A stretch of DNA of 64,000 nucleotides from Corynespora cassiicola (Eukaryota > Ascomycota > Dothideomycetes > Pleosporales > Corynesporascaceae): positions 1,364,001 to 1,428,000 of the forward strand of contig JAEUWY010000006.1 in assembly GCA_022059125.1 (NCBI GenBank), given 5' to 3'. The notes under the pieces are model-generated. The model was not told the DNA's origin. It saw nothing but the letters and a program-made list of their open reading frames with translations, and ran no database searches. Every line of letters starts with the position of its first letter. Position 1 is the first letter of the stretch. Of the stretch, positions 1 to 64,000 are shown piece by piece. Made by a program: the position numbers and the translations under genes.

Positions 1-543
1 CCGCAAAACATTGGGATGAGCCATTTTTTCAATGCGCTCAAAGTCTGAGACATGTTTTCGATAAAAAGGACGCATTGAACCGCATACAAATGATTGAGGT
101 GACTATAAAGTTTGATTCCAAACGTTAAAAGCATAATAGAATCTTTGACAGTAATCATGTTCCAGAGCGTCTTCGCTCAAGCGCCTAATGACGAAGCGGC
201 GTTCTCCGATCTTGAGAGCAGGATCTATGCTGCTTGCCCTCTTCCAAAAAATACCTGATTTACAGCGAAGGTGGAGCGAGGGTGTTAAGCTTCAACGGGA
301 TCCCTAGTGAAGGCAGCGGGGCATTCTCCTGGCTGATCGGCCAGATCCACCCTAGCCTCGGTACGCCTCGCACGCCTCCATGCATCACCACGTCATTCCC
401 GATCCTCTCGCGATCTCTTCGTCCCACTTCTTTGATCCACCTGACCATCATAGCTTCAGAATGCCGTATCATTTATCCGTTGCCTCTGCCATGCAATTTT
501 CACTTTCGCATCCTCTCGCCCGTCCAATTGAGCGTCACCCGCC
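1..543. other. Upstream region of the sugar transporter gene
   Basis: No gene is supported here. Short open frames overlap on both strands without family motifs. The last 300 bases are pyrimidine-rich on the plus strand, as is common just upstream of fungal start codons, and probably hold the promoter and 5' leader of the transporter that begins at 544. Confidence 0.5.
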
Positions 544-2242
544 ATGTCCTTCCTCATCGACCACGCCCGGGCTGCCTACAACGACAAACAGACGCATGTC
601 GTCTTGTTTTCATCGACCGCCATAGCCCTCTATGGCTACGATCAGGGAATGATGTCGCTCATAAACACCAATTACGACTATCTCAACACAATGGGCATCG
701 CCGAATCGTCTCCCATCGTCGGCATCATTGTGTCCGTCTACTATCTCGGCTGCGCCGTCGGGGCCGTGCTCTTCTCCAAGTTCGCCGACCAATTCGGACG
801 AAAGAAGGCTATCTTCTTCTGCCTGGCGACCGCCTCACTCGGAAACCTCATAATGTTCGTAGCGGGATTGGGTTACAAACAGGGAGCATTAGCAGTAATG
901 CTTGCCGGGCGAATTGTTATGGGACTCGGTGTAGGGGGCATCGACTCTGTGATACCAACCTATTCTTCTGAGCTGTCCAAGGACGAGGCTCGAGGAAAGG
1001 CCCTAGCCCAAGAATTCCAGTCAAACATCTTTGGCCTGCTCATGGCCTTTGGTATAAATTTAGGCGTCACAGTAGCTCTTGGGAAATGGAGCCAATGGGC
1101 GTGGAGGACCCCAATCATCGTGATGCAGGTATACCCAGTGGTTTTGATGGGCTTCATCGAAACACTGCCGGAATCTCCAAGGTGGTTCATATTCCAAGGA
1201 CGTGAGAACGATGCCCAAGCAGCATTAAATGAAATATATGGCAACGAAGGCGACGCTAGACTAGACGAGCTTCTGGACGCGCATGAGAGAGAGAAGGGAG
1301 ACGTAGTCTCGTACTTTGATATGGTCACCCCTGGCCATCCTCAATTCCATCCGACCATGATAACTATCATGGGCCAGATCAACCAGGCTTTGACAGGATA
1401 TGGCGCTGTCTCAGTGTACGGTCCACAAATATTCGAGGCAAGTAATTCTGCTTTAGTTCGCTTATATCGACGGGGAGCCGATATCTAGCTAATCTTCCCC
1501 TCCATCCTAAGCGCAGTTCTATCCAGAGTAGCATACTAATATCTTGCAGCTTCTTGGCTTTCCTGTACGGACTTCGGAATACCTCACACTAGGCAACTAC
1601 ACATCATACTTCTTCCTCATGACAGGGGCATGGCTCCTCATCGACGCTCTCGGCCGCCGCAAACTCCTTATCCAAGGCTCCATCCTCCTTGCCACCTGCT
1701 TCCTCCTCCTAGCCATATTCGGCGGCATAGCCAACAACTCGAAAGCCCTCTCTGTCCCCACCATCATCCCCGGAACGATCGGCACCGTCATTCTATTTAT
1801 TGCCACAGGCGCCTTCGGCATCGGTTGGCTCGCGACCGTCTGGCTCATCCCCACAGAGATTTATCCAACCACAGCCCGCGCCCAGGGCACCGCCATCTCT
1901 GTCATCATCTGGGGTTTTGCCAATTTCGCAATCACCTTCCTCACACCCGTCATGTTCAACAACCTGTCCTACTTCATCTTCCTTGTCTTCGCGGGAACCA
2001 ACGCTTTTGCGGGGCTGTGGACGTGGCTGTACCTCCCCGAGAGCGGCGGCAGGAGCTTCGAGGAGAACCAGCAGTTCTTCAGCGATGCGGCATATGAGGG
2101 CACGTGGAGGGTCAAGAAGGTGAATGGGGGCGAGTTCATGATTATGAGGTATCCTGATCCGGATAGCGAGGACCTCATCGATGCCGAGAGGGTGCCTTTA
2201 TTGCGGAGGCTGGATGACCAGTTACCTAGCGTGGAGAACTAG
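544..2242 (+). CDS. MFS sugar transporter (hexose-transporter-like)
   Basis: Predicted plasma-membrane sugar porter of the major facilitator superfamily, 528 residues in two exons (544-1437 and 1550-2242). The N-terminal half shows GYDQG in helix 1, a DQFGRKK loop between helices 2 and 3, GRIVMGLGVGG in helix 4 and PESPRWF at the end of helix 6, all sugar-porter signatures. The second half has a DALGRRK loop and the closing PESGGRSFEE motif. The exons join in phase 0 to give YGPQIFE followed by LLGF, as expected for this family. The only intron start that keeps this frame is GC (GCAAGT at 1438), with a TACTAA branch sequence at 1534-1539 and CAG at 1547-1549. The substrate cannot be told from sequence. 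The start at 544 is the first Met before the cytosolic N-terminus. Confidence 0.9.
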
Positions 2243-2719
2243 TTGCTTCGTTCGGATGAAATCGAGTGTCGGGTTGTTCCGGTGTGGAAGTTGGAAATGA
2301 GAGGGAAAATACGGTTCTCGCGGCATAATTTGGTAAATATTTGCACGGCGTCGGCTCTGTAAGACCCAATGCGGAGCAATCCCAGGCCTTAGAATGTTCA
2401 GTCATATTCCCTTGGGCGATGTTGGCTTCCTGCTTCTCTTATCCTTGTTTTCTTGTCTATGTGGCTATCTCTCTCGCTGACGATATATCGATTAGCTACG
2501 TTAGCTTGACGCTTGCCCAATCTCGGGCAACCTTAGATCAGACCAGTCTGTAAATTCTGCCTCAACGATGAGATGAGAAACTAGTATGAAATACCTTGAA
2601 TATCTAATTATAATCATAGATGGGACAGAAAGTGACAAAGATCCCAGTTTCTGGAGAAAAGGAACCTAATCCTGTACATAACGACTCTCAGATTTGAGCT
2701 TTGGCATCCATGGCCGCAA
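2243..2719. other. Convergent intergenic region
   Basis: This lies between the stop codons of the transporter (+) and the patatin-like gene (-), so it should carry both 3' ends. No coding signal is seen. Confidence 0.5.
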
Positions 2720-4612
2720 TCAGTAAGCACAGGTCCCTTTCTTGATAAGCTCCTCTAGTGCCTTCTCTTTTTCTTTGGGGGACATATTCCTGAAGGTGTC
2801 AGGGTGAACCTTTGCGATGTGGCGCTTGAGATTATCCTTTGAAGACCTGAGCTTTTGGGTTTTGTCGCACTTCTTCACCGTACATCTGTACCGAATCCCT
2901 GTGGTCCATTGTTCCCACTTGCGTTCAACTGTGCATCGGTCCAAACGGTTTTGTACTAACCTTTTGGCTACCTTGCGGATCTCCTCTTGGACTTCTGGCT
3001 GCTTGCAATACTCCCCAGTTATCTCTGTGATTTTTTCAAGCGTACTTTGCTCCCTTTTCTTGATTCCCCATTTCGTTGCTCTATATTTTCCCTTCTCTTT
3101 CCATTCGTCAAGCTTCATGTTCTTCAGGCCCTTTTCCCTCTGAACGTTGAAGCGCTGGTACATCATGTGTTCAGACAACCCAGTATTCTCTAGCAAAGCT
3201 TCCATGTATTCATGTTTCTTCTCCGAATCCGTGGCCAGCGCCTTTGTAGCATTGATAAATGATTGGATCTTCCATGGTCCTGAATTGTAAAACGGAACTG
3301 GATCCGCCTGTCCGGTCCCAATGCTGACAAGCAAATCCACGACTGAGCTGTCATTCCCATGCATTGTGGAGACTTCCCAGAATATTTCTTCCACAGGATT
3401 GTTTGTGCCGAGTCCCCCGTCTCCAAAAGTTTTGTTCGATATGGTGATCTGGTCAAAGTATGTTGGAGCTGCAGTTGTGGCTTGTGCCACCTGCCAGATC
3501 GGAATATTGTCTGCAGGGCCTGGGTTTCGCTCAAAGATATTCCTTTTCTTTCCCTGTCTGTTTGGGGTGGGCCAGTGATCGTAGCTCCGGAAAAGATACG
3601 GCCCAGATTCTGTGGGACAGGCGTGGTAGGAGTCCGACATGGCCACATTGTTCAGAACTTCTTTGCCATATCTGTGAGTTGAGGAATCGTCTGTCCAACA
3701 GTAGGAAACTACTATACTACTAAAATCAGCATGTAATCACGAATTTCAGGGAGAGCTTACGTCTTGCACAGATTATTTGACGATCCAAAATATCCGGCTC
3801 CAACAGCTTTTTGTTGTACGGGTGTTTGTTGCTCCACTATTGACTCCACAGCCTTTTGTATCGACTCACCGTCATACTTTGCTTGGAGAGACAGCAGTGG
3901 ACCTCTTAAGGAAAACCACCTTGCATGCCCAAATATGTCGCCACCAAACATCTCATACTCCCTCAAGCATTGATCAACTCCCATTCTTAGCCTCCCCAGC
4001 ATTATAGCGATGAGGCCCCTTTGCTATTAGCCAAACGAAATCTTGCACAATATAGAGCTTACCCTGTGCTCGTGCCTCCAATATAATCGAAATAATGACA
4101 AGGTAGATAACGGCAAAGCTCATCTCCTTCCTCTTGTGCACCCTCGGATTCGCTCGCGTTCGATCCTTGGGAAGCTCTTGAACAGCGTGGACGCATATAT
4201 TCACCCGGGTAATAACTAGTGTACACTTGATTCTCTTCTTCGATCTCCTTGACACATCTCATGATTTCTTTCAATATCAAAAGACTAGAGTATCCTCTGA
4301 TGCCCCCGCCATCTATCACGTGGCGCGTTAGCGATATACAAAACAGTAGCCTCAGTACTTACCAAAAGATAGCACAGTTTGTTTCCTCCAACTTCCTTCG
4401 AGCTTCGATGACGCCTTTGAAGCAAATGTTTCCCATGTCGCGGCTTTGTTTTTGAGAAAAACTATGGTCGTTTCTGGTTCCTCTAGGACATTATCATCTG
4501 TACTAAAACGGCCGGTGCCGTTGGGATCCTGAATCTGGACTGTGGTGGGTTGTCGCACTGTTCTGGGTCGCGACAAATCTGCCACCGGATGACTCGTAGC
4601 AACGACTGGCAT
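2720..4612 (-). CDS. Patatin-like phospholipase with C-terminal zinc-finger-like motif
   Basis: Predicted lipid acyl hydrolase, 569 residues, four exons (4363-4612, 4063-4312, 3761-4018, 2720-3671). Splicing exon 1 to exon 2 recreates the oxyanion motif DGGGIRGY. Exon 2 ends in GGTSTG, the GxSxG serine elbow, split by a 44 bp intron and continued as GLIAIMLGRL. Exon 4 carries FGDGGLGTNNP, which supplies the DGG catalytic aspartate. The Ser-Asp dyad is therefore complete. The final 55 residues contain C-x4-C-x15-H-x4-H, resembling a C2H2 finger, which is not part of the core patatin fold. The start at 4612 was chosen because the residues before it look non-coding; in-frame Met codons continue upstream to 4858, so the N-terminus is uncertain. 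The substrate is unknown. Confidence 0.85.
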
Positions 4613-6193
4613 TGTTCTTCCTTGAGGTAGGCAATGTATCAAGTGATGTTTGTGCCTTGAAAGATGACTGAATGTTCTCAAGAAAATACTGCAGAAATCA
4701 GAGGTGCAGCCTGATATTTCAATGTTTGAGAGAACCCCAAAATCAAGAGCCGGGAAGATCAAGATTAATAAGGTACGGGTTGTCTGAGGTTGCATAATGA
4801 AGGGCGTACAATCATCGACATGCGGATGATAGCCTCTGCCCTCCATGCGCTCATGCAAGCCTCACACCTCCAAAAACCATTTCGGGTGCTAAATCAAGCC
4901 TTTCAAATTGGCGTCACTGCCCTCCTCAAAGCCAGCCCTGAACTGGCCCCAGCCTTACGCCACGGTAGTTCAATCTCTCTCTTGAGCACCAAGTGCTATT
5001 TATGATCCAATATATCCCACGCATGGAGGATAGTTCAGTCATTCAGTGAGGTATTTGGGGAGTTCTTTCGCTCATAGTGAAGATAGAGTGCACTAAGGCG
5101 TTCGATACCACCCAACCTTTGTCAACCATATTATCTTTGAAGACTTACTGAGCAACCTAAATGTCGGCCATTATGACTTCATCAATCATCAAGGGCTGTT
5201 TCACAGCCTGGAAAAAGGTTGCAGAAACAGTCCTTCGCAATTCGCAGTTCGCAGTTCGCGGTTCGCTTTTTCGGAGTTTTCAGACGGCTCCCCAATGGGC
5301 CCAGAAAGCGCCATAGCAGCCAGGCTAACCGAAGCTTGGACACTCAACTGAGACCAGCGCCTCCCAACTCCATAAGCCTATACTAAGAAACATACATGCA
5401 AGCCCTGGTCTTTGGTGCTATCCTCCATCTCTTAGGCAAGTTTTCCTGGAGGATAGGCTGAAGAGCTGAACACTCAGCTGAGACTAGGAGGTGGCCGGCT
5501 TCCACAATGGAACAATTGAGAACACTGACCGCGTAATCTTTAAGCCATACCATTACGCTAATATCTTGCGTGGGTGGCTTTTTGCCCCGTCATGTCACGT
5601 ATACTGTGCTTTGTAAGACTCACGAGTTTAGCACGGGAATTCCCCTCATATCAATCAGGGTTTTTCACAGGAATCAACGTCAGTTATTCAGACCGAAACT
5701 CAAAAAGGGCAAACTCTTAACTTCGTAACCATGATACCCCCGAAGGCGATGGCTGACGAGAAACACAGCATACCAGCTTCCGTATACTTGCATGGCCTCC
5801 ACCACTTCTGGCTGTGCCACTATACTCGAGATTCGCTTCATTCATAGGTACTGTGGCGGTGAAAGTTTCTCCCGTTGATGCGTAGCCACCATGAAGGCAA
5901 CCGCGAAGCGTCCAGCTGATATATCCGAACATGTATCACTCGAATCATGATACGTGGACAGGTATACGTAGCCCTTTATTCGTGGTGACCCATATTGGTA
6001 TGCATCAATCCGGTGATGTATACTCTCAATATATAAACTTCGAAATGCGATTGTTCATCACCGTCCAAAGTTACTTTACGATATTTTCATCTTGGCATAC
6101 TGTCGGTTTGTTGTTAAACGCGCGACAGTCATTTCTTGTTCTTCTAAAACAGCATTTAATAGGCGGACTATTTTTCATATTCAGCATACGGCA
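4613..6193. other. Gene-poor region
   Basis: No gene is firmly supported. A short tandem of TTCGCAG-like heptamers lies near 5235-5270. On the minus strand at about 5717-5932 there is a short frame with a possible donor site, but no partner exon or recognisable motif was found. Confidence 0.4.
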
Positions 6194-6639
6194 ATGCTGG
6201 CCCGGCTACGGAACGTCGAGTTCAATGAAGACAGTGCAGTAATGTATGATCCGTTAAATCAGACCCTATTTCAAGGCTCAATAAAAGCTTTGGGAAATGA
6301 GCGTACGTATCTAGCTCCTCTGAAGAGTTTGGCTCTCATATCTTCCTAGATCACATCAATGTTCCGATCAAGAAGGGCAAAACCAAAGTCGGCATTAGGG
6401 TACCCATCAGTCGCCGCACATCGTCTATATCCAATTCTTTTGAGAAGACAGCTTTTTCAGAGAAGAAACAGATTGATAATGGGTTTGGTGTCTATCTTGC
6501 TACTGTAGACTTGAGTAGTTTAGGGAGGACCGTCAAAAAGGGAGTGAAGAGTGGGAAAATTAAGCACATTTGTGTGTTGGGGTATGTGCCGGACCAGCTG
6601 ATATATGACTCGAGCGACGAGAACTTGAATGATGAGTAA
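6194..6639 (+). CDS. Unrecognised small two-exon gene (132 residues)
   Basis: Not recognised. Two open segments join cleanly: 6194-6302 ends at a GTACGT donor, and 6350-6639 starts after CCTAG, a 47 bp intron that keeps frame (phase 1). The second segment is open for about 95 codons and ends in an acidic tail (DSSDENLNDE) and TAA at 6637. It has alternating hydrophobic stretches (GFGVYLATVDLSSLG, IKHICVLGYVPDQLIY) typical of a folded domain. There is no signal peptide in this model, and the true start may lie in further upstream exons, since the frame is open back to 6092. It converges with the Rqt4 gene, leaving 75 bp between stop codons. Confidence 0.4.
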
Positions 6640-6714
6640 CGTTATCACGAATGATGCGGATGCTTTGGCTTGGATTCTCTATTTTTGGTCATCGGAGCTG
6701 CTGAACTAGACTGT

Positions 6715-8310
6715 CTAACCGCATCCATCCTGTTCCAGCGCCTTTACCTGTCCACCATAGGCACCGCCATCTAGAATCCATTGCTCATTATCGTCATTGT
6801 CATCTTGAACTCTTCGCCAAGTTTGCTTTCTTTCCCCCTCCCTCTCTTTCCCCTTGCCTTCAATCTTGATAGTAGGCCTAATCAGCCCACCCAGTAGCGG
6901 ATTCCTACTGAAAGCACCACCTCCACCACTTGAAGAAGCTTGGGGAGTGACCTCCTCCGGCTCAGGGGGCTCGTCCTCACTCTCAGGAGTCGCAGGTCTC
7001 TCCTTGGCTGCCATCCTTCTGATGATCTTTCCTCCTACAACGTCAATGCTGGCGACCATCTGCCTCTTCTCATATTCTGGGCGCGCATTCCATTCCTGCT
7101 CACGCAAGGCCTTTTGCTGCCGCTTCAGCTGCATTGCGCGTTCTTGGGGACTAGCCCACATGCTCAAACCAGCTGTCGTAGTCTCGAAGTCAGCCGCCTC
7201 ATCGTGCACTTGCGTTCTCCGCGCATTCTGGGCCTGGAAAGCTAACAGCTTGTCGCGATGTTGTTTTGCCTTGGCCAGCTTTTCGTTTTCTGATTCGACG
7301 TCTGATGCAGGGTTTGAAGAGAGTGGTGTGGTCGATCTGGGCGTAGAAAAGGGACGCGGCGCCATGGAGACGTCGGCACGCTTTTGTGTAGCGTTGTTTG
7401 CTGCCATTTTTTCTTTGCCGCGCTCTTCTTTGAGAACCCGGACCATGGATTGAATTTCGCTGGAGCTCAGGAGTGGAGTATTGCAAAAGGTGCAGGGCCC
7501 GATGCCCTCCTTGACGCAAATAATTTTCCCACAGTTCAAGCAATTCGGCGCAGCTTCAAGGAGTGGGTGACGAGTAGCCATACAATTGCATTTCCGTTTC
7601 TTATTATCCTGGGAAGAAGACAGCGTAGGGTTCGTTTGTATTTCAAGGGCTCTAATTGCAGACTCGAGGTCATTGAGAGCCGTAGAGGCACCCTGCATTG
7701 GGGTGCCACCTTGGACGCTGACTTTGGCTTTTGGCTTAGGGGAAGAAGTCCGCGAGGGCTTGGAATCAGAAATGAGGTGACCAGCCGCCGATGGGGGCAG
7801 CTTAGCTGGGGGTGGGGCCGGTGAAACGCCCCGTGACTTTGGCGTGGCGCTGCCTGAAGTCGACGGTTTCTGGACTGCTTCGGGCTTTTCAGACAAGGCG
7901 AAAGCATTCGGTTTTTGAATTTTCGGCTTTGATGAACTAGCCATGTAATCTTCCTCGTCCTTCTTAATGTAGCCTCCTGTCACATTGCCATAGTTGTCTG
8001 GCTGGCGTGGTGGCGGTAGTTTTCCCAGGCCGCCCTGTTTCTTCTTCCTGGGCTTAGCCTTGGGCACTTCGGATATGTCGCCTGAGGCCTGTGTACGTCC
8101 ATGATCAGTAGAAGATGTCGACTTCCTATGATTGTTGAATGACGTGATAAACTCCAGAGCCTGTGGGCTATCTCCTAATAGATTTTGGAGATGCTCTGCA
8201 GCGTCCTTGCTCGACAGCGACTCAGAGTAGGAGATGATTTGTTTGAGTGAATCATCATCTAGAGGCAGAAGCTTTGAAAGCTGGGGTAGCGCCCAAGTTG
8301 CGAGATCCAT
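6715..8310 (-). CDS. RQT4: Activating signal cointegrator 1 / Rqt4 family protein
   Basis: Homologue of human TRIP4 (ASC-1) and yeast Rqt4, a subunit of the ribosome quality-control trigger complex that helps split collided ribosomes; this role is inferred from the family. Single exon, 531 residues. A cysteine-rich segment near residues 237-282 contains CNC, CLNCGK and CTFCNTPLL, matching the C2HC5 zinc finger that defines the family. The N-terminus (LPLDDDSLKQIISYSESLS) matches the helical region at the start of family members. The middle is low-complexity Ser/Pro/Lys, and the tail has basic and acidic blocks (KGKEREGERKQ, DDNDDNEQW). It is divergent from the cyclophilin gene, with 183 bp between start codons. 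Confidence 0.85.
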   Translation of the reverse strand: MDLATWALPQLSKLLPLDDDSLKQIISYSESLSSKDAAEHLQNLLGDSPQALEFITSFNNHRKSTSSTDHGRTQASGDISEVPKAKPRKKKQGGLGKLPPPRQPDNYGNVTGGYIKKDEEDYMASSSKPKIQKPNAFALSEKPEAVQKPSTSGSATPKSRGVSPAPPPAKLPPSAAGHLISDSKPSRTSSPKPKAKVSVQGGTPMQGASTALNDLESAIRALEIQTNPTLSSSQDNKKRKCNCMATRHPLLEAAPNCLNCGKIICVKEGIGPCTFCNTPLLSSSEIQSMVRVLKEERGKEKMAANNATQKRADVSMAPRPFSTPRSTTPLSSNPASDVESENEKLAKAKQHRDKLLAFQAQNARRTQVHDEAADFETTTAGLSMWASPQERAMQLKRQQKALREQEWNARPEYEKRQMVASIDVVGGKIIRRMAAKERPATPESEDEPPEPEEVTPQASSSGGGGAFSRNPLLGGLIRPTIKIEGKGKEREGERKQTWRRVQDDNDDNEQWILDGGAYGGQVKALEQDGCG

Positions 8311-8493
8311 GTCGGTAGCGATATGTTTGATGTTGGTGAGATGGACAAGCTTTGTGAAGCCGATGATTCATGCCACTCAAGTTGTGGCTGGTGAGCCGCG
8401 GCTGTGGCTGTGGCTCCGACCTTTCGCCGAATCTACAATGGACCGCCGCGCATCATTCCCGACTACCGCCTCAAACGTCTGTCGCTACTCAAC
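8311..8493. promoter_or_regulatory. Shared divergent promoter (RQT4 / cyclophilin)
   Basis: These 183 bp separate the start codons of two divergent genes and must contain both promoters. A short GGCTGTG tandem lies near 8399-8414. No TATA box is obvious. Confidence 0.5.
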
Positions 8494-9029
8494 ATGGCTA
8501 CCGAAGTGGCGCTTGAAACTACGGTGGTAGGTAAAAAGTGCTCTCGTGTGAACAAAGGGCTAACAGAGAGCAGGGCACCTTCACCGTCGAACTCTACAAC
8601 GAACATGCGCCCAAGACGTGCAAGAACTTCTCCACGCTTGCGCAGCGAAATTACTTCAATGGCCTTATCTTCCATCGCATCATCCCCAACTTCATGATAC
8701 AAGGCGGCGATCCGACTGGCACCGGCCGTGGCGGGGCCTCCATCTACGGCGAGAAATTCGAGGACGAGATCACCCCCGCATTGAAGCACACGGGCGCCGG
8801 CATTCTCAGCATGGCAAACTCGGGCCCCAACAGTAACGGGAGTCAGTTCTTTATTACTCTTGCGCCTACCCCATGGCTCGATGGGAAGCATACTATATTC
8901 GGGCGCGTTAAGAGTGGGCTGCAGGTTGTGAAGAAGCTCGGCTTGGTTAAGACGGACAAGGAGGATAGACCCGTCGAAGACGTCAAGATTGTGAAGGCCT
9001 ATGTGGTGGAGAAGAATGACTTGATTTGA
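8494..9029 (+). CDS. cyp1: Cyclophilin-type peptidyl-prolyl isomerase (PPIL1-like)
   Basis: Catalyses cis-trans isomerisation of peptidyl-proline bonds; PPIL1-type members associate with the spliceosome. 162 residues in two exons: 8494-8526 (11 codons) and 8574-9029, split by a 47 bp intron with GTAGGT, GCTAAC and CAG signals. Active-site motifs are intact: [14 protein letters not shown] (catalytic Arg, Gln), NGSQFFITL and the [10 protein letters not shown] segment. The start at 8494 gives MATEVALET, the expected N-terminus. There is no signal peptide or extra domain, so a cytosolic or nuclear single-domain enzyme is expected. It converges with the dehydrogenase, whose stop lies 172 bp away. 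Confidence 0.95.
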
Positions 9030-9201
9030 ATGCGGAATTCCACAACTTAAGCTACAGCGCATACAGCATCCATTCTCCCCACAAAGCAGCTCGGCCAGAC
9101 AGATGCATGGCATCAATGGAAGAAATGAAACGTGGACGACTATTCAATCGAGGTATGACCGCCAATTATCAACTACTACACGAGTTCTGGGCTCAAATAG
9201 C

Positions 9202-10505
9202 TTATAGCGGCCCGTTCGGGTGTATCAAGACCTTTGTATACCCCTCTATCCTCTTGTCGAACTTTTCGTACGCGCCAGGTGCCTCGTCGATGTTGATCTC
9301 ATGGGATACTACGAAGCTTGGCTTCGCTTTGCCGGATATAATGAGATCTCGTAGATATCTGTTGTACGACTTGACATTACACTGCCCGGTGCCTAGTGAC
9401 AGGCCCTTTAACGGTCGTTAGCATGATATATAAGGATCAAGAGGCTGTCATTACCTTTTCGAAGAGCTTTCCAAACGATATGAGAATTTGTCCCTTTTTG
9501 CTCTGCTCATCTGGAGCTCCTGGGTCGGCAGGCACGTACAAGCCGGGGATTCCTAAGCCTCCTGTTGGCCGGGTGACCATGATCAGCTGATCTAGAACAA
9601 TATTCGGCTTTTCTTTGCTGCCAGATGCATCGACAGCCTGATAGCCTACTGCATCAACCGCTCGATCCACCATGCCTCCATTGAGACTGATGATTTGCTC
9701 GACGGGGTCGCTCTTCTTGAAATCAACGGGTATACAACCAATCTTCTTGGCAGCTTCTAGTCGTTCCGGGACAGTGTCCACTACAAACACGTTGCTGGCA
9801 CCGCGCAATATACCACTGTATGCAGCCATCAGACCAACCGGGCCTGTATCATGTCAATATTCGGGTGATTGCCAATCGTCAAATGTACTCACCGGCACCA
9901 AATACAGCAACTGACTCTCCTGGTTGGAATCCGGCTAGTGTCAATCCGTGCCAGCCTGTAGGGAAAATGTCCGCAAGTAGCGCAAAGTCCGCTTCATGCT
10001 CCGTCCCTTTTGGCAATTTCAAAGCGTTGAAGTCGGCGTATGGAACTCGCAAGTATTGCGCTTGGCCTCCCTGATAAGGACCCATGGCAACGTAGCCATA
10101 GGCTCCTCCAGCAAAGCCTGGGTTGACGCCAAGACAGAAAGCGGTGCGCCCCTCTTCACAATTACGACACCGGCCATCTGCCACGTTGAACGGCAACACA
10201 ACTCTGTCTCCCTTTTCCAGCAACGTCACACCCGCACCGGTCTCTATGACGATGCCCATATTTTCATGTCCAAATACTAGACCAGCTTCCGCAGCCGTTC
10301 GACCCTGGTACATGTGGAGATCAGAGCCGCATATTGCTGTTCACATTAATTAGCTCGCTTCACACATACTGTTCAGATACTACAGACCGGCAGTCGTGAC
10401 CTTGATGATTACATCGTCTGGATGCTCAATCTTTGGCAGCTCTACTTCTTTCACGGATACTTTGAAGGGGCCCTCGTAATGTATGGCTTTCATGTTTCCA
10501 GTCAT
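9202..10505 (-). CDS. Zinc-dependent dehydrogenase, glutathione-independent formaldehyde dehydrogenase type
   Basis: Medium-chain alcohol dehydrogenase, 384 residues from the start chosen. Exons are 10388-10505, 9893-10336, 9455-9843 and 9202-9405, with introns of 49-51 bp. Catalytic zinc ligands appear as ICGSDLH and GHEN. The structural-zinc lobe has CRNC and a later FC; the first of the usual four cysteines is not obvious. The NAD-binding motif GAGPVG is rebuilt across the intron at 9844-9892, and FEK-GLSLGTGQCNVK across the intron at 9406-9454 matches the formaldehyde dehydrogenase subfamily. Likely oxidises formaldehyde or another short aldehyde or alcohol; the substrate is inferred. Other in-frame starts lie at 10493 (MKAIHYEGP, the usual family start) and 10592. 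Confidence 0.88.
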
Positions 10506-10592
10506 ATTTCCGCCTGTTGCCTTGGACTCGGCTTCGCCGGGGTCGTGCTTAGGATCGAGGAGCGGGACTACATCATCCGTTCTCAGGGCCAT

Positions 10593-12383
10593 GTTTTGTA
10601 TTGCAGTCGCGGTTGATTTTGAGCCAAGAAGATGCGAAATGACGTTGATGGGCGAGGACTGTGTTCTCGGACCGTTTTATGCAGAAGGTATATGTTCCCA
10701 TTTTCAGAATTTATACGCAGTGTGACAGCGGGTAGATGGAAGCCTTCGTCATAGTGAGGGGCCAGTTGGACGATCGTGGTGGGGTGGAGCATGAGCTAGG
10801 AGCGGTTCCGAAGCCTGCCACGGCTGCCGAGCTTTGATTCGTCATCCCTTCCGATATCCTGCAATCTGGGTCTCCTTGCCGTATTTGACAGCACAAACAG
10901 GGTCTGGCACCCACAGTATCGTGAGCAAGCTGGTGCTATGACAACAACAATGTGGGTTTGCGAAGCCGTATGAAAAGTGGGTCAAATGATGAATGCCGCG
11001 AAGAGAATCGCACGGACCAAGAACAATGCCTCGTCCTTTCTCTCGTGGATGCAAAACGTGCTCTTTCTATCGAGGCATCATAAATCATGAAACTTGGGTA
11101 CCAGTGGTTTCCCCGCTCCCCGCACGATGAGAATGTCCCAAACGGGATGTTCGGCTGTTGCTTTGCACCCTTGTAGAACACGAGGACCGAGATCCAGAAC
11201 ATCCGATTAGTCTCGACATCGTATATAATCCTTATACACGCTGTTCCCTTTGTAGACGGTGCATCTGACCTCGAGGGGGGTACCACTTGAGCGTTTTGAG
11301 ATCTTCATGAACCAAATCACAGCGTTGTGTGATGCTGGCACGTTATGCCCCACATTTCCTGCAAATGGCCTTTGCTACATTTCCTCATGATATGTATATT
11401 CAGTACTCTGTCCATTATTTTGAGATATTACCATCAAGCACTTGACATAAAGAGGTCGTGCCACGATAAATAGCCAAGAATGAGTTGGTCTGATGTTGGT
11501 AGCAGTAGTACTACAAGGCGCAAGACCAATTATGGTGACACGGCGATCCTGGCAAAAGATAATGTAACCCAAGATAGTACCACGAAAAACGTTACAGCCG
11601 TTTGATTTTTGGTTCTTGCTGGGGACTCATACCATATCATTGTAAGCTCTTCCGCTCCAAAAGTGGAACTAGATAGTTTTCCGAAAAGATCACCGCTTTT
11701 GATGCTTCCAGGTGTAGACCGTCACCAAAGAATCCTTTCAGCTTTTCCCGAATCGTAACTATTGCTGACGCCAGTATACATATTCTGGCTCCGATCACGA
11801 ACCTCACATAATTCCACCGCTTACTCAGGCTACTTTATATTACATTGCCAAGGCTCGTATGCCGCCCTTTGAACTCAGGGCTAAGCTCCATCTACCCCGG
11901 ATTATTTCAATCATGGCTTTAAGCTTATTTTTGCTGATCATTTTTTAGAAAGATCTAGACCTGTGATGAGCTGAAGGTGATGCACGTGATAATGGTGAGC
12001 CTGCAGGACTGAGGAAGAGCGCAGGGCTTAGTGAATCATTCAATCTGAGTGTATTTCAGCTGATGGTCTTGGCGAAGATTCTGGTAAACTATGAACTCCG
12101 TCATGGGCCACTTTTGTATGATTCGCTTCGTATCATCGTTCTTCAGTGCCAAAGTGGGCTAGTTCCGAGTCTGACGCTCTCCGTTACTCATCGACAACGT
12201 CAATATGGAGTTGCATCACCAGTCTGAATGCTTTCTTTAGATCATTCAAGAATCTACATGGATTTCTGGGCAAGACCTATAAATTTCGAGACTGCTCTCT
12301 ATCGATTTCTCCTTACCACCGCATCTACTTTTCCCATAAAGTGAACTACGAACAATCACCACCTCACCTATCATCCTTCCAAT
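10593..12383. other. Gene-free region upstream of the dehydrogenase and the small secreted protein
   Basis: Several short frames exist on both strands, but none shows a motif, splice partner or convincing start context. A TATAAA at 12278-12283, about 100 bp before the ATG at 12384, is a plausible TATA box for the secreted-protein gene. Confidence 0.45.
12278..12283 (+). promoter_or_regulatory. Putative TATA box of the small secreted protein gene
   Basis: TATAAA lies 101 bp upstream of the ATG at 12384, a usual spacing for regulated fungal promoters. Assigned by position and sequence only. Confidence 0.45.
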
Positions 12384-13016
12384 ATGAAGTTCCTCGCTCT
12401 TATCACTCTTTCTGCCTCTATGGCATCTGCTGCCGATATTTGCCGTACTTCTGGTGCTGGCTGCACCGGCACGAAATTCTGCTGCAGTGGTATCCAGGAG
12501 GGCGTTTGCTGTACTTCCACTACGGGCAGCACTGAACGGCTTTGGACCTTGCCAGACAACAGGTAAGAGAGGATGAAAAGTCCGTAATGGCCGAGACCAG
12601 ATCAAAAGCTGATGATCGATAGCCGTTTCCAAGTCTGGTCCGGACAAAGCTGCACCGGCAACACTGGCGTTTTCAAGAACCCCACCAAGGTCACCAACAA
12701 ATGTATCAAGTTCAGCTGGCCCGGTAAGCATACCAACTCAACTTCATAGTGTCTCCTATCAGATGTCTCAGATGAGACCGGCCTTGTATACATAATTGAC
12801 GCTCCTCCAGTCTACAGTGCAAAGTGGCTTGCGGGTGGCGGTACGAAGCGCAGCGAGTCTGACTCTGAAGAGTGTGCTGAGCCCAACGTTGCCATCTATA
12901 CTCTTGATGGTGTCGATCACAAGGTCAAGATTCCAGCAGGGAATGCGTCGGTTGTTGAGGATTGGGTTGAGAAGGGGGAATGGAAGCTGCTTGCAGAGCT
13001 TGAGAGTGCCGAGTAG
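12384..13016 (+). CDS. Small cysteine-containing secreted protein (effector-like)
   Basis: 161 residues in three exons (12384-12562, 12623-12723, 12811-13016); both introns have consensus ends and the frame closes exactly. The first 17 residues (MKFLALITLSASMASAA) form a classical signal peptide. The mature N-terminus is cysteine-rich (ICRTSGAGC, KFCC, VCC), with further single cysteines in SCTG, NKCIK and EECAEP, ten in all, suggesting disulfides in an extracellular protein. The middle (RFQVWSGQSCTGNTGVFKN) resembles fungal secreted proteins with beta-strand folds, but no named family was recognised. A KR site in TKRSES could be a processing point. It precedes a membrane protein and a LysM gene, so a host- or environment-facing role is possible. 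Confidence 0.75.
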
Positions 13017-13241
13017 GCGCGTGCAGGTCATCATCTGATATTTCGGATGAAGATTTGCAAGAAATAGGTGGAGAATAATTTTCCGATAGCTCTTCATGGT
13101 CGTTGGTGCTCTCATAAAGTGAATGAGGTGTGGTGTCTGGGTTGGACGTTGGCGGGGGGTGCTCGGTCGCGTTGTTCAAGTCTGTCATCTTGTCTGTCAT
13201 CTCGTCTGTCGTTTTATCTGTCGCTACCATAATTCATTAGA

Positions 13242-14311
13242 CTATAATCTTAATAGAGGAATGGTTTTCCCTTATAATTGATTTCCGTCGGAAAAGTGCG
13301 TGGAAGAATGTTCGTTATATCAACTGACGAGAAAATACTTACCAGTCTGATTTTTTCCACCACTGAACACCACGGCTTCAGCATCTTGCCTTGGCGTGCG
13401 AGATCTTCTATTATATAATGCAATGAAGAACAGAAGGGAACAAAATGTGACTCCGAGCATGACTCCCACTGCAGAAAGAATGCCAGTGAGGCTTTTGGAA
13501 TAGATAAAATCGGGCGATGTTGCAAGATGTAGGCTATGCAATCGCCATGCTGTAATAGATAGAAGCCTAATAATTGTCAGTTAAGTCATATATTAAATAG
13601 GGTCGTAGAATTACACAACACCCGCATCCAAAGCTATGATTATGTGCGCCTTTTTCTTCATGCTTATTATGTGAAGCTTTGAAATAGAATATAACGGAAT
13701 GCCTAGTAGTGCGATATCAAGAGCAATCCCAACACACTCAACGATGATGAATGAGAGAATCTGGTTCCCGCAGGCCCCTCCAGCTTCGCTGTCCCATTGT
13801 GCCGAAAGTGGTCGGCATATCAAGAGTACCTCTATTACAGATGCAATACCATGGGTCAAAGAAAGACCCACTAGAGCCATTGTAAAGATCCGAGTTTTAC
13901 CGAATGCAAAGATTTTATGAAATAGAAGGCCTGCAGAAACTCGTAATAGAGCGTTGGCCAAGGTCCAAAGTGCCTCGTTGATGAGAAGTGACTGTGAGAA
14001 TATAAGCTCCCGAACGGTTTTTTTATATTGAAAGGAACAAGCGGGTTTACTTTTGCCAGTATCTGGATTTTATCATCGGAAAATTCCATTTGATGATCCT
14101 TCCCATCCTCCAATACCGTGGCCCACGTTGACTGACTAACGAGGACTATTCCAACGACAAAAGCTAGAGTATTTGACCCATCTGAGAGGTGAAATTTACG
14201 TAGGATGAATATCGATTGTATCAAGCAAATGCTGATTGAAAAAAATCCGAGGCTAGTAACTGTCCATGTGATAGCAAGATTAATCCTACCAAAATGGGAT
14301 AAAGAAGGCAT
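13242..14311 (-). CDS. Fungal rhodopsin-fold integral membrane protein (SAT4/PTH11-like group)
   Basis: About 296 residues, four exons (14051-14311, 13615-13991, 13343-13566, 13242-13270), introns 48-72 bp. The seven-helix pattern of the fungal rhodopsin-like domain is visible: helix 1 (WTVTSLGFFSISICLIQSI), a hydrophilic loop ending in ILAK, then a helix-rich core with ICRPLSAQWD and GACGNQ (the conserved cysteine pair), DIALLGIPLY, and a C-terminal helix GVMLGVTFCSLLFFIAL. Such proteins are plasma-membrane proteins, some of which act as receptors (Pth11). The 29 nt last exon is the least certain part. An in-frame Met at 14386 would add 25 residues. The protein is shorter than many family members and lacks a long cytosolic tail. 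Confidence 0.75.
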
Positions 14312-14727
14312 GTTGTGACCAGTTTTACTGTGATTGTATTTAGAGGGGAAAAAAAGGCCGGGACACTTTTGCAGCACTTGGCTCATGATATACTATCTTT
14401 TCCGAATAAGCATTACGGGCATGGGTGGCGCAGCATTTTCAAGAGTGGGTCGTAGATCGCGTTGGCTAATCTGTTTGGCCAAAATCACGCCAAGTAAAAT
14501 GCTGCATATATTGGCAACACAAGGCGCAAAGCAAGGCTGTAGGCTCGTAAATTGCCTTCAGTGCATGCGGCACCGGTGAACAGTAACATTGGAGCCTAGT
14601 GTGGAACAGAAAAGAGGCCGGATGTACTCAGGCACAAGGCTATGATTGGAAATAATCCATTTCTTCTACGTCTTCTGAGGGTTGCGAAATGGATAGAGCA
14701 AGCGTTAAGATGGCTTGCTCGGATTCT
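14312..14727. other. Intergenic region
   Basis: This lies between the start of the rhodopsin-like gene and the stop of the deoxyribosyltransferase-like gene, both on the minus strand. It should hold the promoter of the former. No coding signal was seen. Confidence 0.45.
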
Positions 14728-15222
14728 TCAACCTTGCAATCTCTCCATGAGCCTTCGTCTAACCTCCTCCTCGAGTTTGTCCACTGAATCGAGCAGTGGA
14801 ATGTTGTATCGAAGACAAACCATCTGCACATTTCCTTTCTTGTAAAAGCCCTGAGGACAACATACAACGGCCTTTCCAGTGCCAGCATACATACCAAGTT
14901 CAAGTAAGGTGACAGGCGTCAGCGTCCCAGGTGCAAAATGGAAGACAATCACATCCGCGACTTTCGCATGATCCATCTCCCACTCGACCTGTTCCTTGAA
15001 CTTTGGGAACGAAATGTCTTCAACCCAGGTGCTATCCCAGTCATCGCGTCGCGGATTCAAGATTGCTACTGGGAGGTCGGAGAGTGACGAGGCTAGCGAT
15101 GTTTGCCAGTCTGTCGTGGCATCTTTCTCGATACTTCCATACAGAATGACGGACGGCCTGTCGACCTCGGGCCGAAACGGAGGTTTGTAAATGATGCTTT
15201 TCAAAGTTTGTTCGGTCGACAT
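14728..15222 (-). CDS. Nucleoside 2-deoxyribosyltransferase-like protein
   Basis: 164 residues, single exon. The sequence fits the nucleoside deoxyribosyltransferase-like fold: an N-terminal beta strand with SVILYGSIEKD, a DDWDSTW segment, a DVIVFHFAPGTLTPVTLLELG segment whose glutamate sits where the family has its catalytic Glu, and a following beta strand KAVVCCPQGFYKKGN. Family members cleave or transfer the glycosidic bond of deoxynucleosides, or act as nucleotide N-glycosidases; the activity of this fungal subgroup is not established. There is no signal peptide. It sits between a membrane receptor-like gene and a LysM gene, all on the minus strand. Confidence 0.75.
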   Translation of the reverse strand: MSTEQTLKSIIYKPPFRPEVDRPSVILYGSIEKDATTDWQTSLASSLSDLPVAILNPRRDDWDSTWVEDISFPKFKEQVEWEMDHAKVADVIVFHFAPGTLTPVTLLELGMYAGTGKAVVCCPQGFYKKGNVQMVCLRYNIPLLDSVDKLEEEVRRRLMERLQG

Positions 15223-15465
15223 GGTTTAGGGATGTTGGTGACTGATCTTCGCTGCCTGAACCACAGCGCGGTTGAGGCCGACCCCGCCGCTCGGCAGTGG
15301 GCCAAAAACGGCTAGGCCGAATTTTTGGGTTGCATCACTTGTCACTAATCTTTCAGAGTATTTCTCCAATTATTTTGATCAATGTTATTTGTAAACATTA
15401 TTTATATGTATTGAATATTTTGACTCCAAAAATTACTACCAAGCTAATCATTTCAGGACATTCTC

Positions 15466-16175
15466 TTACGCCTCGACGCAAGAGAAGTATCCAGCCCAAG
15501 ACGCCCAATCCGCATCAGGGTCCTGGGTCTTGAAGTTCCAAGAGTTCCACTGCTGCTTAGTGATGTTGTTGGTGGAAAAGATGGTGGGAAGAGTCGGGAA
15601 GCCGGTGCTGTCAGTGTACTCGAACTTGGTGCAGTTGTCGACGATGCCAGGCATAACGGGGACAGGGGTCTGGTCGGGGGTGAAGATATCACCGCCCTCA
15701 ACTGGACCAGGGTATTCGTATCCAGAAACGCCAATGCAGACTGGGACGTAGGCACGGAGGCCGAAGCACTCCTGGCCGATCTCACTGTCGAGGAAAATCA
15801 GCAGCTGTTTGAGGGATTTGGAGTTTTGAATGAATGCACATACGGGTTCCACTTGTACAAGTCAGTAGCAGTGAAGTTGTTGAATCGGCTGACAACAGTG
15901 CCACAGTTCTCACCGGAGTCTACGATGTATGTCGCGACGCCTGACACTTGTTAGCGAAGCATTCAACAGAAGGAGAAACACGGTAACCTACAGTTCGTGG
16001 GGCGGCGAATGCAAACACATCCCGCAGCCACACTGCAGTAATCGCTGCACTCAGCAGGCATATCGGCCTGGCGGGCTTGGAGGCCAGAGTTCACATTAGG
16101 AGAAAAAGGAATTGCGCTGGCGGAAGCGATGGATGCAAGCAGAGCGATGCTGCTGGTGATGGTGAAAGAGACCAT
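15466..16175 (-). CDS. Secreted LysM-domain protein (effector-like)
   Basis: 199 residues in three exons (15992-16175, 15844-15940, 15466-15784); splice phases match exactly. Residues 1-21 form a signal peptide ending in ASASA. After a cysteine cluster (ECSDYC, AGCVC), the joined exons read CVATYIVDSGENCGTVV and then FTATDLYKWNP, the LysM pattern, followed by CFGLRAYVPVCIG. A second, diverged LysM-like unit follows near the C-terminus (CTKFEYTDSTG, ITKQQWNSWNF, WAGYFSCVEA). LysM domains bind chitin; secreted fungal forms can hide chitin from host receptors or shield hyphae. TTTATA on the plus strand at 16295-16300, which is a TATAAA box on the coding strand, lies 120 bp upstream of the ATG. 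Confidence 0.87.
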
Positions 16176-18487
16176 GATTGTTATTTTGGATGAATTAACG
16201 AACGAAAGACGCTGGATTAATCGATTCAGGTGTCTTATTAATGAACGAAGGGCTGATGATGGATGCTTCCAAAGCCTTTGGCTGGTACACCGAATTTATA
16301 TTCATCTCTTGGTCCCCTAAGCATAGGCAAGGGATCCAGACTGTACTAGTGTCATAGCGTCGCATCCCCAACATCCGGGAAATGAAAGTGTGGAGCATCA
16401 ACCCATGAGGATCCTAAATAAAGAAGCCCGGACCAGTTTATACATCCATTTCTGCGTTCGAAACATGAATTCGATGAGGTTGCCTGCGCTGGCGCAAGGC
16501 ATCGCTGAGGCTGCCTTGTTAGCGTTCTAAAAAAGGGGTCCGCTAAACCTAGACGAGAGAGGCGGTGAATTCGATGGATTTTTTCCGACGTCCTTGATGC
16601 GCTAGCACACGGGAACGTTAGTTCCCAGATGGATCTTGATCCTGGTGCTTAATCTACGGACGTAGGCAGCGACTCCCCTGACTACCAATGCGGTCGAATG
16701 AGAAGCGATGTGCAAAGCCTCAACGTCCGACTGCGGCCTTAGTTTTCTTGCGCTTATCTCCTAAGGCGGCATTAAATAAGCACTAATCTAACTATCGTAT
16801 GTCCGCTTCCGCACGATGAGCAGAAGTTTCTCAATTTGCAAAGTTTGTACAGGAAAAGAATGGGGGCCATTAGTGCGCGAAAGTGACGAGGAGTTAGTTG
16901 TGCGAACACATATCCAAACGAGGCATTTTGAATTACAAGATGTTCTGAGCGCAGGATCATAAGTCAAGTCCCTTGTCAGAAGCAATATATCAAGTTCGTA
17001 TTTTAGGCATCTTTTCGGAAATCCGAGAACACACCACAAAAATCTCACCGACGTTTCCTGATGGATAGGATACTTTTTCTGTTTTCCGGCATGCTTAGCA
17101 AATCAAGCGCGAACGAGACATAATCCAGATACAATATCGGTTGATTTCCTTACACCTACTCTTGCACTAAATTCTATTGATAAGATGAACGAAGATCTGA
17201 TGTTGTTATAATGTACCTTGCGATCTTGCCCTAGTCGTTGTTCTGAGACCTACCGGTTGGGTTATTTAGTAGATTACTCTGCACTTCTCTTGCAAATATT
17301 TTATGCATAAAATTAGCAGGGTAATCATTTGATAGTGATAGAACTGTTGGTATATCATCCCTCTTATTCCTTTGCTGCTTATGTCTATCCAGAACGTGCG
17401 AATGTGGCATGGTTTATAGTAAGAAAATAGAACTTGTAAACTTGGTATTGGAATATTTTTGCGCAAAAAGCCAACTCTGTCCCAAATATATCTAATAGCT
17501 TCTAAAGTGTTTAAAACAACTAAGTAGTAATATTTAAGGAGAAGCAAAGAGCTTGTAGCGATGACTATTAGACTGCACTATCCTGTCTTACCTTTAGGAT
17601 ACAGTCTCATTTCTGAGCTATACTATGTTATTGCTTGATGATGATGCAATGTAATTAAACACAACAAAAGCAACCTCTTATAACCTTTTGCACCTCTAAA
17701 TAGGATAAATCTTGTAAAGCCGACATAAGAATAACCATTATGCACTGCCGCCATCGAACTTGACCCCTTTAACCACCTCAACCGAAAAACTCTCACCGCT
17801 GAGATAATAATTTAAAGAGGAGAGGAACACCTTACGGACGGAGCCAACGTACCGGCAAAGTCGAGCGTCTGAATACTCCTCAGGCTATCTGACCAACCAC
17901 TTTCCAGCGAGTCCAAAGTAGGGACAATCGCAATTTTCTAGTAATCTCCCCTCAAAGGAAGAAGCACGATACAAGTAAAATCTCCAAATAAAATCCCCAA
18001 AAGGGTTTCCCACGCCCTAAAGACACAAAAAGGATATGACAGGCCCAGGGATCGTCCAAGGTAAGGGGGGGGGGAAATTGATAGCCATTTTCGTCGGATA
18101 CTTAGATTGAGAGTGTAGGTGTTAGATAAAGATGAATAGATCGACTTGGATATCAAATATAGACTATGAGACGTTCCCCTGTGGCGGCATTGGCGTTGAC
18201 AGTCACAAACATATACATTCCCAAAACCTGACACACGCATCTGCCCAGTCACATAGAGCCGTACGAAAGGGGAAATCTGGCATATGGTAATCAATATTCT
18301 TTTCATTCATTTGAATCTCACCTGTGGCGAGATAAACCCACTCAATGCCAAAAGCAGAACTCGTACACGGACTGTGCGACCTGAGCCTTATCTAAGACCA
18401 CGGATAATGTGTCCACAGAGCCACAGGCCACGTCTCGACTAAAATCCCATCACCGATTCCAAAGCACTGGTGCCGATATGTTCCCCC
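16176..18487. other. AT-rich gene-free block
   Basis: About 2.3 kb without a supported gene. From roughly 16.7 to 17.9 kb it is visibly AT-rich and full of stop codons in all frames, unlike the rest of the window. It could be a decayed repeat or a relict mutated by RIP, but no repeat copy or transposon domain can be recognised. A run of nine G residues sits at about 18066-18074. Confidence 0.5.
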
Positions 18488-19403
18488 TCACAAAGTCTCC
18501 GCAACAACCATCGGCCCCGCAACCTCATCCCTTTTCTCCTTCCCCGCAAGGAGTTCCACAATCGTCAACGAAAACAACAGGGCAGTTCCAGGCCCCCGAC
18601 TCGTAACAACCTTGCCATCAACCACAACCCTGTCGTCTGAATACTCCCAGCCCGCACTCTTCACTTCGTCCTTGACACTCGGATGACTCGTCGCCCTCGT
18701 CTTGTCCCCTCCAAACTTCTTCTGAGACGCTACAAGCGCCGTGGTGCCCGCGCAAATAGCCGCGACGTGCTTTCCCGCGGCGCGGAAGTTGTGGATCAGC
18801 TCGAGGACGGGCTCGTACGTCGAGAACGTCTTGGCTCCCGGGGCGCCGCCGGGAAGGATCAAAATGTCAAAGACCTCGTGGGCGCCCTTGTCCGGCACGC
18901 CCAGGAGGGTTTTGTGCTGCAGGGGGGGTGCGGGTGTGAGCGGATAAGCAGAGTGAGCGGGTGCGGTGGGTGCGGTGGGTGTAAGATCTCAAAGAGGAGG
19001 GGGAGTGGAAGTGGGGGGGATTGGTCTTACATCAGGTACTATGCGGACGTTACGCGTCATGCTGAGTATGGAGTGTTAGTCGGGGCTGCGGTACGGAGGG
19101 GGGGCGATACAGCTGGAACGAGGGCATGGAAAGGGGGAAAACTTACTGGGCGAATCCTTCGTCCTTGAGTTGGACGCCTGCAGATGTGACTTCGAAGCCG
19201 GCACGCGTGAGGACTGAGCGCCCCGTAAGCATGTGCCCCCCAGGAGGCGTGGTCTATCGGATGCCATCGTTTCTTACCATCATACGGTGTCACCTAGAGT
19301 CCAAGCCAATCAGCTTTTAGCCAGACGTCCAATTACGGGCTTGGAAACTTACAAATTCAATTTCCTCCGAGCCATCCGCGATCAGGATTAGAGCTTTCGG
19401 CAT
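18488..19403 (-). CDS. DJ-1/PARK7 family protein (glyoxalase III / deglycase type)
   Basis: 197 residues in five exons: 19353-19403, 19278-19293 (16 nt), 19147-19213, 19031-19061 (31 nt) and 18488-18916. The assembled protein has the ordered family motifs: ALILIADGSEEIE with the conserved Glu near position 15, FEVTSAGV, DILILPGGAPGA, and the nucleophile elbow HVAAICAGTTALV with Cys about residue 110, then the SHPSVKDEV and VVTSRGPGTALLF segments near the C-terminus. Members of this family remove methylglyoxal damage or act as redox-sensitive chaperones; which applies here cannot be told. Its length matches the family (about 190 residues). All five exons are needed to keep the fold. Confidence 0.88.
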
Positions 19404-20596
19404 AACGGGCAGACGCAAAGGATAGGGGCTGTCGTTGGGAATCTCGAGCAAGCAAGTTGGAAGTGATTGCGTATCAGAGCAGATGGAGACTCGGAAAAAG
19501 TGAAATTGTGTGGAAGCTTGAGACTTTCGGGAGTTCACATGGGTGGATTTGTTTATGTGACTTTGACGGCAGTGACGTCTGCGGGGCAGTCCACTTTGCG
19601 GGGTCCTGCGCCGAGGCCATGGGCGAATCAGAACAGGCAGGCTCCCTCAGGGCCGCACCTGCCCTTGGCAAGTGGCCTGACCTTGAACAAGACGCCTGGC
19701 TATGTTGTCAGAACGACATCAAGTTGAACAGTGCCTCCAGTTTCGGTTGGTCACAGCTAGCCAAGGCATCGGATGACCGCTTCTGCCCCCAATCCTACCA
19801 CGGCCATCTCATCCTGTACAGCATCACCCATCACCAAGACATGCAAAGGATCGAGAGTGAAATCGTTATATGTTCGCATTGCTCATTCAGGCCTGCGTGC
19901 GCAAATCATCAGAGGATATCAAATAACCGGTCTATGTTACTGCTCGTAACGCCCGCTAATCCCTTGTATTGCTGTCAAATTAGAGAGCAGCGAAAAACAC
20001 AGACCGCATCCACACATCTACCACGAAACCAGGGGAATCTCTCATAAGCTCATGCAGTGAACAGGACCGCCAGAAGAAGCGCCCAACGGAAGCCAACCGG
20101 GGCCGAATTTCCGTTTAATGCTTCCCCTGTATATTATTAACGCGGTGCACAGCTTTGATGGAGCGCCTGCCTCCTCCATCTGGCTGACAACCGGGCTTGG
20201 GAACTCGAAAGGACCAAAGGGGTATGCCAGAAAAAAACAAAAAAAACAAATAAACGCAGAGCCACATCTAAGAACCAGTGCTGGAGCGTAAATCGAGAAA
20301 ACCGGAGCGCCAAAGGGGATTTGGAAGTGCGATGGTAGGGACTGACGGTTCGAAATCGGTCCTAGTCTCCCATCAACAACGCGGATAAAAACTCCAGGAC
20401 GCCGGAAACCGTGATGAAAGATAGGTAGCTGCAATATCAAATGTATATCTTCCAGATGGCGTTATAATCCCGAGGAATGAATGGCCTGCTCCGTCTTCTT
20501 CGTGTAGTAGCCCCCACGCACCCCGCCCATGGACCCAAAGCTGCAGGCTAATCGATCTCCATACATGTTGTAGTCACAGGCTCGCGTCAGGCCCGT
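19404..20596. other. Intergenic region between areA and the DJ-1-like gene
   Basis: It holds the promoter of the DJ-1-like gene and the 3' untranslated region of areA. A 196-codon open frame on the plus strand (19457-20047) has no recognisable motif and is not called. The stretch next to the areA stop may be a long 3' UTR; in the Aspergillus homologue the 3' UTR controls mRNA stability, which cannot be judged here. Confidence 0.45.
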
Positions 20597-23563
20597 CTAC
20601 AGACTCATCGTCAGCCACTCCCATTCTTGGGGCCCGCTTGACTGCAGGCCTTGTCCCATGGCGCCCATGGGAAGACTGCCCAAGTTCTGGTTTTGCAACG
20701 TGTTGGATGCAACAACAGTCGACTCTCTTCTCCGAGCGCCCGACGGCGCCTTTCCGCTGGTGTCCTCTGCATCGGCCATTTCCAACTCCTGCACGCCACT
20801 CTTGCTCTGCCGGCGCGTCTTCTTGGGTGCCACGTTGACTGCACGGTTCTGAGCAGTGGTGCCCGTGTTGTTAGCAACTTGTTGCTTGGGTGGACCAGGT
20901 GCGATAGGAACCACACCGCCAGACTTCGCGCTTGCCATGGCACCTGACGCCGAATTGGCGCCACTCGCGCCTGTTGCCCCAACGCCGACAGACCCAGTCG
21001 ACTTGGGCGATTCGGAATCAGCGTGACTCGCTTTGGCGGACGTGGGTGTCGTGACGGGCGTTTGCGCAATCGAGTTCTTCCGGGACGACTTCTTGGACGA
21101 CCGCGTCGAGGCGGAGCCAACAGGAGCGGAGTTGCCGCTCCCGCGATTGCGCTTCTTGATGACGTCTGTCTTGAGCGACAGCGGGCGTACGACGCCATGC
21201 AGCTTCAGGAAGAGCCCGCATGCGTTGCAGAGAGGCTGACCCTCGGGGTTGCGACGCCAAAGCGGCGTGGTCTGAGTAAAGCAGTTGGTGCAGGTCGTGG
21301 GAACGCTGCCCTGCTCACCCTGCTTTGTTCCACCCGGACTGGCAGGTCGCGAGGGAGCCGCCGAACTAAAACCAGACTCTGGAGGGGAGCTGGGGGATGA
21401 CTGGGTAAGCCCATGGAGTCGCTGATGGGCTAGGCCAGCTGCGTTTGGTGTCGAGCTGGTGCGGGGAATCTTCTGCCGACGGGGGTCATTTCCACGATTG
21501 CGGATGTCACTCACAGAGGCGGCCGAGCCGTGGGTTCGGCCTAGGCTGCCTCCAGGGCTCCAATGATCTTGCGGTGAGGGCACCATTTCGGTCGGGCCGA
21601 TGGTTACGGTCTTCCGCGGGGGGCCCGCCGGGTAGCGCGCTGGCATGGGATTGAAGGTGTTGGACAGGTTGGTTTCCCACTGGAAGCCAGCGGTGAAATC
21701 GAGCGATCCATCGTCCATCGGCGAGTAATCAGATTGCGACGGCATGTTCCTGTCCGCAAACGCACTACCCTCATCTTCTTCGGCGTCCGAGTCGGCACCG
21801 AAGGTGAACATGTTCTCGCTTCGCGGTGGCTGCATGTTGTCCTGTCGCAGCGGGAGATTGTGGAGCACCTGGGAGGGCTCGACATGGCCAGGCTGGCCGA
21901 ACGAGGACGTGGAGAAGGGCGCGGATGCGCTCGCGTTGCTCACGGCACTGAACATGGAGTCGCCAGTGGCGCCGGGGTTGAAAATGTACTGAGGCTGCAT
22001 GGACGTGGACAGGTTGGACGGGCGGTGGGGTCCGTACGAAGCGCCGCCGTGCGGGCCTCGAATGTCCATGCCGTTGCGATCAAAGTACATTTGGTTTTCC
22101 TCGGCCATGGGCTGGGGGGTGGACACGGTGGACGGGAAGGCGGAGCTAGGTGGCGAGTAGTAGTCGGTCGAGTTCAAGGAGGAGGCCATGGAGTTTGGGT
22201 TGTAGAGGTTGCCGTACGAGGCGTTCTGGTTCATGAGGGGCGAGCCGACTGGCGAGAAGCCAAAGTTCTGCTGGAAGGGGCCAGCTGAGCTTATGATGGG
22301 GTCCTCGTGGAGCTGGAAGGTGTCTATGGAGAAGGGGACTGAGGGCTGGGGGGCCTGGAAGGTGGACGACGGCGGCATCGAGTGGTGATCCAGCGAGTAC
22401 GAGTTCAGTGCTGCCTCTGCCTCGGGGTCGTTTGGGATCATGATGCTGTTCACGGGAGGAACCTGGGGGGAGGCTTCTGCTCGCCGCTTGGGAGGCTGAT
22501 AAGGAATTAGCTGGTGGACACCAAGGGCAGAGGGGCAGGCAGATAAGGCACGTACTCGTCGCTCGTCAATGCTGGTTTTGCGAACGTGCCTCTGGACATA
22601 GCCAAACTCATTCTCTCGAATGATGGCGGGAGGGACTGAAGGAGCGGAGGCGCGGGCGAGGGAGTGGGTTTGGTCGTGGGATTGATTAGCCTTCCTTATC
22701 GGTATCGCTGGGGCGGTTGCATTGGAGGGTGCTCGCATCTCATTCGACGGAGACGGAGGCAGGCCCGCAGGGGAAGCCACCGACGAGGGAAATATAAATT
22801 CGTCGAGATTCATGGCGTCTGGGGCCTGTGCCTGGGCCTGCTGGTCCACAGACTTTCTCAATTGTGCGATCCCGCTCGGGGCGCTCTTGAGTGCGGGCCG
22901 TGCAGGCATGGCGGAGGCGGGCGGCGGGGGCTTCATGTCGTTCCGCTGCTGGGCGAGTCTGGTTGCGAAAAGGCAATTGTTAGCTTCAGCGTGTCCGAGT
23001 TGCAGGGTGGTTTGGGTCGCAGTCAGCGGCGAGCCATGGCGTGTTCCGTACCCTTTATTGCGATCGAGCTCGGCACGCCGCATGCTCATGGCCATCATTC
23101 GCCAGGTCAGATTCTCCATGCGCTCCGCATTTGGGAGCTGGGTTCTCGCCTTGGAGTACAGCTTCCATATCTGAGTCGCGAGCGGGTCGTTCTTCTGCAT
23201 TTCCTCTGGAGAGCCCATGTCGGCGGCATGCGCATCGTTGGCCAGCGTTGGGAATATTGAGTGCTCCAGCATGCCCTGGCGCGCGGCCACGTCGTCGGGC
23301 GAGAAGTCCAGGTTGGAGTCCAGGTTGGTGGAGGGGTGGAGGGACTGTTGGGGGGTGTGGTATTGTTGGTTGTGGTGGTGCTGGTGGTGGTGGTGGTGCC
23401 GGGGGGAGGAGGGGGAGTCTGGCAGGTCGCAGTCTGCGGCCACGGGCGAAAAGCGCACTCGGGCAGCGGCTCGTGGTGAGGTGGATGATGTAGGGAAGGG
23501 CTGCTGATCGGCGGCGCTGAACAGCGTCGACAGCACCCCACGCTGGTTGACCCCAGAGCCCAT
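20597..23563 (-). CDS. areA: GATA-type nitrogen regulatory transcription factor AreA/NIT2
   Basis: Global activator of nitrogen catabolic genes. A single GATA zinc finger ([19 protein letters not shown], then [16 protein letters not shown]) is followed by a basic tail with KKRNR. The N-terminal family block reads [16 protein letters not shown] and [15 protein letters not shown]. The C-terminus ends EWEWLTMSL, the conserved tail where the repressor NmrA binds in homologues. The DNA is open throughout, but two segments are introns by splice signals and comparison: 22959-23051 (93 bp, GTACGG, GCTAAC, CCAG) and 22496-22555 (60 bp, GTACGT, GCTAAT, CAG). Spliced length is about 937 residues from Met at 23563; an upstream in-frame Met at 23704 gives 984. 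A His-rich tract lies near the N-terminus. The finger motif and tail make the assignment firm; only the start is open. Confidence 0.95.
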
Positions 23564-25415
23564 TGTTGCGCAGAATCCTGGGGGTGTGCTCTGGCCGCGG
23601 CAGTGGATGCGGGCGTGACTTGTGGGATCTTGGGAGCTGAGTGGGATTGCCTTTTTTTGCTTCTGGGGAGCAGCAGCACAGCACGAGGGCGCAAGACGGG
23701 CCAATGCGCAGCGGGTTGAGAGGTGCGACAGGGCGACCAGGTCGGGGAGATTTCAATCAAGCACGCACACAGGGCGACGCCTGGATGAGCTGCAGAGGGC
23801 AGAGTTGCAGCGTGCCAGGCGGGCAGCTAGTGGGAGCAGAGAGGGTACCAGGCTTGGCCGGGGTGGGTTCGTCGCGCTGCACGCACGCAGCTGCACGCAC
23901 GAGGGTCGACGACAGCCGTGACGCTGCGGCGGCGGCCTGGCTGGGCTTGGGTCGCTCGGGCCTTCTGGGGGGTGGGTGCTGGGCCTTGCGGGCGAGAGAG
24001 AGTGGGTTGTCGAGGCAGGCTGCGGTATGGATGCGGAATGGATGCGGTATGGAGAGGCGTGCGCGAGCGACAATGGCGAGGGCGTGTGGGGGTCGGGCCA
24101 ATGGCGTCGGGGGTGAAGGAGCCCAAGGCGAGCCAAACGGCAGCGCACCCTCGAGCGTGGCCCAGGGAGGCCCACGGAGGCCCAGGTAGGCCCAGGTGAG
24201 GCCCCAGGGAAGGCCAGGATGCGCAGCCGCCGCGTCGTGCGTGCTGGGGCGTGCTGGGGCGCGCTGGGGACACTGGGCCCAAAGCGCCGTCCAGCGCCGT
24301 CGCAGCAGCCCTCGAGGGCGTCGGCGCACCTGTCAAAAAACCTACTCGGTGGCCGTCTGCCGTCCCAGCACTGCTAGCACTCACTGCTAACACTGCTAGC
24401 CCTCGTCGACGGCCTGCACTGTAGCCCTCGCAGCCGGCCTAGCAGCACCGCCAGCACCGCCAGCGCCCAGTCGAAACCGCAGCGTGCCGGCCGCCGCGCG
24501 CGGGCCCGTCGCCAGGCTCGCTTCTGAGGCCGTTGAGGGCGGGCGTGCAATGGCAGCAGCGAGCGGGCGACGTCGTCGGTGACCCTTTCGCCCTGGGCCC
24601 TACCGGCCCTAGGCCTGCAGCACGCCGCGGCATCCCTGTCTGCGAGCGCCAGGGCCGTGCAGGCCGCGAAACACCTCGCAGTGTAGCTGCCGACCTGCTC
24701 GGAGCAGTACACCGCACGCCTGTCTTGGACTCTCTCTCGCTGCGCGCCTGCGAGCCGGCCACGGCCACGGCCACGGCCACGGGCAAGCAGCACACCACCT
24801 GGCACGGCGCACAAAGAAGCAAGGACAGCACACATGCAATCCAATAGTACCAGGCAATAGGTGCTTGACAGCGCTGCTGGAGCCTCAACGCCCCGCCCCG
24901 ACCTCCCGCCGTTGGATGGTTCGCCCAAGCACGCTGTGGCGCGCCGTCCTCTCCGCCCCTTGGAGCCCGTCGTCTACGGGAAAAGACAATTCGCGGATGC
25001 GCCGCCGCTGATTGGCCGCCGCCCTGCGCCCTCACTGGCCGCCTTCTCCTGCTTTTGCGCATAATCAACACGGTCGGCGCCGCGACTGGCCTGCGTGCCT
25101 CGCCCGTTGCCCATCGCAGCCGACGCCGGCCGCTTCGGGCACAGGCCAGCGCAAGCCAGCACAAGCCAGAGGGGCTGCTCGCCGTCGCCGTCACCGTCGC
25201 CGTCGCCGTGGCGAGGGCTGCGGCCGCCAGCTCCCCAATCTCCTTGGTTTACCCGGCAGAGGAGGCTGCCTTCCGACCTGCGAAAACGGTCCGAGGACCC
25301 CCTTCCTGCTTTTCCCGACGCTGCCTCCCTCCAGCCTGCTAGCCTCCGCCGTGCCCACCGTGTCCACCGCGTCCTGCCTCGATCTCAGGGTCTCTTTTGG
25401 GCTCCACTCTTTATT

Positions 25416-25437
25416 GCTTGCTTGCTTGCTTGCTTGC
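25416..25437. repeat. CTTG tetranucleotide microsatellite
   Basis: A perfect tandem of the tetranucleotide GCTT, about five and a half copies, in the GC-rich areA upstream region. Confidence 0.8.
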
Positions 25438-28400
25438 ACGAGGCCCGTGTCGGCACGTGTGCCTGGTTAAAATTAAACCCGCCTCTCTCTCCACAGCCAG
25501 CCCTGAGCCCGGCCGCCAACGCGCCCAACTGCCTCACCACACGGCGAGGGGCGGAGAGGGGGTGTCTCCACTGCTACTCCAGATGGACCCTGTTTTACCC
25601 TGTTTTGCCCTCAGTCCCGCCTCGATTCTAGATTCCCATGGCAACCAGAGGGGGCATGGATTGACTGAGCATCGGCTCTGCGGTCCACGCACCCAGCACC
25701 GCTCCACTTCCAAGTCGCCTTCAGGAGCTGGCCCAATGCGGACTTCTGTGGTAGTCTGATGCCTCACGTGGCCCCGGACGAGAACCACGGTACGTACTTG
25801 GGGTACCTAGGTACCTCTGGTGATTGGGGAGCCTGCAGTGCGCCTCCTTCGGAGTGGCGCGCCCCTCGTTAAAATTAAGCACACGACCATCTCATGTTCT
25901 GCTCATGAGTTGCGGCAGCTAGCCGTGGCCAAATTGCTTTTTCATGCTGACGAACAATGGAACACGTCCCCGCAGGGATATCACGATCTACGCATGGCTG
26001 TCAGGATCGAGACCGTTTGGGACAGCTTCCCGCTGCACCCACACGCACGCCCGCAACCACGCCCACAGCCCGCCCACAGCCCCCGACCAACCCACAGCCC
26101 ACAGCCCACGGCCCCGTAGGATTCACAAGAGGCTGGCAGATGCAATGTGGTGGAGTACGGGTGGAAGTTGCCTCTGCAGGCCGCCAATAGTCCCTGGGGA
26201 TTGGAACTCGTCACTCTGTAGACTTGCGGCATGTCGACGAATTTGTGGATGCAGCGTTGCACTTTAGCCGCCATCACATTAATAGTGGCAATACTTGACT
26301 CCGGACGAGAAGGATGGTGAGCCAATGCAGATTAAAACCCGGTGGGAATTGATCGGTAGCCTTGGGTCTAACGTACAAGGAGCTGCTCTAGGAGCGACTC
26401 ATAGTCTGGCCCACCGGGGCTGGGCTTGACGTCGTGTGTTTACTTACCGCAAGCCATTCGCTTTGTCGAGTCGTTGCGTAGCTTTCACATGCTCGCTGCC
26501 CCTCCACCGCTACCGGTCCCCGTCCACCGCCACTATTACGCCTGCCCTCCCTGCTACCACCACCGCCGCCGCCCGACAGGCAGAGTACCGGTGGTCATTC
26601 CTATTCTCGACTTTGACCACCACCCCACCGCCTCGGGCGTGGCGTGGCGTGAAACACAGGTCATCTGGGGCCTCGCACAGTACGTCGTACATGACGCTGC
26701 CACCCTCGTCTGACGCGGAGCCGCTGCGACTGCCGTCGTGCTCATGTATAGTACGTCCCAGGAGTGGCAGGGTGCCAGCTGCTCACTGACCGAAAACGAT
26801 CTAGATAGCGTGGGGGTGGATGCAGCATCCCTGCGCTTACGTGCAGAAGCGCATTTGAGCCTAGATCACCTTTTGAACCGATGAAATCCGCTAGAGCTGC
26901 CGGCCTAGCTTTGGCCTGTGAATTGTCCAGCCCAGCGCAGGCCCTGGGAGCGCATTGGAAATTTTGCCGACCTTACCTTTGAGCTCATTCGGTCTTTTTT
27001 CCTGCGACACTGGGCTTTTTCCTTTTTCCTTTTTTTTTTTCTTTCATTACGCTCAATTTCCAGGCGCACGCACGGAGTCGGACAAGGAGAGGCAGCATCA
27101 GATGGACCATGGTCAATCTGAGGCTACATGGGACGGCACAAAAGTGAGTCCGTCCAACCGCTGCTGCCGCATATCAAATGGCCGGGGGTCGGCTCGAGAC
27201 GAAGCTCTATTGAGCATGGGGGGCGAATCCGTCCGACGGCTCGTGGGGAGGCGTGCTGATATCGGGGGACTTTTCGTGGGGGTTATCCAATTTATTTTGT
27301 CTCGCCTGGAAGAGACAGCTCGCACACCGATCATCAGGTGGGGGATTCGTCCCGGCGGCACGCCCCGACTGCCACAGCGACAACACGAGAGGGTCTGCTC
27401 GTGTGTCCGCGGATGCGGATGCCCTCGTCCAGCGTCGCGTGCTCGCATCCAGACGTCGCCCACCCTCATCGCCGATGTCCCGCACCTCCCTCGGGCGTGT
27501 CCCGAAGCGCGCCTTGCCTGAATCATCGTGGATGTCTTGGAGAAGCGTGACTGGATATCCTCCACCGTCTACCCTTGCAAAGGCACTGTAGCGTAAGCTT
27601 ACTGTCCCGTACTCCGTCGTGGTGCTGGTTGGGTGGGGTGGGCACAGCATAGTAATCCGCGATAAGGGTGGGTGTTGCGACAGCATCGGCGGCGGCGGCA
27701 GCGACGGGCGACAGGCGACGGCGACGCTCAGGTCCCGTGATCATGTACCAACATCCATACCTCCCAGATACCCGATCCATCCTGCAACCGTCATCGCACT
27801 TGGTCCATAGTAGTAATCGTCCGTCTAGTCGTTGAGGCGTCCATCGTAGGGCTGAGGCTTGGCGTCGACGATGCAGGTACCGGCAGCGTCGACGGGCGGA
27901 GCGGAGAGGGGCCAGCGGGGAAGGAGTCGAAATCCAGGAATAGGTCGCAAGACCAGCTTCAACGTCGGCAGGAGGGAGGTGTTAATTTATACAGGCCGCA
28001 GAGGACGTGCCCAGCGGTCAAGGGCTGATACCATCGCAGCTTATCTTTGCGAGATTGATAACATCATCCAGCACCAAGTTTCGCAACCTACCAATTACGG
28101 CCACTTCAGTGGTCACCCTCTGCCAACATTGGGTGCTAGGGGTATTTGTTTCTGCAGCGCGCCCACGGGGTACAAGGAAAGGGCAGAGCATATCACCGCC
28201 TTTTAGTCGTCCTGGCAGGGCGAGCTTCCTATCAGGGTACTCGAAGCAATCTTATCAGGACGCACAGAAGCATGACTTGCATTTCGTTGATTCAGGGCTA
28301 AGCTGCTCCCAGCCAACCCAGCCAACAGCGACGGCTCCAAGCAGATAAGGCTCCTCAGACCCTGCGTTTCGTGGCCCTGATCGCTCCGTGCTCGACTCCC

Positions 28401-28807
28401 AAAACCCAGACGGCGCTGTGAGGGCTGACATGGCCGACGGCGCGCCCTCTCAGACGCCGCTCGATTAGGCAGGATGCTCATCTTCAACCTGCCCTCCAAC
28501 CCCCACAGAGCCTCACTTAAACTTTGCGAGCAGACTGCATCCCATACAGCCCATGCTGCTGTCATTCGCCGCTGCGACTATGTGGTGATATCTGCTTGAC
28601 CGCCTGTGCCTCGCCATTGGCCTCCTTGGTGCCTCCTTAGACGAGCTGATAAGCCTTCGCCGTCTCGTCTCTGCAATGTGTTCGTACACCGTGGCTTGAT
28701 GAAACCGGTATTCCTGCGCCATTGGGATAACCCCTTCCGACTTTCCTATCTCTTCCCCGCACTGCCCCCATCACGAGATATCGGGCTGCCTCTCTCATTA
28801 GACAGGA

Positions 28808-28808
28808 G

Positions 28809-28851
<43 letters not shown>

Positions 28852-28866
28852 CTTGCCTGCCTGCTG
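28808..28866. repeat. CCTG/CTGC tetranucleotide microsatellite
   Basis: About fourteen copies of the unit CTGC with one C-to-T interruption near 28853. It lies just beyond the 3' end of HSK3. Confidence 0.85.
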
Positions 28867-28917
28867 CCGTGTGCTCCTGCACCAGGTCGCGTGCGATTCA
28901 AATATCCCCTTCCGCCT

Positions 28918-29296
28918 TCACTTGTCCTGCTCGCGCGACCCCGCAGTCCCCGCTTCACCATCGCCGCCCTTGACCGTTTCTTCGCCTAGTACTTTGCTAG
29001 CCGCCATAAACCTGCCAGATTGACCGATTAGCCAGTGCTCGCCTGCCAGGACCACGACAATTCCAGCCAAAGGACCCCTCAAAGGAACCAGCTTACATGG
29101 CACCTGCATAGCCTCCAAGGCCACGCATGTCTTGGGCCTGTCCCGCTGTCATACGCATAAGACTCTCGAGGTCCGCCATGTTCGCCGTCAGTTGGGCAAG
29201 TTGGGCCTGTAGGTGCGACAGTTGACGGGGCTTCTGCGAAGGCATCGTGCTCAGCCGGGAAGAGGCGCTTGGTTGGGATCGCTGGTGGTTCGACAT
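28918..29296 (-). CDS. HSK3: DASH complex subunit Hsk3
   Basis: Small coiled-coil subunit of the DASH/Dam1 ring that couples kinetochores to spindle microtubules. 97 residues in two exons (29097-29296 and 28918-29011). The core RQLSHLQAQLAQLTANMADL followed by LMRMTAGQAQDMRGLG matches the Hsk3 signature. Splicing across an 85 bp intron (GTAAGC at 29096, CAG at 29012) adds FMAASKVLGEE, which extends this conserved C-terminus; without splicing the frame ends at once. A Ser/Gln-rich N-terminus precedes the helix. It is divergent from the membrane-protein gene at 29625, with 328 bp between starts. Confidence 0.85.
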
Positions 29297-29624
29297 TACG
29301 ACGGTTCTCGGAATTATTTGCGAATTAGTCGACTGGATCGTGGCGGGAGTAAGGGCGGACGTTGTCGCCGTGTTTGTTGTGGAGGAGCTCAGGTGGGGGG
29401 CGCGTCGCTCTTGCCCGCGGAGAAGGGAGAAAATCAGATCTGGCTTGGCGCTCGGCCACCCATGGAGCTTTCCAACAGCTCCTTGACAGCTCTCCAACTT
29501 CAACCTCAACCTCACCTCCATCTCACCGTCGCTCCTCTGGATAGGCTTGCCCACCTGTGCCGACAGCCGTCTCCATCGCATCGCGTCGCGTCGCATCAAC
29601 CGGAAGCCCTCTCCCACCGCCATC
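29297..29624. promoter_or_regulatory. Shared divergent promoter (HSK3 / 92-residue membrane protein)
   Basis: 328 bp between divergent start codons. The half next to 29625 is pyrimidine-rich on the plus strand. No TATA box was recognised. Confidence 0.45.
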
Positions 29625-30056
29625 ATGTCGACGCCACAGGCACAGGCTGTCCGCCGCTGGATCCTCACTGGTGCAATCACTGCCATCACCGTCACCGGAG
29701 CTATCTACGGAGCCGGACTCAAATCGAAACAAGAGTTCAAGCAGGTGCGTCGCCATCAGAGAGAGACTGTGCAGCATATCCTGCCACCGATGGACATGAG
29801 TTGCCCAACTTTTTGTCAAGCAACCCCACCGTCCATCGTGCTCTGACTTGGTCCCGTAACACTGGTACGAACACGACACTAATGTTTCTCGGCATAGGAG
29901 AGGAAACGCGTCCTCGAAGCCACTCCCGAAGACATGATTGCTCAACTACAAGTCGCACGTTCCGAATTGGTCAACAAGAAGTCGGAGCTGGAAAGGAAGA
30001 TCGCCAGGTTCACCGAGCGACAGCAGGAGAAGGAACGCGGGTCGGATACGAAATGA
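29625..30056 (+). CDS. Small single-pass membrane protein with C-terminal coiled coil
   Basis: Function not recognised. 92 residues in two exons (29625-29744 and 29898-30056; GTGCGT donor, CATAG acceptor, phase 0). One hydrophobic helix near residues 12-32 (WILTGAITAITVTGAIYGAGL) follows a short basic N-terminus. It is succeeded by a charged, heptad-like helix (EDMIAQLQVARSELVNKKSE, then LERKIARF) and a hydrophilic tail. The Arg-rich start plus a single helix would suit a mitochondrial inner-membrane assembly or accessory factor, but this is inference. The length and layout look like a conserved small fungal protein rather than a chance frame. Confidence 0.7.
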
Positions 30057-30065
30057 TGGCATGCG

Positions 30066-30810
30066 ATGGATACGATGAATGCTCGCGTGCCCTCAGCACC
30101 TCCGGAAGATCTCCAGAACCTTAATCGCGTCTCGCTACCGGCGCAGCGAAGACCGTCCGCAATACCGCCTAGCTGCCCCAAGATACCACAGGACGAGTCG
30201 TAAGCCCTGTGCCGAATACATTGCCAACCCCTGCGGAGAAGCATAGTGCATTTAGGTTCCACGAATGGAGTCCCATTCTGTCGGATACGACTTCGGCGAT
30301 CGGCCACATTCTTTGGGACCTACAAGACTCGTAGGGATAGGGCTCACGCTCGACCACCCGGTTTTGTGACCGCACTTTGGTGCATCTTGCAAGAGATGGA
30401 ATCGACGCATGTGCCCGCACCAACGTCTAAGCATACCTGTGCATCGAGTTGGTGTCAAGGAAAGCATACCGACCTCGTGCAAATTCTCTTCGAAAGAGCG
30501 GTCTGGACAAAGCTACCTGTTGGAAGCCTCACTTCGATATGCAGGTCTCAGTCCTGCTCACACGAATAAGCCGAGAGTCTTCCCGCGCATTTCATCACTG
30601 GTGACCCAAAATCTTATCCAGAAAACCCATCTTTTGGGGCGTGCTTGCATAACGCCTCTCGCAGCGAATAGGTCGGCTTCTCGAACATATCCGCGCGGCC
30701 TTATTGGGTCCGAGCAGGCGGAAGCGCACATGTCAAACTACGAAGCGATTTTTGAACCTTCGGCGAAGCCGGCGGAGCCATTGACTAGCCAAGGCCTATT
30801 AATGGATTGA
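30066..30810 (+). CDS. Tentative three-exon gene, unrecognised product (210 residues)
   Basis: Not recognised. Three open segments can be joined: 30066-30199 (donor GTAAGC), 30247-30330 (donor GTAGGG) and 30396-30810, with introns of 47 and 65 bp and exact frame. The model reads through RVPSAPPEDLQNLNRVSLPA, AFRFHEWSPIL, LWDLQDS and a Ser/Arg-rich C-terminus ending at TGA 30808. It starts only 10 bp after the stop of the previous gene, which is unusually close. An alternative reading is a decayed gene: the first intron is itself protein-like in one frame (VPNTLPTPAEKH), as if a frameshift had occurred. Confidence 0.3.
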
Positions 30811-32249
30811 CACTCCGGTTCTGAAGTTTAACTCGTCTTCATCTCCTCCGCCGTCTGCTGCATTCTTGTTGAACCCTTACCATGGTCCTTTCACGTGCCT
30901 GATTCATTCTCCCTCTCGTACTTCCAATGACAATATAGCGCACGACTAGGTCGCTTTCGCATTCTCTCTCGATCCCACAGTTGCCTCCCTTCGTCCCTCC
31001 AATATTGTCGATCCCTCCAACATCCCGTGTCAGGCCAAGGTCCCCCGTTGGTGCCGTGGCTAGCTTTATGCCCCACTTATATTGACCCACTCCACTGCCC
31101 TTCGCTGACCAGAGGCGTGGCCCCCAAATCGGTCCACCCCTCTACCAACAGTTCGAGACCTGCACGCGACGCGTGGAGAAGGTTACGCTTTGTCGACTAT
31201 GGTACTGCGCCTACGCAGTAAGATTGAGTGCGCTTGGCCTACCTGTCTTTGCACCTCATCCCTCCAAGAGCCATCTCGTACCTCAACCTCATCGGATTTA
31301 CGCACGACCGTCGGATCGTGACAGCTAAGCCACCAGCCGATCAAAGCCCAAGAGTTTCCAAGCAAGCATGATGACCGCATACCTCAATGAGGGGAGGTAG
31401 GGCAGCTATGGATCTTGATCTCGAATGCCCCCGATATTACGCCGAATGGCTTCGTCTCATACGAACTAAATTGCGCATAGCTTTCATGCCCTGCCTGACT
31501 ATGAAGCAGTGGATATCCAGTTCAGCTCCTAGCAACGTCACTGTTCATGTATCTAAATCCTGCAGTCTTGTTGCCCCTTCGGCATTCTGTCTGAATGCAG
31601 CAAGGCGAGCTACCCCAAGGCTCCTCGGATGCCCGCCCTGTCGTCCGAAATCGGGTCCCATCGGAACTTTTCGGCATAGTATCTATTTTATTCATCTGAA
31701 ATGGTAATCCACCTCTACAAGACCGTTACACAAAGATATCCTTCGTTCTTGAGCAGGCTTCAGCAAATATTAACGCGCCACTGCCCTGCATTCATTGACG
31801 TTCTCGGCAAAGCCGTGATGCACGTCGGCAAACCTACTGCAAGGACCTTGGTGTCGGTATCTGCCGTGCTTGCTCAGCGGGTTACGAAGAGGGGCGGCTG
31901 GCTGAACGGTTCCTTATCTCCGAATCCTTGGAATGTCACCTCAGTGTTGCCTCGAAGCAAACTCGATATGTCATGGAGGATTCTTGAGAATTGCACCTCA
32001 GGCTGCGCAGCGCGCGATCAGCTAGAGTAAACTCGGTCAATGTCGGCAAATCAGAGTGACATAGGGTCTCAGATATCATGCGGCCCAAAGAGGCTAGCTT
32101 TCCGCAACTTCACGTGAGGAATCCAAGCGTTTGCCATCAATACACTGGTGGTTTTGTAAAGCAATGTGATCCCTTTCTACCAGAAGTTATGGCTACCCTA
32201 CCATGAGTGTCACTCTACCATTCTCCCGCATGCGACATCCACGTACGTC
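30811..32249. other. Gene-free region
   Basis: No supported gene. Overlapping short frames occur on both strands without motifs. It separates the tentative gene at 30.1-30.8 kb from the stop codon of the kinase-like gene. Confidence 0.45.
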
Positions 32250-33041
32250 TTAGCCCACAGTTCCAAACACGCGCCCCCAACCCTCAATGCGGCCCAACTC
32301 GCGCTTCACAAACTCAACCATGCGCTCCCTCTCCCTCGTCTCCTCCTCGCCCACCTCAATCACCACGGCGCCGTCCCGCCGCATGTCCTGGACGATCCTC
32401 CCGATGCTCCCCCCAAAGGCCCGGAACCGCGGCCAAAAGATGTCGTTTGGCCGCGCGCGTCCTAGGAAGCGGGACCGCGCTTCCCGCTCCGACATGTCGA
32501 GCACCAGGACCACTGTGTCGGGGCCCGGCGTCCAGAGCTGTTGGACGTGCTGTTTGAAGGCGAATCATTGGTCTGTGGCGCGGGGGAAGCCGTCGATGAG
32601 GGTGCAGGCTCGGGTTTTCGTTGTTGTTGTTGTAGTTGTTGTTGTAGTAATAGTGCCCGTATTTGTGTTTGTGGTGGCTGGGGGGAAGAGCAAGGGGGTG
32701 AGGAACTGGAGGCTGAGCGGGGTGGGGATCAAAGACCCGGCCTCTACGTTCGATTTTATGATTTGGAAGTCTTTGGGTGGGAAGGTGGAGAGGAGGGGGT
32801 GGAGGTGTGGAGGTGGGGTTGGGGAGGTGAGGCCTCGGAGCTCGTTGCCGATGGAGATGTGGGTTAGGGGGTGGTGGGCTTCTTCTTGGAGGGCGGTGCT
32901 GAGGGTGGTTTTCCCGGAGCAGGGGGGGGCGAGGATGAAGATTAGGAGGGGATTGGGGGGTTCGCGAGATGGTGGGTCTGGAGTGTTGATGGGCTCCTGC
33001 TTGGAGGGGCTCGAAGGTTTGGGGGTGGGGGTGTCTATCAT
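32250..33041 (-). pseudogene. P-loop nucleotide kinase (adenylate/UMP-CMP kinase type) with in-frame stop
   Basis: One continuous frame of 264 codons interrupted by TGA at 32565-32567 (codon 159). Upstream of it are a Walker A loop LAPPCSGKTTL (about residues 37-47), an NMP-binding-like segment (SIGNELRGL) and the kinase signature DGFPR (residues 150-154). Downstream, in the same frame, come FAFKQHVQQLW, VVLVLDMSE, a LID-like RFLGRARPND and a final helix to TAA at 32250, matching the rest of the fold. No GT-AG intron that keeps DGFPR can remove the stop. A CGA-to-TGA change is the simplest source. An Asn/Thr tract encoded by a TTG-type repeat precedes DGFPR. If translated as is, it would lack the LID and C-terminal half. 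It is divergent from the viperin-like gene. Confidence 0.7.
32620..32650. repeat. TTG trinucleotide repeat inside the kinase-like gene
   Basis: Imperfect GTT/TTG tandem on the plus strand. On the coding strand it encodes most of a Thr/Asn-rich run placed just before the DGFPR motif, where homologues have only a short loop. Confidence 0.75.
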
Positions 33042-33449
33042 GTTGATGAAGTTGTGGGGATTTGACGGATTTAACGGATTGGGCGGGCTTGCGATTGTGG
33101 GGAGTACCAGCGTGCGGGTTTGTTATATAGTTCCTTGGTTGTTGCTGGTTCTTACTAGACGATTGTGTAAAAAGCCAGTCTGGTCGAAAGGTCACGAAAT
33201 ATCATGTGCATTGAGGTCGTCACTGGGGGGAAACCAGAACTCTTCAGTATCATCCACATATCACCAACCCCGTGGCAAGGTCATGCCAAAGACTTTCATC
33301 ATGCGCACAGATTCCACAAATGCTGTAACAATCTCAACCACAAACAACTCGGCCTATATAAGCTGGGTCATCTTAAGCCCCCGGCTTCGACAATCAACGG
33401 AATTCCGCAGTCAACATTAGTTCAAGTAACTTCGAAACAACAAGACATA
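33042..33449. promoter_or_regulatory. Shared divergent promoter of the kinase-like and viperin-like genes
   Basis: 408 bp between the start codons of the two divergent genes. On the plus strand a TATATAAG at 33355-33362 lies about 88 bp before the viperin ATG. Strong TATA boxes are typical of inducible genes. The minus-direction promoter has no clear TATA. Confidence 0.55.
33355..33362 (+). promoter_or_regulatory. Putative TATA box of the viperin-like gene
   Basis: TATATAAG about 88 bp upstream of the ATG at 33450. Assigned by sequence and spacing. Confidence 0.5.
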
Positions 33450-34544
33450 ATGCCCGTTACCAGCTCTCTCATTAGTAGGATTGGTCCACGATACATGCTC
33501 GCTACGGTTGGTGCTGGTGTTCTTGCATACATCCTCTACCGCCATCATGTACAGTCATCTCGCATCATACCCATCAGTGTGAATTACCATTTCACACGCA
33601 AGTGTAATGCTGCCTGCAGCTTCTGCTTCCACACAGAATTGACATCGTTCATCTCCTCAACTGCAAACTCCAAGCTTGTTCTCAAAATGCTCGCCGATGA
33701 GGGCATGAAGAAGCTCAACTTTGCGGGTAGGGAGCCTTTTCTGTATCCTAGGCAGCTTGCCGAGCTGTGCCAGTACGCAAAACAAGAACTTAAGCTCGAG
33801 AGTGTTAGCATCGTGTCCAATGGAACGCGCATTAGAGAGAATTGGCTGCGAGAGAATGGCGCGAACATTGATATCCTGGCCGTTTCGTGCGATTCATTCT
33901 TTGCTGAGACGAACAAGAAGATTGGAAGGGCGGAACGCTCCACTGGCAAGCCATTCGATAATGTGGAGAAACTTTTTCGGATTCGCGATTGGTGCCGCGA
34001 ACTTGGGATTAAGTTCAAGCTTAACACTGTGGTGTGCAGCTTGAATTGGGAAGAGGATATGGGGGACGTTGTACGGCGGCTGGACCCATTCCGCTGGAAA
34101 GTTTTCCAAGTTTTGATCGTAGATGGAGAAAACGAAGATGCCAGCAGAATTCGAGATGCTAGGAAGATGTGTGTCACTGATGAGCAGTTCAAGTTGTTCT
34201 GCGAGAAGCACAAGAATATGAAGGGCTTCACACCCGAAGGCAACGATGTCATGCGCAACAGCTGTCTGGTAAGTCTCATTTTCGGTTCCCTGAGATGGTT
34301 GAGTATTAACGGAGCACAGATTTTGGATGAGTATCTTCGATTTTTAGATCCAGGAAATGGTAGACGGAATAACTCAGATCCTATTCTCGAGGTAGGCGTT
34401 CAGAAAGCCCTGAGCCAAGTGAATTGGGATCAAGAAGGTTTCCGAGCTAGGGGTGGGCTGTATGACTGGAGCCGTGGCAATGAAGAAACCCACTCTTTCG
34501 GGGGCGCAATGGAAGGAATCGATCCGAAAGACCTAGAGTATTAG
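33450..34544 (+). CDS. RSAD2: Viperin-like radical SAM enzyme
   Basis: Fungal homologue of viperin, which in vertebrates converts CTP to ddhCTP, a chain terminator of viral polymerases. 347 residues in two exons (33450-34268, 34320-34544); vertebrate viperin is 361. Residues 1-30 include a hydrophobic segment (YMLATVGAGVLAYILY), in line with membrane or lipid-droplet anchoring. NYHFTRKCNAACSFCFHTEL carries the CxxxCxxC iron-sulfur ligands (Cys52, 56, 59). Further viperin blocks follow: SVSIVSNGTRIRE, ILAVSCDSF, FKLNTVVC, RWKVFQVLIVDGEN and LDEYLRFLD, the last joined to SCL by removing a 51 bp stop-free intron (34269-34319). The SAM-binding GGEP motif reads GREP (residues 93-96). The C-terminus is DLEY. 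The nucleotide substrate of this fungal form is unknown. Confidence 0.92.
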   Translation: MPVTSSLISRIGPRYMLATVGAGVLAYILYRHHVQSSRIIPISVNYHFTRKCNAACSFCFHTELTSFISSTANSKLVLKMLADEGMKKLNFAGREPFLYPRQLAELCQYAKQELKLESVSIVSNGTRIRENWLRENGANIDILAVSCDSFFAETNKKIGRAERSTGKPFDNVEKLFRIRDWCRELGIKFKLNTVVCSLNWEEDMGDVVRRLDPFRWKVFQVLIVDGENEDASRIRDARKMCVTDEQFKLFCEKHKNMKGFTPEGNDVMRNSCLVSLIFGSLRWLSINGAQILDEYLRFLDPGNGRRNNSDPILEVGVQKALSQVNWDQEGFRARGGLYDWSRGNEETHSFGGAMEGIDPKDLEY

Positions 34545-35355
34545 TTTCACTTTATCCGTACTAAGAAACAATGCAGATTGCTATTGTGAGGCAAATGATT
34601 AGTACGAACGCACATTGATCACACACTTTTGAAGACTAGAATGAGTTTTCTATGTGAATTTAATGGGCTTGGGTTTAAGACTTCATCACGTTCGAGAATA
34701 CTCCTCTTAGCTGAAACTGTGTTCAAACCATCTTGATGATAGATGTGAAAGCCTTTATCAAGTCTTTTTTTTTTGCCGAGTCAGACCTCTGTTTCTAAAT
34801 ACACCAAACCTTTTGGCGCGATAGAGCCAGTATTAACCAGATTACTTTAACTCTGAGACGCTTTGAGCCACAAATAGGTCAGCGGTTCTACGAGATAGTC
34901 TTTATTTCATGTCTTGAGTATTGTCTTCGGGCTACATAAAGGGGATAGAGCTCACTGGTTTGCTGAAGACTGCTGTGAATATCGAAGTTGTAGTCACTAA
35001 GGCTTTGTGCATAAATAATTGTTTTTGGAGGACATCTTCCCCGGGGGCTCTATTCAGCAAGATAATGTGAGCTTCCCAATATGTTCGTTATCGATTATTT
35101 CCCTTGGATGCAAACATGACTAGCGTAACCAAGGTAGCTGAAGAGGATACTGGAGAACATAAAGAATCCAAATTTCCGTTTCTTTTGTAGGGAAGATTGT
35201 ATAGTGCTGTCCTTTGGAAAACCACACAGTGAAGTCGAAAGAGTGCATATCCTTCCTGAATCGGTCATCATAGTACAGTTCGCCACCATAAATACTTGAA
35301 CACTTCCAATGTCAATAGTTAACCTAACCTTCATTACCACAACAGAACCCCCTCC
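34545..35355. other. Convergent intergenic region
   Basis: Between the stops of the viperin-like gene (+) and the SRR1-like gene (-). AT-rich with a poly-T run near 34767-34776. No coding signal. Confidence 0.5.
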
Positions 35356-36602
35356 CTACCCCTTCTTCGCCCACAACTCCACATCCAACAACCAATCAAA
35401 CCCTAAATTCTCCCCCCCTCCCCCCTCCCCCCTAAAGACCCTCTCAAACCCCCCCACCAACCACTCCACCGCCGGCGACCCCGGATTCGCAAACCGCCCC
35501 AAGTGCCCCCACTCATACTCTGGCACCTCTCCCCCATCCAAACTCCCGTCATTCCACAGCAGCGCGGCCGGGACCCTCACCTCGACTCCCTTCTCCTCCT
35601 TCTCCTTGGCCAGGTCCGCGACGATTTGCTTGACGGGGATGGATGGGTAGACGGACATGACGAGCGACCCGCCATCCACCATCAGGAAAGCATCTGGGTC
35701 GTGCACGAGCGTGACCTCGGGGTCAAAGGCGCCAAATACGGCGACGTCGTCCTCGGTGTAGGAGGGGTCTTGCGCGAAGATGCGGATCGGCGTCGAGGGA
35801 GCGGCGGAGGCGTCGCGCGCAGCATACAGCCCCGTCAGCGTGCGCGCGACATACGCAGCAACGACGTGCTGCGCATACGCATGCGCCTTCGCGTCCATGG
35901 TGCCGAGCGCAATGCAGACGACGTTGGTGACGCGCGGTCCGGCCATGTCCACCAGTTTCGAAAGGGAAGCGGTGAGTTGTGCTTGGAAGCGGGTGCGCTG
36001 CCAGAGGGTGTGGACGGTGGCTAGGTTCTTGGACTTTACGCCCAGATCGACGGATGCGCTTGCGGGAGCGGAGGAAGTCTTGAAGTCGATGAAAAGGGGG
36101 AGTTTGCTCGTCGAGAGGAAAGCGTCAGCGGTGATTTTGGGATCGAGGCGCGCGAGGGCCGAGGGGAGTTCTCCGGCTGAGGAGAGCGAGGCGAGGGTCG
36201 TGGGGAGGGAGGTGTCGGCGAGGACGTGGACGCTGTTGTATGCTATTTGTGGTTTGAGGCTGGAAATGGTGGTTTAATATGTCTTCTCTTTCTTGTTGAT
36301 GGCAGATGTTTGAAGCTGCTTCGAGCTTCACGATCTCACCCCGCGTTGATGGCGTCTTCTGTCTCGAAGGAGTGCTCTTGGCCGAAGCAGTCTACTAGAG
36401 CAATCGTCTCGCCTCTTGATGCTTTGTTGCGCTGTTGGACGGCGGCCATGAGTGATGCGCGCGTGAAGATGGGTTTGTTTTCTATGGCGCTGAAAAAGGC
36501 CCTTATGTCGATGCGCGTTGGCAGACGAGACTCTTCCTTCTCGGTTGAAGCCATCTCTGGCTTGTTATTGGATTGCTCGTTGTCCAATTTGGACTGTGAC
36601 AT
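35356..36602 (-). CDS. SRR1-like domain protein
   Basis: 388 residues in two exons (36340-36602 and 35356-36259; GTGAGA donor, CCAG acceptor, 80 bp intron). The C-terminal half carries SRR1-like family blocks: FAQDPSYTEDDVAVFGAF, then VHDPDAFLMVDGGSLVMSVY followed by PSIPVKQI. Upstream are LWQRTRFQAQL and VCIALGTMD, matching the beta-alpha core. SRR1 (Arabidopsis) affects phytochrome and clock signalling and yeast Ber1 microtubule-related growth; the molecular activity is not established, so no function is given for this fungal protein. The N-terminus (MSQSKLDNEQSNNKPEMAST) is hydrophilic. It converges with the viperin-like gene. Confidence 0.8.
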
Positions 36603-37244
36603 GTTGCGTGATTCGTAGTTGTGTAGATTTTGCTTTGGAGGGGAGTAGGAGAGCTAGGGACAGGAAGAAGCTGGCGTGGGAAGACAAATTCATAGTAAGG
36701 TTCTTGAGAGTGAAATGACGTTGCCCCGGATGGTGAGGACTTTCCAAAGTTATGATAAAATCGCAAGCCGCCGAGTGAAAGTGCAATGAACGAAAGGCCG
36801 TCGCCTTTACTAAATCTTTTTGCCCGGTTAACTAAATCTATAGCAAGGCAAACCCACCCAAAGCATAGGTACTTTTCTTCTTATTCATGGCTCTCATACT
36901 CGCAAGCTACAATTGTGTCATCGCCTCATACACATCCATGATCCATCCTAGCCCAGTGCTCAGTGTTGCTACAACCCAATCACCTAATCGTCTAGATCAG
37001 GGACCTTCGGATTCTCCTCTGGCAATAAACGAAAACAAAAACGCCATCGCTGGAAGGAATGATAGCCCGTGGTACAAACGCCGCTTCTTATGCAAATAAC
37101 CACCCTATGATGATGATGACGAGAACCGGCTTGGGTCTTATCAATGCTATCGAAGAAGCATGGATGTGCTGGATGCACTAAATCATACGAGACAAAAGGC
37201 GAAAGGGGTATATACGGCCCGTGTGTGAAGACAGTCGTTTGAGT
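36603..37244. other. Intergenic region
   Basis: It holds the promoter of the SRR1-like gene and the 3' end of the SKT5-like gene. A short run of TGATGATGATGACG lies near 37107-37121. No gene is supported. Confidence 0.45.
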
Positions 37245-40200
37245 CTACATGACGGTGCAGTTCTCTTCGTGTTGCTTTTGGTTGCTTCGGCTCAACCTCT
37301 CGCGCTTCATTTGGACCTTGGCTCCACCGCGCTTGAGCTCTTCAAGACGCTCCTGTGCTTTGGGGAACTTGTAGGCTAGGGGACACGTTAGCATATATTA
37401 CGGACAAGGAGGGATGTGCATGAACTTACTGGCTGCTCTTCCGTACCATCGTTTCGCCTCCTCCAAGCTCCTCGGGCACCCGATTCCGACCTCGGTGAAG
37501 TAGCCCATGGCAAACAGTGCCTTTGCAAGAGGCGGTTCAGCACAGGCAGCTTTACGAGCCCACAGATAGGCCTCAGTGTCACTCTGCTCTAAGATGCCGG
37601 CATTGCCAGTGAGGTACCAGCCCGACAAGGCCAGCTCACTCTGGTGCTCTTCCTGGGCCGCGGCCCGAGTGTACCAGGCAATACTCAACCTCGGATCGAT
37701 TTGACAGCCAAGCAGACCGTATTCATAAGCTTGACCCAATCGAAATTGGGAAAACTTGTATCCCAGATCAGAAGCTTGGCTGAACAATTGGAATGCATAT
37801 GCCTCATCCCTAATGATCTTTTCGTTACCGTTCTGTGCTTCATACAATAGCGCAAGCTCATGAAGAGCATGAGGGTTCTGCTCGTCCGCGTGGTCCGCTG
37901 CACGCTTGAGCATGTTAATGGCCTCGCCGAGATTCTTTGGCTGCCCGAGAAGGCCCTTGAGCAGGATCATGCCCATCTTGTACATGGCAGGTGTATCCCC
38001 GAGGGCCGCGGCACGGCGGTACCACTGTACAGCCTTGAGGGGATCTTTCTTTGTCCCACCGCCCTCTTCATGACCCATTTCGCAGCAAACAGCAGTTCTG
38101 TACGCACTTGCAGCGTGGCCAGCTTTGGCCGCCGATTGGTACAGCGTAAAGGCTTCTTTGGTGTCAACCTGAAGACCCAAGAGCCCCTGCCCGTAGCAAT
38201 CTGCCAGGTAAAACATGGCATCTGAGTGACCTCCTGCTGCAAGCTTCTTTACAACCTTGTGTGCCTCGAAAATGAACTTTTCACGGTTCTTGTTCTTGGT
38301 CCTGTTGTCGGCAGTTCCTCCCTCATCAGCAAGAACGATGGCCGCCTCTTGCAATTTCTTAGCAAGTTTCAGTCCATTCTCACTATCGTCCGGGTTCCTC
38401 TTGACAGCAGCACGCAGACGATTGAGTTCATCATGCGTCACAGGGTGTTGTACAGAGGCGGGACGCTGTGGCGGCGGTGCACGCCCCCTGCCATTTGACT
38501 GCGGAACCGGCGTTGGATCCGTGTTGTACTGTCGTACAGGTGGAGGCCGCGACTGATTCTGCTGCATAAGCCCTGCGCGGACTGGGGTTGGATGGGCTGG
38601 AAGAGCATCTGGATTCGAATTTGCTTGAGAAGTGCCTGGTCGGCGCCCGATGGGGTCGCTCGGAACACGGCCAGGAGCCGGTGCTGCCGTTCCCGGGCGA
38701 ACGATGGGGTTACCCGGAACCATGGGCGAGCCATTGCGCATAGCATTTGGGCCTGGTTCTGAGTAGGCCGACTCATCTGAGTAGCCCCTGTGTACAGGCG
38801 GAGCACCCCGTCCGTATCTTGGATCGAAATTCTGCTGTTGACCTTGGCCATAACCCTGATTGGGCGGGCCGCGAGGAGGCATGTTGTTGTCCATAGTCAT
38901 TCCCCTAGCAGGTGGTCCTCGACCTCGCGGGCCGCCTGGCATCCCATTCGGACCAGGCCGTGGAAGGGGAGGCATTGCCGGAGCATCGCTAGCCATCTCA
39001 TAAGCCCCATTGCCTTGTGCATACTGGCCATGCAAGTCTGGCTGAGAGCGACTCCTGGCTGCCTGCTGGTAAAAGTTGTTGTGTTGCGGAGGCATTGCGT
39101 CGCCTGGTCCCGCTGTTGGGGTCATACCCTGCACGGCGGCTCCGGATGAAACAGGAGCGAGATGGTCTTCGATGGAGAACCCCCTGCGGTGTCTATTGCT
39201 GGACTCCTGGGGAATGGCATCAAAGTTGGGCATATCTATCGACGATGCTTTGCTCTGTCGGTCCGCGCCATCGCCGTAGTAGTCACCGTACACGTCATCT
39301 AGTGCAGAGCCGTCATCCTGCGACCGCCGCTGTTGATGGTACTGATGCTGCTGCTGGGCCGGGGGCATCTGTGGCATTGGTGGCCTCTGCTCAAACTGCT
39401 GGGGTCGACCGTAGCCATTGGGCCTCGTTCCGCCAGCGGTCGAAGGTCGAGGCGGCGCAGCTTCAGCTGCATCATAGCCAGGGCCCGCTGCCCCCCACTG
39501 CGGTTGTGTGTCATAGCCCCGACCGTTGGGCGCGGCAGACATGTTCTGAGGAAGAGTCATGGAGCGCTGTGTTCCGGGCCCAAATGCTTGCTGCGTGGGC
39601 GATGTGGGATCACGCGGTCGCTGGGGAGGATATCCGCGCCCACCTTGCTGGTTCATAGGGGGCATTCTATTCGGTGGCGCGCGCTGGCCGCGTCCGCTGC
39701 CTTCGAAATGCCCCGAATCCTGCCTCTGCATATCTGGATTTCCGGGGCCATGGCCTGGAGCTGGGCGCGGGGGCCCTCTCTGCTGCGGGCCTGGCATGCC
39801 GCGACCTCTGCCCTGCGGAGCCCCCCTCTGTTGCCCCTGCTGTTGCTGCTGAGGATCGTTCTCGCGACCCAGTGTCATCAGAGACATGGCCTCATCCATG
39901 GATCCGGCCTTGGGTCGTGGCTTTTCCCCTTGGGCGGGAAACACGGGGAAGGGGTTGTCCTGGGAGAAGTTCTTTGGCGAAACGGGCGAGAGCATAGCGC
40001 GGTTTGTGCCTGCGTCTAGGTGTCAGTATCCCGTGAGCACTCTCGCGACGGCGTCGCAACGACATACCGGGAGGTCTCAAGCCCCCTCTACCCTGCTGAG
40101 GAGGTTGCTGCTGTTGCTGTTGCGGCGGCGGGCGCCCATTTCCATTTCCATTTCCTGCAGGTCGGCCTCGCGGATCTGGCGCGGGAGGCTGGCGATACTG

Positions 40201-40473
40201 GTCGTCATACTGCTGGCCCTGGGCGGCATATGGGTCGCGCTGTGGGGGTGGGCGACGGCCCTGCTGGGGATGCGACTGCGGCGGTGGCTGCTGGTATTGC
40301 TGGTGGTGGTCGTAGTCATAGTAGCCGTCATCCCATTGCTGGTCGTAGTAGCCCTGGTCATAGCCGTAGTCGTCGTACTGCTGGTTGTTGTCGTAGTATT
40401 GCTGCTGGTGGTGTTGCTGGTGCTGCCGTGGCGGCGGGTAGTGGTTGTTGTACTGCTGCTGCTGGTAGGCCAT
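37245..40473 (-). CDS. SKT5: Chitin synthase activator Skt5/Chs4-like (Sel1 repeats, CaaX)
   Basis: Activator and membrane recruiter of class IV chitin synthase (Chs3 type). 1040 residues in three exons (40068-40473, 37430-40015, 37245-37375). The N-terminal third is Gln/Tyr/Pro/Asn-rich and probably disordered. From about residue 620 on there are tandem Sel1 repeats (DAMFYLADCYGQGLLGL, AAKAGHAASAYRTAVCCEMG, AAALGDTPAMYKMGMILLKG, SDLGYKFSQFRLGQAYEYGL, KALFAMGYFTEVGIG). The last exon adds YKFPKAQERLEELKRGG and ends NCTVM, a CaaX box expected to be prenylated, as in yeast Skt5. Exon 2 has two alternative AG acceptors 6 nt apart, both in frame. No catalytic domain is expected. Confidence 0.92.
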
Positions 40474-43400
40474 GGTGGGCTGCAGGTCGCGCGTCGCGAT
40501 CGTCGTGGAGCGGCCGGCGCGGTTAAGACTTGGTGACTAGCAGCGAGCTGGAGAAGTAGAGGGCGCGGACCGGCCCATAAACGGCGGGCTGGCGTGTTGG
40601 CGGGCTGTCGAGTGTAAATGAGCGACGGAGCTCGGGCTCGAGGGCTACCTAGGTACGCTACTGGCACGCGCGGAGTAATTAAGATTTTCTGGATCCAGTG
40701 TGTCGTGCCGTAATTGGGGACGTCTGCTCTCACCCTCCGCTTGGCAGGGGGGTTGCCCGCGTCCTTTTAACAAACGGTCACGGTCACGGTCAGCCGCATG
40801 GGGCACTCTCTGTACTGGCCGGCTGGGGGCCGGGCTGCGATGCTACGGGCGCTGGTGGAGGGTTCCCTCTGGCGACGTCGTCCACTCCTCATCCAGAGTC
40901 GCGATACCCAACGACGGATGGCCGTGCCCAGAGTTTCAGACGCCACCGGTACCGACAGACCAACCCTGGAGACGGGTCTGGTTTCAACCCTTGGTCAGCC
41001 ACTGAGCGCTCGGCCAGCGTGGTGCCGGCTGCGCAGCCGACGCACTAGAAAGGGCGGTTGTCGCCCGTCCCTGGCCCCGGGCGAAGCGACGACGTTATAT
41101 TTGGACAGGAGTCGCCCAGCGCAAATGAAGGAGCCGTGCGAGGGCGACGAAGAAGAAAAAGAAGATGGTGCTGCTGCCACGGCGCACCCGGGCACGACAT
41201 GTGCGAGACCTCATCCAGGTGTCGAGGTTTCAGCCGGCCAGCTTCGTACTCGCATCAGGCACCTCTTGCAAGGGCAAAGTCAGAGCCGCTGAAGATCATG
41301 CACGAGAGCTTCTGCCAATGGGCCGCCCGCTGCTCCTGACTGCGCTGATCTGGGGGCACGCCCGGCAAGACGAGCGCCGCGTGCTGTGCAGGCCAAGGCA
41401 GGCCAGTGCAGGCCAACGCTGGCCAACGCTGGAGGCCCGCAGTCCCACAATGATGCCATGTCGAACTGGATTGCCCTCGGATGGCCTCGGCTGGCTGCCG
41501 CCAAGCCACAGCGCCACACTGTGCACCGCCACCCTCCTCCTCCACCGCGAGCGTCTTCGCCGCCGCCGCCGCCTATGACTGCTCGTTCCCAGCGCGGCGA
41601 AGCGGAAACGTTCAAGCACTCGGTGGTCACCTGGCATGGCTCTGGTCACGAGCACTGGCCCGCCCGTGGATGAATTGCGGGGGCATGAACATATCTGGGT
41701 GGGCCTTTGCCTCCAACACTCGGCCCAGCCGCCTTCATCCCAGAGGCGAGTCGGTCTTTCACGGCATACAAAGATCTTCAGCCGCCAACTCCTCCCTGCC
41801 TTGGGGATCCGAACAGGCCTGCATTCGTACGAGCTTTTTTTAGTCAGCGAAGACGGACAAAGCAGCGGACCATGGTGAGTGAAGGAATTGTTGGATCTAT
41901 CGTTGGGACGGCGACTTGGCCTCTTTTTTTACTTATTTTGTTCACATGTAGTCGTTGGGGGGTGGGGGGCGTCCAGCTCTCCCATGTGAAGTTGGGATGT
42001 CGATATTGTGGTAAGCCCTGGATTCTCTCTCCATTGTCTCAACAGCTTGCACTTGACCGCCTAGGCGATCCTTCGTTCTAGAGCCCATATTCGTTCTTTT
42101 GCGTCTTCATGTGCGTGCATTCCCCAACGCTACCGAGTACACTGATTAATCTCCGGCCTACCCATCGATTGAACCAGCGCCTTCGATCTTCAGGCCCGCG
42201 CTTCGGCGAATATGCACCCAAAGGTCCTCAAGAAGACATCAATGGACAACGGCTAGTCCCGATTTCAAGAGGTACTCTCCAAATGAAACAGATTTCATAT
42301 CGAGCAAAACCAATCACATCTTGGTCTTGTATCAGCCTCATGGTAGGCAGGCTTCGCATGGCTTTCGTGGTCACTGCATCCTTTCCCATCTGACATCAGT
42401 CAGCTCACAAAGAAGAAAAGGGGGAAAGAAAAGGAAAGCGCCATTTCTACTCACGGGGCAGCAGACAGACACCATAGTTTTGAATTGGTTCTGGTGGTAA
42501 AGGGCACAGAACCTTTCTAGAGAGATCTGGTGCTCGAGTGCACTTCGATCCATCGCCGGTTGGTACCAACAATATCCACCATGCTCGACCACTGCAACCC
42601 GGCGAATACAGCCTCCGGCTTTAGAATTGCCATCTCAGTGCTCCGACATCTCCAATGCTCCAAACCCTTCACAAAAGAGATGCACATGAAACTTGCAGAG
42701 TTCCATGGGCGATTGCTGCTGCGACCCTGCAAAAACCTCCATCATGTTGTTGGGGTTGCCTCCCCAGCCTTTACGAGGGAGCCTTTTACGTCCAAAAACC
42801 CAGCATTTGTATAGTAAACCCTTTTTTCGATTAGCCTCTGCCAATTCCCATGGAGACACTCTTCGTGCAGCGCCATATCGATACCATCTCGATAGTATTA
42901 CTGGAATGATGACTAGGGCAAGTAGACTCATCTTGACTTGGGAATCTGTGACTGAAAGTGCATGCAAACCACATACGGGCTGTAGATAAGCCATACACTG
43001 GGGTTCATCGAGTGTTTGACAGATCATCTCTTGATGAAAGGCTAAGTTTGGCTCTGATATATGTTAACGGCAACAGTCCTTGTCTACCGGGTTCCGCCTC
43101 GACTCATGGATGAAAGAGCTTGACCTCCCGTAGCGTGGAGTGATAGGGATTTCAGCCCTAAAAATCTGGACATCGGACCTTTTATTCATGTTGGATCTTG
43201 TCGAGCATCATTGACGCAGATCGCCGTTGAGTTCGTTAATGTATGTGGAGGCATAAGTTCATGACATGCAATGTGACAAACATGGCTTCCAATTAATCTA
43301 AGTGGCGTGGCTATCACTCTACGTGCATCTTGGGTCTATCTGTTGTCTCGAATCCATGCCCATTTCTCAAGTCGTGCTTTGACCACAAAGGATCATCGGG

Positions 43401-46400
43401 ATCTACGACAAGGAACTACGCAGTTGGGAATTGGAACAGATCGCATGGTTTGGAATGCGCCCTGCGTTCTTGCATGCGCTTTTGGGACCCTTCTCGGGGT
43501 GATGTAATCCGTCCAGGCTAAAAGTGGGTAGTATAGACTAGTTTCTACGATTTGCTTTGGAGAAAGACCGAGATACTAGGTTCCCGAAACCTCACCCGGC
43601 ACTTCGCAAAGCAATGGGATTTTGCATCGGCTTTGAGTTCGTCCTGCTGTACGCATCCCTTCCTGGTGCTGATCCTAAAATCCTCCTTCGTTCTTTCTTT
43701 ATACCGGCCGTCTAATCAGAAATATGTTGCTGCGAAGCGCTACTGGGCGAGGGGCAAGCGCAAGGCTTAATACCATCGAACATGGTGCGGTCCAGCTGAC
43801 TGGGAAAGCGTGGCGTTGCCAGCCAAGCCTCCATCAAACTCACCTCATTTCCTCTTGTGCCTCTTTTGCGGTAGCCATGCTATACCAAGTCAAATAAGAT
43901 CTCCCAGGTTAAAATTATACTGATGATGATGATGAGGGCATCGGAGTTGACAGGTCTGAACGGTCCACTTCATCGGGGTTGTTTCTACCTGCGAACAATC
44001 CTTCGTATGGCCTGTTGCCCTCTTCGGCAAGATGGATTTTGGTAACTTTTTGCTTGATTAGGCCACTGGAATCGGCGGGGCAGTCCAACGTATCACATCA
44101 CGGTTGCGGGTGTTATTGGTTCATACCCCTCTCCAGAGTATTCGATTCGGTACTTGAGCATGGTTTGAAAGCCCATCAGCCGCGTTCCGTGAAAGAGGAC
44201 AGGCCGTGTCACCAAAGCTTATGTGGATTTGGGGGGCGGGAGGTTTTGAAGTTTGGCGGGAAGATCAGAATACGCTGAGCTTTGGAACATGTTGTGCTTG
44301 ACTTACTGGATTGGGAACTGTGCATCTCTATGCTTCTAACCGAACCCTCATAAGAAAGTCTTCGCAGAGAGGGTGCTGATATGGTCGAGCACTCATCAAT
44401 AGTAACTGACATGACATTTTGTGGGGTAAAGCTTTACAGTTTGTTTCAAGCAAGGGTCCAAACAAGCGGCGGATAGCTTCACACGCGATCCAGTGGACGT
44501 CCAAGGATATGCAACACCCACTGAACGGCAAATGACAGACCGAAGGTAACTTTCAGTCGGCTATTGAGAGTCCAACGGCCCATGGAACGTATTTGGACGT
44601 AGGTCTGGGTCTAAGAAGGGAACGTCTGAGGTTATTCTTCCCCGCGAGATATGAAACGAACGGTTTCGAAAGTCCTCCCCCGCCCCCCAGTTAGCGGTAC
44701 ATTTCCTGGGCTCTAAAGGTTTATCTTCGGCTTTGTATTGCTGTACAAGCTGGCTTGATCTATGCCTCGAAAAGGCAGCTGTATGGCCGAAGAAGGGTTA
44801 GGCCAAGGAGTGACATGGCAGATACGCTTGTAACGGCCTTTGGTCTGACAAATATGAGTTTGTTATTGTTGGGGGGCTGTTACTGCTGTTCCTAGCCACA
44901 TTTTTGTGTATGCTATCGGTACATTGTCTGAGTGTTGATAAAATATGAAGCACGGTGGTAGGACCATACCCCGCTCCACCGTGTCCCGCATCTAGCCTTG
45001 GACACTTGCCACATTCATGCACTATCTCATTTGACGAATTTTGTGCTATGAATTACAGAGGATGGTTCTGAAGACTAGAAGGAAGAAGGGTGTGAGTGCG
45101 AGTGCAAGTGCGGTTGCTCATGGGTTGTGTTGCATGAGTCTCAAGGTTTTGGAGTGGCGCTGCAGGAGGGTATACTTCGAGGCCAGCAGGCTCTCACGTG
45201 CATCCGACGCATGTTGGTGCTGTAGTCCAGGTGAGCAATTATGCTAGAGGCACAAGAGGGCGCAGCTTGGGCTGTAGCGTGTGTGGGGTGTATGTCGCCC
45301 ATGACATGGCCGCGTCCATGAAGTGGCGAGCCGAATGCAAGAGCATAGCGTCATGGCCTTGGAAATCAAATTTCCTCGTGGGATGAAACTGAGCGCTCCA
45401 CCGAGGAGTTAGTCTTCCTGCAAGAAATGCGACCGGTGACATTGGCGCGATATGGACGGCAGTGAGAATCGTGAGGGCTGGGCGGGCATCCTTGTGCCGG
45501 GCGGGTGGGAAAAGGCAGCGGATGCTGGAGAAACGCGCTCCGCCGTGCATGTGGTCGACGGGGCCCGCCTGAGGCCCTCTCGGGAGGAGAGAGGATTCAC
45601 TTGTGCGCTGTGGGGTGGACGCCGATGGGTGTTGGTTGCTGTTTCAGGCTCCCAGGGCAGCGTTTGAGATGGCCGGGTTGTGGTCGCTCAGACACGTTGT
45701 GCCGCACGGTGGAGATGGGGGCCCCGAGAAGCCAGACTGGCCTTTCCCGCATGGCCTGCATTGGCGCGGCGGAGCAGTGAGCCTCTGTCGTTCACGATGG
45801 TGTCAAAGTCAGAGTCACGGCCGGCGGTGGTGGTGTTGGCATGGCACTGGAGGCAGTCGCGGCCGGCCAATGACAACGGGGTAGGTGCGCTAACTAGACG
45901 AACGCACACCGAACCCCCGGGGCCAACTCTAAACCAACAGCCCTCTCTACCCACGCCTGCATGCGTGCATCTTGCACGGCAACGTCGAGCCCGAGGCCCT
46001 CTTCTCTGTAACGCTTGGCTCACTTTTCAGCACACCGCCCCAGAGCCTGAGGACTAGCCCGCGGGCCGCAGCACTCTCTGCGCTGTGCGGCCACGAGGAC
46101 TTGACAGATGCGACACTCCAAACACCTTAACCGCCGGGTACCTTTCCGTTCACGTAGGCTAGCGTCGTTTCCCGCGTTTCCCAATCACACGGGGACTCGG
46201 CCATTGATTCACACGCGTCCTGCAACTATCGTCACGCATGTCGAGGTCAATCATACAGGAACGCAGCCTTAGCCCCCCATACCTGACGTACGGGCCTGGC
46301 CCAAACCAGGGGAGAACCTTCAGAGCTCGAGCCATTCTGCAGGGGAACGTCCTGGGCACCGCAGCCCCGTCCAATGGCCATCAAGATCACAAATCTGCTG

Positions 46401-46628
46401 CAAGCAGGTGGGTATTTGCTGGGCGTCCTTCTTGAACCCACCTACCGCTCCGTCCTAGCCCGTCCACTGTGCACAGGTCCTCGGCCTTGCACCTATTTAC
46501 CAGCCACGTCCCAATCTTAACTGCCAACACTATGGCTCCTTGCCCGTACGAGCCATGATTGCAAAGGTGCTTCCTTTCCTTTGTCTTCCCCATATGCCTG
46601 GTGCCCAACCCTTCTCTTCTTCCCATTA
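40474..46628. other. Long gene-free region between SKT5-like and rhodopsin-like genes
   Basis: About 6.1 kb without a gene that can be supported. It probably contains the SKT5 promoter at its left end (with a TACCTAGGTA element at 40647-40656) and the promoter of the rhodopsin-like gene at its right end. GC-rich stretches (40.7-41.7 kb, 45.2-46.1 kb) give chance frames on both strands. A minus-strand frame near 42635-43027 has one hydrophobic stretch but no splice partner or family motif. Confidence 0.4.
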
Positions 46629-48128
46629 ATGCCCTCCTACATGGCTTCGCCCGCCGGTATTCGGGTGAACACTGTAGTCTTAACATTCACGCTCGTTGCC
46701 GGCCTGGTGGTTTTCCTTCGACTATTCACACGTATATTCCTTGTCCGAAAAGCACCTTGCGAAGATGCCTGTGTCGCACTTGCCATGGTAAACTCGAGCC
46801 CTGACCCCAACTTGCTGAACCTTCCAAGTGCTTACCACGCCGAACAGGCCCTGTCCATTGGCCTCACCGTCACAATAGCTGTTCAAGTCCAGAATGGGCT
46901 GGGCCAACACATTTACGAATTGACTGAGATGGAGATGGTGAACTCTTTGAAGGTAGGTTCAAAAAGATCCTAGCTACGGTTCCATCTAACCGCTCAACTA
47001 GGCTTTCTGGGCAAGTGTGTGGATGTACAATCTGTCCCTCACTGCAACCAAAATTTCCATTCTAATCCAGTACCTTCGTATATTCCCAACCCGACGCTTC
47101 CGCCTAGTTTGCTCGGCAGTGCTGGCTGTGGTCATCATTTATGGTACCTGGACTCTGTTTGCCAGTATCTTCTTGTGTCTACCGGTCGAGTTCTTTTGGG
47201 ACAAGTCAGTCCCTGGAGGGAAATGTCTCAACCAGCATGCCATCTGGTTCTCTAACGCCGGCGTAAACATCTTCCAAGACATAGTATTGCTAGCTCTCCC
47301 AATATACAAGGTCCGGAGCCTCAGTATCCCCAAGGCGCAAAAGACGGCGTTGATCATAGTGTTTGCGTTGGGAGGATTGTAAGTACCACGTCCTGGAATA
47401 TGCCTGGGTCCAACTGACACTGCCTCAGCGTCTGCCTCGTATCCATCATTCGCCTTCAGTCCTTAGTTGCCATCGCCAACTCGCCAGACCCCACCTTCGA
47501 TAATCCTCCTGCCGCTACTCTATCGTCGGTCGAAACCAACGTGGGTATCGTTTGTGCATGTCTGCCATCCATGCGCCCCTTGCTGTCATCTATGATGCCG
47601 CGATATTTCCCTGATACATCACGATACACCAACGTCCTCACACATGATGAAGAGCAGCCGAAATATTCCCGCAAGCCCTCCACCAGCTCTGGCCCCCCTG
47701 CTTCTAGCTACATTAGCAAGCCGAGCCATTCCAAAGTTGGAACCAACAGATCGTCCTCCAAGTATCAAAGTGAGCTGAAGGACATGACTTCTAGCCGACA
47801 CGCTAGTTCCAACTATTCGGCTAGTGTGAGAAGTGTCGAGACTAGATCCAACGGCCCTCTTCGACCATTCGCTGTATCGCCTAACCGTCTGTCTCCGCTG
47901 CGGATGTCACCATGGAGCCCTCCTGGCCCCCCAGGTTCTCGTCCTATTACACCGAGACTCCCCAGACTGCCCGAAAACTTAGCCGGAATCGGTCCGAGGG
48001 GGGAGAGCTCGCTGCGCAACTCGCTCGGTCTGCGAAGCCCTCAAACCCCACGGAGGACCCCACGTGCGCCCGTCTTCCAGAAGCCTCTTCCCATCACGCC
48101 GTTCCCAGTCAATACAGACATTGGCTGA
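46629..48128 (+). CDS. Fungal rhodopsin-fold integral membrane protein (SAT4/PTH11-like group)
   Basis: 446 residues in four exons: 46629-46787, 46848-46952, 47002-47378 and 47429-48128. Removing the first intron (60 bp, stop-free) joins EDACVALAM to ALSIGLTVTIAVQVQNGLGQH, the expected order of helix 2 and the GLG(R/Q)H loop. Later blocks are typical: YNLSLTATKISIL, FRLVCSAVL, CLPVEFFWDK with GGKCLNQ (conserved Cys pair), FQDIVLLALPIYKVRSL and IIRLQSL. The core is followed by about 190 residues of Ser/Pro-rich cytosolic tail. Such proteins span the membrane seven times; some act as receptors. Ligand and partner are unknown. The start at 46629 gives a short extracellular N-terminus before helix 1. 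Confidence 0.85.
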
Positions 48129-49578
48129 GCCTAATTCATGACATGTCTAATGTCAAGCCAAACCTGCTCCCAATCCTTGAAGGACGGCATCTTGATCCCG
48201 GTCCCAAAGTCACACGACAGTAGCTTTCAGTAGCACTAAGGCAAGGCATCCGGGTAGAAGGAGCGAACGTACTCTATCGAGTACTACTACAGGCAAGCGC
48301 CAAAGGGACAGCGTCTATCCAGGGATCAAACCTACATCCCTGTTGTCAGCCTATCTCTTCTCGCAGCTGAACCTGTCATTGCTCAAACATCCCATTACCA
48401 CCTACAACCATACCATACCCAAAGCTCACCCGTACACTGTAATAATGTCCACCACGACTCTCCTTAACGACCATCAACGGCCTGCTTGATACCACTTGTG
48501 GCTATACTCTGCACAATTCCAAGACTTACACTCTTTTCACGTTCATACCCGATATATCCTTGCTCTGCAGAGGCCGTTCTCTGGCATCCCTGCCACGTTT
48601 TTCTCGTTACTGTTTTTTTGTCTTTCGTCCGGCGGAACCATGTAAGAATATAGTAGGCTATGCAAGCTAGGCCATCCATCTCGCGATGCCCCAAGCTGCA
48701 AGCACAGAGAAAGGACTTGATGCGAGGAAACCCGCATCATCCGCCTAGAATTCAATTCATTACCAAGAAAAATGTCTCAGTTATCAAACTGGTTGCAACC
48801 CGACTATTACTCGTTTGCATGCATGCGACGACGTTGCCATGCCCGCCTTGGAGGGCACCATGCAGCCGAGAAAAACCTATGCCCAGCGAGTGAAGTCTCC
48901 TGCGCCCTCTGCGTTTCCGCACAGCCTTGGGTGCGCCTGCATGCAGGTCGCGTTCCAGGTTCATCCTCAGCGCACCTGCATCCTACGCCTGGGTTTCGTA
49001 TAGCACCTCAGGCTCCCCCGCGCGGGCGCTCGAGCAAGGGTCATGGGTGTTTTGAATTTTCTCCGGGCCTGGGGCGCGAGCGCAAGCGTCCCCAATCGTG
49101 TTTTGTTTCGCCATTGGGGTTCAGAAACCTCCGGGCGATGGGGGTTCATTGAGGCTGTTGGGGTAGCTTGGTAAGGCAGAGACTGCTTCACGATGCTGGG
49201 GAGTTCTGGGCAGTTTGTTTCTTTGGAAGTTGTGGGGATGGTGTAGGCGCAAAAGTTTGGTGCAGGGAGGTTGAATTGTGATGCTTTTGCGTCTAGGTCG
49301 AAGCGGTTAGTGAAACGCAGCGGCCTCGACTTAGATAACGATATTGGCGAACAAGGTCCAACGGCAACCCGTTCCCGAAGTTGAATGCTCTGAAAAGGTA
49401 TGTGGAGAAAAAAAGTCCGTGGCATGTCTGGCTCATCACTGCGTATGGGAGGTTAAGTCATTGGCCTCATCAATTGTGGATTAAAGCGATAGAAAGACAG
49501 CCTGAATCCATCGGAATATATCTTGTACAAGAACTTCTCCAAAACGCCATACCTATATCCGACTCGTGCATGTTCAGT
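48129..49578. other. Convergent intergenic region
   Basis: About 1.4 kb between the stop codons of the rhodopsin-like gene (+) and VTI1 (-). No supported gene. Confidence 0.45.
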
Positions 49579-50490
49579 TCACCTGAACTTGTTGTAAATG
49601 ACCGCAATGATGAGCAAAACTAGTACCGTAATAATCGCAATCGTAATGATCTTGTTCGTAGCCATCCTGTATCATAATTCGCGTTAGCATACCACAAAGG
49701 TTCAGAACGGCAGGTTCAATCTATGCCACTACGCATCAACACTGCGCAGCCTAGGGGGTCTAGGCAGGAGTAACGCACCTTCTTGCCATTCCTCTCAACG
49801 TCTTGATGCTCCTATCCGTGTAACTCTCGCTCTGCAGCAGGGTATCATGTGTGTGTAGAATCTGTTCTCGCTGCCTATGCAAGTCGCCCAATGTGCTGGC
49901 TCCTATCTGCTCCGTTTCCAGTGCAATCCTTTGCGCTTCTGTCAATCGACCGGACGACCTGTTCAACCTGTCGGTGCCCGAAAGCAACTGCTGGCGCTGC
50001 TCGAGTTGAACATCGCGATCTGGGTTATCGGTGTAGCGGTCTCCGAAAAGTTGGCGACGGTCGGTATTCAAAGACTCGAGCTTGCGCTTCGCGATATCGA
50101 TGTCATGCTCGAAGTTGCGGAAACGTCCGTTGTACTTGGATTTCAGGTTGGCGGGGATATTGGCCTTTTCCAGGCGCATTTGGCCGAGCTGTTTGCAAAT
50201 GGTAGTTAGCCATGCATTCTATGGGCCAATCCTCTTGTTGCGCCGTCGATGTGCGACTCCGACACTTCAGGCACTCCTCGTCGCAGAAGCGGTTCCAGGC
50301 ACCGACTCACCAGCTCATCTGCCTCTTCCAACGCTCTCTTCGCTTTGCTGACAGCAGCCTTGCGTGGCTCTCCGGTTGATTCCTTGATCTCCTCGAGCTG
50401 CTGGTTCAGATCGGCCTGCACGAGTTTCAGCTCGCCCTCGTAGCTCACGAAGCGGTCGGTTCCCGGGTCGTTATCGATGAGGTTCGACAT
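49579..50490 (-). CDS. VTI1: SNARE protein Vti1
   Basis: Qb-SNARE acting in Golgi, endosome and vacuole fusion. 225 residues in three exons (50311-50490, 49779-50188, 49579-49666). The N-terminal helical bundle begins with RFVSYEGELKLVQADL and includes KAKRALEEADEL joined to LGQMRLEKANIPANLKSKY. The SNARE helix runs through LETEQIGASTLGDLHRQREQ and SIKTLRGMARR, and the last exon supplies the tail anchor (IITIAIITVLVLLIIAVIY) with a short lumenal end NKFR. The first intron is 122 bp, longer than most here; the reading frame runs into it, so the exon limits rest on GTGAGT and AACAG sites. Confidence 0.93.
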
Positions 50491-51555
50491 GTTGGCGGGT
50501 TGCGGAGTGGTGAATCTAAGTGTTTTGTGGGCCAGCCAGATGTGCGCAACAGTGGTTCGGATCGATGTGGATGCGTGGCTCGAGGTGAGGTGGCGGGCTG
50601 AACGGGTGCGCAAGTTGTAATGTCCGCGGTGACGTTCGGGGTCTCGAATGAAGGAGGCGCAATGACGGCTTGGCACCCGTAAATCACGTGCAACTCAGTC
50701 ATCCGGTCTTAGCACCTATATATGCCCTATGGATTGATGACTATAGGTGACATTATGCATTCTAATTCTATGAGGATCCCTTCTCTGGTCAGCTAGGAAA
50801 GTGCTTTGCAGGCCGTTCGATTGCTGTGGCAGAAATGACGGTATCCTACTTACCTGTCCTAAGACCTCGGTATAGAGCCGCCCACATATCAGGCTGGGAT
50901 ATGGAATGTTCTAGGAGAATTAACACATCTCGATTACATCGGACGTTGATGGTTATGCTATTGCGACACTCCTTTCGAATAGTCCACCAACAGCAGTCTT
51001 GAATCAGCAGCCGTAGACAAGCTTCTGGACAATAACCAGGACCATGGCACCTCACCTGGTTCCTGGTAGTCTCGAATGCGGCTCCACATCCTCGACACAG
51101 CGATCACACATTCTGTATGCAAGGAGTTGCCGGTCTCCACCCACGCCAGGAACCGTTACAGCCAATCATCTTCTACCTGCATTCGAAAGTCTTTTCGTGC
51201 TGGCGAGCCAACTCCCATCCTTGGTTATTATACTCAAGTGAATTCCGCATATAGCAGAGGTTTATAGGTACCATATATTCAGAGCATTTTCTTCTCTCGT
51301 ATATGGCTTGATAATGTAAAAATGTTGAGGCGCCCAAAAGCTAATCCGAAACGTCTCTCGCTTCAAAGTCAATGACCTCATCACTTCACCCCATCGATCA
51401 TCATATTTCCTTCTAAATCCTCTTAGCCTAAGTTTTCTCTCGTGGCGCCCTGCATGTTGAATATTCGCCACCGGTACATTTTCTAGTCCCTTATCCACTT
51501 TCTTTGGAATTGACAGTTTTGAGACGAATCGAGCTTGAAGAAAGAGCTAGGAAGT
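50491..51555. other. Divergent intergenic region
   Basis: About 1.07 kb between the starts of VTI1 (-) and the FAD protein gene (+). It holds both promoters. No further gene is seen. Confidence 0.45.
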
Positions 51556-53199
51556 ATGGAGAGAAAACGCATAGCAATCGTCGGCAGCGGCATATCCGGA
51601 CTCTCCGCCCTCTGGACCCTTCGCAATGCAGGCCACGAGGTCCACCTTTATGAGAAAGAAGAGAGACTCGGTGGACACACGAACACAGCGATATGGTCAC
51701 GCAATGGCCACGAAACGCCGGTGGATACTGGGTTCATTGTGTTAAACACGGCAACATACCGTGAGTAAAGGAATTTCACGTGCCGAAAATTGAGACAGTG
51801 GGCTGATGAACCCAGCCAACTTCATTGAGTTTCTCGCAGCTCTCAAGGTAAAGACGATGCCTTCGCAAATGACGTTTGGAGTTTCGCGCGACCAAGGTGC
51901 ATTTGAATGGTCAGGGACATCTCTAGGAGCACTTTTTGCGCAAAAGTTCAACATCATCAAACCTAGCTTTTGGCGCATGATATTTGATATTGTGCGCTTC
52001 AACATGTTTGCTCTAGATCTGCTGTCGTCTCCAGCTGCCTCTGAAGCCGATGAGATGAGCATTGGAGAGTATCTTGAGAAAGAAGGATATTCAGATGTTT
52101 TCAGGGACGACTATCTCATTCCCATGACGGCATGTGTCTGGAGTACCGGCCCTGACAAGTGTGCACTCGAATTTCCTGCCTTGACTCTTGTGAGGTTCAT
52201 GTGGAACCACCATCTTCTATCCACAGTTGCGGAACGTCCGCCCTGGTTGACGGTTGAAGGCGGCTCAAAACAGTATATTAAGGCCGTTATGAGGGATTGC
52301 GAAGCGGCACCAGTTTCTCTTGGGACACCAGTCGAGTCCGTGAAACGCAAAGATAGCAAGGTACTTTTGACATTAGGAGGACGAGGCGAGGGCAAGATGG
52401 AGGCATTTGATGAAGTCATTTTGGCCTGCCATGGAGACCAAGCTCGCCAGATTATCGGCACCAGCGCAACTCTGGAAGAAAAGGATATCCTCGATGCCTT
52501 CGAAACCACACCGAATACCGCATATCTCCATTCCGATCTTTCCGTAGGTATTCTGCAACGGTCGGCTCTGGAGCTTTTGCTGACTTTGTCTAGCTCATGC
52601 CGCAACGTCGTGTCGCCTGGGCTGCGTGGAATTATCTTACGACTTCTCAGGATCCTTCCAAGCCCATGGGTTCTGCCTCCGGAGATCTGCAAACAGTCTG
52701 CCTAACTTACAACATGAACATTCTCCAAGAGTTGCCAACTGAGAAGTTTGGCGACGTTCTTGTGACTCTAAATCCGGAAAAGCCACCGTCGCCTTCACTG
52801 ACCCAAGCTACATATCAGTATCGACATCCACTATATAATTCTCGAATGATTGCTGCCCAAGAGAATTTGGAGAGAATTCAGGGAAAGAGGGGAGTATGGT
52901 ATGCGGGAGCCTGGACTGGCTATGGATTCCACGAGGATGGTTTCTCCAGTGGAATGAGGGTGGGTTTGCGGCTTGGTGGCAGTGTACCATGGGAAGCCAA
53001 AGATGCCAAATTCAGCAGAGGATTGAGGCCAGAACTTGGTTGGAAAGATTACGTAGTGAGAGTTTTGGTTGCGTTTCTCCAGCTCTACATCTCCCTACTG
53101 GATCGTGTTCTGGGAGGGCGTAGGTCAGATAACAGCGCGAAGACGAACGGTCAAGCGAATGGCAAGGCGATAGCGAATGGGAAAGCGAAGGCGTTGTAG
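51556..53199 (+). CDS. FAD-dependent amine-oxidase-type oxidoreductase
   Basis: 512 residues in three exons (51556-51760, 51816-52543, 52594-53199; introns 55 and 50 bp). The N-terminus is a dinucleotide-binding fold, IAIVGSGISGLSALWTLRNA, ending in Glu (LYEKEERLGGHTNT) for FAD. VDTGFIVLN then follows, and the exon junction restores TATYPNFIEFLAAL. The C-terminus has GVWYAGAWTGYGFHEDGFSSG, the second FAD contact. This matches a family of flavoproteins related to amine oxidases and often encoded near cyclopropane-fatty-acid synthases in bacteria; no such neighbour is present here. The substrate is unknown. A hydrophobic helix (VLVAFLQLYISLLDRVL) and a repetitive KANGKA-type tail follow the domain. 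Confidence 0.87.
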
Positions 53200-53473
53200 A
53201 TCGAGAGGCATCTAAAAGGTCGGATTAGACTATTCCGGGCTGCTTCAAATCAGCACGCCAGTCACGAAAATTCATCACTCCGTGCGCGAGAAGTTGGGTA
53301 GCCGAATGGTCGTTATTATGCCATTGAATTTTGAGAAATCCTGATAAACCCATGATGTTCGTTACAGGACCGGCACCCGAATGCTAGGGCGAGCCATGTC
53401 ATTTTGCGAGATGGCTGCCCGCAATGTGAAAGACGCTCGAAGAACTCCTCCAACCCATGCCCGTAATGCCACT

Positions 53474-53856
53474 TTAAACCTCAGCAATCTCCCTCAATCG
53501 GCGGATGGTGGACCGTGTGGCGGCAGCGGCGGGGGTCGAGACAGTGTAGGCTCCACCGGCGGTGGTCTTGCGGCAGGACTTGCAGTTCCAGATACCGACA
53601 GCAGTCCTGGTTTTTGGTGAGCACTCGCTAATATGTGCGAAGCGGGCGCGTAATTACCTCTTGACGGCGTTCTTTCCGCAGAATTGGCAGATGTAACGGG
53701 CGTGCTGGGTGATCTGGAACGGGCGTGAGCGACTGCTTCTCTGTCTACGGAAATTTCGAGTCGTACCTCCATCTTCTTCACCTGCTTACGGAGCGAGGCA
53801 CCGTAACGGGTACCATACTTTCCCGTGATTCCGACCTTCTTGGTACGCTTGGTCAT
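53474..53856 (-). CDS. RPL43: 60S ribosomal protein eL43 (Rpl43/L37a)
   Basis: Zinc-ribbon protein of the large ribosomal subunit. 92 residues in three exons (53767-53856, 53658-53713, 53474-53606), the family's standard length. The start is [20 protein letters not shown], and splicing gives KKMEITQHARY, then CQFC and CKSC, the two halves of the zinc ribbon, and the end [11 protein letters not shown]. Introns are 53 and 51 bp, and their use is required because each exon is short. Confidence 0.95.
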
Positions 53857-56800
53857 TTTGGCTGTGTGTGGGTGGTGTTGGAGATGGGTTAGGGTCGTCG
53901 AACTGAGAGGTTGCGATTTGGCGGCGATGAAATTGGTGTGGTGTTGCGCCAAGATAGGCTCGCTTATGCATTTCGCACGGGAAGCACGTTTTTCCGACAC
54001 CGGGTCACCATTCACTATGACGATGCCACCATCCGCTTTTCTGTGGAGATAGTACTGTCGCTCAAGAATCACAGTGTTTTAAGTATCGAATATTTTGGTG
54101 CGCTCGTCGCTCGTTTAATTATCGCTCCGCCTCGCATTTCCTTGCCCTGTCAACGCCTTCACATTGCAAGCGACCCACCCACTTATTCACCTCCGACGCT
54201 CATATCTTAGCTGAATTTCTGGTCGAAATGCCTAATGCCTCCCGAGTTGATTATTAAAATGGAGGCACGAAAGTTCAGGTTGTTTCTATTGTATCACGGC
54301 GACCTTGTCGCTTAATAACTCCACTTATATCAAACGATGCGAAATTTCAGCACGTCCAAGGCCAACTTACTTAACTATACAGTCTCTGCATGGACAATCA
54401 GTATAAGAGAGGTAGAGATATGAGACCGTTGTTAGAGGATCATGCACCATCTATGATTCTAAAGAACCCAATTTGAATACACAGACACGAGATGCACTAC
54501 ACCGAACCCATCTGCCCAATGCATACAAAATACGCAAAGAAAATACAGCGATATTCTCCCATAATGCTACGGACTAAATAATATTCTTCATATCCATGAA
54601 GTTTTTAGGCACCTCTCCGGTTAATAAGTACTGGAGTAATGCCCTCCCCAGTTGATCAGTTTGGAGAAACGGCAGGTACTAGGATCCAGAAAAGAAAAAA
54701 AACTTTACATATTTTGCTCGCATTTGGGTTCTGAGGATCATGAATTTCAAGACAGCTCAATCCAGTAATTCATGAAACTGTGCAAATCGCTCACTCAGTA
54801 CCGTACATGAAGACAAAATGCTACGTTCATTTCGAGTAGTTGCTCACTTAGGCCTGTAGTACGAGTTGAAGCATATTGGCTTCGTCTTCCGCGGCCATTT
54901 ATCATATCGAAAGATTGGCTACGAAGGAAGCACCACTATTCCTGAACAATCCTGGTATTCTACAGTGTTATCAACAGGCTAAAGTTGTGCTAGATTGCCC
55001 ACAATTCTTTCTAGTTATGTCCAAAAACCTACAAAACCATCGACATCCACTGAAACATACATAGGATCACTTTTAATTATTTCTAATAATTATTGAATGA
55101 CTTGAAATAAAAGAGTTATAAGAGTTATACCGCTCTGGCTACCAGTGTAACGAACACATCCTACAGTGTTTGATACGATTAAGTACAAACAATCTACAAA
55201 TCAAATTCTGTATGATTGTATTAGGCAGGAAATCGAGCCATTGACGAGCAATGTGTTTAATAATTAGTATGAGAGTGTATTAGTCTCATACTATTTCCGT
55301 CGAAATGCTTTAGGTACCTTACACTGTATGGGGTAGCGATGTTTCACTGAGAGGCACTAATTTCCCTGAACCAGAGGATGCCGTAATACCGCTGAGAAAA
55401 CTTCCCAGACTTGAAGTACAGTCTAAAAGATATTGGTTCTGAGAATGAAGCTTCATACAGTACCCGGTGCTATCTAGTTATCTCTGCCATCTACGACACC
55501 TTCAGGATCATGTATGCACTCGTGCACAAAGCTACCCAAGTTGGGCTCTCAACCTTGATAATCCAATTGAGGAGACGGTGGGCTGGAGCATAATACTGTT
55601 CTTTTTCCTTCTATTCTAAATTCTCAGATCTGAAGATGTACGTTTGCGGGACTACGATACGATCCTATGAGGCAGAGAGTACACGGCGATCACCAGGCTA
55701 GAGTTCTAACTCTAGGATAAATCTGCCTCGCAGGGACATGTCAGCGCCTTTTGTTCATTTCTAGATCAGTGGCCTGTAAACTTTTTTTCTCTGGACTTCT
55801 CTATTTCTTAAAAAAAACACAGAGATATGTGGCAGTACACAGAACCATAGCCAATACAAATTCGACTCATAGAACCCTCCGATCTTTGCCATTTGGTACA
55901 ACAAATCGACATCACTACCATACTGTGGGTAGCCTCGGTCAACATTGGGCCATTACAGCACACTCATGAATTTGACACCCTTTCTGGTCACGTCGCCGTT
56001 TGATAGAAGATTTTACAAGTTAGGCAATATTATAGCGTGGTCCCCTGATATCGATCAAGCACGACTATCATATTGCATCGCATTGCTTTTTGGTCCCACA
56101 GAAATCTATACTCTGGTCCCCAGGTCACGTCACTGCACTATCGTATAGTTTCTACCTTCCTCTGAATGGCGTACTCCGTTCCTCGAAGAAGCAACAAGTT
56201 CGTCACAATCAACCCACAGTGCGCGAATTTGCCGTCTACGTCGATGGACTCGATCCGGCCAATCGCTAGCATGGTCCTGTCTGTATGATTATCAGTGGGC
56301 GGCGGGCGCTAATTCCATCCCACGCCTCGTACATGAACGCTTGTTCCCCCAATATCTCGGACGGTGATGCTCACTTGTACGACATAGCAAAGCCTTGCAC
56401 TATCCACCTTCCTCCAAAGGACTTTCCCCCCTTCGCGCATAATCACACTTGAGTGTTGGGCACCATGACTGCAGATGGGTTCACCCATGAACCCAGCAAC
56501 CGGACTAGCCACCGTGTACCTTTTCCCCGCGTCTCGATGCGGTGCAGCATCACGATCCGGCCGCTTTCCAGAAGTTTTATCGAAGCACGAGCCACCCCTT
56601 AACTGCAGACACCCGGTCTTAGCACCGCCGCAACCCTGCCATGGACGAGGAGCGGGATGGACATCACACAATCGATAGAGCCATTCCCTTCTGGACACTC
56701 GGCTCAAGGCTCTCGCTTAACCGAGAGTTTCCGGTGCATGCCGGAGAAGCTTCTAATCGTCTTCGACTGCATGCCCCACGCTCTGCGAGTCGCGGTACCT

Positions 56801-57955
56801 ATCTATGCCCAGAGCCTGTAGCAGGTATGCTGTGCAGCGCCAACCCTTCAGCGACTCGCAGTCGGACTGTTCGCCGTGGTACCAGACGCGCTACCCTACC
56901 ACGGCCTAGCCAGACCAGCGAGGCCAGCTATCTATCGCTTGCTCACGGGCCCTGTGGAGCCTTGCTCTGCCTGTCCGTGCCTGGAGCTGCCTTGGAAAGC
57001 CGAATACGAGCACCAGCAACGAGCCGAACGAATGCCGCACACACACAATCGCGACACCAGGCCAGAAGGGAGCCAGCAGTGAGCAAGCGCGGAGCACCAA
57101 ACCAACGCACAGACACACACACACATGTACGCAATGACGAAGGACGACGACAAGAAAGCGAGGAACGGGGTCCGGGCACGCAAAGGGAATGGATTGGAAA
57201 CCAGCCTCGACAGCCCACCCAGAGCGCGCCCGCCAAGAGCTCTCTACCTGCCTAGTGCATTCTCTCTAGCTTGAGCTTAGCTTACACGTCGATTCCCCCC
57301 TCCCTCCCCCCTCTTCCAAACCAATTGCTGTGAGGCAGCATGGGCAGGCTTCAGGAAGGGCCGGCAGTGACATTCAGCAGGTTCCAGCATGGCCGTAGCA
57401 CCGAAGCACCCACACCCATACACGCACCAAATTGAAGGAGTGGCGGGATGCGGATGGGAAAGGGAGCCAGACCTCTCTCCACACTGGAACGGGGACGGGG
57501 ACGGGGGAAAGCATCAAAGCCGTAATTTCGACAGCAGCAGGAGTCAAGCAAGCAAGCAGGCAGGCAGGCAAGCAGAGACATTGGTGCATTGTCGGCAGTG
57601 CACAGCCTACTTGCAACGGCCTACCTACCCATCTACCTGCCCTACCTGCCCTACCAGCGGACGTCCAGAGGCCCCGGCCCATACGGCCCCATACCCTGAT
57701 CGCCATGGTCCAGCTTCGAGCCTCCATGCACGCGCGGGAAGGCAAAGCGCCAAGCCAGTCTACACGTCGGAGCGTGCAGCAACGAATCCCCTCCTCAAAC
57801 GCTAGCACGAAGCCGCGGACCTCGCTCGTTCGTCCTGCATATGTGCTGTGCTGTACATATAGCCGAAGGGGAGTAGTGAGTGCAGTGCGGGTGGGGAACG
57901 GGTAGGGGTGGAGGGAGGGGTGAGGGGGAGGGGGCCTTGCTTGTGGTCGAGGGAA

Positions 57956-57989
57956 GCAGTAGCAGTAGCAGCAGCAGCAGCAGCAGCAG
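57956..57989. repeat. AGC trinucleotide microsatellite
   Basis: About eleven AGC units, the first few alternating with AGT, followed by AGG. Not in a supported gene. Confidence 0.85.
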
Positions 57990-58559
57990 GGCCACGAAAC
58001 CATGACAGGCCACGGCGAACGGCAGACAAGGGGAGTTGGGAAAACACCACGCCAGCCCCGATGGAGCAAAGCACCTTTTGCAAGAGCCATGGCCATGGCG
58101 CTATCGCTGCACAGAACATTCGAAAAAGACCATACGCGCCGGCACTCTCGCACTCTCTCACACGCACCCAAGACAGACGCACACATGCACACTTGCTGCT
58201 TGCGAGCCGTTTTCGGCGCAATGCCCGCTTCCGTCAGTCGTCGCTCCAGGCCCCCGTGGTGGCAGCGGGAAGAGCGGAACGGGGCTGGCGCTAGGTCCTT
58301 CGCGTTATTCCCTCGCGAGCGCAGCGAAGCACAGCGAAGCGCAGCGCTGCACTGCAAGTCTTGGGAAATCCGAGGGCCCCCTATGCCATTGCCGTCCAAG
58401 TGCCTTTGATACGGAGCGAGCACCCATCCCCACCATCCCAGACCAGACGTTCCCTCTTTTTCTTTTTCTTTGGTTTGGTTTGGTTTGGCTGCCCACCCCC
58501 CCCCACCCATCTCGCATCTGTCAGACCAAAAACATTGAAATCGCAAACGTAGCAGCCAT

Positions 58560-58598
58560 ACCCGCCCGCCCGCCCGCCTGCCTGCCTGCCTGTCTGCC
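58560..58598. repeat. CCCG/CCTG tetranucleotide repeat
   Basis: Four CCCG units run into four CCTG-type units, an imperfect tetranucleotide tandem in a non-coding GC-rich stretch. Confidence 0.7.
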
Positions 58599-59319
58599 CA
58601 GGGAATACGAGCTCGCTGCGTTCGCGCCCGCCCATTGCGCTCTTCCACGCACACGCGCACACACAGTGGCGGCGGCGGGACACGAGCCTGCAATTGGGAT
58701 GGGCTGGCATGACGGGAGAGAGGCGGTGTGCGCAGCCAATGAGCCGAGATTGACTTCTTGTTTCAGGCCAGAGAGGGCTGTCTTGTCTTGTCCTGCCTGG
58801 TCTTGTCCTATCATGTTAACCCCCCCGTCCTATCCTATCCCATCCCGCCTTTTGGGCGGTTGGAGCGGTGGCGCGTGGGGAGGGAGGGGATGAGTAAGTA
58901 GGTAGCTCGGCTTGGAAGCTTGGGAGCTTCTAGTACGTATGTGGATGCGTGAGTGGGCGGGAGAGGGCAAGGGATTGGGGGGTGAGTGGTGGTGGAGGTG
59001 CGTTATCAACATTCCTCTTCTGATCTTGCTGATGGCGAAACCTACGGGGAAGAGCCATGTAACTAGGAAAATAGGAACATTTTGTTGTGCAGGCAAGACA
59101 CCGCGAACCAAGTGCTCGAGCTCACGTCTGTGCCTGCTTTTTTTTCTTCCCTTGAATTCATGGTTGGAGCGACGATATGTTGTGCATTTCTAACAAATTT
59201 TCCTAGTTCACTTTTTTTTCCTTTTTCCTCGGTGTATATGCCAAACGCCTGTGCTGGAATCGGCCGAAAAAAAGTGGCTTTGTAAGGAAAAATAGCACTT
59301 AATAATGGTACAATGGGTC

Positions 59320-61730
59320 TTATACAGTAAGCTCGTCGGCTTCTTCTTCCCTGTAGCTCACCCGCTGTGCTCTCGCAGACTTCTTCCTGGTCGGCACGGC
59401 ACGGCCTGCACCACGCCCCTTTGTCGCAGCCGGCTCCGCGGCTTCTCCCTCGCTGCCCAGGTCGCTAAGCGGCGAGCTATCTCCATCGTCAGAGGGCGAG
59501 GGGGACGGCGTCGGGACGGCCTTGGGCGTCTTCTTCTTGTTTGAGGAAGGTGCTCGTTTATCTGCAGCCTTCTTGCCCGGCGCCTTAATATCGTTGTTGA
59601 TCTCGCCGTTTACAGACGCTTCGTCGGTTGCGGTCGTTGTGGCTGCTGCAGTTGCAGCGCCTGCCGTCTTTCGCTTCTTCTTTGCGGGCGTCGTGGCGCT
59701 CTCTTCCTTCTTCTTGACGACGCGTTTGGGGGGCCGGAGCCATTCCTCCATGCCAGGTGGCCAGTACACTCGTCCCTCTGGGCCGCCCATGCCAATCTCT
59801 TCGTCGGGGATGATGGCTGGAGCCGTCTCCTCTTCGGCCTCCTCAATCTTGGTGTCAAGATCTTCGAGGTCATCTGCCACCTTCTTCTTGCCCTTCTTCG
59901 CGGCCCTCTTCGGCTTGGCTTTGACAGCCTTGTTCTCGTCCGGCCGTACGTGAGGGACGATGTCGCTAAAGAGCTCAAAGCCCGGGAGCTTGAAGGTACG
60001 CATGAGCTCAAACACGGCTTGCTCCTTGTCTTTGGCCTCGATCATGAGATCCATCGTGTCAGGGCAGGGCGGGAGTGTCATGACGCGCGGTGAGTGCTTT
60101 CTTCGCGATCTGTTCGAGATGGCATCTGGGCAAGATTCAGAGTAATGCATCTTGGGCGTCTTGTTCTTTCGCTTCCATGTCTCGAGGATTGCAGGAAACA
60201 GTTCCGCAATATCCTTGGTGCCTTCTCGAATCTTACCGGCATCGAAGAGAATGTTGTGATGATGAAAGTCAAGTACAAAGGGTATGTTGAGCTCCTGGCA
60301 CAAGGGCAGCAATTCATGAACACACCATACTACGTCGTCATTCTCAAGAACAAGGCGATCCTTGACCCCCTGAGGGAGCCTAGCGTAGTTCTCACGGAAG
60401 CGATCTAGAGTGGCAGGCCTGTCACCAAAAGCACCACCAAGATGAAGAATCATTACGGCATCTCTGTCTTGCTGGGGTGGAAGTTTCAACAGAGAAAGCA
60501 ACTCGGCATGATAGTCCAGATCTCGTATCGCTGCATCAATCACTTGCTTTCGCGGCGATCCAAGCTGGGTGAACTGTCCGGGATGCGTCGTGACCCTGTG
60601 GCCCAGCTCGGCAATAACTTTGCCTGCAGCTGCAAGAGTTTCGGATGCGAAGGGGGCAAGCTTATACCCGTATACATCATGGCTGGCGAAGGGAAACATC
60701 TCACTGCTCAAGCGCATGAACTTGATCCCATACCTGTCATTCCAACGAACCATCTTGATAATGTCCCGCGCATTGGCGAGACCTAGCTCTTCGACATACT
60801 TTTGGCCTCTAGCAATATCAGCTGGCTGATCCTTGTCCGGCCTATTCTTTGTAGCATGCTCCGGCTGCGAAGGGTCCTTTAGAGGATGCCGATGCTCCAG
60901 AATGCTTGCAATACGGCATGTCCGGGAACTGAAGACAGGAGGATTTGCACTGCGGAGATAGGTATTGAGACAAGCCTAGCGAGCGGTCACTGTTAGCTGT
61001 ATGCGCGGAGCCGGGGAGTGGAGAGGTGGTATCGTACGTAGCCCAGGCGACCCTTCCAAGGGAGGGGAAGGTAGGATGAGTTCACGGGGGGAGGCCTCAA
61101 CAGCGCCTCCTTGAGCTCTTCCTCGTCCTCGTTCTCGTCTGGGGCCGCGTCGTCGTGCTCGGGGCCGATAGTCACCCCCACGGCTGTTTCAAGAGCATTT
61201 CCAGGCGCCCCAGTGACATTCTTTTGCGCGGCAGCGACATTGCCGTCCGAAGTACTGCCCTCTGCACTGTCCACCTTCACATGCTGCGGGGAACTCTTCT
61301 TCCTCTTGCTCCTGGCGGGCTGGCGGCCAGGCAGATCAGCCGCTGCGGTGTCACTAGGCAGCGGCTGTGCCGCGTTGGATGATGCGCTGGTGTCAGCGGT
61401 GGATCCAGTGACGGCAGCACGGTCGTGCTCGTCTGCCTCGGCCAGAGGAGTCGCAATATCCTCCGTGATTGCGTTTCCCGTACCACGACGGGCACCGGTG
61501 GTATTCCCAGGGGCTCGCGGGCCAGGCGGAGCTCCCACAGCCTCGCCACTGTCCGGCGAAGCCCGCAGCGCTGATGGCCCATCAATAACGTCGGGATTGA
61601 CGTTGGGATTGGTCGGGGCGGGTGCGGTCCCCCGAGAAGGCTGACGGCGACGCCTAGGGCCGTCTGTGGAAGAGGGACCGTCTGCGGGGCGCGCCGGGTC
61701 TGGTGCTGAGGACCGTTTGCGTTTGGCCAT
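59320..61730 (-). CDS. UVE1: UV-damage endonuclease Uve1/UvdE
   Basis: Nicks DNA immediately 5' of UV photoproducts, starting an excision pathway separate from nucleotide excision repair; fungal Uve1 acts in the nucleus and mitochondria. 782 residues in two exons (61038-61730 and 59320-60975), joined in phase 0 as GRLGY-ACLNTYLR. The TIM-barrel catalytic domain shows MVRWNDRYGIKFMRLSSEMF, THPGQF, MILHLGGAFGD, VLENDD, FVLDFHHHN and MHYSES, which contain the family's metal-binding His, Glu and Asp residues. The first 230 residues are disordered and basic or acidic (KRKR near the start, SKRKKSS), as in Schizosaccharomyces pombe Uve1. The C-terminal 200 residues are Lys/Glu-rich with NLS-like stretches. 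Confidence 0.92.
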
Positions 61731-64000
61731 TTGGGGCAGATGGGGGAGATAGGGGCAGGGTACGCAAAGACGGCGGGCTGGCGACAGGGACGACTCTGGC
61801 GCTCGGAGTGCGACTCGGGGGCTGAGGGCGTAGACAAAGCGTATCATAAAGGTCCGAGGCAGGGCAGCAGCAGCTCTCCTGTCGCGTCGCCGCTGCGAAT
61901 TGGCAGGCAGCGAGGCCCAGCAGCGACGATGAGCGAGGCCATTGCGAGCTGCTGGCGATGACTAACGCGTCGCGTCGAGTCTCGACGTCACCGGCTCGAT
62001 GCTGTCGTCGATGCTTTTTTTCTCGATGCGTGTGGGCGCTGGTGGTGAGGGCAGGCGGCGCGCCGATCGGCGTTTGGCGCGATCGGGCTACGCGGTATGG
62101 GCGATGCTAGTGCGCCAAGGCCAGATCTTCGTCCTGCGTCATTGACGGCCTCCGCGGCTCACAGCCCTCCCAGCCTAGCACCTGAGCGCCCCATTCACCC
62201 TCCTTTCCGCAACGGGACGTCGCAGCCGGCCGCTCTCAAAAGCACCGCTTAGCGACGTCCTTGGGTCTCGACATCCTGGATATCCCGGCACTCCCTGGCA
62301 TTCCCTGCGCTCCCTGCGCTCCTTGCGCTCCTGCAACGTCCTCCCCCTCCCCCTCCTCCGCCTGCGCCGGAGATGACTGACAGCCGGAAATGTCGCAATT
62401 CGGAACGGCTCACCAGCCACTCTGGGCGGCCGTCGCTTAGAGGCCCTGTGCCTTGTATGCAATTAACTTTTGCGTGCCAGCCACGACTCGACCGCTACTC
62501 GACTTTTACGTACGAGCAACGGTGAGATAGCGCGTCCGAGCATCACATGGCAGGCCCGCATGAGCCTCCACCGCCCGCCCTCTACTATCTGACTCTCCGG
62601 GGTAAAATAGCCGCCCGTGTCTGCACTGGGTATCGCATCCTGCAAGGCCCGCCTAAAGGCCGAATGTGCCTCTACCCGAGCCCTTCCCTGCACCGCGCCA
62701 TGTAGGTACGGAGAACCGTACCTACATACGCAGACGCAGCATCGGAGCCTAGCGCCTAGTAGCAAGGCCCGCCAGCTGTGTACTGCCCACCTACTTCTTT
62801 TCCAAGCGCCGACTTTCTGACGCCCGCACCCCCCCTAATACTCCCATGGCCATTATAGCTCTGAGGCCTACTAGCAGCAGTCCCCTCTGCGCTGCCCTTG
62901 ATTCGCCCGCGCTGCGAAATGGCAGTGCCGTCTTGTAGCCAGTGGTTTTGTTCCGAGGTGCCTGCACCTGCGGAGATTGGGCTGTAGTTCGCGTTAATGC
63001 AAAGGGGGAAAAGGCCATTCGTTCGCTATCAGTCGCTCGCCCTCGCCGTGATCGTCTCCTCGTTTGAGACCATCTGCTCCAGCTTCGCCTTTGCCTCTGA
63101 CTTCGCCTCGTCCGCGTGGGAAAGGCCAGCCTGGGAAGCCCGGCACGGTCGAGACGAGATGCAGGGAGATCCAAAATAGATGGCGAGATGATCATGTCAG
63201 CTGTCCGGTGCAGGCGTGGGGTATGTGGTACCCGTTATCGTTGTCTATCTTGCCCACTCCACTGTTCTGCCTCCCTCCTTCCCTCCCTCCCTTCAGCCAG
63301 CCAGCCTGCGAGAGAGACGGACCGGGTACCCACAGACGTTTCGGACGTGGACGTGGACGTGGTCTCGCAGAAAGCTGCCTTACCCGTCCCCGCACTGGAC
63401 CCTAGGCGTGCTCTGCGGCGCGCGACTCAGGGAAAAAACGGCACGCCCTCGCTCTCGTCCAAAAGCATGTCACTGCGTCTGCATGGCCAGGCCAAGTGGA
63501 ACTGCAGCCGACTTGCTTGGGCGTGGTTTCCAACATGTACCTGGTATCGATCAATGCTGATCCCATCCGTTTTCCGCTATCAATAGTCGTCGTCGTCTTC
63601 CGTCGTCGTTGGTCTCGCCAGTCGTCGTCGTCGGTCGGCGGACGGCGACGGGGTCCCTGACCATGCCCACGCCCATTTTTTTTTTCCCTTTCTAAAAATT
63701 GAAACATTGTTTTGGCCCTGTACTTGGCCCTTCTGTGCGAGTTCCACATTCTCCCCTAGTGTCCGTCCGAGTTACCCAGACCCATTTGTCCCGAGGTAGT
63801 GCAGTGGCCCAACCATCAGCAGCCAAGGGCGTGCCTTTTGTAATGGTCCCCCCGTCCACAAGCAACAATAAAAAAAGCACCACGCGGAATGATCAGTAAG
63901 AAAAATAAAATAAAAATCCCGCCCGCGCGTATGTGTGCGCCCGCCCGCGCGCCAGAGCAGACGAGAGTACGACTCGGTCTTCCGATACGAGGCTCAAAAC
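61731..64000. other. GC-rich gene-free end of the window
   Basis: About 2.3 kb without a supported gene. It holds the UVE1 promoter. It contains a near-perfect hairpin at 62701-62726 and a GGACGT tandem near 63347-63363. Short frames on both strands lack motifs. Confidence 0.45.
62701..62726. repeat. Inverted repeat, 11 bp arms and 4 nt loop
   Basis: TGTAGGTACGG, loop AGAA, CCGTACCTACA: the arms are perfectly complementary. No T-run follows, so it is not a typical terminator. It is outside any supported gene. Confidence 0.85.

Follow-up and report, generated by a model that had tools for sequence, protein, structure and literature searches.

Does a viperin gene that lies beside a nucleotide kinase gene in a filamentous fungus belong to an antiviral module, or have two independent genes come to rest next to each other? 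The question is raised by the window, by which we mean the whole stretch of 64,000 nucleotides of Corynespora cassiicola DNA that was analysed. We find that both viperin loci of this genome adjoin a kinase-like gene. On balance we think it somewhat more likely than not that the genome has two pairs of viperin and nucleotide kinase, one in the window and the other, uninterrupted, on another contig, C12, and that the underlying mechanism is an antiviral-nucleotide one.

The viperin gene of the window

The window pair comprises the following features, given in the order of their coordinates:

32250-33041, minus strand: divergent adenylate/UMP-kinase-like gene, interrupted, a probable pseudogene
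32565-32567, minus strand: TGA stop that interrupts the kinase in frame, just past DGFPR (from sequence)
32580-32594, minus strand: DGFPR motif (from sequence)
32907-32930, minus strand: P-loop APPCSGKT (from sequence)
33042-33449, no strand: 408 bp of intergenic DNA from one start codon to the other (from coordinates)
33450-34544, plus strand: viperin (radical-SAM nucleotide dehydratase) gene, exons 33450-34268 and 34320-34544, 347 residues
33603-33626, plus strand: CxxxCxxC motif CNAACSFC, for the 4Fe-4S cluster (from sequence)
33729-33731, plus strand: codon 94, within the GGEP motif, R where 120 of 120 others and the sibling strain have G
34263-34265, plus strand: codon 272, C, where 120 of 120 others and the sibling strain have Y
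34269-34319, plus strand: intron of 51 nt, GTAAGT...CAG, which keeps the frame and is stop-free

As judged by comparison of proteins, the gene on the plus strand is a real viperin, with a similarity certainly beyond chance. It matches pVip in PADLOC (E 7.7e-62), solved viperins in the PDB (E down to 4.5e-95) and Radical_SAM in Pfam (51.3 bits). The NCBIfam viperin model NF038283 scores 223.7 bits, above its cut-off of 180, and TIGR04278 scores 321.2 bits, below its cut-off of 450. A search of protein databases returned 2460 homologues at E <= 1e-3, of which the best 120 are listed; the closest among these matches listed is a protein of a sibling strain, Corynespora cassiicola Philippines, 98% identical in the alignment. 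The viperin-like radical SAM gene proposed in the sequence-only reading is thereby confirmed, with the addition of the 51-nt intron, which that reading had not reported. None of the 14 other aligned rows has this intron, and once it is spliced out the 347-residue protein is colinear with its homologues.

Two residues set this copy apart. The protein retains CxxxCxxC and fits the viperin profile, and at the SAM-binding motif it reads AGREP instead of GGEP. We therefore describe it as a viperin by descent, of doubtful activity. Compared with the sibling strain it differs at 7 residues over 322 compared columns; given that conservation reaches at least 95% in 99 of those columns, two of seven changes at such sites is what would be expected of unconstrained change. 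As a sign of decay R94 and C272 are thus suggestive, short of proof.

Several other features of the window were noted. An SRR1-domain neighbour lies downstream (35359-36273, minus strand, E 9.2e-12), a GATA zinc-finger protein with an AreA domain, of the nitrogen-regulator type, is found at 20600-23752 (minus strand), and a UV-endonuclease UvdE at 59323-60975 (minus strand, E 5.3e-99). In 4-kb steps the GC content is 47-50% at 1-20000 and at 52001-56000, and 61-63% at 20-28 kb.

A second head-to-head pair and the question of linkage

Searches of the whole genome (44.35 Mb, 23 contigs) detected viperin in two places only, the window and C12:544932-545786. The second place likewise holds a pair:

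C12:543525-545837, head to head: the second pair, neither gene visibly broken
C12:543525-544325, minus strand: kinase, three exons, 233 residues, start codon at C12:544325
C12:544809-545837, plus strand: viperin, uninterrupted, 342 residues, with GGEP and CxxxCxxC

The C12 viperin carries both motifs, fits the viperin profile and matches pVip in PADLOC at 6.9e-71. The frame of its kinase neighbour is uninterrupted after splicing of two introns, and the P-loop and arginines are conserved. With 77.3 bits to Pfam ADK (PF00406; cut-off 26.8) this kinase belongs to the ADK class, and it falls far below the NCBIfam cut-offs for adenylate kinase (96.6, cut-off 187) and UMP-CMP kinase (80.7, cut-off 207.6). 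PF02223 (Thymidylate_kin) is absent from its Pfam matches at E <= 0.001, and the VakA profile reaches only E 0.016.

In the genome PF00406 has nine matches at five loci, one of them C12:543694-544224 on the strand opposite the viperin. The start codons of the C12 pair are separated by 483 bp, and in the window the divergent arrangement and the 408-bp spacing proposed earlier hold true in the sequence. An ADK-class kinase thus stands on the opposite strand, head to head, at both viperin loci, and by our own arithmetic (5 loci / 44.35 Mb) the chance that an arbitrary spot has a PF00406 locus no more than 1 kb away is about 2 in 10,000. The idea of a functional pairing in a fungus gains from this, in that both viperin loci have a kinase within 0.5 kb; it loses in the window itself, where the pair, as a module, is probably not working.

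How old is this arrangement? The two viperins share 52% identity. A tree of 43 rows, of which 41 come from the 120 homologues listed, puts them into separate supported clades: the window viperin groups with Pleosporales and Leotiomycetes (16 rows, 97/86), and the C12 viperin with environmental sequences and those of Chaetothyriales, Xylogone and Trichothecium (14 rows, 100/98). Comparison of the 64-kb window with 30 kb of C12 reveals no other translated similarity at E <= 1e-4, a level that the kinase pieces themselves do not reach in this screen; thus no larger duplicated block appears to lie behind the two pairs. The 408-bp stretch is a possible shared promoter region; between the window and C12 intergenic stretches no shared motif exceeds shuffled expectation (eight 8-mers against a mean of 5.5, two 9-mers against 1.4, no 10-mer).

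To which family does the C12 kinase belong? A profile built from the C12 kinase and both pieces of the window kinase (see below) retrieved 150 proteins at E <= 1e-3, and the best 120 of the 150 were inspected. Among these matches listed, about 115 (P0122-P0236) are of the C12 type, with identities of at least 43% over the matched part; the window type is represented by P0226, and four others (P0237, P0239, P0240 and P0241) are general kinases of 31-33% identity. Proteins of the C12 type have an extra stretch after DGFPR and conserved residues of their own, and their source annotations vary between adenylate kinase and UMP-CMP kinase. The named rows we take to be Pezizomycotina, apart from P0219, which is labelled Quercus suber and is taken for contamination; many other rows are nameless. 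Sequence comparison thus assigns the C12 kinase to a separate, largely Pezizomycotina family. A structure model of one member, P0123 (37-row alignment, mean pLDDT 89.2), matches AK1/AK5-type adenylate kinases, yeast uridylate kinase and UMP-CMP kinases alike in a structure search, so AMP and UMP/CMP as substrates cannot be told apart from the fold. As to a grouping with housekeeping adenylate kinases, a possibility considered in the sequence-only reading, the C12 family branches apart from the general kinases (support 91/94), and the window kinase is unplaced, on an end branch of 4.84 that does not join the C12 family.

A question remains, are viperin and kinase merely neighbours by chance? 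Under this explanation the two adjacencies would be coincidental, or a single one would have been carried along by an old duplication, and the two proteins would work separately. The unplaced position of the window kinase favours it, and so does the distribution in other fungi. Six species occur in both lists (Corynespora, Lindgomyces, Lentithecium, Byssothecium, Massariosphaeria and Trichothecium), and in all six the listed viperin and the listed kinase, one copy of each being compared, lie on contigs of unequal size, with no sign of linkage. Different contigs are no surprise for Corynespora, whose listed viperin represents the window type and whose listed kinase represents the C12 type; in the other five a second viperin could fall outside the matches listed. 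Many Fusarium species have a C12-type kinase, and their viperins are absent among the 120 matches listed. Conversely, Xylaria, Hypoxylon, Mycena and Lachnellula have a listed viperin and no C12-type kinase among the best 120 of 150. Across fungi the pairing is therefore partial at best. Against coincidence stand the identical layout and near-equal spacing at both viperin loci, and the distance between the two viperins, 52% identical and in separate clades, which implies that a layout of no use would have lasted for a long time. We consider chance adjacency rather unlikely, and the linkage would then reflect a joint function of viperin and kinase.

The same two proteins were looked for beyond fungi. 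In viral contigs 46 stretches fit the viperin pattern, none of them a relative, and the kinase scan yielded 88 relatives, of which 80 were kept, with best segments 21-38% identical. In prokaryote contigs a scan with the fungal viperin alignment detected two loci, both in short contigs, and inspection of their ORFs by eye revealed no kinase.

The state of the window pair

The kinase-like gene of the window had been described as a P-loop nucleotide kinase with a DGFPR motif at 32250-33041 of the minus strand. The kinase likeness stands: P-loop, SIGNELR, DGFPR and lid arginines are all read on that strand. The single open frame does not, because of the TGA at 32565-32567. A search for a single GT-AG intron (45-160 nt) that would excise this stop and keep the frame gave 0 candidates; the stop is the only break in 263 otherwise unbroken codons. 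The gene thus lacks a complete open frame and retains its motifs.

Because of the stop the window kinase was compared as two pieces, N and C, after a low-complexity stretch had been cut from the N piece, with 2000 shuffles per comparison. The N piece scores z 12.8 with the C12 kinase, 17.9 with the C23 kinase (presumably Ura6-like, a label taken from its motif) and 14.5 with the C1 kinase, and none of the 2000 shuffles scores as high. The C piece reaches z 7.6 against the C12 kinase, again with 0 of 2000 shuffles as high, and only 2.8 against the C23 and 0.3 against the C1 kinase; for the other kinase pieces z does not exceed 2.9. A profile that combines 83 family members with the C12 kinase scores 33.9 bits on the N piece and 24.8 bits on the C piece. 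Of the 63 columns that are conserved across 34 family rows the window kinase retains 30, including the P-loop lysine, the DGPR of DGFPR, Q112, R49, R157, R161, R163 and R175; three P-loop glycines and D46 are altered. General profiles count against it: Pfam ADK scores 19.1 bits on the N piece (cut-off 26.8) and does not match the C piece, and the whole-genome PF00406 search did not recover the gene. As for a VakA-type partner, its pieces have no match in PADLOC. Taken together, these comparisons indicate that the window kinase is a real, very divergent relative of the adenylate/UMP kinases.

Relatives of the window kinase itself are scarce. In a search of 5.8 billion proteins the N piece has no match at E <= 1e-3 among 44 candidates, and proteins of the sibling strain (P0002, P0122) are present in the same database. 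The C piece is 94% identical, with 5 differences, to P0226, a protein of 87 residues from a different contig of 1010 bases. P0226 starts 17 codons beyond the position of the stop in the window kinase, which would suggest a shared break. We regard the window kinase as a probable pseudogene.

Might the window pair be functional all the same? The TGA could be an assembly error, be read through or delimit a shorter protein, and the two viperin changes could be errors or be tolerated; the retention of the catalytic arginines and P-loop lysine, and a frame with one stop and no further break in 263 codons, fit such an explanation. Yet it requires three separate, disabling-looking changes within 2.3 kb to be harmless, none of which has a counterpart in the C12 pair, and it sits poorly with an N piece that has no predicted relative at E <= 1e-3 despite the sibling-strain proteins in the database, and with a P0226 whose start lies 17 codons beyond the stop position. 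We judge it improbable. That the window kinase is a chance open frame in GC-rich DNA and no relic of a gene is scarcely credible: at 62% GC the stretch also has an open frame on its plus strand, so that an open frame by itself is weak evidence, and the Pfam match is below cut-off, but with the C12 kinase both pieces outscore every one of 2000 shuffles, as the N piece does with two more kinases of the genome, and the motifs stand in the correct order along the whole length.

Given the stop in the kinase and the deviation of the viperin at two otherwise invariant residues, the window pair is probably not a working module. We infer that it is decaying and that the C12 pair is the working one. RIP, readthrough of the stop or RNA editing might conceivably account for the changes. 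The damaged window copy, set against the intact-looking viperin of the sibling strain, suggests that a module of this kind can be lost within one species group.

A proposed mechanism and its known relatives

How might such a pair act? By analogy with the Thielavia terrestris and animal viperins, from which the viperin and nucleotide chemistry is drawn, the viperin would convert CTP and/or UTP to the 3'-deoxy-3',4'-didehydro analogue, and this analogue would terminate the chains of viral RNA. Its neighbour, a kinase of the AK1/UMP-kinase class, would phosphorylate nucleoside monophosphates, feeding or recycling the nucleotide pool, and both genes would be expressed from the shared intergenic region. 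The nucleotide substrate and the antiviral role of the pair are thus putative. We propose, tentatively and with less assurance, that Pezizomycotina recruited a separate partner derived from adenylate/UMP kinases, independently of animals and bacteria with their thymidylate-kinase-like partners, to form a head-to-head antiviral module that undergoes duplication and then loss. Should the C12 pair work, fungi would represent another solution in which a kinase feeds viperin, with a kinase family other than the bacterial and animal one, and filamentous fungi would have in it a testable candidate for antiviral nucleotide chemistry.

Among nucleotide kinases, adenylate kinase 1, Ura6 and UMP-CMP kinase have the fold, P-loop, DGFPR and lid arginines in common with the C12 family, which nevertheless is a separate family, distinguished by its extra stretch after DGFPR and by scores far below the NCBIfam cut-offs.

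In vertebrates RSAD2 and CMPK2 are adjacent genes, and CMPK2 is thymidylate-kinase-like. Here too a viperin adjoins a nucleotide kinase that is proposed to supply its nucleotide substrate. The fungal partner differs in being of the ADK class, outside the thymidylate-kinase-like class, so the likeness to a CMPK2 pairing drawn in the sequence-only reading does not extend to the kinase. Animal viperin activity depends on the partner kinase CMPK2, and a CMPK2-like kinase adjoins 15% of bacterial viperin genes (PMC11249213).

In our own survey of one bacterial phylum, pVip occurs at E <= 1e-40 in 4 of 398 genomes, one of the four being the centre around which the phylum sample was drawn, and in 0 of 14 controls. 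Reading of ORFs places a kinase next to pVip at one of the four loci, one other locus being short. At the locus with the kinase, the one analysed with Pfam and PADLOC, the kinase matches Thymidylate_kin (58 bits) and VakA (5.3e-74) and lies on the same strand as pVip. The locus spans L114:3516-5126, and transposase-like ORFs are seen alongside by eye. The pVip and VakA pair thus places a viperin beside a kinase as the fungal pairs do, whereas its kinase is of the Thymidylate_kin/VakA type and on the same strand, and the fungal ones are of the ADK class and head to head.

A fungal enzyme of known activity is also available for comparison: the Thielavia terrestris viperin/SAND, of the same family as the window and C12 viperins, makes ddh analogues from CTP and UTP, and the accessible part of its description mentions no kinase partner (PMC9642334). 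Among the papers listed in our literature search none describes a viperin-kinase gene pair in fungi; such pairs may already be described in Shomar et al. 2024 or Bernheim et al. 2021. Viperin-kinase linkage is in any case already known, and the fungal ADK-class pair is a variant of it. Linkage of eukaryotic viperins with nucleotide kinases, of which the head-to-head pairs of Corynespora would be an instance, was reportedly noted by Shomar et al. 2024 (Nat Ecol Evol).
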